64,000 bases of DNA from NCBI GenBank assembly GCA_941918925.1, contig OW799234.1, forward strand, positions 79,876,543-79,940,542, given 5' to 3'. The notes beneath the pieces are model-generated. The model was given only the letters and a program-made list of their open reading frames with translations. It did not search any database and was not told the DNA's origin. Source of the stretch: Phyto melanocephala (taxonomy: Eukaryota > Arthropoda > Insecta > Diptera > Rhinophoridae). Of this stretch, positions 1 to 64,000 are shown in pieces. A program made the translations under genes and the position numbers. Every line of letters begins with the position of its first letter. Position 1 is the first letter of the stretch.

Positions 1-3000
1 TGCTATAATATCAGAAAATAATAAGAAGAAGCACACTCTAACTCTTGACTCTGATATAAAACTTTTTTCAAAAAAAAAAATAAAAGTACTATAGACAATT
101 AATGGTGGATATGAAAAATTCGGCGCAGCCGAATATTTATTTATTTATTTCAAGAAAAAGATTGCCGCAAGCCCAAAGGGCGAAATTGGCTAGTCTACAA
201 AACAATATGTATTAAAATTAATTAGTATTACACTAAAAATACAACCAGTTTTAATTTAAAATATATGTAAATATCAAATAAATGGTAAATATAAAATATA
301 GTGCTATTAGTTGTTTAATGTTTATTTAGTTGTTGGGTTAACGTCGGTCTAAGCATTTTACGCAATGCCAGATTATCGGTAGATCTTACCCAAATTTCAG
401 ATCTTGATAGTTTTATTTTTAAATTCTCTTTATCTAAATAAGAACTCAAAAGTAACACGAAAAACTTTTAAAACCAAACCTTTTTAAAAAATTCAACCAA
501 CGATTTTTCTAGTTTTAAAATATTTAATTTTTCTAATCCATTTTACATTTGACTAACCATTGGTTAACCTCTTAGGCGGAATTAGTTAAACGTTTTGTGC
601 TGTTATGAAATAGCTTTTTTCTTGGTATTCGTTTTTCCGGTTCCTTTTTCCTTTTTCTGTTCTGTTGCTGAAAAATCTGTAGAAAATAAAATATAATACC
701 AAGTCACATTTTTATATATAAAGTCTGACACTTCAAATTGATTTTCTTACATTATTTTTGACGACAAAAATAAGTTAATAAATCCTTTCTCTAATGTTAC
801 CTTGTAAAGTATGGCAGATAAGTTTTTACAATAAAAGTAACTACAAAAGTTAAGCGACAGCACGGCAATTTACAGAAATACAGCAGAAAAGAGACTTTTT
901 CAGAAGTCAAAAACAAACAAAAGTTACTTTAAAAAAGAGGAGTTATTGGGTTTTATTGTTGGATTTTTTAAAAAGTTTTTTTGGTTTAAAAAATTTTCAA
1001 AAAATTTGATAAGAGCTACTGATACCTGACACCTGTAAAATGCACATAGAAAAGCCTTAACCAAACAGACAAAAAAACATTAAAAGATGGGTTGGAACCA
1101 GATCCCAAATAACTAAGTAAAATATTGAATAATTTTAAATATTTTTGTACTCTTCGCTTTTCTAATATATAAATATACAAGACAATTAATTTAAAAAATG
1201 TGTTGGTTGAAAATGGTAAGTTTTTAGAAAATAGCTTCTGTTTTTCTCTTCTATCTTTATTATTATTATACGCAACATATGCCTAAAGTAATTCGAACTA
1301 ACTTGTACATGGAGATGTCAGCTTCTCAGGATTATAGAGTCCACCCAATAAAACCTCTTCCCCCACCAATTTTCTCCTAAAAACAACTCCAACTAGTGGG
1401 TATTACAAAGTTAGTATAGCTGTATATAGAATTTTAATATTTTGTGTTTGCATCATAAGAAGTCTTCAAATTGAACAGATTAAAATCTCTTATAATGTTT
1501 AAAAATTGTTTCTGTAGAAAAAAATATTTATTGCTTCCATTTCAAGAAAAATGTGAATAAAAATCATGCAATGTACTGCATATGTAAGTAAAAATGTTAA
1601 TATTCATTCACTTACTAAAGTCATATCGTTCATTTATATTAATTGCGTCAAAACTCTAAATTTATTAAACTAGAGTTAAAAATAAAAATATCTCTTTATA
1701 TTGAAAATAATTTTTAATATTTAATTATAAAAGGTTCAAACAAACTTTACTTGTAGTAGGTTTGTGATGTGATATTTTATTAAGAGTAAGAAAGGAATGC
1801 CCAAAGCATATTTATTCATCCGGTTATCGCAGTTCGGAGAGAACTTTTTTATTTTTATTTTAAATATAAAGTTTGACATTTGAAATAACTGAGAGAAGAG
1901 AGAAAATTATTTTTTATTTATGAGCTTTGACATTTGAAATTTAAAGTAAGTAATGAAAAAAAAAAATATTCAATTGACGAATAGCTACTACCTGATGTAT
2001 AAAAGTGCTTTGGGATTGCCCTAAATTATTTAAAGTCATTTTACTCGAAAATATTTTTTTTTTTGTCATTGTTGATGTAAACGAGTGATATGTACATCCA
2101 TACATGGTGTAATTACATAAGGTGATAGCGTAAAGGAGAGCAATTTTTGGCTCTCTTTTTTTATGCATGGAGTTTGACAATTTCCGAAGTTGAAATAATT
2201 TTTTTAAGTATGTATTTTGACATTCTCCAGAACACAAAAAAATAGTCAGCTGGGCTTGCACCGCCACCATGTATAAGTGTACCCTGCATCCGTAAATAAA
2301 CATACTTACATTATTTCCATTGCCTGTTTTTCTTTTCCTTTCATTTTTGAAAACAATAAAATGAAGACTTCTTCTTAACATTTGATTATTTAATTTAAAA
2401 AAATCGTTTTTGTATTTGTTTCATCCCATTTCAATTCCTGTATTATAAGAGAAAACAATGTCATTTTAAATTAAATATCAAAAAAAAATGTGTATAAAAA
2501 TTTCCAGGGCAGAAGTTTCCTTTTTCCAAAAAAAAAATAAAAAATTTCACTAAAATTAAGAATTTTCCAAATGGTAAAGTTTATAACAACCACCTGCTGT
2601 TTGTTTCCTGCTTAACTGTTTCCTGTAAGTTGCAACTTGAAACAAAAAGAAAAAGAATCAAAAAATAATATAAAAACTAGTACTTTTTTCAAGTGAAAAC
2701 ATATAAATTTATTTCTTATTTATATTATTAAAACACACTAAAAGAGGCAAATTTGATATATATTTCACCATTAAGTAGGTACGTACATGGTAGGTTGGTG
2801 GCTTAGAAAAGAAAAATGTATCAAAGGAAAACTACTCACAGTCGTGATATTTGTTTAATAATGCAGTTGTTTACAACTAAACGTATGACTGTTAATTCAA
2901 TTCAGTAAAATGCTCTTTTGTTGAGGCAAAAATAAACAACTAATAGAAAAATGGAACAACAACATATATAAAAAAATATATACCAACAGTATTTTGCGCA

Positions 3001-3905
3001 ATGCATTTTTCATTTTTCAAAAATTTCAGAGAAGTTATAAATGGACAATTCATCACGTCGCTTAGCGGCGCCTGTATAACAAAGGTGGTTGCAAAAATCA
3101 AAAACTTCATATGCCCTAGAAAATATTGGATAAACTTATTTTAAAGAAAATTGTCAAACAATTTCAAAAATGCAATTTTTCAGATTTTTGGTTTGGAAGT
3201 GTTAAAAAAAAAAGAAGACCATTTTTAGGTAATTTGGTACACTTTAAGAAATAGTATCTCGAAAATTAGTTAAAAGAACGTAATCTTTTTGTATCCACCA
3301 CCAATTTTGCATACTTTTATAGCTGAAGCAGAGTATTAGGCTTAATTAGTAAATGTGACAAATGGCCTAAAAAAAAAATGGCCTTCTAAAAATAATATGC
3401 AAACCAATATATATGTTGGGAATGTATATTTTCCTTGATGTTTAAAAAGAACATCAAATAGTGTCATATGCACACTTTTTTGATGGTGTATTTATTCCAT
3501 ATAAAATGTTATACAAATACGTTAACGTATATTATTTTAGTTGTTAAAAATTTTGTAATTATTTGAGATTAATAAGCAATATAATCTGAAAAGTGATAAA
3601 AAGTTTAATTTGAAAACAGTTTTAAGTTTGCATTGTATTTGTAATATTTTTCGTCACTATTTATACTTAATAATCTTCGGTATAATTATTTGAATGTATT
3701 TTTCTCCTCTATATTCCTAATAAAGTTAACATTTTGTCAATATTAAAAAATTTATTTTGTTCTGTAAGAGAAAAAAAATTTCATCCTAAATAACGTCTTT
3801 ATTTTTTAAATTGATTTTGAAAACAAACAGAAATTCAAACAAAATATATTTCCCCAATATCCTAGCAATAACATGTTTAATCACTAGTGTTAAGATTTAA
3901 TAATA
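1..3905. other. AT-rich unique region, no gene seen
   Basis: This stretch is AT-rich, with short homopolymer runs and stop codons in every frame. I found no recognisable protein motif and no RNA gene. At 119-135 there is an ATTCGGC-GCA-GCCGAAT hairpin, which matches the 5' hairpin of the Helentron-like family elsewhere in the window and is probably a tiny relic of it. The longest reading frame (antisense, 1941-2381) has no recognisable composition and is taken as chance. Confidence 0.6.
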
Positions 3906-4487
3906 AAGGGTGGTTAAATTTTAAGGGCCGATATTGAATGTGAACCACACCTAAACGTTAAGTTTTTTTTTACATTTCATTTGACATTTCTCGATTTCAG
4001 ACTAACTCAATTTGAAACATGGAAAGATACACAACCGAGCAACGCTTTAAAGTTATTCAGGCTTATTACGAAAATGGGCGTTCGAATCTAAATTGATTTC
4101 ATGCACTTCGTCCACAATTGGAAGAATTGTGAAAAATTTTAAAATTTCAGCGAACAGGTCTCTATGAAATGTGAAAATATCTATGAATGCCTTCTTAGTT
4201 CGTTGAACGGAAAACATTGTTGTTCTTCGCGATAGTGCGGCGAAATAGCAGTTAACCTCGACTCATCATCTCGCTTAACAATTGAACATCAACATTGTCA
4301 TTAAAAAATTTTAACCATCGGATGGAGGTGTGCCGCCGAAGTCACGGCGGCCATTTGGCCAATATTTTGCTCCATTTATAATTAAATCATACCACTATTA
4401 TAATAGTAAAAAGAAATGATAATAATTTCTTAAACAATTTGTGTTTTATTCAAAATCAACATCGGCCCTTAAAATTTAACCACCCTT
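3906..4487 (+). mobile_element. mariner (DD41D-type) MITE, AAGGGTGG family
   Basis: A 582-bp deletion derivative with inverted ends: AAGGGTGGTTAAATTTTAAG at the left and its complement at the right. It is flanked by TA (3904-3905 and 4488-4489), the target duplication expected for Tc1/mariner. An ATG at 4019 opens a transposase N-terminus reading MERYTTEQRFKVIQAYYENG before a stop. The DNA then jumps to a remnant of the transposase C-terminal tail, so the whole catalytic core is missing. The deletion has the same layout as the MITEs at 13500, 21803 and 62610. It is non-autonomous and any movement would need a transposase supplied by a full-length copy. Confidence 0.88.
4019..4090 (+). pseudogene. 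mariner transposase N-terminal helix-turn-helix remnant
   Basis: The frame starts at an ATG inside the MITE and encodes about 25 residues matching the DNA-binding N-terminus of the family (MERYTTEQRFKVIQAYYENG). A TGA then interrupts it. The same start region is seen, mutated, in the copies at 13500 and 28394. No catalytic residues are present and the fragment is non-functional. Confidence 0.7.
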
Positions 4488-4532
4488 TATAAGTAAGATT
4501 TCTCTATATATACAAACATACTCACAACTTAC

Positions 4533-4566
4533 CTGCTGTGTGCCATGATTGTGTTGCTGGATACTT
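4533..4566 (-). other. possible 34-bp host microexon with start codon
   Basis: On the minus strand a pyrimidine-rich tract ends in TTTGACAG. It is followed by 34 bases containing an ATG (4546-4544) and then by a perfect donor GTAAGT (4532-4527). The open part reads M-A-H-S plus a split codon. This is the best acceptor/donor pair I noticed in unique DNA. Short matches like this also occur by chance in AT-rich DNA, so it is only a candidate alternative first coding exon of an unidentified gene. Confidence 0.2.
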
Positions 4567-4567
4567 C

Positions 4568-6110
4568 TGTCAAATAGGAAACCAAAAAAAAGAAAATTTG
4601 AATAGAAAATTTATCCTTGAAGCAAAACAAACCATTTAACCGACAAAACATATCAAATAATCAAAGACATTTATAATTACCCCTGTGGCGTATGAAATAA
4701 AAATATTTCTTTTCCTTTGTTCTTATCTCGCATACCTTTAGTAGAAGTGACAAAAGAGAATCACGATGGGAACAACGCTAAGTAGTAATGCAACGATAAA
4801 AGAAATGATAAGAGTTTGAAGAGAAATATACAACAAAAAATGTATACGTGAGTTACATAAAAAGTCAGCAAGGAAGTAAAGAATACAATTGTAACATAAT
4901 TAAAATGTAAAAATATTTCTAAGAAATGCCGAATAATAAACATAATTTAAGATTATTTGGGTACGTAATTCGTTTTATCATTATACTTATTCATATTATA
5001 AATTTTTCTGCAATCGAGCTATATTGAATATGAAAGAAAGAAAAGAATAGAAAGGACATGGGTGGTGCTCACAACTGCATATATTGCACCAAATAAAAAG
5101 CTTTAAAGTCTTCCAACATACATATCGATAGTCACAAGGCCGTAATTTGAATTTTTAACAAAATTTGGTTTTTCCACTGATTTCATTCATTTCAATATAT
5201 TTCACACAAATACACCTCGACACAAAAACTTTATGAAATAGTATCCCAAGTAAAAGACTTAAGTACAAGCAATTTAACAATTGCTTAAATAATAATTTAA
5301 CAATTACTTTACCAGTTTCTACTAAATTATTTCTTCTCCTGTAAACTTAAAATTATTTGATTAAGGACATTTCTTCCTATGCCCAAAGACTTGTCTCTTG
5401 AAGGAATTTCGCAAAGGTAAGTTTTGAACTTTTAATAATTATGAACTAGTTTTTAACAATTCTCAGTGGTCAAAGCTGTATGTAGTCGACGTCCAAAAAT
5501 TCTTTCAGTATAGGTATCATGATGAAACTTTGGACACAGCTTTACGAATATGTCAGAACTATGTAATGATAAAATGAAAATAATTAATGACTCATAACCA
5601 CCCCCTACATTACTCTACACCCATACTCACCCCTACGTAAGCAAAAACTTAAAAAAATTTACGAACTTGTTTTAATTCACATGTTAACCACTTTTTTAAA
5701 TGATTAGTTTTAAAAAATAAAAATATTGACTAGTTAGATATATGTAATAAAAATTATCTGCATTTTGTATGGGCTCATTACGAGCTAAGATATAAGCAAA
5801 AGAACATGATTTCCTCTGTTTTATTACCGAAAAAATTCGATTTTTCAGTTGCTATGAAATTTTTTTAGACGCTTGTACTAATATATCAAACATGTAGCTT
5901 TGGCAATAGAGTACTTCTCTTTTTGTACTTTTCACAGCAGATTTCAAAAGGGTATAAGTTTGTCTTTCCATCTGTAATAGCTACAACCTTTATTTGTATT
6001 TATATTCTGAAATATTAAATTTAAGGTTATAATTAAAAATTGTGTAAAAAGATAATTTGTTTTTAACAGTTCTGGCTCCCGTTGAATACATATTTATATC
6101 AATCAACAAA
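4568..6110. other. AT-rich unique region
   Basis: No transposon protein or RNA gene is seen. At 5379-5416 an ATG opens 12 codons plus a split codon and runs directly into a consensus donor (GTAAGT at 5417), which would fit a first coding exon but is weak evidence. Around 5945-6000 the text GGGTATAAGTTTGTCTTTCC resembles a very old Helentron 3' end. Confidence 0.4.
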
Positions 6111-6114
6111 AAAA

Positions 6115-7025
6115 TTATGGGGGTATATTAATTTTTTCATTCAGCTTGTAGCACATCAAAATATCCATTTTACACCCCATAATGTAAATACTTTTTTAAT
6201 CCTGGTGTCATTTTAGGGCGATCTAGCTATGTCCATCCGTTTGTCGATCTGTCCGTCTGTTGAAAGCACGATAAGTTTGAATCGTAGTTAAGAGGCTCAA
6301 ATCTTGCTTGAATATTTCATATACACAAGGTTTGCTTGGTATTACAAATGGCCTAGATTTTCATATAAGAAAGTCCATTTTCTTCAACATCCAACTAAAT
6401 GTGATTGTCCCTAAACGCATTGACATAGAGCAATGAAACTTCAAAAGAATACTTTCTGAGTAAAAGAATTATCCATCCTTGAAAACTGCTTAATCCTCTA
6501 AATTACAAAGGAAGTTATAGTTCAAAATGTACGAAAACTTATACCGGACAGTGTCTTTTTCAGAAAATATAAATGTATGATGGTAAAAACTTGCAAACAT
6601 AGCTTCTTGGTCAAATGATTTGTACCCACGGGAAAAACACGCCCAGTTTTATGCCAACCTTCCATATCTCAAATTCATATAAATTCTCTATGATTAAAGA
6701 TTTTGGAAGAAAGTAGGACTCTATATGAAAATATCTAAGTTGAATTTATTAGCAGAAGCTACTTGGACACGCCTACTGTAACGACCACTTTTCAGAAAAT
6801 CTAGTGCTAATGAATTTTAAAAGCTCATAAAGCTGACAGAATTAGAGATATGATGATGAAATTACACACATATGGATTTTAAATGAATATCATTGTAATG
6901 CCATAAAATGAAGGCGACACACACACTTAAATGCCGACCTCCCATTTAACGCTTTATTTTAAATTCATATTATTTCTCTATTTATTAAGTTCTTGAAAGA
7001 CTAAAGACTATCTTATTTGAATTGA
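6115..7025 (-). mobile_element. old Helentron-like element, subfamily 2, degenerate
   Basis: Reading the minus strand, this copy ends in the family's 3' block: GGGGTCTAAAATGGATATTT-like sequence, a short GACR microsatellite, and CTATCGTGCTTTCAACAGAC-like text. Upstream are two degenerate units containing the GACACGCCTAC and CTCATAAA motifs of the tandem units found in younger copies. It is clearly more diverged than the copies at 13355 or 60937. Its inner end abuts a fragment of the mariner MITE, the same association as in the younger copies. Confidence 0.7.
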
Positions 7026-7275
7026 TGGAGGTGTACCGCGACCTCGGAAGCACGATGATGAGTCGAGGTTGACTGCTCTTTTGCCACACTATCGCGAAAA
7101 AACAGCAATGTATTCCGTTCAACGAACTGAGACCTGTTTTGCTGAAAACTGAAATTTTAATATTTATTACAATTCTTACGATTGTGAACGAATTTAAACG
7201 ATTATTTTGACGAAGTGTCTTTTGATTTGAACGCTCATTTTCATAATAAGCCTGAATAACTTTAACGTGTTGATT
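7026..7275 (-). mobile_element. fragment of AAGGGTGG mariner MITE
   Basis: The minus strand matches the internal part of the MITE: the HTH-region text with CGTTCAAATC and AAAATGGGCG equivalents, then the CAGTCAACCTCGACTCATCA segment, then the C-terminal tail (GAGGTCGCGGTACACCTCC). Terminal repeats are not recognisable at either end. It lies next to the degenerate Helentron, so the MITE was probably already inside it. Confidence 0.65.
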
Positions 7276-7279
7276 GATT

Positions 7280-8590
7280 TTTTTTATTTTCTTCTATAGT
7301 TTTTCATATTGTTATTTGTTTTATAAAATTGTTATTTGTGCAAGAGAACTTAATTTAATATACCTCATTAATTCGAACGTGTTCATTTACACCACAAATA
7401 GATAGATGGATGACTACAGCTACCTCTTTTCAAACGACAACAACTAAAGTCTGGCATTAGTGGGTGGTTGGTGAATGTACTTATGCTGATGCTACACACA
7501 CACTAGTTGACTAATTTATCCTGTACTACTTCTACTTGTATTGACGAAGAGTATATAAGGATCTACAAGCACTGCGAACTAAATATCTGGTTTTTGTCCA
7601 ATTTACAATTTTATAAATGACATTACAATTTCTAAATGGTTATTGCTTATTTACGTGTCCAAACATGCCCATTTTTGTTTATAAATCACTATTTCCAAAG
7701 TTTGTTAATGTCAACGTTCGCAGTGGTGTGAGAGCAAGGAACACAAAATGACATTGATAAATGATCCTGAAAGTTTGTCTGACTTCATGTCTGACTGACT
7801 TTATGTATACTAATATCCATGCCATATACATAATTGGGACAAAGGAACCTTGAACTTTAATAAGTAGTATACAGTACAACAATTTATCAACTGATGTTTA
7901 AATTTCGATAGTAATACCTTTCACTCTTCACCAACAAGTATTTGATCTTTTGCAATGATGCCTTTTTTGTAAACTAATCTGATGAAGTAGGCTAGTATCC
8001 CATTGTAAATTAAGGATTTTTGCTAAAAAAAAACTTTTAAGTTTGAAGCGTTCTTAATGCTTATGATCTCTGCTTAGTGTGCGAACACTTGGCATAAGTT
8101 ATTTTTCTACAAATTTCTTTCTTTTAAAGCTTTAAAAATAAATATTCAAAATTAAATATTTTCTTTCTTCGTTTAAGCAAAACAATAATAAAATTAAGTC
8201 ATAAGGGTCCATTCTTGTTTTTTAATGCAATTTTGTCTGCCAAGAAACTTGTACCATTTCACAGGATAAATATTATAGCAAGGCATATCCATACTCGTAC
8301 TTGTATCCAATCAGCTGACTGTGTCTTTTATATACAATTTATAAGTGTTATCAACTATTTTTAAAAGTCTATCTGCATTTGTCAACATTAATTTTTTCTA
8401 TTTTATTATACAATAATAAATTCTTAGTTTTAGTTGGTTTAAAACGTTTTAAAAAATACAAAACCGTGAATAAAAAGTTTTCGCTTTAAAGTGTTTTTAA
8501 AAAATTATTTAAAATAAAGAAGAAAATAAAAAGATTGTGTAACGTATATCGGCATATACATACATATGTATACAAAAACAAAATGCATGT
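7280..8590. other. unique AT-rich region
   Basis: No transposon domain is recognised. A TATATAAGG box-like string occurs at 7552-7560, with nothing downstream that looks like a gene. All frames are short. Confidence 0.4.
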
Positions 8591-8595
8591 GTTTT

Positions 8596-8790
8596 TGTTT
8601 CGAGCTCTATCGTACTATCAGCAGACGCACATACAGACAGACGGACGGAAATAGCTAAATTGTCCTAAAATGATATCAAGACTCAGAAAATATAAATCTC
8701 GTAGAGTCTTAAATAAATATGTTAAAGTGTTACAAACGGTATGACAAATTTAATATACCTCCCACCATTTTTTAGGTGGTGGGTATAAAA
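8596..8790 (+). mobile_element. Helentron-like 3' end relic, subfamily 2
   Basis: Contains the family's 3' signature in order: CGAGCTCTATCGTACTATCA, a short ACAGACAGACGGACGG microsatellite, a degenerate TATAAATCT block, ACAAACGGTATGACAAA, and a terminal hairpin (CCCACCATTTTTTAGGTGGT) ending GGGTATAAAA. Only the last 200 bp survive. The hairpin is well preserved although the rest is diverged. Confidence 0.72.
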
Positions 8791-9049
8791 AACGAATTTT
8801 AATGTTTTTCGATTTTTAATTTTCACTTTAAATACTAATTTAAGCAAATACACTTTTAAGCTTATAAAATCTTAGATCATTCCGGCAATATTTTAATGTG
8901 GATAACAAAACCATAACATTTTATGGAACTTAAAATTATTATCCTTTCCCTGCTTCATAGCTTGCTCAAATTTAAAAATTTTATATTACGTTATGAAGGG
9001 TGTCTCAGCAAGAGTTGGGTTTTTATATCTAGTGTTATATGTTTCGTTT

Positions 9050-9420
9050 TTGGGTTAGGTTAGGTTGAAAAGGAGGAGCACTAAAAGCCCAAACCTATGA
9101 CAGGTATACACTTATGCCCAGTTGGCATGTTGTGCGCTCCATGTGGGAACCGGAATTCCCAATTTAAAACCATAATCATAATTTCCCATAAATAAATATC
9201 GGACTAGTTCAAGAACTCAGTTCCCTCAATGTAATTCGTTATGGATCTCCAGTTTGAGTTCCCCAGGTACTCCAAATTCGGCAAAGTATTTACTCTAAAA
9301 TTATCGCGTCTAATATGCCCAAACGCAGGACAATGACAGAGATATTGTATCAAAGTTTCATCCTCTTCCTCGCATGCTCTGCATGTTGTTGTTTCGTATT
9401 TAAGTAGCAGCTCTTAATTT
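9050..9420 (-). pseudogene. 3' end of an RNase H-type non-LTR retrotransposon (ORF2 C-terminus)
   Basis: The minus strand encodes the last part of a non-LTR ORF2: Y-L-C-H-C-P-A-F-G-H-I-R-R, a zinc-knuckle-like tail, then NLEYLGNSNWRSITNYIEGT and a stop near 9220. A short 3' UTR follows, ending in CAACCTAACCTAACC (seen as GGTTAGGTTAGGTT on the plus strand). The same C-terminal wording recurs on the plus strand at 39239-39430, so both are copies of one family. Only the 3' end is present, consistent with the usual 5' truncation of such elements. Confidence 0.72.
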
Positions 9421-9429
9421 TGTCAGCTG

Positions 9430-10020
9430 CAATATGTGTTTATTGTAATTGCTAAAAATGAAGCTCTTTTCGAAACAATAACAGAGCATTTTAAAAATAG
9501 CCCTTAACCGTCAGTCAGACCAACGAAGCGCCCGCAATTCATTCAGTTGTTAATAGAGCTAAATTAGATCAATTTAATTTTTTTTTTTAAATCATCTGTT
9601 CTGATAAAGCACATTTCAAACTCAAAGGCTTCATTAATGCACAAAATTGTCTAATTTGGGGCTTGAAGAATCCTTATGCAATTCATTAGAAACAAATAAA
9701 ACCCCAATGACCAACTGTCTGATATGTATTTTGGCCAGGCGGCGTAATTGGATCTTTTTTTTCAAGATGACGGCAAAATTTCAGTGACTGTGAACGGTAT
9801 TCATTACAGTAACATGATAACAGATTTCTTGTAGCCTGAATTAGATGTCAAAGATTAGAATGGCAAGCGGTTTAGCATAAAACAATTAATTTGCAACAGC
9901 AATGACTTCCAAAACAAATTATCTCAAGTTCTGATGTTAATTTGCCACCAAGGACATGCAATTTAACAACGTGTGTTTTTTCTCTGGGGGTTCATTTGAA
10001 TCTCGGACTTATGCGAATAA
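9430..10020 (+). pseudogene. decayed mariner transposase (DDE_3) relic
   Basis: Frame-shifting between readings, the plus strand gives SDKAHFKLKGFINAQNCLIW, then GLKNPYAIH, then VFWPGGVIGSFF and TVNGIHYSNMITDFL. These are the successive blocks of a mariner-like DDE_3 catalytic domain: first-Asp region, NPH block, GGVIGPYFF block and TVNG block. Stops and frameshifts are frequent and the third-Asp region is not readable. The relic is too broken to give one long frame. The N-terminal part before 9590 is uncertain. Confidence 0.75.
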
Positions 10021-12216
10021 AATAAAAACAACTCCTTATCTAAAATTTGGGATCCAAAGCGTTAATGGTAAAATACAGCCATAGTTGTACAAAAGTGGTG
10101 AAAAACTTCTTAAAGAAAAAGTGGCCTATTTGATGGATAACTTTTTTTTATTCTTAATCGGAACATATCTTCCTTAGAATTCACCAAAAAAAATTAACAA
10201 TTAAATTTAAAAAGTACGTGTCTTTATTTTAAAACGAATAAGTGGATTCTTACTGAGACGCACTTTGTAAGCAGAGTTCGTTGGATTTTTATCAGAAACT
10301 ATAGTTAATGAAACAAACAAAATTAAATTAATTAACTTATATGACAAATAATACTATACAGATAAGAAACTACATAAACATTTAATTATTTATTTAAAAA
10401 TTTCATTGCCTTCCCTAATAATTGCTATTTCCAAACAAATAAAACTATTAACGAATTCATTTCAAACACATGTTAGACATTTAAATACTAGCAACTAGTT
10501 TGTCAAAACTTTTAAGATTTACTCTAAGATTATATTACATTAAAAGGTTTTGGAAATGTATAAGAAACAAAAGGATGTGATTAATGCTTTTTTTATAAAA
10601 TACTTAATACAGAAAGAATTGTTTATAAAATAGGACAGAAAAAAATATTTTTCTTTGACCAACATTCATTCATCTCCATAATTGAATTTATTTTGTTAAT
10701 AGAAAGAGAAAAGAAAATTTTTAAACAATTTCCAAAAGTAAATACAGCAAAAGTGAAGAACAATAGATTAAATACTAGAAATTAAATGTAACGTGAAAGT
10801 AAACAATATTTTCTAATTTTTTTCAACAGGATTTAAGTTTATCACAACGAGATGAAAATCTAAAGGCTGGGAAATGCTAATATAATCACTTTTGTTTTCC
10901 AGCGTACCCTGTTAGAGGTTAAAACAAAAGCTGACAAAAATCAAGCAAATCAACGAAAAATAAAAAAAGTACAATTTATCCCTTTTTTTAACGGGTTTCA
11001 TTAATGGCATAATGAGAAGGTCAAATTGAATGTCATAAAACAGTCATTAGTGGCCATATCTTAAGAAAATGAGAAAAGGAAATTTCGTAAGAAGGTCATA
11101 ATTTAAATCGAACAAAAAAATGCCTTAAGTTTAAATTTTCTTATTTGGTGGAAATGGTAAGTGAAGTCGTGTCCTCGTGGTTGGAAGTTTTTGTGCTGGT
11201 ATTTTCCAGTGTGTGTGTTCTGTTTAACAAATGCATTAAATTCTGGTGTCAGTCACTGGCTTAAACAAAGAAAACAAGTTAAATAAACGGGATTAAAAAG
11301 TTTACTTTTCCTTTTTTTTTTTGTTATTCTTTTCTCTTGTTCTTATTAATAAGTGTCTATTTTTTATTTTGTTTAAATAAATTCAAATGAAATTCCTTTA
11401 CTTAGAAAAGTTTTAACACTTCACCATATAAATACACACAGAAGCGACTTCAGTTTTAATACACACACGTTCGAATTAACAAATTTCCACACATAAACAC
11501 ATACAGAATTTTGGAAAAAAATATTCTTTTGCTTTCGATCGCAAAACTTTGTTGTTGTTCTCGACTTTGTTTTTTGTTTAATTTAGCACAAGAATAACAG
11601 CAACGCAAACACCGACACACACGCCAGTAAAGAAAGCAGCAACCAAGAAATAAACTTTTTATAAACGTGTTTATAAATCCAGCAACAAACTTTGGTTGTA
11701 TAAAAATTTCTGCACATATTAAAGGATACAAAACAGAAAATAATGTTTTTGTAACAACACACAAAACCAAAAACTTTATTTCCTGTTGTTCTCAGCTTGT
11801 TCCCATTTTATTTTTTAGGCTCATAATTTTAAGCATAAAAAAATTAATTTTACCTCTAGGTAACAAACTGTGTGTGTAATAGGAACAAACATTCCAGTCA
11901 TGGATACAAAGGCAAAATTAAAAGGAGTGCACAAGTGTAATCCTAAGGAGTAGACTAATTATATTCAACCAAATAGAAGAAAAATGTAATAAGTTTTGTT
12001 CTTATTTAAAAATGTGTTTTTGTTAAACTTGAACATTTATTTGTTATAAGTTTAAAACAATTTGTATTTGAATACAAGTTATAAAGTTTTTAAAATTTAA
12101 TTTATTTTAAAAATTTACTATTAAAAAGATTTTTAAGGGTTTGCTTTTTTTTAATATTCTAGACTGGTTGGTTATAAACACAATAATTTAAACGAATTTT
12201 TATTAATCGAGTTCAT
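10021..12216. other. unique AT-rich region, no gene seen
   Basis: Two overlapping opposite-strand frames lie here (11456-11770 minus, 11667-11879 plus). They are Cys/Phe/Ile-rich translations of AT-rich DNA with no family signature, and I do not consider them genes. No transposon ends were recognised. Confidence 0.45.
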
Positions 12217-12592
12217 TATACCCTTCACCTGTGGTGCACAAGGGTATATATAGTTTTGTCATTCCGTTTGTAATTTCTACAATTTTCATTTCCGACCCCA
12301 TAAAGTATATATTTTCTGAAAGCTTATGAATAGAGGAGTCGATTAAGCCCTGACCGTCTGTCCGTCTGTCCGTGTGTTGGTTGAAATCAACTTTTAGAAG
12401 CAACTATATGTTCCTCAGATCTGTACATGGTATCAATCTCTTGGAAATATCCAGGAATGAATCGCTATTGAAATTCAGCACAATCGCCCCATAACTTTCT
12501 GAGATATGAGCAAAAAACCACGATCACCTCGTTTTTTTCACAATTACAACAACAACATACATACATACATACATGTAAAAAACATACCAAAC
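12217..12592 (-). mobile_element. Helentron-like element, subfamily 1 (copy i), 5' truncated
   Basis: Reverse orientation. The 3' hairpin (TATACCCTTCACCTGTGGTG) is at the left. It is followed by TTCATTTCCGACCCCATAAA, a (GTCY)n block at 12353-12375, the AAATCAACTTTTAGAAGCAA block, and the GAGGTGATCGTGG block near 12522-12534. It runs into (CATA)n at 12554-12573 and stops next to the 5' end of copy ii. It is the reverse complement of the 3' half of the copy at 44770-45442. It carries no protein; such elements borrow a rolling-circle Rep/helicase. Confidence 0.85.
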
Positions 12593-12595
12593 AAA

Positions 12596-13354
12596 AACAA
12601 GTAAAAGCGCTATATTCGGCCGTGCCGAATCTTATATACCCTTCACAACGTGTAGTCATGCAATAACAGTAAATTCACGTATGTATGTTAAAAAAAACAA
12701 AAAAAAAATAAAAAATAAAAAAAAAATTTAAAAAAAAAAATTATTATATACATATATAATATATATAAAACAAAAAAAAAATAAAAAAAAAATTAAAAAA
12801 AAAAAATAAAAAAAAATAATAATAAAAATATATATAATATATTAAATAAAAAATAAAAAAAAAATATAAAAAAAAAATTAAAAAAAAAAATTTTAAAAAA
12901 ATTTAAAAAAAAATTTTTTTGCCTCAGCTGGGATTCGATGCCACGTTTTCTCTAACCAGTATACACGTTTGTATGTATGTATGTTGTTGTTGTAATGTTG
13001 TTTTTATGAAAAGAAAATCGAGGTGGTCGTGGGTTTTTGCTCATATCTCAGTTGTTTATGTACCGATGTTTCTGATTTTCAATACCGATCTACTCCCGAA
13101 TATTTCTGATATTTTAATACCTTAACCGGGTCCAACCTATGTCGGGGGGCTTCAAAAAGTTGATTTCAACATACACACGGACAGACGGTCAGACGGACAG
13201 ACGGACAGACGGACAGACGGTCAGGGCTTAATCGACTCCTCTATTCATAAGCTTTCAGAAAATATATACTTTATGGGGTCGGAAATGAAAATTGTAGAAA
13301 TTTCACACGGAATGACAAACCTATATATACCCTTTTTCACTGTGTGAAGGGTAT
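12596..13354 (+). mobile_element. Helentron-like (DINE-1/mini-me-like) element, subfamily 1, copy ii
   Basis: Complete copy. It starts AACAAGTAAAAGCGC, has a 5' hairpin ATTCGGC-CGT-GCCGAAT at about 12614-12630, then TATACCCTTCACA (12635-12647), whose perfect 13-bp complement TGTGAAGGGTATA lies at the 3' end (13343-13355). The centre is A-rich low-complexity DNA (12690-12915). Then come the GATTCGATGCCACG block, the GAGGTGGTCGTGG block and a GACR microsatellite (13176-13222). Subterminal inverted repeats plus an internal microsatellite are hallmarks of DINE-1/Helentron non-autonomous elements. Almost identical to 31450-32224. Confidence 0.85.
12690..12915. repeat. A/T low-complexity core of copy ii
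   Basis: Runs of A with scattered T and two TATATA clusters. The same pattern with different tract lengths occurs at 31545-31798, in the sister copy. Replication slippage here accounts for much of the length difference between the two copies. Confidence 0.9.
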
Positions 13355-13499
13355 AACAAGTAAGAGCACTATATTCGGCTGTGCCGAATCTTTCATACCC
13401 ACTACCAATTTTGTGTACATTTAAAGCACAATATTTATTATTCTGTTAATCGCTATAGAATAATCTCTTTATAATAAAATATGTATCACTTTCTTTGTA

Positions 13500-14090
13500 G
13501 AGGGTGGTTAAATTTTAAGGGCCCATGTTTAAGGTGAACCACATCTAAACTTCAACTTTTTTCTTGTATTTCATTTGACATTTCTCAATCTCAGACTAAC
13601 TCAATTTGAACCGTGGAAAGATACGCAATCGAGCAACGCTTTTAAATATTAAAGATTTTTATAAAAATGGGCGTTCAAATCAAAATTAATTTTATGCACT
13701 TCGTGATTCTTTTGGTCAACATAATCGTTCGAATTCGACCACAATCGTGAGAATTGTAAAAAATATTTAAATGTCTGCAAAACAGGTCTGCATGAAATGT
13801 GAAAACATCTGTGAATGCCATCTTAGTTCGTTGAATGGGAAACATTGCTGTTTTTCACGATAACGTTGCAAAAGAGCAAGCAACCTCGACTCATCATCGT
13901 GCCCAACAATCGAGCATCAACAGTGTCATTGAAAATTTGGACTATCGGATCGTGGTGTGCCGCATAGGTTGGGGGCCATTTGGCCGATATTTTGTTCCAT
14001 ACATAATTGAAGCATACAAATATAAATGATAATAATTTCATAATAATTTTATTCAAAATCAATATAGTTCCTTAAAATTAAACCACCCAT
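13500..14090 (+). mobile_element. mariner (DD41D-type) MITE inside copy iii
   Basis: A 591-bp element with ends GAGGGTGGTTAAATTTTAAG and TTAAACCACCCAT, flanked by TA at 13498-13499 and 14091-14092. The Helentron at 57833 lacks it and reads TTTG-TA-TAACTTCG at the same point, proving the borders and the TA duplication. The remnant reading frame joins an N-terminal DNA-binding part to the C-terminal tail, with readable pieces such as STHHRAQQSSINSVIENLDY. The catalytic domain is deleted. Confidence 0.92.
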
Positions 14091-14099
14091 TATAACTTC

Positions 14100-15720
14100 G
14101 GTATGCTAGTAAAATGTTTTCGTAAATTTAGTCTTTCAATGAAAGTGGCCGTTAAAATACGCGTGTCAATAAAGTTTCTGCTAATAAACATAACTTAGAT
14201 ATTTCAATATAGTCCTTTAGTATTCCAAAATCTTTATTCATAGAGAATTTAAGAGGAAGAAAGTTAAATTTTAAGGGCCACAGGGTGATTTAAAATATAC
14301 ATTCTCTGCATTTTTCTAAAACGGGAAATTTATTAGTAAGATTTTGATTTTTAAACTTCTATAACATTTTGCTTTTAAAAGATTTTCAAACGAAATAAGT
14401 TTTGTATAATTTTAAAATTTGTTAGCCATTAGTACGTGAAAATAAATTGTTTATAATGTTTAGAGATAACTTTTTTTTACTTAGGTCAAAATTTTCCTAA
14501 ATTCCCATTTTTAATAGAGCATAGCTTCAGGAGAACATAAGCATAAGTTGTTAGCATGCCATCTAGTAGTTGCTAGTAGAGTCATCTATCTTATCATCTT
14601 TATCTTATATTTAGCTACAGTACAAGAAATGGCGCAGTGTAAGATGAATAAATGCTAATATATATGACTAATATATTTTTATAAAATTTTAAGGAAAAAA
14701 GTGTGCGTGGCACATCTATTTTCCGTTATAACGAAGACTTTGACCAAAAAGCCATGTTTGCAAAATTTCAGAATTTGAAATATACACTGTGCGGTATAAA
14801 TTTTCGTACATTTTTATCTATAACTCTTTTCCTAATTTATAGATTTAAGCGATTTTCAGGGAAAAATATTCTTTTGACTCGATAAATATATATTCGAAGT
14901 TTCATGACTACGTTTATGCGTCTGGACACAATTCAAAAGTGAAAGTGGGCGTTATAGTAGGCGTGTCAAAGTTATTTTTGCGAATGAGTACAACTGAGGT
15001 GTTTCAATATAGTCCTTTATTATTCCAAAATCTTTATTAATAGAGAAATTATATGAATTTTAGGTAAAACGTTATATGGGAGGTGGGCGTAAAAGTGGGC
15101 GTGGCATCTTAATTTTTTGGCATAGTAATGAAATTGCCTAGGGGGATAGACGTAGCAAAATTTATCATCATACCTCTAATTTTAGCGGTTTTATGAGCTT
15201 TTAAAATTCATTAACGGTAGATAACGTGAAAAGTGGGCATTATAGTAGGCGTGTCAAAGTTATTTTTGCGAATGAGTACAACTGAGGTGTTTCAATATAG
15301 GCCTTAATATTCCAAAATCTTTATTAATAGAGAAATTATATGAATTTTAGTTAAAACGTTATATGGGAGGTGGGCGTAAAAGTGGGCGTGGCACATTGAT
15401 TTGCCGTTATAAGAAAGCGCGTCACCAAAAAGCAAAGTGTGCAAAATTTCAGAGTCGTACATCCAATTTTGTTGCTTTTGTGACGTTTTTGTTTTTAAAT
15501 ATACCGAAAAATACACTGTGCGGTATAAATTTTCGTACATTTTGATCGATAACTCCTCTCCTAATAGATTTAGACAATTTTCGGGGGAAAATATTTTCTT
15601 TACCCAGGAAATATATATTCGAAGTTTCATGAGTCTACGTTAAGGCGTTTGGACACAATTCCATTTTATTCAATATTCGAAGGACACGATTTTTTCGACC
15701 TACTCTTGCTTTTCGAGCTA
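14100..15720 (+). repeat. tandem units with GGGCGTGG motifs
   Basis: Copies of a unit of roughly 230-290 bp recur inside this Helentron. The units carry AAAGTGGGCGTTATAGTAGG, TTTCAATATAGTCCTTTATT, CAAAATCTTTATTAATAGAG and GGGAGGTGGGCGTAAAAGTG. The first unit (from 14100) is more diverged than the later ones. Unit number differs between copies in the window, which points to unequal exchange or template switching. Confidence 0.8.
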
Positions 15721-16037
15721 TAACTCTCTTCCTAATATTCCGATTAAGCCCATTTTCAATACCAAACAAACCTTGTCTATAAGAAATATTCTGGCAAAAT
15801 TTGAGCCCCTAGCTTTTTCGGTGCGACCTCTATCGTGCTTTCAACAGACGGACAGACGGGCAGGCGGACAGTCGGACGGACGGACGGACGGACGGACGGA
15901 CATAGCTAGATCATCATCAAATCAAACCCTGATTCAGAATATATATACTTTATGGGGTCTAAAATGGATATTTCGATGTGTTACAAACGGAATGACAAAA
16001 TGAATATACCCCCACCATTTTTTTTTATGGCGGGTAT

Positions 16038-16405
16038 AAAAATTACAAAAAAAAAAATATTAAAAATAAGAAAAAAATAATAAAAAAAAACTACAAAAAA
16101 AAAAAATTTTAAAAAAATTTAAAAAAATTTTAAAAAAATTTAAAAAAATTTTTGTAAAAAAATTTTTTAAAAAAATAAAAAAAAAATATAAAAAAAAAAT
16201 AATAAAATATAAATAATATATTAAATAAAATAAAATAAAATTTTTTTGGCTCAGCTGGAATTCGATGCCACATTTATTCTAACGTGTACGTATGCACGTA
16301 TTTTATATGGGATGAATGGTGATACAAACAATTGTTATTGCATGACTACACGTTGTGAAGAGTATATAAGATTCGGCACGGCCGAATATAGCACTGTTAC
16401 TTGTT
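16038..16405 (-). mobile_element. 5' end of a subfamily 1 Helentron, reversed
   Basis: Reading the minus strand from 16405: AACAAGTAACAGTGCTATAT, the ATTCGGCCGTGCCGAAT hairpin, TATACTCTTCACAACGTGTA, CAATTGTTTGTATCACCATT, then the GGCATCGAATTCCAGCTGAG block and an A-rich core (16040-16240). This matches the first 250 bp of the copy at 44770. The 3' half is absent, and the core abuts the 3' end of copy iii. Confidence 0.8.
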
Positions 16406-17467
16406 TTTAAATTGGCAAAAAAATTTCTTATATTGCAGGAGGAGTGTTCTTTTTAGTTTGTTCAGATTAGAAAGGAGATGCTGTAGGTGCAATAATGTAA
16501 CCATAAAAATTCTGGAAATAAAAATGTGAATATTTTTTGTGTTATTTGTTATTATCACCATCAAAGTTACGCGTTTTTTTTTCAACAAACAAATTTTGAA
16601 GTATTTTTCTTTGACAGCATCTCCTGGTTAGTTTTAACCCTCCGTCATGCACATGTTTCTGGCCAAATATTTTACGAATTTAACTGTGATTTAAATATAT
16701 TTTTGATTTGGCTAGGGGTTTAAGTCTCCAGGTACCCTCTGCAGATATTGTTAGATCTCGTTTTATGAAAAAGTGCATTAAGAGAAAAAATAACAAACAA
16801 ATTTATTTGGATTTTTTCATCTGCACATCACATACGTAGCACATGAGTCTGGCCAGATACACACGTATTTTCTATGAAGACTAGTGTACTTTATTTGCAT
16901 TTTTATTTTTCTTACCGATTGTTTTCTAAAATCAACTTAAATTGCACTTCATATGTACTCTGCATGGTTGTAGCTGGAAAAGAGGACTCAGAACTTTATA
17001 ATAACTATTTGTTTAAAATTAAACACAATATAGGCGGATGACACTGTGATGTCTGATTTTTGCTTTTCGGTCTGCGGGAGAAGGGGCTCTGCAAAATCTA
17101 ATTTTCATATTGCACCATCAATGACATATACATATATTTCTTTTGTTTGCTTTTTTTATTATATTTTTTGGAAAGCCGTTGTCATGTTTTTAAAAACGAG
17201 ATATCCAACTCTTAAATCGATTATGTAGTTCCGAAGATATTTACAAAAAATCTATGTTAATAATGATCCAATATCAATCTTTTAAAACTTTCGAAATGTT
17301 ACATTCAAAAATCCATGGATTTTTATTTAAAGGCCGTTAATTTCGTTAAAATCTCAATTTAAATCGTGTTGTAATACAACACTAATGTTTTCTTAGGGCC
17401 AGCAACGCGAACCTGGGTATGTGGTTTATCATGTACTAAAAACAAAAAAAAATAAAGAATTATATAT

Positions 17468-17580
17468 GCTGTAATGTGCTTATTTTAAATTAACTTGTTG
17501 TTTGATATTATTTGAATATCATTGTTTCATAGTTTTTATTATGTAAATGGAAAATTTAAAAATAAAGTTTAGTTTTTGAA
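17468..17580 (+). repeat. direct repeat, left copy (about 110 bp)
   Basis: Shares TTGTTTGATATTA, AGTTTTTATTAT, AAATGGAAAAT and AAAAATAAAGTTTAGTTTT with 18302-18411, in the same orientation. The pair brackets the ORF at 17623-18081 inside the piggyBac-like element. It may be a partial internal duplication, or the two ends of a second element captured by the first. I saw no terminal TG..CA or reverse transcriptase that would make them LTRs. Confidence 0.75.
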
Positions 17581-17622
17581 TACCAATTTACAATTCAGGT
17601 GTGCGGTCATACAAATAATTAA

Positions 17623-18081
17623 AATTTAAATGGATCTACTTCCAAGTCGTCAAAAGAATTGATTGAAAGGATTGATAGTTTAATTGCACCAGGAATATCG
17701 TTTCTTGAATCTGCAACAATGAGTCAGTTTAGAAACCTATACGATTCTGTGAAAGAAGCTCCGAGTAATAGTGAATCAAGCTCTTGCGATGTAGGATTTT
17801 TTTCTCCTGAATTTACAGGTTTAACTTCCGATATTTCTTTATTAACATCTTCAAACTCCGTCGTCAACAACGATGTATTTACTGCTGTAACTTCCGCTTT
17901 AATCACCGATGTTTTTACCTCTGCAACTTCCGTTAATATTCCATGTGGATTCAACTCCAACACAACTTTCTTAAGATTATCTAATAAATTATCTGCTGAC
18001 GGCCTTCTACTCGATGAACTAACACAATATTTAGACGATAAGCTTGAAAACGAAAACTGTATTGATTTAAATTCACAGTGA
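17623..18081 (+). CDS. unrecognised ORF inside the piggyBac-like element
   Basis: An open frame of about 150 codons with no ATG until 17719, so either a 120-residue protein starts there (MSQFRNLYDSVKEAPSNSES) or the frame is part of a spliced or broken gene. The N-terminal part looks helical and amphipathic (KELIERIDSLIAPGISFLES). The middle is Ser/Thr/Val-rich with a repeated DVFTAVTSALI / DVFTSATSVNI motif. The C-terminus (LLLDELTQYLDDKLENENC) is acidic and helical. No known domain is recognised. The opposite strand is also open over most of this stretch (17724-18242) and would encode coiled-coil-like 12-residue repeats (EVAEVKTSVIKA, EVTAVNTSLLTT), so the coding strand is not certain. It is bracketed by direct repeats. 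Confidence 0.35.
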   Translation, partial: NLNGSTSKSSKELIERIDSLIAPGISFLESATMSQFRNLYDSVKEAPSNSESSSCDVGFFSPEFTGLTSDISLLTSSNSVVNNDVFTAVTSALITDVFTSATSVNIPCGFNSNTTFLRLSNKLSADGLLLDELTQYLDDKLENENCIDLNSQ

Positions 18082-18301
18082 CTAAAAGCAATCGTTACAT
18101 TATTAAAAATATGGATAGTTGTCAGCTTTCTCAAATACCTTATAAAGGAATTGTTGAAGCTAAACGTCTTAAAAAATGGGTGACACCAAATTAATTTGGA
18201 AATCTGTATTATCAGCCACACTACTTTTAACTTTATAAACATACGTATGTATTGTTATTTATTGTTTGATTGAGGGCAATCAACTTGTCAGATTGGCCGA
18301 A

Positions 18302-18411
18302 CTGTAATATGCTTGTTTAAAATTAACTTGTGGTTTGATATTAAATATTTGAATAGTTTTTATTATATATATAAATGGAAAATATAAAAATAAAGTTTAG
18401 TTTTAAAAAAT
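18302..18411 (+). repeat. direct repeat, right copy
   Basis: Partner of 17468-17580: same orientation and order of motifs, with small indels and substitutions. It lies about 120 bp before the right terminal repeat of the piggyBac-like element. Confidence 0.75.
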
Positions 18412-18793
18412 CATATTTCTCATATAGGTTAACAAAACTTTAAATTAAATAAATAATAAATGTAACACATAGTGTGTCTGGCCAGACACAAATGCTACGT
18501 ATGTGACTATCGGAATATGTGCACGACGGAGGGTTAGAGAAAAACTGAAATTCTTAAAAAACGAAAGTGATATTGATATTTATTTAAGATTTTTTTATTA
18601 CTTTTTTTGCGAAAGAAGTTTAATTTTTTTAATAGATTAATAGAAAACTGAAAGAATGGAAAATTAAAAAAAAAATATAAAATTTTTTTAGCAGATAATA
18701 ATATCCATAATACTTCTTTGTCAAACTTTTTTTTTAAAAAAATCTATTGAAAATTATTCTCCAAATTTCTATCACCTTATATAATCTATATAA

Positions 18794-18904
18794 GTCAACC
18801 ATAAACTTTTAATAAAAAGTTGATCTAATGGGATTTACACAGAACTCCCTTAAGTGGATTTATTCGTACTTGACAAATAGAAGACAAAATGCTCGTTTTA
18901 AATA
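18794..18904 (+). pseudogene. Jockey-type non-LTR reverse transcriptase, left part
   Basis: Reads VNHKLLIK, then after one frameshift DLMGFTQNSLKWIYSYLTNR and RQNARFKY. This is the palm-domain stretch that precedes the SGVPQGS motif in Jockey/CR1-type reverse transcriptases. The frame is cut at TA (18903-18904), where a mariner is inserted. It resumes at 23219-23220 with IISRPIAVVSGVPQ, so the two halves read through when the insert is removed. Confidence 0.8.
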
Positions 18905-19333
18905 TATGGTCCGCCAAACAGAAGTTTGTAGTCAATTATGGCCTAGAGGCTTGGTTGCCAAAATTAAAATAAATCATAGCTAGGGAATTTCGATTAGAAT
19001 TAGAAATCATTACGACTAGAGAAATAAAATAATCTAATCATTAGAATTGAATTTTGATAAAAATTTTAGATTACTAATTGATTAGATTAGAAATAATCAA
19101 AAATCTAATCACAATTAGTGACGATTAGCATTTCTAATCAAATCTAATCAAAACTAATCCAAAAAATAATTGATTAGATTTCTTGATTATTTTTGATTAG
19201 ATTTGATTATATCAACTATTTTTAACTATTTTTGTGAAGTAAACATCACCATATACAGCAAACCTAATGGAAGATAATGGGCAAAACTTACATACGTAAC
19301 CATTGCCACATAAAATTTAGGGTTTAAAATTAA

Positions 19334-19489
19334 TTAGGGCGAACTTCCGGTGCTACCCATTCTTTTAGCACTCACTGCCGGCTCGCTCTCCAAAAATATG
19401 TTCCGGATCACCTTCGTCGGTACATAATTTGGATCACATACATCATCGTCTGCGGAGAAGTCTTGGTCTTCGTAAACAATTGGATCCAT
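19334..19489 (-). CDS. 51-residue acidic ORF in the hAT-like element, possibly a spliced exon
   Basis: The ATG at 19489-19487 opens MDPIVYEDQDFSADDDVCDP, followed by NYVPTKVIRNIFLESEPAVS and a stop at 19336-19334. Just upstream is a good acceptor (TTCGATATTTTAG, ending at 19498) and, 122 bp further up, a perfect donor TTATTG|GTAAGT (19619-19614). A short 5' intron is therefore predicted at 19498-19619. The protein is acidic at its N-terminus. I do not recognise the family. Its position in the middle of a hAT-like element suggests the truncated 5' end of a transposase or a captured host exon. Confidence 0.4.
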   Translation of the reverse strand: MDPIVYEDQDFSADDDVCDPNYVPTKVIRNIFLESEPAVSAKRMGSTGSSP

Positions 19490-19497
19490 TACGACAA

Positions 19498-19619
19498 CTA
19501 AAATATCGAAAATAAATTGGAAATTTTTGTTTTACATATAAAGTTTGCATTTTGTTTAAAGTTTCACGACGTCGAACAAACAATAAATAAAAGAAAAAAA
19601 TCCGTGCATTTTTACTTAC
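19498..19619 (-). other. predicted short intron in the hAT-like element
   Basis: Minus-strand donor GTAAGT immediately after ATTATTG, and acceptor TTTTAG nine bases before the ATG of the 51-residue ORF. At 122 bp it is within the usual size of fly short introns. Predicted from consensus signals only. Confidence 0.35.
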
Positions 19620-20499
19620 CAATAATTTTAAACACTTCAATTTGAATAAAACAAAAATTACAATCACAAAACACGTTAAAAATTAACATTAATAATAACA
19701 CAACAACAAAGTGAACCAGCTGTGTTAGGTGTTTAGTTTAAAAACAGGGTGCATGGTATGCAATTTAATGCAATATTCAAAAACTGTTACATTATGTAAA
19801 TATAGCAACAAATGTGATAAATAAATATTTTCTTATCACAAAAATAGTTAAAAATAGTCTAATCAAAAATAATCAAGAAATCTAATCAATTATTTTTATA
19901 CCCGCCACCAAAAAAATGGTGGGGGTATATTCATTTTGTCATTCCGTTTGTAACACATCGAAATATCCATTTTAGACCCCATAAAGTATATATATTCTGA
20001 ATCAGGGTTTGATTTGATGACGATCTAGCTATGTCCGTCCATCTGTCCGTCTGTTGAAAGCACGATAGAGGTCGCACCGAAAAAGCTAGGGGGCTCAAAT
20101 TTTGCCAGAATCTTTCTTATAGACAAGGTTTGTTTGGTTTTGAAAATGGGCTAAATCGGAATATTAGGAAGAGAGTTATAGCTCGAAAAGCAAGAGTAGG
20201 TCGAAAAAACCGTGTCCTTCGAACATCGAATAAAATGGAATTGTGTCCAAACGCCTTAACGTAGACTCATGAAACTTCGAATATATATTTCCTCGGTAAA
20301 GACAATATTTTTCCCCGAAAATTGTCTTAATCTATGCATTACGAGATGAGTTATCGATCAAAATGTACGAAAATTTATACCGCACAGTGTATTTTTCGGT
20401 ATATTTAAAAACAAAAACGTCATAAAAGCAACAAAATTAAATGTACGGCTCTGAAATTTTGCACACTTTGCTTTTTGGTGACACGCTTTTTTGTGACGG

Positions 20500-20900
20500 C
20501 AAATCAATGTGCCACGCCCACTTTTACGCCCACCTCCCATATAACGTTTTAACTAAAATTCATAAAATTTCTCTATTAATAAAGATTTTGGAATAATAAA
20601 GGACTATATTGAAACACCTAAGTTGTACTCATTCGCAAAAATAACTTTGACACGCCTACTATAACGCCCACTTTTCACGTTATCTATTGCCCCCTAGGCA
20701 ATTTCATTACTATGCCAAAAAATTAAGGTGCCACGCCCACTTTTACGCCCACCTCCCATATAACGTTTTACCTAAAATTCATATAATTTCTCTATTAATA
20801 AGGATTTTGGAATAATTAAGGACTATATTGAAACACCTAAGTTGTACTCATTAGCAAAATCAACTTTGACACGCCTACTATAACGCCCACTTTCACTTTT
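20500..20900 (-). repeat. tandem GGGCGTGG-type units in copy B
   Basis: Two adjacent units of about 230 bp each contain TGCCACGCCCACTTTTACGC, CACCTCCCATATAACG and GACACGCCTACTATAACGCC. They match the units of copy iii on the opposite strand and those at 61556-62600. Confidence 0.8.
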
Positions 20901-21802
20901 GAATTGTGTCCAGACGCATAAACGTAGTCATTAAACTTCGAATATATATTTATCGAGTCAAAAGAATATTTTTCCCTGAAAATCGCTTAAATCTATGGAT
21001 TAGGAAAAGAGTTATAGATAAAAATGTACGAAAATTTATACCGCACAGTGTATATTTCAAATTTAAAACGTAATAAAACTGACAAAACTATATGTACGAT
21101 TCTGATATATTGCAAACATGGCTTTTTGGTCAAAGTCTTCGTTATAACGGAAAATAGATGTGCCATGCATACTTTTTTCTTTAAATTTCTATAAAAATAT
21201 ATTAGTCATATATATTAGCATTTATTCATCTTACACTGCGTCATTTATCGTACTGTAGATAAATATAAGATAAAGATGATAAGAAAGATGACTCTACTAG
21301 CAACTACTAGACGGCATGCTAACAACTTATGCTTATGTTCTCCTGAAATTATGCTCTATTAAAAATGGGAATTTAGGAAAATTTTGACTTAAGTAAAAAA
21401 AATTATCTCTAAACATTATAAACAATTTATTTTCATGTACTAATGGCTAACAAATTTTAAAATTATACAAAACTTATTTCGTTTGAAAATCTTTTAAAGG
21501 CAAAATGTTATAGAAGTTTAAAAATCAAAATCTTACTAATAAATTTCCCGTTTTTGAAAAATGCAGAGAATGTATATTTTAAATCACCCTGTGGCCCTTA
21601 AAATTTAACCTTAAATTCACTTTCTTCCTCTTAAATTCATGTAAATTCTCTATGAATAAAGATTTTGGAATACTAAAGGACTATATTGAAATATCTAAGT
21701 TATGTTTATTAGCAGAAACTTTATTGACACGTGTATTTTAACGGCCACTTTCATTGAAAGACTAAATTTAAGAAAACATTTTACTAGCATACCGAAGTTA
21801 TA

Positions 21803-22398
21803 ATGGGTGGTTTTATTTTAAGGGACTATGTTGATTTTGAATGAAATTATTATCATTTATTTTTATAATGATAATATTTGTATGCTTCAATTATGTATGG
21901 AACAAAATATCGGCCAAATGGCCCCCCAACCTAGGCGGCACACCACGATCCAATAGTCCAAACTTTCAATGACACTGTTGATGCTCGATTGTTGGGCACG
22001 ATGATGAGTCGAGGTTGCTTGCTCTTTTGCCACGTTATCGTGAAAAACAGCAATGTTTCCCATTCAACGAACTAAGATGGCATTCACAGATGTTTTCACA
22101 TTTCATACAGACCTGCTTTGCAGACATTTAAATATTTTTTACAATTCTCACGATTGTGGACGAATTCGAACGATTATGTTGACCAAAAGAATCACGAAGT
22201 GCACAAAATGCATTTTGATTTGAACGCCCATTTTTATAAAAATCTTTAATATTTAAAAGCGTTGCTCGATTGCGTATCTTTCCTCGGTTCAAATTGAGTT
22301 AGTCTGAGATTGAGAAATGTCAAATGAAATGCAAGAAAAAAGTTGAAGTTTAGATGTGGTTCACCTTAAACATGGGCCCTTAGAATTTACCCACCCTC
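21803..22398 (-). mobile_element. mariner (DD41D-type) MITE inside copy B
   Basis: 596 bp with ends ATGGGTGG and CCACCCTC, flanked by TA (21801-21802 and 22399-22400). It sits at the same Helentron site as the MITE at 13500-14090, in the same relative orientation. The minus strand carries the DNA-binding start region near 22300 and the short C-terminal tail, with the catalytic region deleted. Confidence 0.9.
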
Positions 22399-22751
22399 TA
22401 CAAAGAAAGTGATACATATTTTATTATAAAGAGATTATTCTATAACGATTAACAAAATAATAAACATTGTGCTTTAAATGTACACAAAATTGGTGGTGGG
22501 TATAAAAGATTCGGCACAGCCGAATATAGTGCTCTTACTTGTTTGGATTAGTTTTGATTAGATTTGATTAGAAATGCTAATCGTCACTAATTGTGATTAG
22601 ATTTTTGATTATTTCTAATCTTATCAATTAGTAATCGTCTAAAATGGCTAACTAATCATAATTAAGCAATTTTTCAGCACAAAAAAAAATTTCTAATCCA
22701 ATTACTAATCATTAGGATTACTAATCATTATTCCCAAGCTATGAAATAAAT

Positions 22752-23106
22752 AAATAAAATAAATGCTATAAAAAAGTGCAGCTTCGGCTGTGTGACACGT
22801 AGCGCCGTCCTGTTTAAACCAAATGTTGCCAATATCCTGCTCTTCACTCCTTGCTTATTTTCGAAGAATAATGGCCCAATTACGCCTCTGGACCAAAATC
22901 CGCACCAAACAGTGACTCGTTTTGGGTATATCGGCTTTTCAATGTGTGCGTGCGGGTTTTCTGTGCCCCAAATGCGACCATTTTGTTTGCTTACATACCC
23001 GCCAAGATTAAAATGAGCTTCATCTGAAAAGATGACTTTTTTTGTAAAATCGGCTAAAGTAATGTCGCAATATTTCCCAGCGTTGTTCAAGTGTATACAC
23101 AACCAT
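22752..23106 (-). pseudogene. mariner transposase, internally deleted
   Basis: MVVYTLEQRWEILRHYF at the N-terminus is joined to ADFTKKVIFSDEAHFNLGGY, the first-Asp region of the DDE_3 catalytic domain. The frame continues GRIWGTENPHAHIEKP and VTVWCGFWSRGVIGPLFFEN, then after a second deletion KQDGATCHTAEAA, which carries the second catalytic Asp. The third-Asp region is missing, so the protein would be inactive. The hAT insertion lies at its 3' side. Confidence 0.82.
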
Positions 23107-23218
23107 ATTCGTTTAGCGGAAGGATAAAGCTAATTATCTGTCGGATCAGACATGAGCTAAGTGTTACCATTCACGAAATAAGCACTAGTTGAAAAAAAAC
23201 GTTAGATGGCGGACCCTT

Positions 23219-24030
23219 TACATTATCTCTAGACCAATAGCTGTTGTTTCTGGTGTTCCGCAATGAAGACGTCTTGGCTGTTTGGCATCTATGGCTGTTT
23301 TCCTAATTATTTAATGATCTACTAAATACTATTTAATTCTCAAAATTTATAATGTTTGCTGGCAAAGTAAAAATATTATTTAGTGAAAATAATTACGCTG
23401 ATCACGCTGGAGCTGAACCCTGAAAAATGCAAATATATGTATGTATGTGTCTCTTCGGTAGATGTTTTATTAACGTGAATTATGTTTTAAGTGCCCCCGA
23501 TCTTGCAATCTTATTAGATGCTAAACTATATTTTTTTCGTCATATCTCTTTAACTGTTAATAAAGCACGTGCAGTCCTTGAATTCATACAACATTGGGCG
23601 AAAGAGTTTACAGATCCATATATAACCACACAACTGTATATTTTTCTTGTCAGGCCTGTTCATGAGTATGGCTTAATAATTTGGGATCCAACTTAAAATG
23701 TTTACAGATTCATAGCATTGAATCTGTGCAAAAACAGTTCCTGTTATTTTGTCTTCGTTGCTAATAGTGGAATTGGTTAAACCTGGCGCCTTATACTAGT
23801 AGACTAGCACTAATAAAGCTGCCAACTTTAAAAAGTCGAAGAACAATGTTAAATCTTACGTTTGTTCTAAATTTAATAAAAGGATGTATATGATCTGCTT
23901 TCCTTATAGCGAATATCTTTCTTAATTTACCATTTTATTCTACATGTCATTTGGTCCGCTATCAGTCAAAGTTTTCAGAACGAATTATGCCAACATCGAT
24001 CCGTTTTTAAAGATTTGTAGCTTTTTTTTT
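23219..24030 (+). pseudogene. Jockey-type non-LTR reverse transcriptase, right part
   Basis: Resumes with IISRPIAVVSGVPQ and a stop at 23265, then loses about 100 residues including the catalytic YADD/FADD block. It continues ELNPEKCKYM and LAILLDAKLYFFRHISLTVN, then KARAVLEFIQHWAKEFTDPY and LVRPVHEYGLIIWDPT, the thumb and C-terminal part of Jockey/CR1-type elements. More diverged text (IESVQKQFLLF, LAPYTSRLALIKLPTLKSRR) carries on to about 24000. Several frameshifts and stops; dead. Confidence 0.82.
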
Positions 24031-24229
24031 TGTTTTCTTAAATGTTAATATTGTGAAATGTAAAATAATTTTATATTTTTTTTTTAATTGTATTACGGTC
24101 ATATAATATTTGCATTTGACACTGAGTGAATATTTTAAAGGGTTTATTAACAGACACGCTACAAAAGTAGACCGATAGGGACAGCAAACATCGCGACGCC
24201 ATATTTTTTGCCGCTCTTTTGAGATTTCT

Positions 24230-25215
24230 CTTCAGTAAGATTTGCCATTTCATGATGTAAAGATATACGTGCCAACAACGAGTCAAAATTATTAAAACTT
24301 ACTACCGAAATTCGGACTCAGTGGCCTCAACGTTAACAGCGCTACGTCTAATTTATGGTCGTCATATTCGTCCTACCAGATTAACAATTGAGCGTCTAGT
24401 GGAAAAATTTGAATCCACAGGTACAGTACAAAATGTTCCCGTGCCAGTAAGACAAAGAAGTGCCTGTTGTGTCGAGAATATAGCTGCCTCAGTTGAAGAA
24501 AGACCAAATGTGTCTCTCATACGTCGTTCTCAAGCGTTGGGCATCTCTGTGAAGTCGTCGTGGCGAATTTTGCGAAAGGATCTTAGCCTACATCCTTGCA
24601 AGATCAAATTGACGCAAGAACTGAAGCCGCTTGACCACCAGAAGCGTCGTATGTTCGTGAATTGGGCTGAGCCACAACTTGAAAATGATTCGGATTTTCA
24701 TCGAAAAATCATCTTTAGCGATGAGGCACATGTCTAGTTGAATCGCTTCGTCAATAAGCAAAATATGCGTTATTGGTTAGAATCTACACTTACTCCATGA
24801 GTCATCATTGCGTCCCGAAAAAATTACAGTTTGGTGCAGTTTATGGGCCGGCGGCGTCATTGGGCCGTACTCTTCCGTGATGATCAAACCGGCACGTTAC
24901 TGTGAATGGAAGTCACTACCTTTCAATGGTAACAGAATATTTTTGGCTCCAATTTGATAATATGGACTTAGAAGGTACGTGGTTTCAACAGGACGGCGCA
25001 ACAAGCCACACAGTGAATTGATTGTGACAATTTATTGGAAACCCAGTTTGGAGAACGTGTTATTTCCCGAAATGGTCCAGTCGATTGGCCGCCTCGGACG
25101 TGCGATTTGACGGCGTTAGACTATTTCCTGTGGGGTTACGTCAAGTCTATGGTCTACGCCAACAAGCCAGCGACGATTGATGAACTTCGTACGAATATCG
25201 AACTATGGCCGGTAG
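24230..25215 (+). pseudogene. mariner transposase of DD41D (rosa-like) type, frameshifted
   Basis: The N-terminus appears as QRVKIIKTYYRNSDSV, followed by a second helix-turn-helix region (RPTRLTIERLVEKFESTGTV) and the linker LRKDLSLHPCKIKLTQELKP. Catalytic blocks follow: IIFSDEAHV with the first Asp at about 24720, then FQQDGATSHT with the second Asp at 24992, then CDLTALDYFLWGYV with the third Asp at 25119. The second and third Asp codons are 127 bases apart, i.e. 41 residues between them plus a one-base frameshift, the spacing of DD41D mariners. A stop follows SDEAHV and the C-terminus is cut after DELRTNIE. Terminal repeats were not found. Confidence 0.85.
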
Positions 25216-25640
25216 GAACTTATTATCGTACGAAAGTTTAATAGTTACGAATTATGTGATGCAATAGATTTTATTTCGTACTTGATGGTAATTGGATGAA
25301 GCGGGACAGACCTACTATTACCTTGTAGAATATTCGACAATTCGACGAGTAGCAAGCATCTCGGTGAAAGGGAGACGATTTCATTTTACAATTAGGGAGT
25401 AGTAGCAGTTGAGTTGTCGCAGTGTTAAGTTGTAGAAAATTCTCTATCAGCGACCAAAATATATTTTATTATCATACCTACGTTGTAAGAAAGAAAAATG
25501 TAAAGTACATCAAATCAATATTTAAAATAATAAACCCCTAGAATAAGCATTTAATTAATAAACCGATGTATCAATAAATATTATAACGTGAACTAATTGT
25601 GTTTCAATCCCACATTAATGTGCCTTCTTGTCTCATACTT
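25216..25640. other. unexplained segment, LTR-like composition
   Basis: Starts where the mariner transposase is cut off. It contains TGTAGAATATTCGACAATTC (from about 25326) and AATAATAAACCCC (25527-25539), which resemble LTR start and polyadenylation contexts. No primer-binding site, no second copy in the window and no coding domain support this. It could be a solo LTR that replaced the end of the mariner. Confidence 0.2.
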
Positions 25641-25789
25641 TAGCTTTGCAAGTACACTTTTTTCTATAAATACTCCAACAAATGATTGCGTTATTGGCTG
25701 TGTGTAAATAGCACCACTTGCTGGAACCACATGTCGTCCAGGTCCAAATCCTAAGTTTCTGGTCACAATAACAAGATCGTTATCTTCTT

Positions 25790-25975
25790 GCTCTGGCGAA
25801 CATCATTCTATCAATCAACAATCACTCGTGGATTATCATTTTCCCAAATGCGGCAATTTAGCTTTCACAAACACACTGAGGTCGATTTACGTGACCAAAA
25901 AAATCACAAAGTACACGAAATGGATTTTGATTGGAATGCTTTCACGATTTTAATGTGCTACTCAATCTACACAAA
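25790..25975 (-). pseudogene. highly decayed mariner fragment (AAGGGTGG family)
   Basis: The minus strand reads KLNCRIWENDNPRVIVD, equivalent to NYRIWVNDNPRVIVEKP in the copy at 28394. The outer part matches the MITE text around GACCAAAAGAATCACGAAGT and the CATTTTGATT...GAACGCC region of the HTH exon. Internal deletions and many substitutions make it one of the oldest copies here. Confidence 0.65.
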
Positions 25976-25989
25976 TTAAGTTGGGCAAA

Positions 25990-27196
25990 AAACTTGACTT
26001 TAAGGTGTTAATTCATTTACTCACTAAAAGTCTAAGTCAATCGAAAGAAGCAAAAGTGTTAAAGAATTTTATTTTATTTATTTGGTAATTTTACAAGGTG
26101 TCCGAAATTTCATCTTAGCATAAACCAAAAAAAATGAAAACAGTAAAAAGATTTGAAATTTTTTCAATATCAAATAACATACTTTTCACTTAATTTTAAA
26201 ACTTTTAGAAAATAAGTTCATTAAAAAACTTAGCACTCCTTTTAAATACACTAATTAAGTATGTATTAATTATAAGTTTTAAGTTCAACTTTTGTAAACC
26301 AAAGCAACATTTCTTTTCTTCTCTAAAAGTACTACGATATAAGTACTTTTCTTTTAATTAAAACTTACAAATACTTTTGCTTATTTCATTAACCTTTCAG
26401 TACAAATGAAGTTTATTTTCTCTTTGTTTGGAGAAACATAATAAATAGAAATCAATCATTACTGCCAGTATCAGTGTTAAGACTAATTTATAAATTACGT
26501 AGCGAACGTTATAAATCATTTAATGTGCATTATTTTCTCAACGATGCCAAAGGGAATAGAAAAAAGGTTCAAGGTCAAAATTAAGGAATTATTTCTATAT
26601 GTGTGTGTTTTTTGACTTAAAGATTTTTTTCTTATCAGCAACAATCAATGTCCATTTAGTTTTGGTTAAAATTTAAACAGTTTTTCTTCTAGTTTGTGCT
26701 GTTACATCAACAAAATACTCAAATAAAATATTCTCAAATTTCATTTGCTAAAGCAAGCATTGTGCATAGAAAATTAGATTGCTTTGGCATCATATAAGGA
26801 CCTTGATTATATGCAACTTTGACGTTTTACAAGCAGAATAGCTAACCTAAGATATTTGATTAACCTAAACATACATACAGAAACAGAAGTGTCTCCACAA
26901 TAAACACTAATACAGACAAAACATATTCCCCCAGTGAACAGTCTGGCTATTTACACGTATTTGTTTGAAAAAAGATTTATTTATTTATTTATACAAAAAG
27001 TTTTTGATTTTCGTCTAAAACTTTCAGATTTAAGATTAGTGTTAATCAATATCTATGTATGTCTTTTTTATCAATAAATATATTCACGTCTTGCAGCAAC
27101 GGCTTGTAGTGTGTAACAAAAGTTTTCGGTCAAGCAAAAAAAATTAAATAAGTCTTGTTATTTTATGAGAAAGTTTTTGGGAATACTTCTTGTTTT
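25990..27196. other. unique AT-rich region
   Basis: No transposon protein, RNA gene or repeat ends recognised. Low-complexity A/T runs only. Confidence 0.4.
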
Positions 27197-27625
27197 TATA
27201 CCCTTCACATAGTGAAAAGGGGCATATATAGGTTTGTCATTCCGTGTGAAATCAACTTTTTGAAGCCACCCGACATCACCTGGACTCGGTACATAAACAA
27301 CTGAGATATGAGGAAATAAATCGCTCCTCGTTTGTCTAACAACAACATACATAGATACAAACGTGGTATACTGGTCAGAGTGAACGTGACATCGAATCCC
27401 AGCTGAGTAAAAAAAAAAATTTTAAATTTTTTTATGTTTTTTTTTTTTTTTTAATTTTTTTTTTTTTTTTGAAACACATACGTAAACTGAATTTATAATT
27501 TAATAATGGGATGTTTTTATATATGTATGTACGTATTTTATATGAGATTAATGGTGATACAAAAAATGGTGGTATATAAGGGTATATAAGATTCGACACG
27601 GCCGAATATACCACTCTTACTTGTT
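27197..27625 (-). mobile_element. Helentron-like element, subfamily 1, internally deleted
   Basis: 3' end TATACCCTTCACATAGTGAA at the left and 5' hairpin ATTCGAC-ACG-GCCGAAT with CTCTTACTTGTT at the right. The GACR microsatellite and the TATACTTTATGGGGTCGG block are missing: the CATTCCGTGTGA end block joins AAATCAACTTTTTGAAGCC directly. The poly-T core is at 27410-27470. A short derivative of the family. Confidence 0.8.
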
Positions 27626-28039
27626 CAGTATAAAGTTTCTTCAGTATAAATAAACCTCAATATTCACAATAAATTTATTTATTGACAAAAGCTTTTCCAA
27701 CGCTAAGAGTATTGGAAAAATTTTGTATAATATATATATGTGTGAATGTAAAAAAACCCAAATGTCTTAAAAACCCAAATAATTCTGTCTGTCAATAATA
27801 TTTATGGGTTATTTAGATTATTTAACTCAAGCACCTATTTAAGTCTCTATTTATAAACGAACGTTGTAAATCCTTATTTTAGTCGCTATTTGTAGGCGAG
27901 CGTAATAAGTACTTGCCTCCAATGACATCGCCATGTTAAAATAGGTTTAGATGCCAAATTGTTAGTAATAAAAAACTATGTTTTTGTACATTGAATGCAT
28001 TATTTTTTAATTTCTTAGGAATGAAAATATTTATTTAAG

Positions 28040-28393
28040 GTGTTAAAAATAATAAATAAAAAAAATAGAAGCAGTCGTATTTATTTGCTCATATCTCGGA
28101 AACTTATGGAGCCAATGATCTGGATATCAATAGCGATTGATTTCTAAGATTTCCAAAAGAGTGGCAAAACATACAGGGGCCGAATTACGGCATTCGATAT
28201 CGATCGGAATTTTACTCGAACGATCGAGTATGCTGTGCTTTAGGTATAGAGATTCTAGTAAGAATTTTCAAATTTCGATCACGTTCGAATGCCGTAATTC
28301 GGCCCCAGATCTGTACAAAGTCTGGTTTCTTCTAAAAGTTGATTTTGAACAACATTGCTAAATTGGGTTCCCTAGTAATAAGATTTCGAAATA
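28040..28393 (+). mobile_element. Helentron-like element fragment, left part (interrupted)
   Basis: Matches the middle of subfamily 1: GCTCATATCTCGGAAACTTA, CAATAGCGATTGATTTCTAAG, AGATCTG and CTTCTAAAAGTTGATTTTGA. It holds a 131-bp MITE at 28176-28306 and is cut by the mariner at 28394-29567. The 3' part resumes at 29570 with TACTTCAGGGGGTCG. Confidence 0.65.
28176..28306. mobile_element. 131-bp MITE with perfect 22-bp terminal inverted repeats
   Basis: Left end GGGGCCGAATTACGGCATTC followed by GA, and the right end is its exact complement over 22 bp. The interior is also partly palindromic (CGATCGG, CGAACGATCGAG). Paralogous Helentrons (e.g. 45220-45236) read ATACAGATCTG uninterrupted at this point, whereas here the MITE sits between ATACA and AGATCTG. 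Any target duplication is therefore at most one base (A). Superfamily not assigned. Confidence 0.85.
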
Positions 28394-29567
28394 TCAGGGT
28401 GGTTAAATTTTAAGGGCCGATGTTGATTTCGAATACAACATAAATTTTTATTGTAATTTCTTTTCATTACGATGGTATTGGTATTGGTTTGATTGTGTAT
28501 GGGACAAAATATCGAACGAATGGCCGCCGCTGAGGCATAGTTGAGATTCTATGCCATTTATGTTCCGAGTTATCTCATCCATTAGCTCTTGAATTGTTGC
28601 TGGTTTGTTGGCGTTCACCTTTTGTTTCAAATAACCTGTTAAATCGCATGATCTTGGCAGCCAATTGACATCGCCACCACGTGAGATAACACGGCCATTG
28701 AAATTGTCGCCCAAAAGAGCCATTGTGTCATTAGCAAGTGAAGCCGTCCTGTTGAAAACAAATATTGTTCACATCCATCTCACTATAACGAACACCATTC
28801 ACAGTAACTGCCTAATCAGCCTTATTGTGGAAAAAATACGGCCCGATAATGCCGCCTGTCCATAAACCACACCAAACAGTTACTTTTTGTGAGAGCATTG
28901 GTTTTTCGACAATCACTCTTGGATTATCATTTACCCAAATGCGGTAATTCCGCTTATTGAAGAATCCACTGAGGTGAAAATATGCTTAATCACTGAAGAC
29001 GATTTTCTTCGCAAGTTGATCATCCACGGTTGCCATTTCTTGCCACCATTCTGACCATTGACGATGTTTGGAATGGTCAAGAGGCTTTAGTTCTTGAGTC
29101 AGTAGCACCTTGTAAGCATGTAAATGCAAGTCTCTACGCACGATGTTTATCAACGACGAACGGGAGAGGTACAATTGTTGGGCACGATGACTAGTTAAGG
29201 TGGACGGCTCTTCAGCCGCTCTATCGCGAACAGCAGCAATATTTTCTGCAGTGCGAGCTGTACCCGTAAGGACTGGTGTTTTAACATCTCCTACAGATCC
29301 GTTTTGCACGACTTGTTCGATTGTAGGCACATTTGGACGATTAAATTGACCAAAAGAATCACGAAGTGCTTGAAATTAATTCTGATTTGAACGCCCATTT
29401 TCATAATAAGCCTGAATAACTCTAATGCGTTACTCGATTGTGTATCTTCCCATGGTTTAAATTAAGTTAGTCTGAAATTTAGAAATGTCAAATGAAATGC
29501 GAAACAAAAACTTAACATTTAGGTGTGGTTCACATTCAACATCGGCCCTTAAAATTTAACCACCCTT
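28394..29567 (-). mobile_element. near full-length mariner, DD41D-type, AAGGGTGG family
   Basis: 1174 bp with ends CAGGGTGGTTAAATTTTAAG and AAAATTTAACCACCCTT, flanked by TA at 28392-28393 and 29568-29569. It contains a recognisable but dead transposase on the minus strand and is the only nearly complete member of the family in the window. The short MITEs have the same ends and can be derived from it by one internal deletion. It interrupts a Helentron-like copy. Confidence 0.9.
28470..29453 (-). pseudogene. mariner transposase pseudogene (AAGGGTGG family)
   Basis: Starts at an ATG near 29452 with MGRYTIE, then in-frame stops. Blocks in order: VIQAYYENGRSNQN, ENIAAVRDRAAEEPSTLTSH, RRDLHLHAYKVLLTQELKPL, KKIVFSD (first catalytic Asp, then a stop), VTVWCGLWTGGIIGPYFF, TVNGVRYSEMD and QQDG (second Asp, about 28748). 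The third-Asp segment is deleted: CDLT joins GYLKQKVNANKPATIQ directly, so the LDYFLW-like motif is gone. The C-terminus is RRPFVRYFVPYT-like. About five stops or shifts. Inactive on two counts. Confidence 0.88.
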
Positions 29568-29569
29568 TA

Positions 29570-29635
29570 TATACTTCAGGGGGTCGAAAATTAATATTGT
29601 AAAAATTATAAACGAAATAACAGAGCTATACATAC
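29570..29635 (+). mobile_element. Helentron-like element fragment, right part
   Basis: TATACTTCAGGGGGTCGAAA, then TTGTAAAAATTATAAACGAA and ATAACAGAGCTATACA match the subfamily 1 text after the microsatellite (TATACTTTATGGGGTCGG ... GGAATGACAAAG). It continues the fragment at 28040-28393 across the mariner insertion. The 3' hairpin is not recognisable. Confidence 0.55.
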
Positions 29636-29639
29636 ATAT

Positions 29640-30575
29640 GATAATATATTATTTTTATTAAATTGTTTGTTTTAAAATTAATATTAAAAAGTCTAAGGTT
29701 CTTTAAATTTGTAAGTCAAAATTTAATTTATAATTTAAGTTATAATTTAATTATTCTCTTTGCCTTCACTCAAAAGAGTATATCACTCACAGAAGTAATT
29801 ATAATTAAAAACACATGCGTACAAAATTTGTTAAAAAAACAACAAATTTTAAAGAGCTTAATATTTAATTCAAATATTTATTTACTTTTAATTAAAGAAA
29901 ATATTTTATTTATATACAGAGCTCCTTATAGTAAAAAATACAAAATGATTTTACAATATTTATTTATAGAAACAAATGTTTGCTATTTCTCTTTCTTTTT
30001 ATTCCTGAGTTTCATACTAAATAAAGCAAAATATTGTCTACATGTCCTTTGGACGTAAAGAAATTTATACAACACTTGACACATTTCTTTTAATTTTCTT
30101 TCGAGGGTTTACTTTTATCTACAATATAAAACATGTAGCACTTGTGCGGAGTGTTAGTCTAGCGAATCCAGAAATACACAACAACAACAATAATATAGTG
30201 TCACTCTTCGATAAGCGTCCTCTTAACAAAATCTTCTTAAAATAAAATATAAGGTTTGCAAAATATACATACAAATACCTGTTTATGGACGTTTGCTTTT
30301 ACCTGCCATTTTGGAGCCTGCAAATAAATGAAACTAAAAAAATTTATGATAACAAAAGATTTCACTGACATTTTAAAAATTAGTTTTTAAAAAAATTTGT
30401 ACTAAGTAAAAGGATTTGTGATTAAAGACAATTACATAAGATAGCACAATAGGGAAAATATTATGGACAAACAAAAAATAATGCTTTTAAAATCTATTTA
30501 AAAAAGCTTTTTATGAAAAATCTTAAACATATTTTATTCTAAATTTTATTAATAAGGGGATAAGTTCTTAATTTT
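29640..30575. other. AT-rich region with a weak microexon candidate
   Basis: The long frame at 29663-30058 is Ile/Leu/Phe/Lys-rich AT translation and not convincing. On the minus strand 30317-30303 is a 15-base segment (GCTCCAAAATGGCAG) preceded by TTTATTTGCAG and followed by GTAAAAG, with an ATG inside. It could be a host microexon but chance is a serious alternative. Confidence 0.25.
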
Positions 30576-30579
30576 AGGT

Positions 30580-30720
30580 TTCGTTTTAATACGGCCGGAT
30601 AGATGCTGACACTTAGTGATAGCCATATTATTGCGGCGAGGTCTTTTTAATATATTCCAGTGTACAGTCACTGATACAGATTCACCATTGGCGAGTTAAA
30701 TAATTCGGTAGCAGGTCCTA
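30580..30720 (-). pseudogene. possible retrotransposon integrase C-terminal relic
   Basis: The minus strand reads YRII, a stop, then LANGESVSVTVHWNILKRPR and RNNMAITKCQHLSGRIKTKP. The VHWN-LK pattern after a short beta-strand region resembles the C-terminal end of LTR-retrotransposon integrases (HVNRLKP-like). It is short and has a stop, and there is no other integrase block nearby, so this is tentative. I tried no repair. Confidence 0.3.
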
Positions 30721-30724
30721 GAAA

Positions 30725-31445
30725 AAAATATAAATATAGTTTAAATAAGTCCAATCCAGCAAGTTAAGAATAAACAGCTTTCTAAATGACGGATATAAGG
30801 TTCAATATAGTAGAACGGTATTAGTGCCCTTTAATCCCCACAATTTTGGGGGTATGAAATCAAAGGCCTTTGCCAGTAGAGTACAGTAAACTATGAGAAC
30901 GTAGGAGCTTGTATCCGAAGCAACAACATGTCAGATAGATTACATGGCATATAACTTTTAATCTTAAATTAAAGCTCGGAAACGATAAAGAAGCTAATCA
31001 ACCATAACGTATTAACAGGTGTATATAGCACTCTTCATTATTTTTTTTTATTATTAAAAAGTCTAATGCATAAATTATGTGTAGAATATGTAGAATATAA
31101 TTTTTAGAACCTTAACAACTTTTTATTGAAACTTATATTGAGTAAGAAGTCATCTATCAACTGAAGTTTACTGCCATCAAAATTCCTACTAGGTTAAATT
31201 TTGTCCAATTCATTTCCTTTAACAACCCGTTTTGGAAGAAACAAGTTTTTTTTCCTTTCGACAGGCTTATTAACTTGCAACTTGCCATGGTACCACTTAC
31301 TGAATAATAAACAGTTTTCAAATGCCGTTATCTGAGCGCATTTATCGAAATTATTTTTAATATTATTATTAACAGTGATTTACTGCTACCAAGTCTTGAA
31401 CACTGAACCCTAATAAGCAGTTTTAAGAATACATATCTTCTATAT
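30725..31445. other. unique region, nothing recognised
   Basis: No coding motif, hairpin end or repeat shared with the rest of the window was found. A TA-rich tract at 31439-31449 immediately precedes the next Helentron. Confidence 0.4.
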
Positions 31446-31449
31446 ATAT

Positions 31450-32224
31450 AACAAGTAAAAGCGCTATATTCGGCCGTGCCGAATCTTATATACCCTTCAC
31501 AACGTGTAGTCATGCAATAACAGTAAATTCACGTATGTATGTTAAAAAAAACAAAAAAAAAAATAAAAAAAAAAATTTAAAAAAAAAAAAATTTAAAAAA
31601 AAAATTAAAAAAAAAAAAAATTATTATATACATATATAATATATATAAAACAAAAAAAAAATAAAAAAAAAATTAAAAAAAAAAAAATAAAAAAAAATAA
31701 TAATAAAAATATATATAATATATTAAATAAAAAATAAAAAAAAAATAAAAAAAAATTAAAAAAAAAAATTTAAAAAAAATTTAAAAAAAAATTTTTTTGC
31801 CTCAGCTGGGATTCGATGCCACGTTTTCTCTAACCAGTATACACGTTTGTATGTATGTATGTTGTTGTTGTAATGTTGTTTTTATGAAAAGAAAATCGAG
31901 GTGGTCGTGGGTTTTTGCTCATATCTCAGTTGTTTATGTACCGATGTTTCTGATTTTCAATACCGATCTACTCCCGAATATTTCTGATATTTTAATACCT
32001 TACCCGGGTCCAACCTATGTCGGGGGGCTTCAAAAAGTTGATTTCAACATACACACGGACAGACGGTCAGACGGACAGACGGACAGACGGTCAGGGCTTA
32101 ATCGACTCCTCTATTCATAAGCTTTCAGAAAATATATACTTTATGGGGTCGGAAATGAAAATTGTAGAAATTTCACACGGAATGACAAACCTATATATAC
32201 CCTTTTTCACTGTGTGAAGGGTAT
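31450..32224 (+). mobile_element. Helentron-like element, subfamily 1, near-identical to 12596-13354
   Basis: Complete, with the same 5' AACAAGTAAAAGCGC and ATTCGGC hairpin, A-rich core (31545-31798), GATTCGATGCC block, GAGGTGGTCGTGG block, GACR microsatellite (32056-32091) and 3' TGTGAAGGGTATA. By eye, differences from the copy at 12596 are almost confined to A-tract lengths and to the number of GACGGACA repeats (fewer here), plus about one base around 32002. Such similarity across 18.9 kb implies recent transposition or gene conversion. Confidence 0.88.
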
Positions 32225-32875
32225 AAAAATCAATGTGTGTTTGTATGTTTGTTTGTGCTTTATAGACGGTTAAACGGCTGGACCGATTTCCTTGAAATTT
32301 TCACATAATCTTTCTGTATGTCTGGAAGGAACTATAGGCTTTACTTTTGTTTGAAATTGATAGTGGGCGGGATGTCACGCCCTATTAAAGAATAAGTATT
32401 AAATATTATATATCACGAAAATAAATGCGGCTAGAGTCTTCAAATTAAGTAGGGAAAACTTTGACCTCCACACAAACATTTGGGTAGAAAATGGGTGGAC
32501 TTGCAATAGTAGGCGTGGCCACATGAATTAAATACTAAAATTTGTACATCTGGAAAACGATATCGATTAGAGTACTAAAATTTTGTAAGAGCAACTTTGA
32601 CATGCAAATAAACATTTCTGTAAAAAATGGGTACATTAATAATAGTGGGCGTGGCACTTACCATAAGAATTAAATACTAAAATTCGTATATCTGGAAAAC
32701 GATATCGATTTGAGTAGTGAAATTTTGCAAAAGCAACTTTGATATTTAAATAAACATTTATGGAACAAATGAGTGCATTAATAATAGTGGGCGTGGCACC
32801 TGCCATATGAATTAGGTACTAAAATTTGGGGAGTCGAAGCACACCGGGCATTAGCAAGTATTAAATCAAATTCTG
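32225..32875 (+). mobile_element. possible Helitron-like repeat with tandem units
   Basis: Begins next to the previous element with AATGTGTGTTTGTATGTTTG, then ACGGCTGGACCGATTTCCTT, a string typical of dispersed insect repeats. Three units with period about 136-142 bp follow, each with GGGCGTGGC (near 32512, 32647, 32788) and CTGGAAAACGATATCGATT. It ends with GTCGAAGCACACCGGGCATT before AGCAAGT. The end resembles Helitron-type 3' ends, but I cannot show a hairpin or an empty site. Confidence 0.4.
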
Positions 32876-34474
32876 AGAAGTACTGCTATGAATTAATAAA
32901 ACACTCTTAATTGAACAAATAACGAATTTATATTTAACTACACAAATATGTGTAGAACATGCTCATTACCTTTATAAAATGTTAAAGTTTTTAATATCTA
33001 ATTATGGACCTTTCTATTTCCAACCGTGTTTCGAACATTATTCAAATAGCAGTTAAAAAGGATTTAAACCACATCCATATTGATGGATAACCCAGCTCAT
33101 TTAATGTTTGACCCACTTTCATGCAATTTAAGCATCTCACATACAGACACAAATATGAATACAATCAATTACACACACATCCGTTCATCTATCTGAACTA
33201 AAATGCATAAATACATACACACAAACATAAATATGTACAAACGTTTGTAGTTCACAGTTATATAACACAAACCAACTATTCATTTTGCGCTCGAATAGTT
33301 TTCCAGCGACTGGTGTTGCTTTCTTTACTACTCGTATCTTCTGTGAAACAATGCAAAACTTAACAGCTACAATACTTACACAGAAAAGGATAAATATCTA
33401 TGTAGGTAAGTCTGTCTCATGTGAAAACTCTTTCGCATGCCGCATGCAGCAGCGACACCAATAATTGTACACAAACGTTATAAAAGGGATATATAAAAAA
33501 ATAAGGAATAAGAAAAATTAAATAGAAAATTAAAAGTTAAAAATGTACAAAAAAAAAAAGAATTGTATGTACCATTTGAAAAGTATTCACAACCCATGGC
33601 AGTTTTCTTTTTATTTAGTAGAGGCAAAAAAGTAATCTAAATTCTAGAAAAATAATAGAACAAAAACATTAAAGAGGCTTACCTCGTAAAACAGACAAAG
33701 GATGAATGCATTAAGGAGTACTTTTCCACTAACACTTGTAAAAATATTTATACATGCTACAATACATATAAGCATAAGAGTATAAAACTGTGTATATATG
33801 TGTACAAGAATGAGTTTATGTAGGACAAGTAATCAATTAAAATATGTATCCTAGTTTACAAACTGTTGTTTTTTTAATATTTTAAAAGGAAAATGTATTG
33901 CTTAGAAACGTTTAATTGATAAAGTAATTGAGTAATTGAAAAACTTTTGATTGTCCTTTTAATTCATTTAATACATTTTTCCTATCAATTTAAAATTTGT
34001 TTAAAAAACAAAAATGTTATATTTTAGAGAAAACAATAATACTTAATACTAAATTTGCAAAAAAAAAAATATTCACTGAACTGCCAAAAAAAATAGAAAC
34101 GATCAATAAAGAAGTTTTGCGCATACATAGAAATGTCAAAATGATATTGACAATCTTCAACTGCATGTTGTTTTGGTGGCATCGCGTAAGCTTTTCTTTG
34201 TTATTCAGTGCAGGGCAGGGAAGGAAAATTGCCTTTATGATTTTGTACCAAGTATGAAAACAAAATGTACTTTTTAGGCCATGACGAAACCATTTTTTCA
34301 ATATTAATTAATAAAAGCATAAACTTAACAAAAATGTTTATAAAAATTCAAAAGTATATAATTAAAAAACGGAAACTTAACAAAAATGTGATTAAAAATT
34401 CAGTATACAATAAAAAATATTAAATATTACATTTATAGGTACATACGTAGAAATCGGATGTTGTAAAAATTTTT
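32876..34474. other. unique AT-rich region
   Basis: Overlapping opposite-strand frames at 33997-34301 have no recognisable motif. No repeat ends were found. The lack of any known domain and the AT-rich codons argue against a gene. Confidence 0.4.
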
Positions 34475-34478
34475 TTTA

Positions 34479-34960
34479 TTAAATACTTTTAGATAATAAA
34501 TTTTCTGTTATTTTAAAATTAAAGCAACAAGAATTTGTTGACTTCAATAAATCTTTTGTTTGTATTAAATTTGAAACAGTTAAAACGTGTAGTCTATTTC
34601 TTTCCTTTGTTTCAATTAGGTTTTGAAAATAAAAAACTCGATCGATATTGGCCGATGAATGTGGAGTAGACAGGATACCTCTTACAATTCTTGATAAATT
34701 TAGGAACATGAACTCATTTAATTAATTTTTCATCTGTGATACTTTAGACTAAAAATAGAAAATATTTGAATCTTTGTGTGATCTAAGTTTAATCACATCG
34801 GCTAGTGCTCGGTACTGATTATTTATTGCTTCAAAGTTTGTTTGTTTGTATGGAAACATTTTCACCAGAAGAGTTACTATTGAATTTGTTTCTCCAATAA
34901 TAACTTTTTCTGGAGTAAACTTATCGAACCATTTTAGTACTTCATTATTAAGGTCCACCT
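34479..34960 (-). pseudogene. hAT transposase C-terminal dimerisation domain relic
   Basis: The upstream part reads MDLNNEVLKWFDKFTPEKVI, FEAINNQYRALADVIKLRS, and ends at a stop near 34749. After about 40 bp in another frame it continues FLNLSRIVRGILSTPHSSAN, then IDRVFYFQNLIETKERNRL. The last two strings are the conserved hAT C-terminal block, in which the SSAN-x-x-R-V-F and K-x-R-N-R-L motifs sit in the dimerisation helix. The N-terminal BED finger and RNase H-like core are absent. I could not tell whether this belongs to the hAT-like element at 18975. Confidence 0.75.
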
Positions 34961-34974
34961 TACATGCTTACGAA

Positions 34975-35735
34975 TCATAAGTAAAATAAAATACATATAA
35001 CAACAGCCAAGTCGAATTCATGTACCAGTTGGTGCCAAATTAATTTGTAAATAGTTTGCAATAAAGTACTAGGCAGATTTTGTTGTTGCAGACTTGAGTC
35101 CACCTGGTAGATGAGTTCGCTTTGGCAACAGCATTGCAACAAAAACAGAGAAGCTGACAGAGAGAAAATTAAACACAGACAAACAAAATAAAGAGAAGAT
35201 GGACCAATTTTTAAATTGTACCAAGTAGCTCGCGGTAGTACCACGGTACCAACAAGGTTAAAAATGTACCAAAAAAAGTACAATTGTACCATGATTTCGA
35301 TCCGTGGTGCAGGGACATAGTTTTCGTTTTGAGAATCTGTGAAATGAAAACTTTTTGCACAGTAAACTTCATGGTGAAAACATATGATGTGACACATAAA
35401 AACTTTTAATTTCACAGTTTCACAGAACTGGATTTGGGCTCCTGATGCCATGATTTGATGTTTGCCCATTACGCGTTTCTTTGGTTCCTTGATAATCTGT
35501 TAAGAGTTGCTAGCGGCAAAGTAAAAATGGCATATCTTGTGTTCTTCCTGATTTGTTTCCAATATCCTTTTACATTCATTTGGCTCATTAAGATTAAGCG
35601 ATAAAACGCAAAATAAACATAAGCTCTTGTAGTCAAAAATTAGTGACTTGAACTTAAGTTATTTTTGGAACATTCCTTTAAAAAAATATTAAAAAATTAC
35701 ATGTTTTCAGCACTCATTTTGCAAAGCTCGTAGTA
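34975..35735. other. unexplained segment with a 164-codon antisense frame
   Basis: The minus strand is open for 164 codons (35469-34975) but the translation has no recognised domain and mixed composition (a Cys/Leu-rich stretch near residues 95-115). The DNA has several GGTACC/GTACCA strings (35220-35292), suggesting a repeat. It directly follows the hAT transposase relic, so it may be element DNA. Not called as a gene. Confidence 0.25.
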
Positions 35736-35874
35736 AACGGTGTTTAAATTTTAAGGGCCGATGTTGAATGTGAACCACACCTAAACGTCAAGTTTTTTTT
35801 CTGCATTTCATATGACATTTCACAATTTTAGACTAACTAAAATTGAACTATGGAACGATTCAAATCAAAATGCA
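35736..35874 (+). mobile_element. left-end fragment of AAGGGTGG mariner MITE
   Basis: Starts AACGGTGTTTAAATTTTAAG after TA, continues GGCCGATGTTGAATGTGAAC and ACCTAAACGTCAAG. It keeps the region of the transposase start (ACTAAAATTGAACTATGGAA) and stops at AAATCAAAATGCAT. The rest of the element is missing. Confidence 0.75.
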
Positions 35875-36145
35875 TATCTTGTATCTCGTGATTCAATGAG
35901 CAGTTTAAAACTCTAGGACATATTTGCATAGCTAAAACAGATCTTGATCATAGAGACTTTGTAGTTTATTGCAAATAGGACTGAAGTCAATATACATATC
36001 TTGCAGCCTGATATATTGTATCAGATTATAAATTTAATATATTGTAGCGAAGCTAATATAAAACACTGCAGGGTACTTTACTCAAAAACACATTTGTACC
36101 GCAGGGTACCTAAACTCACAATTATTTTGGTGAACTGTAATATAA

Positions 36146-36653
36146 ACCCTGTTGTGACGATATAGATGAATGTGTGTGAAATAAGCCGCGCTTGAGAAAA
36201 GTTCGCATTACTTAAATTCGTCTCGCAAGCGTCTAGCGGCAGTTGACAATATCAAGTGTTTGTGTGCCGTTTGGGCCGTTTTTGGCAATGATATAAACAC
36301 ACACACAAACCTACACTATTGGTGTGTGTGTGTATTACAGTGCCAGACCGCTTCATATTACTTTCATTATTCATATTCTTTCCCACGGCATATCAGTGTG
36401 GGACTGACAACTAAATTTTAAGTATTAACACTAGTTATTTCATTATAATAATAATTTTAGAATAAGTACTAACCAACACTAGACCAGTTTTAAGATTCTC
36501 ATAAGAAGTATATAAGAAAATAATTTTAAGAACAAATGAACAAATATAATTTAACTACACTTACATAATTGAGCTTCCTAGAGGAGCTCCTAAAATTAAA
36601 TACTAAATAAAAATCACAGTAGAGCTCCTAAAAGAGCTCACTGGAAAATCAAC
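36146..36653 (+). repeat. candidate solo LTR (low confidence)
   Basis: Begins TGTTGTGACGATATAGATGA and could end at CAACA (about 36653), giving TGTTG...CAACA. It has moderately GC-rich text (AAGCCGCGCTTGAG, TCTAGCGGCAGTTGAC), a (CA)n/(GT)n pair around 36295-36335 that can pair as a hairpin, and a TATATAAG at 36509. No target duplication and no second copy were seen. Confidence 0.22.
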
Positions 36654-36659
36654 AAATAA

Positions 36660-37840
36660 TCTGCTTCCTTATGATATATTATTAAACTAAATTTACAATA
36701 TAAGTGGTTATTTGAATTTCTTTTCTTTATCGGTAAGTCCTTTGAAGATGTATGGCTAAATTTTTTTTTTGCTTATAAGAAGGCACCACCTAATGAACAT
36801 TTAGATGTTCCAAAGATTAAAAAAAATTATTTAGGAAATAAGTAACGTAAAAAGTGTATGTAATACTTTAAAGTGACGCTTGACATTCTCTAAGGTGTAT
36901 TTAGCAATTGCAGCTTTTAAATCTCATAATACCACATTAAGTTGTGTCTAATATAAATGTTACTTTGGATTAAGTTTTTCGAAAGTTTTTATTATTTAAA
37001 TATGAAAAATTACTCTTACCTACATACACATTTAAAAATGTTTACTTTATCATTTTAGTTTAATTGAGTACCATCGTAAAGACATCTAAAACTGAGTAAG
37101 TAAATTTTAAAGGAATCGTTATTTCTTACTTAACATTGAGCGAAGAAAATTTACTTATCATTCCTCTACGTTAATCATCATTCCGTCACTAAATAAAACA
37201 AATACACAAAAATACATAATATTTCAGACAATTGTTTTGACAGCTTTTCTTTTCTTTTGTTTTTTTTTTTTTTTTTTTTGAATACGTGGATTTTCTTATG
37301 AATAATAAGATGAATAAATCATAAATATGTATACAAATATGTCAGTTGTGGAGTACATTTTAGTGTAAATGTGTACATTCACACTTATGTGCATAAATAA
37401 TCATGTAAAATTACGATGAGTCATTAGATTTAATAGTAATTTATTTCTTCTCTAATACAATCAAACGGATTAGCAATTAATATTAATTGAGTTCTTTAAG
37501 ACAAGGCTTTATGGGAAAACAAACAAATGTTGGATATTAATTTAACGTGATGAAAATTTATATTTTACTCTGAGGTATATATTAAATTCTCCATTGTGTA
37601 TTTAAATAATTTTATTAAACTATCACTAAATTTAATTTTAATATATAATTGAAAATGTGTGCTTTACATTACTTTAACAATTTAGAAAATTTAAAAAAAT
37701 GTTTGTTAATCAAATAGTATATTAAAAAAATATGCCTTCTTAGGGCTTTGTTTCTATTATTCCTTAACTAATCTTCATTTGTTTTATTTATTTATTTTTG
37801 TATTTATAATTATATATTCTATAATTACGAAGAATAAGAA
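36660..37840. other. unique AT-rich region
   Basis: No motif recognised. A 20-base poly-T tract lies at about 37260-37279, which could be the tail of a reversed retroposed sequence, but no parent is recognisable. Confidence 0.35.
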
Positions 37841-38760
37841 AGTACCAGTGCAAATCTGTCCTATCTTTCCAGATATAACAATTCAGATTAATAGAAAGGA
37901 GTAAGACTTGATTGGAGGCTATTCTAGAAGGACCACATTGAGAGCAGAGTGAAAAAACTCAGAGAATATGGGCCCTTTGAAATGAACACAGAGGTAGCAT
38001 GCGAAAAAAATCCCGTCGACATATGAAAGCGTTAACTGCATCACTCTAATACTGAAAGGGGTAGAACGGGATAAAGTAATCAGGATAAAAATTACCCAAG
38101 GGATCGATCTTCATTCATATGGGTCAAAGATTGCTGACCGATAAGAAACATGTTTATATGGCATGAACCAAAACAGAGGTAAATACTTCCATCTACTACA
38201 CCACAGCACTGTTTTTTTAGGCTGAGGTTTTGGCAATAACGCAAGGTATTAAATGGTTAAAGGAAACTGATAATGAGGCCCTGATTCGTATCTTTACGGA
38301 CTGTCAATCAATAACACTAACGAGCGACACTAATGATCGAAAAGTTTCAATCTCGAAACATTCTGCAATACAAGAGCAAATTAAATTCGCACGCAAATTG
38401 GAAAAAGTCTAGAGATTATATAGATATCAAGCCATACAGGCTTAATTGGAAACGATAAGACCGATAAATTGTCCAAAATGGGAATATTTTTAAGTGCTGT
38501 AATATTGGAAATTACTAAACCTTTTCAGAGATTTAAATATAAAATTAAAGCTTGGGCGATTGAAGAGTATGTCAAAAAATGGAAAAACACTGAGGTCGGG
38601 AAAGTAACAAAGATACTAAGGGGTAACCCAAATCATGAGAAATTAAAAGAAATTCTGAAACTAAATAGACTAATACTTAGGAGACTAACTAGTGTAAAAA
38701 CACTTCACATGGAGTTAAGAACGCATTTAGGGAGGATATCGAAGCAAACCTATTTCATAA
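37841..38760 (+). pseudogene. non-LTR retrotransposon ORF2 with RNase H domain (element A, main part)
   Basis: The RNase H domain can be followed across frameshifts. The first-Asp block is degenerate (HSYGSKIAD). The catalytic Glu is in AEVLAITQGIKWLKE, an Asp in IRIFTDCQS, and the last block appears as SHTGLIGNDKTDKLSKMG. Downstream is AWAIEEYVKKWKNTEVGKV, then ILKLNRLILRRLTSVKTLHM. RNase H after the reverse transcriptase is typical of I/LOA-type elements. Several stops; dead. Sequence of the opposite orientation follows at 38770, and the 3' end of element A resumes at 39239. Confidence 0.78.
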
Positions 38761-38769
38761 ACGATCTCA

Positions 38770-39200
38770 CTGAGTCCCGAACCATCCCAGGCGTCCCATC
38801 AAGGCACATGCTGCAAACATCATCCACAACCCCGATCCTGTGCAGATGATATTTTAAGTTGCCATGCGCTATGACCAAAGCAGTTATCCAGGTCAGGGTC
38901 TTCCGATTATATCAGCATCTCTGCCAAGGGGACTTTCGATCACCATACGTGCCTGTCTGCTTGTGGTCTTTTTTATCCACCTTTTCAGGTTCATAGATTC
39001 TACCCATTATAGGGCCTTTGGCCGTATTATCCCATCCCGAAGAGCAACTCTATGTTTCGGTCTGAAGAAAAGCAGTTCCCCTTTTCGAAATTTTGTCCGC
39101 CACCTTATTCCCATCTATGCTTACATGCCACACCCACATTAGCGGTACCTCGTTCGCAGAGGCACACCTACTGAGCTTCAAAACACATTCGAGCACCAGT
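38770..39200 (-). pseudogene. non-LTR retrotransposon RNase H and C-terminus (element B, reversed)
   Basis: The minus strand gives PLMWVWHVSIDGNKVADKIS followed by KRGTAFLQTET (RNase H last block, WVPGHSGIxGNExAD-like). Further on comes WITALVIAHGNLKYHLHRIG and VVDDVCSMCLDG, the HxxxLxRxG...CxxC tail typical of these ORF2 proteins. It is in opposite orientation to the flanking element A pieces. Confidence 0.72.
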
Positions 39201-39238
39201 TTCGAGTTCAAAGAACTTCTCTAGCTCGTATGAGATTG

Positions 39239-39580
39239 TCTTAGGACGCAACATGTAGAGCATACGAGGAAAAGGGCGAGACCTTGGAATACTACCTTTG
39301 TCATTGTTCTGAGTTTAAGCGTATAAGACGCGAAAATTTTGACATGGATACTATTCCGAACGTAGAATACCTAAGGAACTTGAACTGGAGATTCATAAAA
39401 AATTACATTGAGGGGACTGTATTCCTGAACTAGTCGCTTTTTATGGAGAAAACAGGATAATGGTTTTTATTAGGGACATTTATTTTCTACATAAAGCGCA
39501 CATCATGCCAATTGGGCATACGCGTATATGGGCTTAGGCTTTTAGTTCCCCTCTTTTTCAACATAACACAACCTAACCCT
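39239..39580 (+). pseudogene. 3' end of element A non-LTR retrotransposon
   Basis: Reads DATCRAYEEKGETLEYYLCH, then C-S-E-F-K-R-I-R-R, VEYLRNLNWRFIKNYIEGTV and a stop at about 39432. This matches the C-terminus at 9050-9420 almost block for block. The 3' UTR ends in CAACATAACACAACCTAACC near 39575, as in that copy, so the true 3' terminus is preserved. Confidence 0.78.
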
Positions 39581-39609
39581 ATCTATATACATATATAATA
39601 ACAAATTAT

Positions 39610-39865
39610 AAAGAAAATGAATATAGGCAATGGGTAAATGACATGTATTACAGCTGCGATGTCATCTGCATAGCCGACTAGGAAAGCCCCTTCAGGCATA
39701 TCCATCTTTAAGATACCATCATAGCTGGCGCTCCAAAGATCGGGGCCGAGGAAAGATCCTTGTGCGGCCCCGGAGGAACCTATGACCTTTTCATGTCTTG
39801 GTTAGTTTCATATATGATGATTCTTTCTCTGAGATATGATCTTATTTCATTCGCCTGCAAATGTA
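39610..39865 (-). pseudogene. non-LTR reverse transcriptase palm with YADD (reversed)
   Basis: The minus strand reads RSYLRERIIIYETNQDMKRS, then after a one-base shift GSSGAAQGSFLGPDLWSASY, DGILKMDMPEGAFLVGYADD and IAAVI. AAQGS is the template-contact motif and YADD the catalytic motif of the palm; both Asp residues are intact. The wording (GAAQG..LGPDLW..GYADDIAAVI) is typical of RNase H-bearing fly non-LTR elements. It is probably part of element B, from which the 3' end of element A now separates it. Confidence 0.8.
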
Positions 39866-40530
39866 GCACAACTTGACCTCTTTTTAATTAGCAATAACAA
39901 TTTTAAAATAAAAACTAGAAATAAATAATAAGGTTTCGAGTTAATTAATAACATTTCTGTTAGAAAGGCCTGCACAATATCTAGGTATACTCATTATTAT
40001 ATCTGGAAGTCTTAGCCTGGGAGCATTTTTAATATTTAAGGTGTAAAGATTTTTATTGGAGGTATTGTATACTGAATTGAGTGAAGCAAGAGAATCTATA
40101 CAAATAGATTTATGTAATGCTATAAGTTCTGCGTACTCTGAATGGCAAAAGTAAAGTACTAAACAAGGGGTGTCGGTTACTGGTTTATTCTTCTTGGTTT
40201 GTACTATACCTAAATCCAATGAAAATCATAAGAACTTCAAACCTGTTACATATTGCCATTTTTATCTTAGTAAAATTTGTAATGCCACATTACAAGAGAT
40301 TTCTCGATCATGTTGGAGCTCTGTAAATACCAGTAAATGACTGATGGTATTTTTAAAATCTTTCTAGAACTTCTAGCTCCTTTGTAGACCCATGAATAAG
40401 TATGTTCGTGTCTCGTTTTGGAGATATCCCTCTAAGTGAGTAAATGCTCAATATTCTATTCAATTGGTGTATTAAAAATAAAAATTCGATGTAGGGCATG
40501 TAAAAAAGATTCATTATGATGATTATGATG

Positions 40531-40534
<4 letters not shown>

Positions 40535-40562
<28 letters not shown>
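40535..40562. repeat. (TA)n microsatellite at a retrotransposon 3' end
   Basis: About 14 TA repeats lie immediately after the stop codon of the reversed non-LTR ORF2 that ends at 40570. In minus-strand order the tail runs (AT)n and then ATCATAATCATCATAATG. A simple-repeat 3' tail directly following the ORF is characteristic of RTE/CR1-like retrotransposons. Confidence 0.8.
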
Positions 40563-40566
<4 letters not shown>

Positions 40567-40880
40567 CCTCTAACTCCCACTGGAGCATAGGGCGCCAATA
40601 ATTGCAGATCTCCATCTGACTCGGTTTTGAGAAATATACCTTAATTCGTTCCAAGATACACCCAGTTGATTCATTTCGGATTCTGTTGAACGTCTCCTTG
40701 TTAAACGTGGCCTACCGCTTTCTCTACCATCTTGATGAAATGGGTTCCATCTAAGAGCTTGCTTGGATACATTATCATCATTTCGACGAAAAGTGTGTGT
40801 CCAATCCACTGCCATTTCCGTTTACGTATCTCAGTTGCTACTTCCATTTGCCTTGCCTTGCCTTTGAGAGTATGAGGATT
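40563..40880 (-). pseudogene. RTE/CR1-like non-LTR ORF2 C-terminus
   Basis: The minus strand reads VATEIRKRKWQWIGHT, then after a frameshift RRNDDNVSKQALRWNPFHQD, GRESGRPRLTRRRSTESEMN, LGVSWNELRYISQNRVRWRS and AIIGALCSS. This is the tail found at the end of many invertebrate RTE-like ORF2 proteins (RKRKWRWIGH ... ALxWNPQGKRKRGRPxxTWRR ... DRxxWR). The ORF runs to its natural stop and is followed by the (TA)n tail, so this is a 5'-truncated copy with an authentic 3' end. Confidence 0.8.
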
Positions 40881-40884
40881 GATC

Positions 40885-42757
40885 GAAATAAATAAATAAA
40901 GTCTTGGTTAGATCGACGACTAGGCACGACATTTAATAACGATAAGTTGTTGCGTTAATGAAAAAGAGAGATGATTAAAATAGTTATTCCATCTGTATCG
41001 TTTATATATTACAATGCCAAGTATTCTAATAGGATTTTCCTCCTATGTTGTAAAACATGAAGCTTGTACCTTTACTAAGTATATTTATAAAAGTACGTAC
41101 ATAATAGATTTGTAAATTTGCCTCAAAAACCATAAAATTTAAGAAATATAGTTCATAATTTTTGTTATATGTCTGGTCTACTTTGAAAGATAATTTTTGC
41201 CAAGTTTTTACTGACTCATGTCCTCTATTGCTGATAAAAGTGATCAAAAATTTAACTTCCCAATTTGTCGTTTTCCGTGCCATCTAAGGCGGTATTATGC
41301 AGAAAATAAAAATGACCAAACATTTTCTCTGATTTTAATTTTTAGCTATTCAAGTTAAATTTTAAGTTCCATTTTAATTAATTTTTTTTCAATAAGTAAT
41401 AGTTTTCATTAATTTAGAAATATGATTGTTAGGATTGGTGCCAGATCAAATAAAAATATAATTAAATTTATTTTATTTTTATATGTTTAATAATAAAGAA
41501 CATCATTGAAGTCTATATATACAATATTTATTTAAATTTTTTTGATTTAATCTGCTACTAAATGTTTAATTAGAACACAATATTTAAAAAAAAAATCTAT
41601 AAAAAGATCTCCAGTATTGCCCAGTAATGAGTAACCTCCTAACTGATAGATTTATTTCAACACTATACCAATCACTTTGTAATAAATTTTTTTTAAAAAT
41701 TCATTGCTCTACGTGACATAAATTTTAGTTTACTTTGTAAATCACAATCAACAAGACGAAGAAAGATGATGCACATGACGAACAATATGACTTCCAGCAA
41801 AATTAATCAATATTTTGCCACTAAAAGCTTTTACTCAACTCTATTCTTAATGACAGTTTTTCTCTTTTCAGTTCTTACTTGATTTCATTCTAGAAAATTC
41901 GTGACATGAATTAATTAGAAAAAGTCAATATTATTCTCTTTAGTCGTATAAACAAAGAGAAAAAAAACGCTAAAACAAATGACTTTAAATACCAAGGCAT
42001 TTCTATGGTGTTCCTTTTATTGCTACAGTTATTGTTTATGCTCATGTTTTTGTGTTTGTTCATATTCTTATTGCTGTTTGTGTTTCTCTAATTTCTTGAT
42101 TCCAATATGACAGAACATATACGAGTGACATCAACTGCATTCAACAGTGGCTCAAATATGTTTGGAATGCAAAAAAAATTATATTTTTTTCTGTAGTAAA
42201 CTTGGAGATAAATAATTGGAGATGATACTCGTATTTTAATTGAAAACTTGGTAATTTCTATAAGAATTTAGGCTAATAGAAAAGGACATTTCTTAACTTG
42301 TATTAATTTAATATAAGAAAAAAAGTAGAACTGAGTTTCCACTAATTCTTTAAGTCAAACTAAATTGTCACATTATTAGGTATTGGCAGAGCTATCTTTG
42401 CTTTGGCCTATTTTGAAACCAATCCTGAATGAAAAAATTTCACACAAAAATGTGTTAATGTAAATCAAAATTTTTCAAAGTGTATTTTAAGAATATCGGA
42501 CTAACCATTTTCGAGTTATTAATAATTATGTGGAGCAGCATCTAAAAAATATTGAATTTAAAAAAAAATTATCCATAGAATTTAAAATTTGAACGACATT
42601 TGTACTACTGGAACCACAACACATCAAAATTTCATAGTGGTTTTAAAAGCCTTTTAAATTTTTTGTTGCCTTGTGTAATCCGACCCCAACTACAAAACGA
42701 GTTTTAATTAAAATTTTAGCAAACTTTTCTGTAATTGATTAAAAAAGCTAATAAAGA
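40885..42757. other. unique AT-rich region
   Basis: No protein motif. The 85-codon antisense frame at 41026-41283 has no recognisable feature. No repeat ends found. Confidence 0.4.
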
Positions 42758-42760
42758 TTA

Positions 42761-43491
42761 CACGCAAAGAAAAACCATGGTTACGATATGATCACGACGG
42801 TCATATTATTTTTTCTAAAACAATATTTGGTTGTCGAAAACAAGTAATAGTTATTTTTGTTTCATTTCATCATATATTTTGTCACGATAATCAAGCATTT
42901 GTTTGAATTGTATCATTTAATGTTTACTTTTGGTAAAAAATTCCAAAATGGTTATCATTAAAAAATAGTATGATTTAAAAAAAAAATAATTTGACAAAAA
43001 TAACATTATATTCAAAAACATTAAAAATTACACATAATCATTAAATAATAGGTGCGACAACAGTATGATAATAAATTAAACAAGCGATGATTTTTTATTA
43101 ACAATAATTTGGTTTCAACAGTTCTTCTTCTTGATGAATCAATTTTTATTATTTTAAAAGTTTGAGATGTCAAAAAAATGAACAAAAATTTTGTAAAATT
43201 AAAGAAAATTTACAAATAAACGAGAATAAAAATATTCGTATAAAAACTGCAATTAAATTGGTAAGTACAATCAATATGTGTATGTTATAGCTAAGAGCAA
43301 AAATTTGCCGTAAAAAAGCAAAGATTGTCGATTTTAATTGTAGTCATATATAAGATTATTGAATGATACTTAAATTAAATATAATAATGATAACTGGTAG
43401 CCATTATTATTTTTAACCAAAATCATAAAATTCAATCATAGTATGATGCTCTTCGATTATGGTTACCACAACCATGTTTTTTCTTTGCGTG
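42761..43491. mobile_element. 731-bp TIR element (MITE) with CACGCAAAGAAAAA ends
   Basis: Left end CACGCAAAGAAAAACCATGG and right end (reverse-complemented) CACGCAAAGAAAAAACATGG, followed by further matching TT.C/TGGTA sequence, are flanked by TA on both sides (42759-42760 and 43492-43493). Many short ATCATA/TATGAT words occur just inside both ends. No coding frame is visible. TA duplication suggests a Tc1/mariner-type transposase in trans, but the family is not identified and I saw no second copy here. Confidence 0.78.
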
Positions 43492-43493
43492 TA

Positions 43494-43890
43494 TATAGAC
43501 AAGTTATTGAAGAAAACATATATAGGTTGCCCTCATATTCTAATTACACATATTAAATCAGAGGAGAGCGTCTATTTGATGTCCCACCCCTGCTCCTTTT
43601 AAACATAAATATTTATATATATATGAAAATTGTATTTTATTTATTACTTCAATAACAAATATTTAAATAAACTTTTTTCTACTTGAAAAGATAAGTTTAT
43701 TTTAGCATTTAAAAACAAAAAATAAATTTTCAAGCAAAATGTGTTAGAATGGAAGCCTAATGGAATTTCACATATGTTATTACAGGCACAGCTGTTACGA
43801 AAAAACTTAAAAAATTTTTTTAGTTAATCCTCTTTTATTTGTTAATTTTTTATTTTTATTTTTTTTCTTCAATTAGATTACATAATACTA
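43494..43890. other. AT-rich unique region
   Basis: No recognisable content. Confidence 0.35.
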
Positions 43891-44380
43891 CTAGGTAAGT
43901 AATAGTAATAAAAGCTCTATAAATAACATCACATCCACCTAAAGCTTTATTATAGTATTCGATCATTTGTGCCTTATTGTGAGTTTTTTTTGTTCAAAAA
44001 CTGGCTGGAATTAGGAGATTAGCATTACTTATACCGTTTTCGAAAAATATGCTTCCATGTTTCAGAGGGTCAATGTATATGGCTTTTGGCCGCGAAAGAC
44101 ATTCAACTAACATTTCTGCACTCTGCATAAATAAGCTCTTCACTCTAGACTTTATATACACCAGCTTTAATTCGAATTTTAAAAAATACATTCAATTTAG
44201 TTGTAGTGGTGTCCTAAAAATGTATTAGATTTTTATCCTATCACTCGAATTAACGTCACATACAATCTAGAGTTATAATTGATCACATAATTTATCTTCC
44301 GCTTATCCAATACTTTGGCTTCTGCACTTTCGTCTAACTTCATAATTACCAAAACGTGACAAATTGAAACCCCTATCTTA
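43890..44380 (-). pseudogene. possible piggyBac-like transposase relic or unknown decayed gene
   Basis: The minus strand has three protein-like stretches separated by stops. The first is VLVIMKLDESAEAKVLDKRK-INYVINYNSRLYV (about 44370-44250). The second is KSLFMQSAEMLVECLSRPKA and PLKHGSIFFENGISNANLLI (44190-44000). The third is THNKAQMIEYYNKALGGCDV (about 43985-43930). The last resembles the piggyBac catalytic-domain end, where a YN-x-x-x-GGVD motif is usual, with C in place of V. The first two are not recognised. Together they look more protein-like than the surrounding DNA, but the assignment is weak. Confidence 0.25.
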
Positions 44381-44648
44381 AAAATAAATATTAACAAACT
44401 AAATGATTTTTTTTAAATTTTAATAAAAATAATAAATTTAAAAAAATTAACAAACATATAAGTATCTTTAGCTATTTACGTTTCATAAATAAATAATAAT
44501 TACATTTATTTGTAAAGATTATTACTACACAACTTTCTTGAATCATAATTGTAAATAAATGAGTGCAAAATTGTTCTTGTAACTTTTATTTACGTAGCAA
44601 AATTTTTTAGTTCGTCTAAAGTTGAAAGACGCGTGTCTTTCATATATA

Positions 44649-44768
44649 AAACAGTAAGAATTCTTTATTCGGCCGTGCCGAATCTCATATACCCTTCACA
44701 ACGTGTAGTCCTGCCATAACAATTGTTTGTATCACCATTCATCTTATAAGAAATACGTACGTACATAT
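44649..44768 (+). mobile_element. Helentron-like 5' fragment, subfamily 1
   Basis: Starts AACAGTAAGAATTCTTTATT with the ATTCGGC-CGT-GCCGAAT hairpin, CATATACCCTTCACAACGTG and CAATTGTTTGTATCACCATT, and stops at GTACATATA, where the next copy begins. It duplicates the first 110 bp of the adjacent copy but with several differences, so it is an older 5' end and not a fresh tandem copy. Confidence 0.8.
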
Positions 44769-44769
44769 A

Positions 44770-45442
44770 AACAAGTAACAGTGCTATATTCGGCCGTGCC
44801 GAATCTTATATACCCTTCACAACGTGTAGTCATGCAATAACAATTGTTTGTATCACCATTCATCCCATATAAAATACGTACATATGTATATACTGGTTAG
44901 AATAAATGTGGCATCGAATCCCAGCTGAGCCAAAAAAATTTAATTTTATTTTATTTAATATATTATTTATATTTTATTATTTTTTTTAAATTTTTTTAGA
45001 AAAATTTTTAAAACATTTTTAAAAATTTTTTTTTGGTATGTTTTTTACATGTATGTATGTATGTATGTATGTATGTATGTATGTATGTATGTATGTTGTT
45101 GTTGTAATTGTGAAAAAAAACGAGGTGGTCGTGGTTTTTTGCTCATATCGCAGAAAGTTATGGGGCGATTGTGCTAAATTTCAATAGCGATTCATTCCTG
45201 GATATTTCCAAGAGATTGATACCATATACAGATCTGAGGAACATATAGTTGCTTCTAAAAGTTGATTTCAACCAACACACGGACAGACGGACAGACGGAC
45301 AGACGGTCAGGGCTTAATCGACTCCTCTATTCATAAGCTTTCAGAAAATATATACTTTATGGGGTCGGAAATGAAAATTGTAGGAATTACAAACGGAATG
45401 ACAAAGCTTTATATACCCTTGTGCACCACAGGTGAAGGGTAT
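44770..45442 (+). mobile_element. Helentron-like element, subfamily 1, complete
   Basis: 5' AACAAGTAACAGTGCTATAT, hairpin, CTTATATACCCTTCACAACG, the GCATCGAATCCCAGCTGAGC block, T-rich core (44935-45035), (TATG)n at 45051-45096, GAGGTGGTCGTGG block, GACR microsatellite (45278-45307), TATGGGGTCGG block and a 3' hairpin CCCTTGTGCACCACAGGTGA ending AGGGTATAAAA. The 3' half matches the reversed copy at 12217-12592. Confidence 0.87.
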
Positions 45443-45447
45443 AAAAA

Positions 45448-45942
45448 CATACATATTTAAAAACATCCCATTATAAAATTAAAAATTTACGTATGTGTTA
45501 AAAAAAATATAAAAAAAAAAAATTTAAAAATAAAAAAAAAATATATATTAAACAAATTATAAAAATATAAATAATATATAAAATAGCAAATAAAAAAATT
45601 TTTTTTTTTGGCTTAGCTGGAATTCGATGCCTTGTTTACTCTAACCAGTATACAGCGTTTGTATGTATGTACGTTGTTGTAAAAAAAACGAGGTGGTCGT
45701 GGGTTTATTTGATTTTTAATACCAATCTGCTCCCGAATATTTCCAATATTTTAGTACTTCAAGCGGATCTAGACGATGTCGGGGGGCTTCAAAAAGTTGA
45801 TTTCAATATACACACGGACAGCCTGACAGAGCTTAATAAAACTCCCCTATTCATAAGCTTTATGGGGTCGGTAATGAAAATTGTAGAAATTTTACACGGA
45901 ATGATAAACCTATATATACCCTTTTTCACTGTGTGAAGGGTA
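45448..45942 (+). mobile_element. Helentron-like element, subfamily 1, 5' truncated
   Basis: Lacks the 5' hairpin and begins at the ACATATTTAAAAACATCCCA block also seen reversed at 27500. It has an A/T core (45490-45612), GGAATTCGATGCC, GAGGTGGTCGTGG, a very short GACA block (CACACGGACAGCCTGACAG) and a 3' end TGTGTGAAGGGTAGTAAAAG. A deletion has removed the TATACTTTA segment after CATAAGCTTT. Third consecutive copy in a head-to-tail cluster. Confidence 0.8.
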
Positions 45943-46564
45943 GTAAAAGTGTGCATGTATGTGCTGCCATACTTATGAAACTTTTATGGGTTTTAATAAA
46001 TATAAATCTTTGCAAAACAAACCGGAAAAAGATTCAACAAGCTCAGGAGATTCATAATATTAATGTGAATTGCTAAGAATGTTTAAAATTTTCTTTAAAA
46101 TACACACAATATGGACTACATGTACTGAAACTCATATCACGTATGCATTTACGCTATAAATGATTAATAGAAACATGAAATATTTAACAAAAATATATAC
46201 GCCTTTGGCTTTATTAAAAAAAATAATTTCCGGGTATGAAATTGATTAAAAACATGTATCAAGACTTTATGTATTTGGTAAATAGGTGTTGTTCAAAAAA
46301 GAGTTAAAAGCAGAGAGAAAGAAAAATTCTATGGTAAAAGTTGAAAAAATTGAATTAAAAAAAAACGAGTCGGAGTTATTTTAATGTTATCAAAAACTTT
46401 AGGTTTACAATTCTTGAACCTTAATTAATAATTGAAAAATCAACGGCAATTATGTTCTTTTGCTTTTATCTCATTAAATTTTAAATCAATTGTACTAGTT
46501 TTTAACGGTAATTTATGCTTAAATATACCTAGAAGATAAATACCAAACATAGGTCTGTGCAATT

Positions 46565-47618
46565 TAAGGGTTCTACGTAGCAAATTTTATCATCATACCT
46601 CTAATTTTGGCGGTTTTATGAGCTTTTTTCAATATAGCCCTTTATTATTCCAAAATCATTATTAGTAGAGAAATTATATGAATTTTAGGTAAAACGTTAT
46701 ATGAGAGGTGGGCGTAAAAGTGGGCATGGCAACTTAATTTTCAGGCACAGTAATGACATTGCCTAGGGGGATATACGTAGCAAATTTTATCATCATACCT
46801 CTGAATTTGGCGGTTTTATGAGCTTTTAAATTTCATTAACGGTAGATAACGTGAAAAGTGGGCGTTATAGTAGGCGTGTCAAAGTTGATTTTGCGAATGA
46901 GTACAACTTAGGTGTTTCAATATAGTCCTTTATTATTCTAAAATCTTTTTTAATAGAGAAATTATATGAATTTTAGGTAAAACGTTATATGGGAGGTGGG
47001 CGTGGCACATTGATTTTTTGTTACAAAAAAGCATCTCACCAAAAAGCAAAGTGTGCAAAATTTCAGAGTCGTACATCCAATTTTGTTGGTTTTATGACGT
47101 TTTTGTTTTTAAATATACCGAAAAATACACTGTGCGGTATAAATTTTCGTACATTTTGATCAATAACTCCTTTCCTAATGCATAGATTTAGATAATTTTC
47201 GGGTAAGAACATTGTTTTTACTCAGGAAATATATATTCGATGTTTCATGAGTCTACGTTAATGCGTTTGGACACAATTCCATATTATTCGATGTTTGAAG
47301 GACACGGTTTTTTCGACCTACTCTTGCTTTTCGAGCTATAACTCTCTTCCTAATATTCGGATTTTTAATATCAAACAAACCTTGTCTATAAGAAAGATTC
47401 TGGCAAAATTTGAGCCCCCTAGCTTTTTCGGTGCGACCTCTATCATGCTTTCAACAGACGGACAGACGGACAAACGGACGGACATAGCTAGATCGTCATC
47501 AAAACAAACCCTGATTCAGAATATATATACTTTATGGGGTCTAAAATTGATATTTCGATGTGTTACAAACGGAATGACAAAACGAATATACCCCCACCAT
47601 TTTTTTGGTGGCGGGTAT
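46565..47618 (+). mobile_element. Helentron-like element, subfamily 2, 5' truncated
   Basis: Begins inside a tandem unit (CTACGTAGCAAATTTTATCA). Contains partial and complete units with GTGGGCGTAAAAGTGGGC, then AAATACACTGTGCGGTATAA, TTTCGACCTACTCTTGCTTT, GTGCGACCTCTATC, a GACGGACA microsatellite (47457-47486) and the 3' hairpin ACCATTTTTTTGGTGGCGGG ending TATAAAA. The 5' hairpin and MITE are absent. Confidence 0.83.
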
Positions 47619-47619
47619 A

Positions 47620-48300
47620 AAAACACATTTATTCCAAAGAAGCCTTTTCGTTTTAAATATCAAATGCCGTGCAGATAGAAGTAACTATTCAAAGAGAATA
47701 AAATTTAGGACGTATGATGTTTTTAGAAGGACACATGTGTCCCAGCAGAACGTTTCATACCAAATTGAACACAGTTATATTTTTAGTTTGCTATGTTATA
47801 GGACAGAATCCTTCTCGAAACCACACCACTAACAATGATGATCTTCTCATTTATGCAGAAGGCGTCTTATTGATTGCAATTGCAAAATTGCAATTGCAAA
47901 ATCATTTTCCCGTAGAGAAGAGTTAAAAATAAATTTTAATTGCCGAGGCTGTAAAATTATCATTTCTACAGCGAAATTCTAATTTTATTATTAAAGTTTT
48001 ATTGCCGTAATCATACAAAAAATATTATTAATTTATAAATGGCTTATTTTACAGATGCTGTACAGAAATTTATCAAAAAACCCTCTAAAAACATAAAATA
48101 TTTTTTATGAATACAGAAATTAATATTTTTATATTTTTGTTACAATTTCACAAGCAAAATACCAAAAATATTAATTTTTTATTACTTTTTAGTTACGCAC
48201 GGCGGGCTTGGGCGTTGCTACGAGCCTTAATGAATAAAAATGAATTCTGAATTTTAACTGAATATATTAAAAATAATATTTTATTGATTTTTGTTGTAAT
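47620..48300. other. unique region, nothing recognised
   Basis: Overlapping frames at 47605-47926 are translations of the Helentron edge and AT-rich DNA. A TTGCAATTGCAAAATTGCAATTGCAA-type palindromic run lies near 47872-47900. Confidence 0.35.
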
Positions 48301-48329
48301 GCAAGTGGGTAAACAATATTTTTTTTTTC

Positions 48330-48740
48330 ATTTGCTATAAAAATGGAAAAATTTACGAAATTATATAGTCATGATTGTTCAATATGTGTGATTTGTGTGA
48401 AAAATTTCACAAAAATCGATCTAGTGCAAATACCCTAAAATTAAAACTTTGTTAATGGGCGTGGCCTTGCCCACTTTTCTAATCACGAAATTGTATAGTC
48501 AACAGTTGTATAGTGACAGTTCAATATGTGTGCAAAGTTTCAGAAAAATCTATTCAAAGCAAGTAGCTACAAATTATAACGTATTTTTTATTGGTGTTGC
48601 CCCACCTACTTTTTGCCACCCATAAACACTCCCTGAAATGTGTATAACAACTTGCCAAAGTTTGGGTCCGATCGGCTTTACGGTTTCGGAGTCTATAGGT
48701 AACACACACAGACAGAGTTATATATAGACAAAATAGTTAA
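48330..48740 (+). repeat. dispersed repeat-like segment with GGGCGTGG and GACAGAC motifs
   Basis: Contains TTAATGGGCGTGGCCTTGCC, TTCAATATGTGTGCAAAGTT, TGGTGTTGCCCCACCTAC, CGATCGGCTTTACGGTTTCG and ACACACACAGACAGAG. These are the kind of low-copy motifs found in degenerate fly transposons. It is not homologous in detail to the two Helentron subfamilies, and neither end is defined. Confidence 0.4.
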
Positions 48741-48779
48741 ATACACTTCATTGCCACTAAGTTATTATATTTGATAAAA

Positions 48780-50818
48780 GTAGTCGGTATTCGCCCAGAT
48801 ATTGTGATATTTAAAAAAGATAAAATAAAGTTTGTCTAACAAGCATTTGCGTTACTACAGATTTTGTCAGGGGGTGGTAAAAGCTGAATTTAGTTAATTT
48901 TATATGTAAATAAAATTTAAATAAAGTATGTAGTTAAATTTTTTTAAATTTAAAGACAATTCTGGAGGGGCATTATACCCCCAAATGATCTAGTTACGCC
49001 CGTGTTTACAAGAAGGTTGTAATAACGAAAAGTAGTTAAAGGCAACTTTAGTGCTTATCAATCTCATTAAGCCTAACCATCATTAAACCTGACATTATTT
49101 TCAATAAAAAAAAAAATATTTTCTTTCATTAGAATGTACATAGATGAATAATCTTAAACGGAAAACCACGAAAACCGGAATTTTCATAGTCTATCCCGAG
49201 TATTTTGTTCACTTTATATTTAGTAAGCGCTTACACAAATAATTTTTTCTTATAAATTTTAGCAAAAGATTAAAATAAATTCCTGAGCTTGATGATTGCA
49301 TGGCTAATATTATTATTTTTGTAAAATTACTTTTGGTAAATATGATTTAATGACGTAAACTTTTTATCTTAATTCTACCAACTTTTTAGCTTTCTATCAC
49401 AATATTTCATTTCAACGCGTCACTAGAAAAGCAGAGTGATATATGTTAGACATTAGTTTTTTGCCTAGCGATGTAGAATTTTTTTTACTTTATGAGAGTG
49501 ATGTTTGTTTAACGGTACTTGAACTATTTTTTTAATTAATACTAGATACTACCAGCTTGGCCTAAATGTGCGTCTGATGATTACCCAAATACTAATACTG
49601 CTTAAAAATAATTGTATTTTTGTTGGTTTCGCTGACGAAAGACTTACAGTAGTTTTAAATTCAAAAATTTACATAGAATGTTGTTTTGGTGTCTTAGCGT
49701 TCTACATAGTTCTGTCTATTATGGAAATAATTATAATTCTGATCGCATAGATATTTGAATATTCTCTTTGATAAAACATATTTTCAAACTTTTGCTTATT
49801 TAATTTTTTAAGTACAATTCATAAAATAACGCATTTGATTATTGCCAACTAGATAGCATTTGCTTCTCACTTCTAACGCAGGTATTGATTTATATTATTT
49901 AAGTTCTATAGCAGGAAATTTAAATTAAAGGAGAAACAGATATTTAAAATTTATTTGCATTTAGAATGCACTTGTGGATTGTGACATGGTAATGGATGGG
50001 ATTTTGTGTGCATGTGTGTGGTCATGCAAGTGCTTGTGGGAGACTTTGCAGTTGTCAACGTGTGTTGTTTATTTCTCTTTAGTATTAACATATAAATATT
50101 CTTACACTCAAGGTGTTGCCAGGAACACTAAATTTGTTTAATAAAATATGTGTAATGCTTATAAAAAACAATGTTTAAAATCATCAAATTTTTAGTTTTA
50201 TACCCTTTACATGACAACGACTCAATAACGTATATTTTTTCTGAAAGCTTATGAATATGTGAGACGACTAAGCATTATCGAACTGTCCATGTGGCCGAGT
50301 GTATGTTGAAATCTACTTTGTGAAGCCCGTCGACAACGCCAAGACTTATGTATGTAAGGAAACAATATTTGAAATATGTATTTGGGAGCAGATTGGTATT
50401 GGAAATTAGCATAATCGCCTCAAAAAGCCTTCTGACGATTGTCTCTGTTTTTTGCTTATTTTTATAAAAAAAATTAAATTTTCCGGCTTTAAGATAATTT
50501 ATAGATACGACTGTTACCATTTGTAGATTTGGTATGCTCTGGATTTATTCATGAAACATTTTGGTCAAATTGGTCACTAATCGTCAAAGTTATAGGCAAA
50601 AATTATTCAATTATTATTCTTAATTATTTTTTTTTATTTATATCAAAATTTTAACCAACTCCTAAATAACTTTTGAACCAGCTTACAAATGATATCAAAT
50701 TATAAGCCGTAATCTTAGAAATAATTTCTAAGACAAACTAACAAACACTTAAATAAAGAAAATATCTAGAAAACGGTTGCCATGAACGCTGATCAAATGT
50801 ATTTATACAAATTTTTAA
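48780..50818. other. AT-rich region, mostly unexplained
   Basis: No coding motif. Around 50200-50405 the minus strand weakly matches Helentron subfamily 1 (TTCTGAAAGCTTATGAATAT, AACTGTCCATGTGGCC, GAAATCTACTTTGTGAAGCC), an old relic without ends. Confidence 0.4.
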
Positions 50819-50867
50819 ACCTTATGTGAGTGACAAAAAAAAAAAACAACTTCTCTAGAGTGACAGG

Positions 50868-50881
50868 GGTACCCGGGTACC
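50868..50881. repeat. 14-bp palindrome, left subterminal
   Basis: GGTACCCGGGTACC is its own reverse complement. It lies about 50 bp inside the left end of the piggyBac element and is repeated exactly at 52297-52310, close to the right end. It is a candidate transposase or host-factor binding site. Confidence 0.85.
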
Positions 50882-51306
50882 CACATACAAATTGTATGAA
50901 AATTACATTTTTTTTTTCATAGTGCTGTACGTAAAATGGACATAAAATGATTTTTTGGTGTAAGGATTAATCTTAATATAACATACATTTTGGTCTTTCC
51001 GTTTATTACGTTTTTAGTACAAAAATGTACTTAACCACTAGCACTAATATATAAAACAAAAATATTTTAGCTTGAGTTTGGTACTTTCCATTTTATGAAT
51101 TTTAAATTATTAATCGCTATATTGTCATCACAGTTTTTGAACAAAACTTAATGATTCCCCTTTTTATGAGCCTTAGCAACAACACATAGTCATTATATTG
51201 GTGGTTTGCCATTTTATAAACAGTATCATATTCAACAATTCATTGACATCACAATTTCATTCTTAATTGTTTTTTGGCCGGGAATAAATGAATTAAGTTT
51301 TATAAA

Positions 51307-52120
51307 ATGACAGACAGAGTAAGTCCTAAGAGATTAAATTTATTGGAAATTCAAAATATATTAAGTGAATTTGAAAGTGATAAGGAAGAATTAATAATTT
51401 CTGATAACGTATATATTTCGCCACTTGGCGATATGAGATCGGAAGCATCAGATGCTAAGTAAGTGCCCGTATGTAGAAGCTGATGAAAACTCATACGATT
51501 AAAATGACAGCGAAGAAGTGGAATCGAATAGTGAACTTTGGGCTTAAGATGGAACTCATTGGTGTCTTGACCCATTTCCAGAATTTCAGTCAATAAACCG
51601 GAACATTTTACGGCAACGCTGTGGCGCAGTACCTGGTTTGCACATATCTACACCAAAAGATATATTCAAAAGTTTTTTGTTTAGCGAAAGCGAAATGTGC
51701 GATATAATTTTACGTGAAACCAATCAAAAGGGAGTACGATTAACTGAAGAATACAGTAGAAATTTACACAACATGTATCCGAGTTCTAATAAAAAGCCAC
51801 AAAATAAAATCTTAACACCATTTACTAAAAGTGACACATTTTTTGGTTTATTGATTGTTTGTGGCGTTCACAAATCTAATAAGGAACATTTGACTGAGTT
51901 GTGGAAACCTAATCACTTACCTTTTATTGGGGCTGCAATGTCATATGATGGGTTTAAAATGCTTTTACGTTTCATACGATTTGATAACGAAGTTACTCGT
52001 GAGTCACGTGTCGAAAAGCTGATGCAACCCGAGATATTTGGAACATGTTAAATTCCAATTTACGTAAATATTATAAGCCTGCCGAATGTATTACAGTAGA
52101 TGAGCAATTGTATGCATATT
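51307..52120 (+). pseudogene. piggyBac transposase, truncated and frameshifted
   Basis: The ATG at 51307 starts MTDRVSPKRLNLLEIQNILS, an acidic N-terminus with EFESDKEE, broken after MRSEASDAK (stop at about 51460). Through frameshifts it reaches the frame at 51638-52051: TPKDIFKSFLFSESEMCDII, then LTPFTKSDTFFGLLIVCGVH, LTELWKPNHLPFIGAAMSYD and GFKMLLRFIRFDNEVTRESR. These are the start of the DDE_Tnp_1_7 domain. After 52051 another frame continues with a KYYKPAECITVDEQL-like stretch (the first catalytic Asp region, about 52072-52110) before a stop. The rest of the catalytic domain is missing. Confidence 0.85.
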
Positions 52121-52296
52121 AACTATTAGCGCAGAAATTATTTTTTTTTTTTCTAAAATAAATTTGCTTATATTCCAAAGAAATATGTTTAGAAAATGTT
52201 ATGTAAAAAATAATAATAATTCTTCCATGCAAATTAATATATAAAACTATGTAAATCATTTGCTACCATAAAATACATTTATTTGAAAATGAAATA

Positions 52297-52310
52297 GGTA
52301 CCCGGGTACC
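52297..52310. repeat. 14-bp palindrome, right subterminal
   Basis: Exact copy of the palindrome at 50868-50881, 17 bp from the right end of the element. Confidence 0.85.
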
Positions 52311-52331
52311 CTGTCACTTACATAAGGTTAA

Positions 52332-55326
52332 CAGAAGTCTCAAATTTTATTGTTTTAAAAAAAAGACATAGTAATATATGGCAGTCTACTTTAAACTGGC
52401 TAAAATATTATAAAAATAATAGTTAAAATAGAATAACTAATAATTTTTAAGTATTGCCTAACCATTCAGTCTGTAACAATTTATACACTGAGCAAAAAAA
52501 GTACTGTCTTTCTCTTATGCTAATTATTATTATATGGCTTTATTGCTTTATTTAAAATATTAACATTTAAGACATTTAAGTGAAGGATTTGAAAATTAGC
52601 TTTGTAAGCGGTAAATACGTTTTGATCTCTTTTATCTCTCATTCTGCCATTAAATATATAAATGTCACATAGTCAGACATACACACGCAAGCAAATGTTA
52701 TGTACATAAGAATTTAAATATTACGTGAAATTTATTTATGTTCTTGTTTTTTAACAAAATTATTTGGAGCACAAGTAGCAAAAAATACGTGCAAACAGCC
52801 ACCAAAAAAAAAAAAAAACATAAAAGTTTTCCCATTATTTATTATCATTTACGGTATGAACAGCAAAAAGGTGCTTTGAGTACTTATGGCTTCTTTACGT
52901 TTCTTTTTCTTTTTTTTTTTTTTTTCATTCAATACCATTTTCTAAAAGGAGCATAAAAACCGAAATAATATAAACCAAATCCGCCAATTATCACAAGTAA
53001 AAAATATTTTCAACTGTTTTTTTTTTCAACAGTAATCTTTGATATAAATGTACCACGAACAAACCAAAACACAGACATCTGAACAAAAAATTGTAATATT
53101 TCGTAACGAAGAGAAAAAAGTGTGTGATTTTTTTAATATATAAATTTTCTAAACAGAGCACACATATACAAACTGTTAAAATGTTTAAAGCATTTGAAAA
53201 TTAAGCGGAAATTAAGGTAACAGTGTGAATAGTATTTTGGAATGCTCAAACATTCAAGATTTTTTGATGGAGAATTTTTCGAAAAGAATAAAAAAAAAAT
53301 TTCTTTAACTAAGCCAAAATAGAGAAGCATTTTTCTCTCCTCTATTTCTTAAAAAATTTTGTTAAAATTCATATTAGCAATGACAGGCTTTTAAAGTTGC
53401 TACTGACGTGGAGAGAGAACAACAATTTATATATTTTAATAAAAAGTTCTCTTTCATAAGGCGTAAGCTGAATCAGCGCTTGACAAATTCCTTAGATAGA
53501 TACTTGAGACTTTGATTTTTTTTTATTTTTTTTTTATTAATACTCCAGTGTTACTTATTGTTTTAAAATATTAAATTGTTTTTATGTGAAAATTAAAAGT
53601 TTCAGACCGTAGACATGGCAAATGCTCAAAATAAATTGTTTTTGTATTCATTCTGCTTGTGCCTTATTAAGCTCAATAAGCTTTCCTCACAATATAAGTG
53701 AAAGCACGTCATCATTAGTTTAAGGTCATGCCAAGGCAAATTAAGTTTATTTAGATTTTAGATATTTAATATAGACATAAAAACTAATTTAAGTCCATAC
53801 GAAAATACGGCTGTCAATGAACAACATTTTCTACTGAGAAAAAGAACAAGCCAGCTACATAAGTAGAAGCGTATCAAGGTTTGATGGTATATAGTGCAAA
53901 AACTTTTGCACTATATAAAAAGTAAAAAAATACAACGATTATAGAAAAACTGAGATGGTGAACAGAAACATTTTTCACACTGTTTAACCGCATGAATATC
54001 TCAATAGTTTGTGTATTCGTTTCACTGCATCCGTATAAGTTCAAAAGTGTTTAAGTAAGTATTTGTAGATCTAAATGACTGTACGAGTACTGAATATGAT
54101 AATCATTGGAAGTGAAACTTCAAACACCCATACATATGTACATATATAGACATAAATATAAAAGAAAACGAAAGTAGTAACTAAGAACGTAAAGCCAGTC
54201 ACAAGCTATGTATGAATTTTATAAGATGTTTTAGCAAAAAAAAAAAATTACAATCTCCTAGCAAAAAGAAATACCAGTAAAACGAAATGTATATTATATT
54301 TTATATTTTATTTACGTATTATTTTCTTCTTTTTTTTGTGCTTTATTTTTTTTCCTGCTCTACATACAAAACACACCCCGAATCTTTAGGGTTCAGGACC
54401 TAAATGACACACTTATTTAAAATTCAAGGAAATGCTAAACAAATTTATTCACTACAATCTTAAAAAAATAAAAAACAACGAGAAACAATAAAAATAAAAA
54501 GTATAAAAATCACTTGATACGAAATTAATACAAATGTCACACATTAATGTATGATGCAAATAAATAACAACAAACCAAAAGTATATGCATGTATGAGCCA
54601 CAATACAAATACGAATACATTTAACTGTAACAAGTACAAATGATTTATTCACAACATGACTTATATTTGCATACAGATAACGACGCTATAAACAATAGAG
54701 TTTTCTTCTATTTAAAAATTTTGTTAGAGAAAATCTCATTAAACGTACCATTTTAATTTGTTTATATCGTATACATACGTTACAGACAGGGTATTGTGAC
54801 TTTGTGCTGTTGTTTGCAAGTATAAATCTAACAGTCATTCTCTGTTTATTCATAAATAACTGTAGATCGCGATATAATGAAAGTTGAGACACTTGGCTTA
54901 GTCGAAGGATTTGCCCATGATTTTAAGCACATGCCTGCCACACAAATATTCTTCCTGCATTATTTTGTATGGTTAAACAATTATCTAAATAATGGTAATT
55001 CAATACATTTAGGTACACCAGTATCAACTGACAACATTCGACATAATTTTTCCCACATAAGCTATATTACGTGTAGTACATAAATTTCCTTAAATTTCTT
55101 ATTCAATTGCTACCAAATCTTGGCTAATAATATGGGTGTCTTAAACATAACGTTGCCACAAAGATGTGTCATTTTACCTTCACAATAAAGAAACTAACAA
55201 AACGGACATCATAAAATCTAGATAACTTTACACAAAAGTAGATTTTTGTATATAATTTATATAGACAATAAATTTTTATACAGCTCCATAGTAAATGGTA
55301 TTCTTAACATACCTTTCTGACTTTTT
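52332..55326. other. unique AT-rich region
   Basis: Several short frames of 60-70 codons, all with AT-driven composition and no motif. A-tracts at 52805-52819 and T-tracts at 52911-52925. No repeat ends were recognised. Confidence 0.4.
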
Positions 55327-56390
55327 ATACCCGCCACCAAAAAAATGGTGGGGGTATATTCATTTTGTCATTCCTTTTGTAACACATCGAAATATCCATT
55401 TTAGACCCCATAAAGTATATATATTCTGAATTAGGGTTTGATTTGATGATGATCTAGTTATGTCCATCTGTCTGTCCGTCTGTTGAAAGCACGATAGAGG
55501 TCGCACAGAAAAAGCTAGGGGGCTCAAATTTTGCCAGAATCTTTCTTATAGCCAAGGTGTGTTTGGTATTGAAAATGGGCTAAATCGGAATATTAGGAAG
55601 AGAATTATAGCTCGTAATGTCCTTCGAGCATCGAAAAAAATGGAATTGCGTCCAAAGGCATTAACGTACAGTCATGAAACTTCGAATATATATTTCTCGA
55701 GTCAAAACAATATCTCTCCCCAAAAATTGCTTACATCTATGTATTAGGAAAGGAGTTATATTTTTTTTATATTTTTCAGTATATTTAAAAACTAAAACGT
55801 CATAAAAGCAACAAAATTGGATGTACGATTCTCAAATTGTGCGCACTTTGCTTTCTTGTAAGGGCATTTTTTGTAATGGAAAATCAATGTGCCACGCCCA
55901 CTTTTACGCCCACCTCCCATATAACGTTTTACCTAAAATTCATATAATTTCTCTATTAATAAAGATTTTGGAATAATAAAGGACTATATTGAAACACCTA
56001 AGTTGTACTCATTCGCAAAAACAACTTTGACACGCCTACTATAACGCCCACATTTCACGTTATCTACCGTTACTGAAATTTAAAAGCTCATAAAACCGCA
56101 AAACTAGAGGTATGATGATAAAAATTGCTACATATATCCTTCTAATCAATATAATTGTTGTCACAAAAAGTTTAACTGACACGCCCACTTTAACGCCTAC
56201 CTCCCATATAATGGCTTATCTTAAATTCATGTAATTTCTCTATTGACAAAGTTTTTGGGAAAATAAAGGACTATATTGAAATATATAAGTTGTATTTATT
56301 AGCAGAAACTTTAACGACACGCCTACTTTAACGCCCACTTTCACTAAAAGACTAAATTTACTAAAACATTTTACTATGATATCGAAGTTA
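55327..56390 (-). mobile_element. Helentron-like element, subfamily 2, reversed
   Basis: 3' hairpin ATACCCGCCACCAAAAAAAT at the left, GTCTGTCCGTCTG at 55470-55482, GTGCCACGCCCACTTTTACG at about 55889, and tandem units to 56390. A deletion has removed the CGAAAAGCAAGAGTAGGTCG segment (text jumps from GCTCGTAATG to TCCTTCGAGC). The 5' end is replaced by a truncated MITE. Confidence 0.83.
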
Positions 56391-56510
56391 TTAAGGGTCG
56401 ATGTTGATTTTAAATAAAACACAAATTATTTAGGAAATTATTATCATTTATTTTTATAATGATAATATTTGTATGGTTCAATTATGTATTTAACAAAATA
56501 TCGGCAGAAT
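56391..56510 (-). mobile_element. truncated AAGGGTGG mariner MITE
   Basis: Starts AAGGGTCGATGTTGATTTTA at the same Helentron position as the MITEs at 21803 and 62610, and follows them through AAAATATCGGCAGAATGCAC. It then ends abruptly. The left terminal repeat has itself lost the TGGTTAAATTTTAAGGGC part. Confidence 0.75.
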
Positions 56511-56514
56511 GCAC

Positions 56515-57830
56515 TTTCAAACATTTTGGCACATTTTTTTAGTTGAGTTTTGACAAAGAGATAGACCATAGTGCACCGGTTCCGGTTTTTTATTTATTTT
56601 ACTTCACTCCTGAACTTTTAATTATATTTTTTATGGACAATTTTTTTTTTATAACAAAAGTTGTTATATGCAAAGATATAAATTATAAAATGTACAACAT
56701 TTCCATATTTAATTACAAACTTGAAGTTTTTGCTTAAAGTTTTATATTGTTGTACCTTTTCTTTATTTATTATTAGCATGAATGATGATTTTCTTTAATA
56801 TATTCTTACCTTTTAAACCGGTTAAATTATGTTTATTAAACATTTTACATTTTTATTGAAAGTTAAAGATATAACACTTGCTTTAAGAACTCTCATATCT
56901 TTAAGTGGACAAAGGACTCCCTTGAGAATTTCTGTTACAATTTTTCTTTCTACGCATCAAATTTTACAAAAAAAAATCCACTTTTTCCCTTAAGTTTAGA
57001 ATTTTTTTACTTCTACCTTTTCGATGTTCTTCATGAATAACTCTGACACAAATAAATCTGCTACTTTAACACAAAATTATTTTCATTCTTAACGTTTGCA
57101 AAAGCATTTAAAATAACTCGTATTATCAAACTAACCTAATAATGATGTAAAGGTAAAGTAAGTAAAGCTTAAGTTTAGAATTAAATAAACACATTAAAGC
57201 AAGATTGATGTTCAATTTAAGTTGTAAGTAGGTATTTTAAGGCACTTTTCAACTAACATGTGTTTTGACGTTAAGTTAATTTGCTGCATGTAAAAGGACC
57301 GAAAGCTTTTGTTGTCATTGTCTTTACAACATTATGTGTGGCAGAAAAATTTTAAGTTTTATCTGTCAAAAATCATTACTGGGAATATTTTCGATATACA
57401 AAAAGGTAAAAAAATAAAATTTTTTGTTAGTTAAACTCATGACTATAATATTTACTATGTTGAAATCAATTGCGTAAAAATAAGTAAAACTGTGAATTTA
57501 AAATGTGTACAATATATAAGCGTATACTTTTTATCAAATAGTAGTGCCTATTAATTAAACCAATAATTAAAAATATTCAATAATTGATTAATTTCCTAAA
57601 TCGACATTTCCTACATATAACAAAATATTTTTTACAGTTCTAATTAATATAAAATCCTAATACGATTATAATTACAAAAGAACAGATATCAAAAGTTGAA
57701 AACATGTTTTTGATTTATGAATATCAAGACTAAAATCGCATACTACACAGAAAGAAGGCACTACTCAAAGTTCTTACAATCACCATTTGGCCATAAATAA
57801 AGATACAGTGTACGTAAAACGTTTTTAATA
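56515..57830. other. unique AT-rich region
   Basis: No motif recognised; the frame at 56543-56737 is AT-driven. Confidence 0.35.
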
Positions 57831-57832
57831 AA

Positions 57833-59570
57833 AACAAGTAAGAGCACTATATTCAGCTGTGCCGAATCTATCACCACCACTTTTCCGTTCTTTTGTAGCT
57901 AGGGCTTTTTTCCCGAAAATGTTTGTCTCCCGGAAACGCGAGATTTATTTTTTAATATCCCGGGATCCCGCAGCAAAACAAATAAAAAGTAAATTTGTTT
58001 TTAATTAAAAAACTTTTTACTAAAAAGTATAAAATAGTTTATAATGTAAAAAAAACTTAATAAAGAAACTTGAATTTTAAATATAAATTGTGTAAAAATA
58101 TTTTTTATTGAAAAATATATTATTCTCCAGACACGAGATCAAATATGAGGACAAAAAAAAATACAGGTACTTCAGCTATGAGATCAAAAATGAAACCATC
58201 AGAATTCAATTTCAATATAAACAATATAAAAATCTGCTTTCCAATCGTAGCCACATTTTTTATTTTCCGGGATCCCGAAAAATAATTCTGGGAAATCGGG
58301 AAGATGAAATAACTCAAATTGCCGGAAAATAACCCAATTTATAGCACAAAATGTATTTGTTTGTTATTAACAGTAATCGCTATGCAATAATCTCTTTATA
58401 CTAAAATATGTATCACTTTCTTTGTATAACTTCGATATGCTAGTAAAATGTTTTCGTAAATTAAGTCTTTCAATGAAAGTGGGCGTTAAAGTAGGCGTGT
58501 TGAAGTTGTTTCTACTAATAAATGCAACCTAGATGTTTTCACTGCTGTCCTTTATTATTCCGAAATTTTTATTCATATAGAAATTATATGAATTTGATAT
58601 AAACCGTTATATGGCAGGTAGGCGTCAAATTAGGCGTGTCACCTAAATTTTCTGGCATAATAATAACATTGACTAAAAAGAAATATGTAGCAAATTTCAT
58701 CATCATACCTCCAATTTTGTCGGTTTTATGAGCTTTTAAATTTCATTAACAGTAGATAACGTGAAAAGTGGTCGTAATAGTAGGCATGTCGAAGTTGTTG
58801 TAGCCTTTCAATGAAAGTTGGCATTAAAGACGGCATGTTGAAGTTGTTTCTACTAATGAATGCAACTTAGATGTTTCAATATAGTCCTTTATTATTCTAA
58901 AATCTTTATTCGTAGAGAAATTATATGAATTTAAGGTAAGACGTTATATGGGAGGTGGGCGTAAAAGTAGGCGTGTCACATTTATTTCCCGTTAGAACAG
59001 AGCGCTTGACCAAAAAACCATGTGTGCGAAATTTCAGAGTCGTACATCCAATTTTGTTGCTTTTATGACGTTTTTGTTTTTAAATATACCGAAAAATGCA
59101 CTGTGCGGTAAAAATTTTCGTACATTTTGATCGATAACTCCTTTCCTAATTCATAGATTTAGGTAATTTTCAAGGAAAAATATTGTTTTATATATATTCG
59201 AAGTTTCATAAGTCTACGTTAATGCGTTTGGACACAATACCATTTTATTCGATGTTCGAACGACACGGTTTTTTCGACCTACTCTTGATTTACGAGCTAT
59301 AACTCTCTTCTTAATATTCCGATTTAGCCCATTTTCAATACCAAACAAACCTTGTCTATAAGAAAGATTCTTGAGCCTTCTAGCTTTTTCGGTGCGATCT
59401 CTATCGTGCTTTCAACAGACGGATAGACGGACGGACATAGCTAGATCATCATAAAATCAAATCCCGATTCAGAATATATATACTTTATGGGGTCTAAAAT
59501 GGATATTTCGATGTGTTACAAACGGAATGACAAAATAAATATAGCCCCACCATTTTTTGGTGGCGGGTAT
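57833..59570 (+). mobile_element. Helentron-like element, subfamily 2, without the MITE
   Basis: 5' AACAAGTAAGAGCACTATAT with a slightly mutated hairpin (ATTCAGC-TGT-GCCGAAT). A 438-bp hAT-like insertion (57900-58337) follows, then GTAATCGCTATGCAATAATC and ATCACTTTCTTTGTATAACT, i.e. the unoccupied MITE target at 58425-58426. Three or so tandem units follow (58490-59000), then GCACTGTGCGGTAAAAATTT, a short GACGGACGG block (59418-59433) and the 3' hairpin ending GGCGGGTATAAAAA. Confidence 0.87.
57900..58337. mobile_element. hAT-like MITE inside the Helentron
   Basis: Ends TAGGGCTTTTTTCCCG and, reverse-complemented, TTGGGTTATTTTCCGG form an imperfect inverted repeat. Inside them are matching TATCCCGGGATCCCG and CCGGGATCCCGAAAAAT segments. 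Flanks TTTGTAGC (57892-57899) and TTTATAGC (58338-58345) look like an 8-bp duplication with one mutation, as for hAT. Other Helentron copies lack this insert. The frame at 58108-58332 inside it has no recognised domain. Confidence 0.6.
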
Positions 59571-59574
59571 AAAA

Positions 59575-60935
59575 AGTAAAGTTATGCTCATGTTTTATAT
59601 TTGGTGAAATCGCAAGGTTTCCTTAATGTTATAGTGCCATGATTTTAACAGTTTTTAAAAATGTTAAAATATTTTGCCATTAACTCTACAATTCTTTTCA
59701 TTCATTTTGAAATGTTTGAAAAATTAAGATAATATGACAACACGACACTTAGGGATACGCTTGTGAATACAGCAGTTAACGAAGTTGCTTCTACATAATC
59801 AGCAAATACAAAAACTCCATAATGGTAGCACAATTGTTTTCCCATTTATTTAGTTTTTTTTAGTGTTTTACAAAATCAGTTTATACAAACATATTATAGC
59901 CACTAATCTGGTAATTTCAGATTGTATTTTAAATTCACGAACCAAACTGTAAACTAGTCTCGAAACGTAAAACTTGTCTCTTAAGTTTTAATCCTTATAC
60001 GTTAAGTGTATGAACTAAACGCTACAAAATAAGACTATAAATCTGTGTCAAATATATAAATTTTAAATACAATTTTAAAACACCGACATTCTCCATACAT
60101 ACATCCATATGTACATATGTATGTTGATTCAGACATTTCACACATTGTTATTATGTAAAATAGAAAAAGGAATACATACCTGGAATTAGCATAGGTATAC
60201 ATACATATGTATGCCATTTTGCTTGCCTTTACATTCATACATACATACATTCATGACACACTAAAAATAACTAAAAAGGGAAAAGAGTGGCAATAACACA
60301 ATAACATCAAAAAGAACAACAGCTACATAAAAACGAAGAACTCATTTAAAATTAACATCATCAGCAACAACAATCATAAGAAAATACATACACACAACAT
60401 GAACTAAAAAGAACAACAACAATAGCGTAAGATTTTTTAGTGGTAGTAACTTTCAAACATGTTTTCCATTTTTCCTAAACATATGCTATAAAAAAAAAAT
60501 TATATACTTGAGTTTTTTGTGTGCTATGAAGGAGTTGCGTAAGTAGTTGGAGTAGTTCTAAGAGTAGCACAACAAGTCATTTTTAATGTTAACAGGAACA
60601 TGGTTTTTATGTCTTTTTTTTCCTATGTTTTGAACTACAATAAGACGTGAGTGATAACATTTTCTTTTACCTACCTACTGCCATGCAAACATAGTGGTAT
60701 TCTTACATACACATGGATACATTCTTTGTGATGACGCTTCATAAACCATTTTATGTAAATAAATTGTTGCTGAATCATCGTAATCATCATCAACAACCAG
60801 CTGGTTATTATAAGCAATATGAATATTAGGGTTGTCTAAGTTTTGGCAAATTTGAAATATGAGTAAATAATTTTTGCGGTAATTAATTTAATTTATTTTG
60901 TCAATTTTTTGTTATATGTTTGATGCTTTTGTTTT
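59575..60935. other. unique AT-rich region
   Basis: ATGT/ACAT palindromic clusters at 60105-60125 and 60195-60215, CATA repeats at 60235-60252. No gene evidence. Confidence 0.4.
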
Positions 60936-61555
60936 TATACCCGCCACCAAAAAAATGGTGGGGGTATATTCATTTTGTCATTCCGTTTGTAACACATCGA
61001 GATATCCATTTTAGACCCCATAAAGTATATATATTCTGAATCAGGGTTTGATTTGATGACGATCTAGCTATGTCCGTCCGTCTGTCCGTCTGTCCGTCTG
61101 TTGAAAGCACGATAGAGGTCGCACCGAAAAAGCTAGGATGCTCAAATTTTGCCAGAATCTTTCTCATAGACAAGGTTTGTTTGGTATTGAAAATGGGCTA
61201 TATCGGAATATTAGGAAGTGAGTTATAGCTCGGAATGCAAGAGTAGGTCGAAAAAACCGTGTCCTACGAACATCGAATAAAATGGTATTGTGTCCAAACG
61301 GATTAACGTACAGTCATGAAACTTCGAATATATATTTCACGAGCCAAAACAATATTTCTCACCAAAAATTACCTAAATCTAATCATTAGGAAAGGAGTTA
61401 TCGATCAAAATGTACGAAAATTTATACCGCACAGTGTATTTTTCGGTATATTTAAAAACAAAAACGTCATAAAAGCAACAAAATTGGATGTACGACTCTG
61501 AAATTTTGCACACTTTGCTTTTTGATGAGACGCTTTTTTGACACGGAAAATCAAT

Positions 61556-62600
61556 GTGCCACGCCCACTTTTACGCCCACCTCCCATATAACGTTTTACC
61601 TAAAATTCATATAATTTCTCTATTACTAAAGATTTTGAAATAATAAAGGGCTATATTGAATCATCTAAAATGTACTCATTCGCAAAAATAACTTTGACAC
61701 GCCTACTATAACGCCCACTTTTCACGTTTTCTACCGTTAATGAAATTTAAAAGCTCATAAAACCGCCAAAATTAGAGGTATGATGATCAAATTTTCTACG
61801 TATATCCCCCTAGGCAATGTCATTATTGTGCCAAAAAATTTAGATGCCACGCCCACTTTTACGCCCACCTCCCATATAACGTTTTACCTAAAATTCATAT
61901 AATTTCTCTGTTAAAAAAGATTTTGGAATAATAAAAGGCTATATTGAAACATCTAAAATGTACTCATTCGCAAAAATAACTTTGACACGCCTACTATAAC
62001 GCCCACTTTTCACGTTTTCTACCGTTAATGAAATTTAAAAGCTCATAAAACCGCCAAAATTAGAGGTATGATGATCAAATTTGCTACGTAAATCCAGAAA
62101 ATTAAGGTGCCACGACCACTTTTACGCCCATAACATATAACGTTTTACCTAAAATTCATATAATTTCTCTACTAGTAAAGATTTTGGAATAATAAAGGGC
62201 TATATTGAAACACCTAAGTTGTACTCATTCGCAAAAACAACTTTGACACGCCTACTATAACGCCCATTTTTCACGTTATCTACACTTAATGAAATTTAAA
62301 AGCTCATAAAACCGCCAAAATTAGAGGTATGATGATCAAATTTGCTACATATATCCTTCTAATCAATGTATTTGTTGTGTCAGAAAGTTTAAGTGACACG
62401 CCCACTTTAACGCCTACCTCCCATATAACTGTTTATCTTAAATTCATGTAATTTCTCTATTGACAAAGTTTTTGGGAAACTAAAGGACTATTGTGAAATA
62501 TCTAAGTTGTATTTATTAGCAGAAACTTTATTGACACGCCTACTTTAACGCCCACTTTCATTGAAAGACTACATTTACAAAAGCATTTTAGTAGCATATC
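61556..62600 (-). repeat. four tandem units of about 260-290 bp
   Basis: Units start at about 61556, 61847, 62108 and 62394, each with CCACGCCCACTTTTACGCCC (or a variant), TAACGTTTTACCTAAAATTC, GACACGCCTACTATAACGCC and TTAAAAGCTCATAAAACCGC. The fourth is the most diverged and corresponds to the unit next to the MITE in all copies. The middle units are more alike, suggesting amplification by unequal exchange. Confidence 0.85.
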
Positions 62601-62609
62601 GAAGTTATT

Positions 62610-63229
62610 AAGGGTGGTTAAATTTTAAGGGCCGATGTTGAATTTAAATAAAAAACAAATTATTTAGGAAATTATTATTATTTCTTTTTGTAATGATAAT
62701 ATTTGTACGGTTAAATTATGTATTTAACAAAATATCGGCCAAATGCCCCCGCCCCCATCCTTGGCGCCACTCCTCTATCTGATGGTCCAAATTTTCAATG
62801 ACAATGTTGATGCTCAATTGTTGGGCACGATGATGAGTCGAGGTTGACTGCTCTTTTGCCACACTATCGCAAAAAACAGCAATGGTTCCCATTCAACGAA
62901 CTAAGAAGGCATTCACAGATTTTCTAACATTTTATACAGACCTGTTTTGCAGAAATTTAAATATTTTTTACAATTTTCCCGATTGTGGATGAATTTGAAT
63001 GATTATGTTGATCAAAAGAATTACGAAGTGCACAAAATGCATTTTGAACTGAACGCCCATTTTCATAAAAAACCTAAATAACTTTAAAGCGTTGCTCATT
63101 TGCGTATCTTTCTACGGATCAAATTGAGTAAGTTTGAGATTGAGAAATGTTAAATGAAATGCAGAAAACTAATTTAAAGACTGGCTGTAGTTCACCTTCA
63201 ACATGGGCCCTTAAAATTTAACCACCCTC
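62610..63229 (-). mobile_element. mariner (DD41D-type) MITE inside the Helentron at 60937
   Basis: 620 bp, left end AAGGGTGGTTAAATTTTAAG, right end AAAATTTAACCACCCTC, followed by TA (63230-63231); the left TA is mutated to TT. Same site and orientation relative to the host element as at 13500 and 21803. The minus strand keeps the DNA-binding region and STHHRAQQLSINIVIENLDH across the deletion junction. Confidence 0.9.
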
Positions 63230-63379
63230 TACAAAGAAAGTGATACATATTTTATTATAAAAAGATTATTCCATAATGAGTAACAAAATAATAAATATTG
63301 TGCTTTAAATGTACACAAAATTGGTGGTGGGTATAAAAGATTCGGCACAGCCGAATATAGTGCTCTTACTTGTTTTATT

Positions 63380-64000
63380 ACTCAATTATTTTTAGGAAAA
63401 TTGAATTCCATAACATCCACAAAAGAAATATTAACTCTTATTAAATTTTGTTTCCCTCTAATATTTTAACTCATATATTTTTGTTTATACTTTTCTAACT
63501 TTAAGGATATGCGAATATAAATGTGTATTTTTAAACAATGTTTACGATGTTTTTTATTCACATCATTTCGACAATATTAACAACACCATCAAAGCAACAT
63601 TCGTAAACAAAATATTACACTTAACGCAATTCAACGCGAACTTAAAATTTATGTTTTTGCCCAACTAAATAAGATGGTATTTATTCGTAATGAAATTATG
63701 CTTGACTATGTCAAATTTTACGTTATCCTTAGAAGACTAATAAGAAGAAATTGATAAGTTAAGAAAACAAAGACGTAACAAGAAAACGTAGAGAAAATAT
63801 TTTCACGACAATCATATTATATTCTTTATCTCATATAAATGGATCTTTACAGAACAACGGTCTTTCTAAATTCATATAGTTTCTCTGTGGACAAAAATTT
63901 TGTAAGAATAATCGTCTCTGCGTTTCAATATCTAAGTTTCATTATCATTAAGAAATAAATTGAAACTTTCACAGGGCTTTAAAATAATATGGGTCTAGTA
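63380..64000. other. unique AT-rich region to the window edge
   Basis: Nothing recognisable. A short stretch at 63868-63930 (AAATTCATATAGTTTCTCTG, TTTCAATATCTAAGTT) resembles one degenerate Helentron subfamily-2 unit. Confidence 0.35.

Follow-up and report, generated by a model that had tools for sequence, protein, structure and literature searches.

Nested transposons are known in flies, and as a nest the locus described here is ordinary. Among described systems, the non-autonomous Helentrons termed DINE-1/HINE are characterised, in the part of their description available, by subterminal inverted repeats (subTIRs), an inverted repeat, a microsatellite stretch, central repeats, a 3′ palindrome and a TT target (PMC4067079). 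For the blow fly Calliphora vicina, the accessible portion of the report gives 11 nested repeats out of 322 (PMC3630058).

Here we analysed a window of 64,000 nucleotides, meaning the whole stretch of DNA under study, from the fly Phyto melanocephala, where five layers of transposable elements lie one inside another (Table 1). This physical arrangement and its junctions were anticipated by the original prediction and are present in the sequence, with nearly all of the predicted junction positions exact; both containment and junctions can be read directly. The same prediction counted five events, and here our analysis departs from it: the locus records four, namely one reverse transcriptase (RT) copy and three insertions, because the innermost MITE is a passenger of the HINE and occupies the same position in sibling HINE copies.

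The window is transposon-rich, with a GC content of 30%, and holds several mariner-like ORFs, one piggyBac-like ORF and several HINE copies; it returned no Rfam match at the gathering threshold and no tRNA. The mariner-like ORF at 24321-24737 carries the Pfam helix-turn-helix domain PF16087, and a piggyBac-like transposase fragment (PF13843) was noted at 51638-52051.

Table 1. Features of the nested locus, from the outermost layer inwards.
Feature	Position	Strand	Basis
RT left piece, decayed, Jockey-like	18796..18904	+	Translation and rejoined frame; in frame with right piece from 18816
RT right piece (IISRPIAVVSGVPQ; ISLTVNKARAVLEFIQHWAKEF...EYGLIIWDP)	23219..23890	+	Three-frame translations; frameshifted, with stops; right limit approximate
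Mariner-like element with internal deletion and minus-strand transposase remnant	18905..23218	-	Ends sharing GGTCCGCCA; related proteins; window relatives
TA target, left copy	18903..18904	.	
TA target, right copy	23219..23220	.	
Palindromic hAT-like element, ~1.12 kb without insert	18975..22743	.	Inverted repeats I1, I3; excision match; relative of central ORF
AAATAAAT, left copy of 8-bp target duplication	18967..18974	.	
AAATAAAT, right copy of 8-bp target duplication	22744..22751	.	
Inner arms of palindromic element	19069-19201 and 19858-19897 + 22544-22636		
Short acidic ORF (MDPIVYEDQDFSADDD...), centre of hAT-like element	19331..19489	-	Relative P0121
HINE, DINE-1-like	19898..22543	+	Excision test; sibling copies; features per PMC4067079
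HINE 5′ subTIR and inverted repeat	about 19898-19930		
HINE GTCY stretch (microsatellite)	at 20033		
HINE 3′ subTIR	about 22490-22504		
HINE 3′ palindrome	about 22510-22524		
Mariner-derived MITE in HINE family	21803..22398	.	TA at 21801-21802 and 22399-22400; same position in siblings

A decayed reverse transcriptase split by a mariner

The outermost layer is likely the RT of a LINE, with a left piece that translates as KVDLMGFTQNSLKWIYSYLTNRRQNARFKY. It had been proposed that a mariner at 18905-23218 splits this RT at a TA and that removing it restores the reading frame, and both points hold. A TA stands on each side next to inverted ends, and once 18905-23218 is cut out together with one TA, RFKY reads on into IISRPIAVVSGVPQ and then meets a stop. 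With the single TA kept, the rejoined RT reads KVDLMGFTQNSLKWIYSYLTNRRQNARFKYIISRPIAVVSGVPQ, whereas a cut at the neighbouring TA (18905-18906) gives YTLSLDQ and then a stop. Because the restored stretch runs for only 14 codons before the stop, the rejoined frame is by itself modest evidence.

What we take to be more RT-like text continues further right in other frames, and the RT copy is therefore frameshifted and dead. The name Jockey is tentative and comes from Jockey-like motifs. In Pfam, searched up to E 10, no reverse transcriptase family was matched: the left piece (30 aa) and the rejoined piece (43 aa) gave nothing, and the sole match of the 89-aa right piece was DUF1722, below the cut-off of that family. 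Protein searches with the RT and with the ORF of the palindromic element covered proteins of 0.55-1.75 times the query length, a range that full-length RTs and transposases fall outside, and within these limits the RT piece had no relative among 3 candidates. The RT pieces gave 2 pattern matches and no confirmed relative in viral_contigs, and a literature search for the motif SYLTNR returned one paper, on plant chaperones.

The mariner's own sequence consists of 18905-18974 and 22752-23218. Its ends, TATGGTCCGCCA and AAGGGTCCGCCA, adjoin the TAs and have in common the core GGTCCGCCA, which occurs once per strand in the window; placing the left end at 18905 gives ends of equal length as well as the open RT frame. 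In a protein search with the transposase piece, 469 of 471 candidates were related; among the 120 best related proteins listed, none had a Pfam domain and one was named ("hypothetical protein"). The piece is also 47-59% identical to three other mariner-like loci of the window, including the ORF at 24321-24737. Pfam had no match for the piece or for 8 of its relatives, PDB had none for the piece up to E 1, and 4 pattern matches of the mariner pieces in viral_contigs yielded no confirmed relative.

A palindromic element within the mariner

The mariner is in turn split by a palindromic element whose termini, CATAGCTaGGGAAT and CATAGCTtGGGAAT, match at 13 of 14 bases and form CATAGCTTGGGAAT ends. 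A gap of 14 bases lies just inside the matching terminal stretch, and the outer arms agree less well, at 63 of 92 aligned positions. As a measure of chance for the flanking copies of AAATAAAT, two random AT-only 8-mers of the window match with p = 0.0065, and random positions in the window gave 218 8-mer matches in 2,000,000; the true chance is probably higher, because the sequence flanking on the right is a repeat of AAAT type. Since AAATAAAT is of low complexity and its right flank is of this type, the ends and arms outweigh the duplication as evidence.

No transposase was found in the element, which holds only a short ORF. The one relative found for this central ORF is P0121, which occurs on 12 public contigs and is 90% identical over the query. 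Read through its stop, the ORF matches P0121 at 74 of 87 residues, and the similarity extends as far as the arm, showing that the centre of the palindromic element exists elsewhere. P0121 had no Pfam match, and its one PDB match, at E 0.48, was taken as chance.

A hAT-like element at 18975-22743, flanked by AAATAAAT, had been predicted; its junctions and the 8-bp duplication stand, and the name hAT is retained as a fit by structure. A duplication of exactly 8 bp with CA..TG ends fits hAT, and this combination speaks against placing the middle element among other palindromic DNA transposons, either foldback/Mutator-like (Tetris) or of the P superfamily (Galileo), a reading that we consider quite possible, if short of probable. 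Its long inverted arms are foldback-like, and, as far as the available text of the two descriptions goes, Tetris has duplications of 8-10 bp and no known transposase (PMC4079207), and Galileo has 7-bp duplications, with 8 bp in three copies (PMC4168063). The duplication here is, however, unlike the GTANTAC target of Galileo.

A HINE in one arm of the palindromic element

When 19898-22543 is excised, the right arm is restored as an inverted copy of the left arm that differs at 1 of 133 positions, and the uninterrupted left arm is thus a built-in empty site for the HINE. With the right breakpoint shifted by 1-6 bases, 53-76 mismatches appear, in a comparison made without gaps, where any shift loses register. 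In a gapped breakpoint scan, three T-shifted cuts tie at a score of 137 and the next scores 135, which places the ends of the HINE with an uncertainty of a few Ts. The insertion lies in a T run, between Ts, as judged from the empty site in the left arm. A Helentron at 19897-22543 had been predicted in this arm: the insertion is upheld by the restored arm, and the type is revised to a non-autonomous DINE-1/HINE. Within 19898-22543 there is no ORF of at least 100 aa, and the Rep/helicase coding capacity of an autonomous Helentron was not found.

At its 5′ end the HINE carries the subterminal inverted repeat ATACCCGCCACC, with the counterpart GGTGGTGGGTATA near the 3′ end, and the 3′ palindrome TTCGGCACAGCCGAA stands about 20 bases before the end; such stem patterns occur at 10 places in the window. 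Searches with the 3′ end patterns gave no matches in viral_contigs or in genome_contigs, and a search for copies outside the window gave no match in phages. Within the window, seven HINE-like copies with the 5′ region were compared, six of them with an intact 5′ end. All six have exactly five Ts before them, following a non-T base (19893-19897, 16038-16042, 60932-60936, 47619-47623, 59571-59575 and 55322-55326), a pattern suggesting a T run that is part of the HINE or arises on insertion. Next to the copy at 13357-16037 (copy A), where the 3′ flank starts with TATACCC, another 3′ end of HINE type was observed at 12597-13356; these are possibly two HINEs end to end.

In a region this rich in repeats one might think of an assembly chimera of unrelated repeats, but this would not be expected to yield a frame closed by one TA, matching ends flanked by an 8-bp duplication, and an arm match with 1 mismatch in 133, and we give this explanation next to no credence.

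A mariner MITE as passenger of the HINE

The MITE had been predicted at 21803-22398 with flanking TA, and TA is indeed present on both sides; in addition, the sibling HINE at 59570 (minus strand) cleanly lacks the MITE and shows an empty, single TA at 58425-58426. Among the six copies with an intact 5′ end, three carry a full MITE at one common position (19898, plus; 16037, minus; 60937, plus). The copy at 55327 (plus; copy D) has the left junction and part of the MITE, and the copy at 47618 (minus) ends short of the site. The outer flanks of the HINE copies differ, and the copies are therefore separate insertions.

The ends of the MITE recur in a longer, mariner-like element (28396-29570) with transposase-like ORFs, and these shared ends, together with the empty TA of the sibling, identify it as a mariner derivative. 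One stretch of the longer element is 52% identical to the mariner piece that splits the RT; the left TA of this longer element is not intact, and two of its ORFs had no Pfam match.

If the MITE had inserted independently into the HINE here, the locus would record five separate events. The TAs on both sides and a free MITE copy at 3905-4487 are in keeping with this, as is the left junction TT, not TA, in copy D and in the copy at 60937 (plus; copy B). Against it, two further full copies and one partial copy have the MITE at the same point, and the three full carried MITEs end in CCACCCTC-TA, whereas the free MITE copies seen read CCACCCTTTA. With the site in common, independent insertion is refuted, short of repeated mariner hits on one and the same TA, and we hold it to be highly improbable.

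Compared with the HINE here, copy B is 92.5% identical at the 5′ end of the HINE and 96.5% at the 3′ end, and the MITE is 86.7% identical; identity likewise falls to 88% in the HINE sequence immediately to the left of the MITE. The TT junctions and the lower MITE identity in copy B count against a wholly simple history of the MITE. On balance we lean towards the view that a mariner MITE has become a lasting passenger of a HINE lineage, which spreads both together as a composite through rolling-circle transposition. If so, a cut-and-paste element would be multiplied by the machinery of another class. No such HINE-MITE composite appeared among the titles and abstract openings listed for these topics, by which we do not claim its absence from print.

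Order and age of the insertions

The predicted order of RT, mariner, hAT-like element and Helentron, from oldest to youngest, is supported, as are the predicted junction positions and the restored reading frame. In the history we propose, a non-LTR retrotransposon copy, now decayed, would have come earliest, and a mariner would have entered a TA within its reverse transcriptase. The palindromic, hAT-like element would then have inserted into the mariner with an 8-bp duplication, and the HINE into a T run of one of its arms, moved in trans by Helentron rolling-circle machinery. The MITE would have entered an ancestral HINE at a TA earlier and come to the locus with it. The rolling-circle step and the transposases that would have acted are what we infer from this arrangement. 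That nested insertion, with the MITE arriving inside the HINE, explains the locus as a whole we regard as very probable.

If the inner arms were identical at insertion, their 1 mismatch in 133 positions would make the palindromic element a recent arrival and the HINE insertion a still more recent one, although arm conversion could also produce such similarity. The sibling HINEs of the window differ from the HINE here by about 7-14%.

The value of the nest is methodological. A palindromic host serves as its own empty site, and no second genome was needed to place the boundaries of the Helentron within a few Ts. The MITE, as a passenger, illustrates that counting nested layers overstates the number of insertions where sibling copies are left out of account.

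Comparison with known systems

A close likeness is to DINE-1/HINE, with which, on the available text of the description, the element here shares subTIRs near both ends, the inverted repeat after the 5′ subTIR, the microsatellite, the central repeats, the 3′ palindrome, insertion at T-rich or TT sites and the lack of coding capacity (PMC4067079). It differs in carrying a mariner MITE as passenger, and it has not been matched to a named family. In Calliphora vicina, DINE-like Helitrons likewise lie inside DNA elements and old LINEs serve as landing sites, but the portion of that report at hand describes no stack of such depth (PMC3630058). Tetris and the Galileo foldbacks resemble the palindromic element, by description and not by sequence, in their long palindromic arms and non-autonomous copies, as given in the extracts of both accounts (PMC4079207, PMC4168063), whereas the arms here are only about 0.27 kb. 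Hel-2, as outlined in the accessible part of its description, is similarly a non-autonomous Helitron with another transposon nested in its centre, yet it has lepidopteran-type ends and its inner element is TE-LNCR, in place of the mariner MITE found here (PMC4344730).
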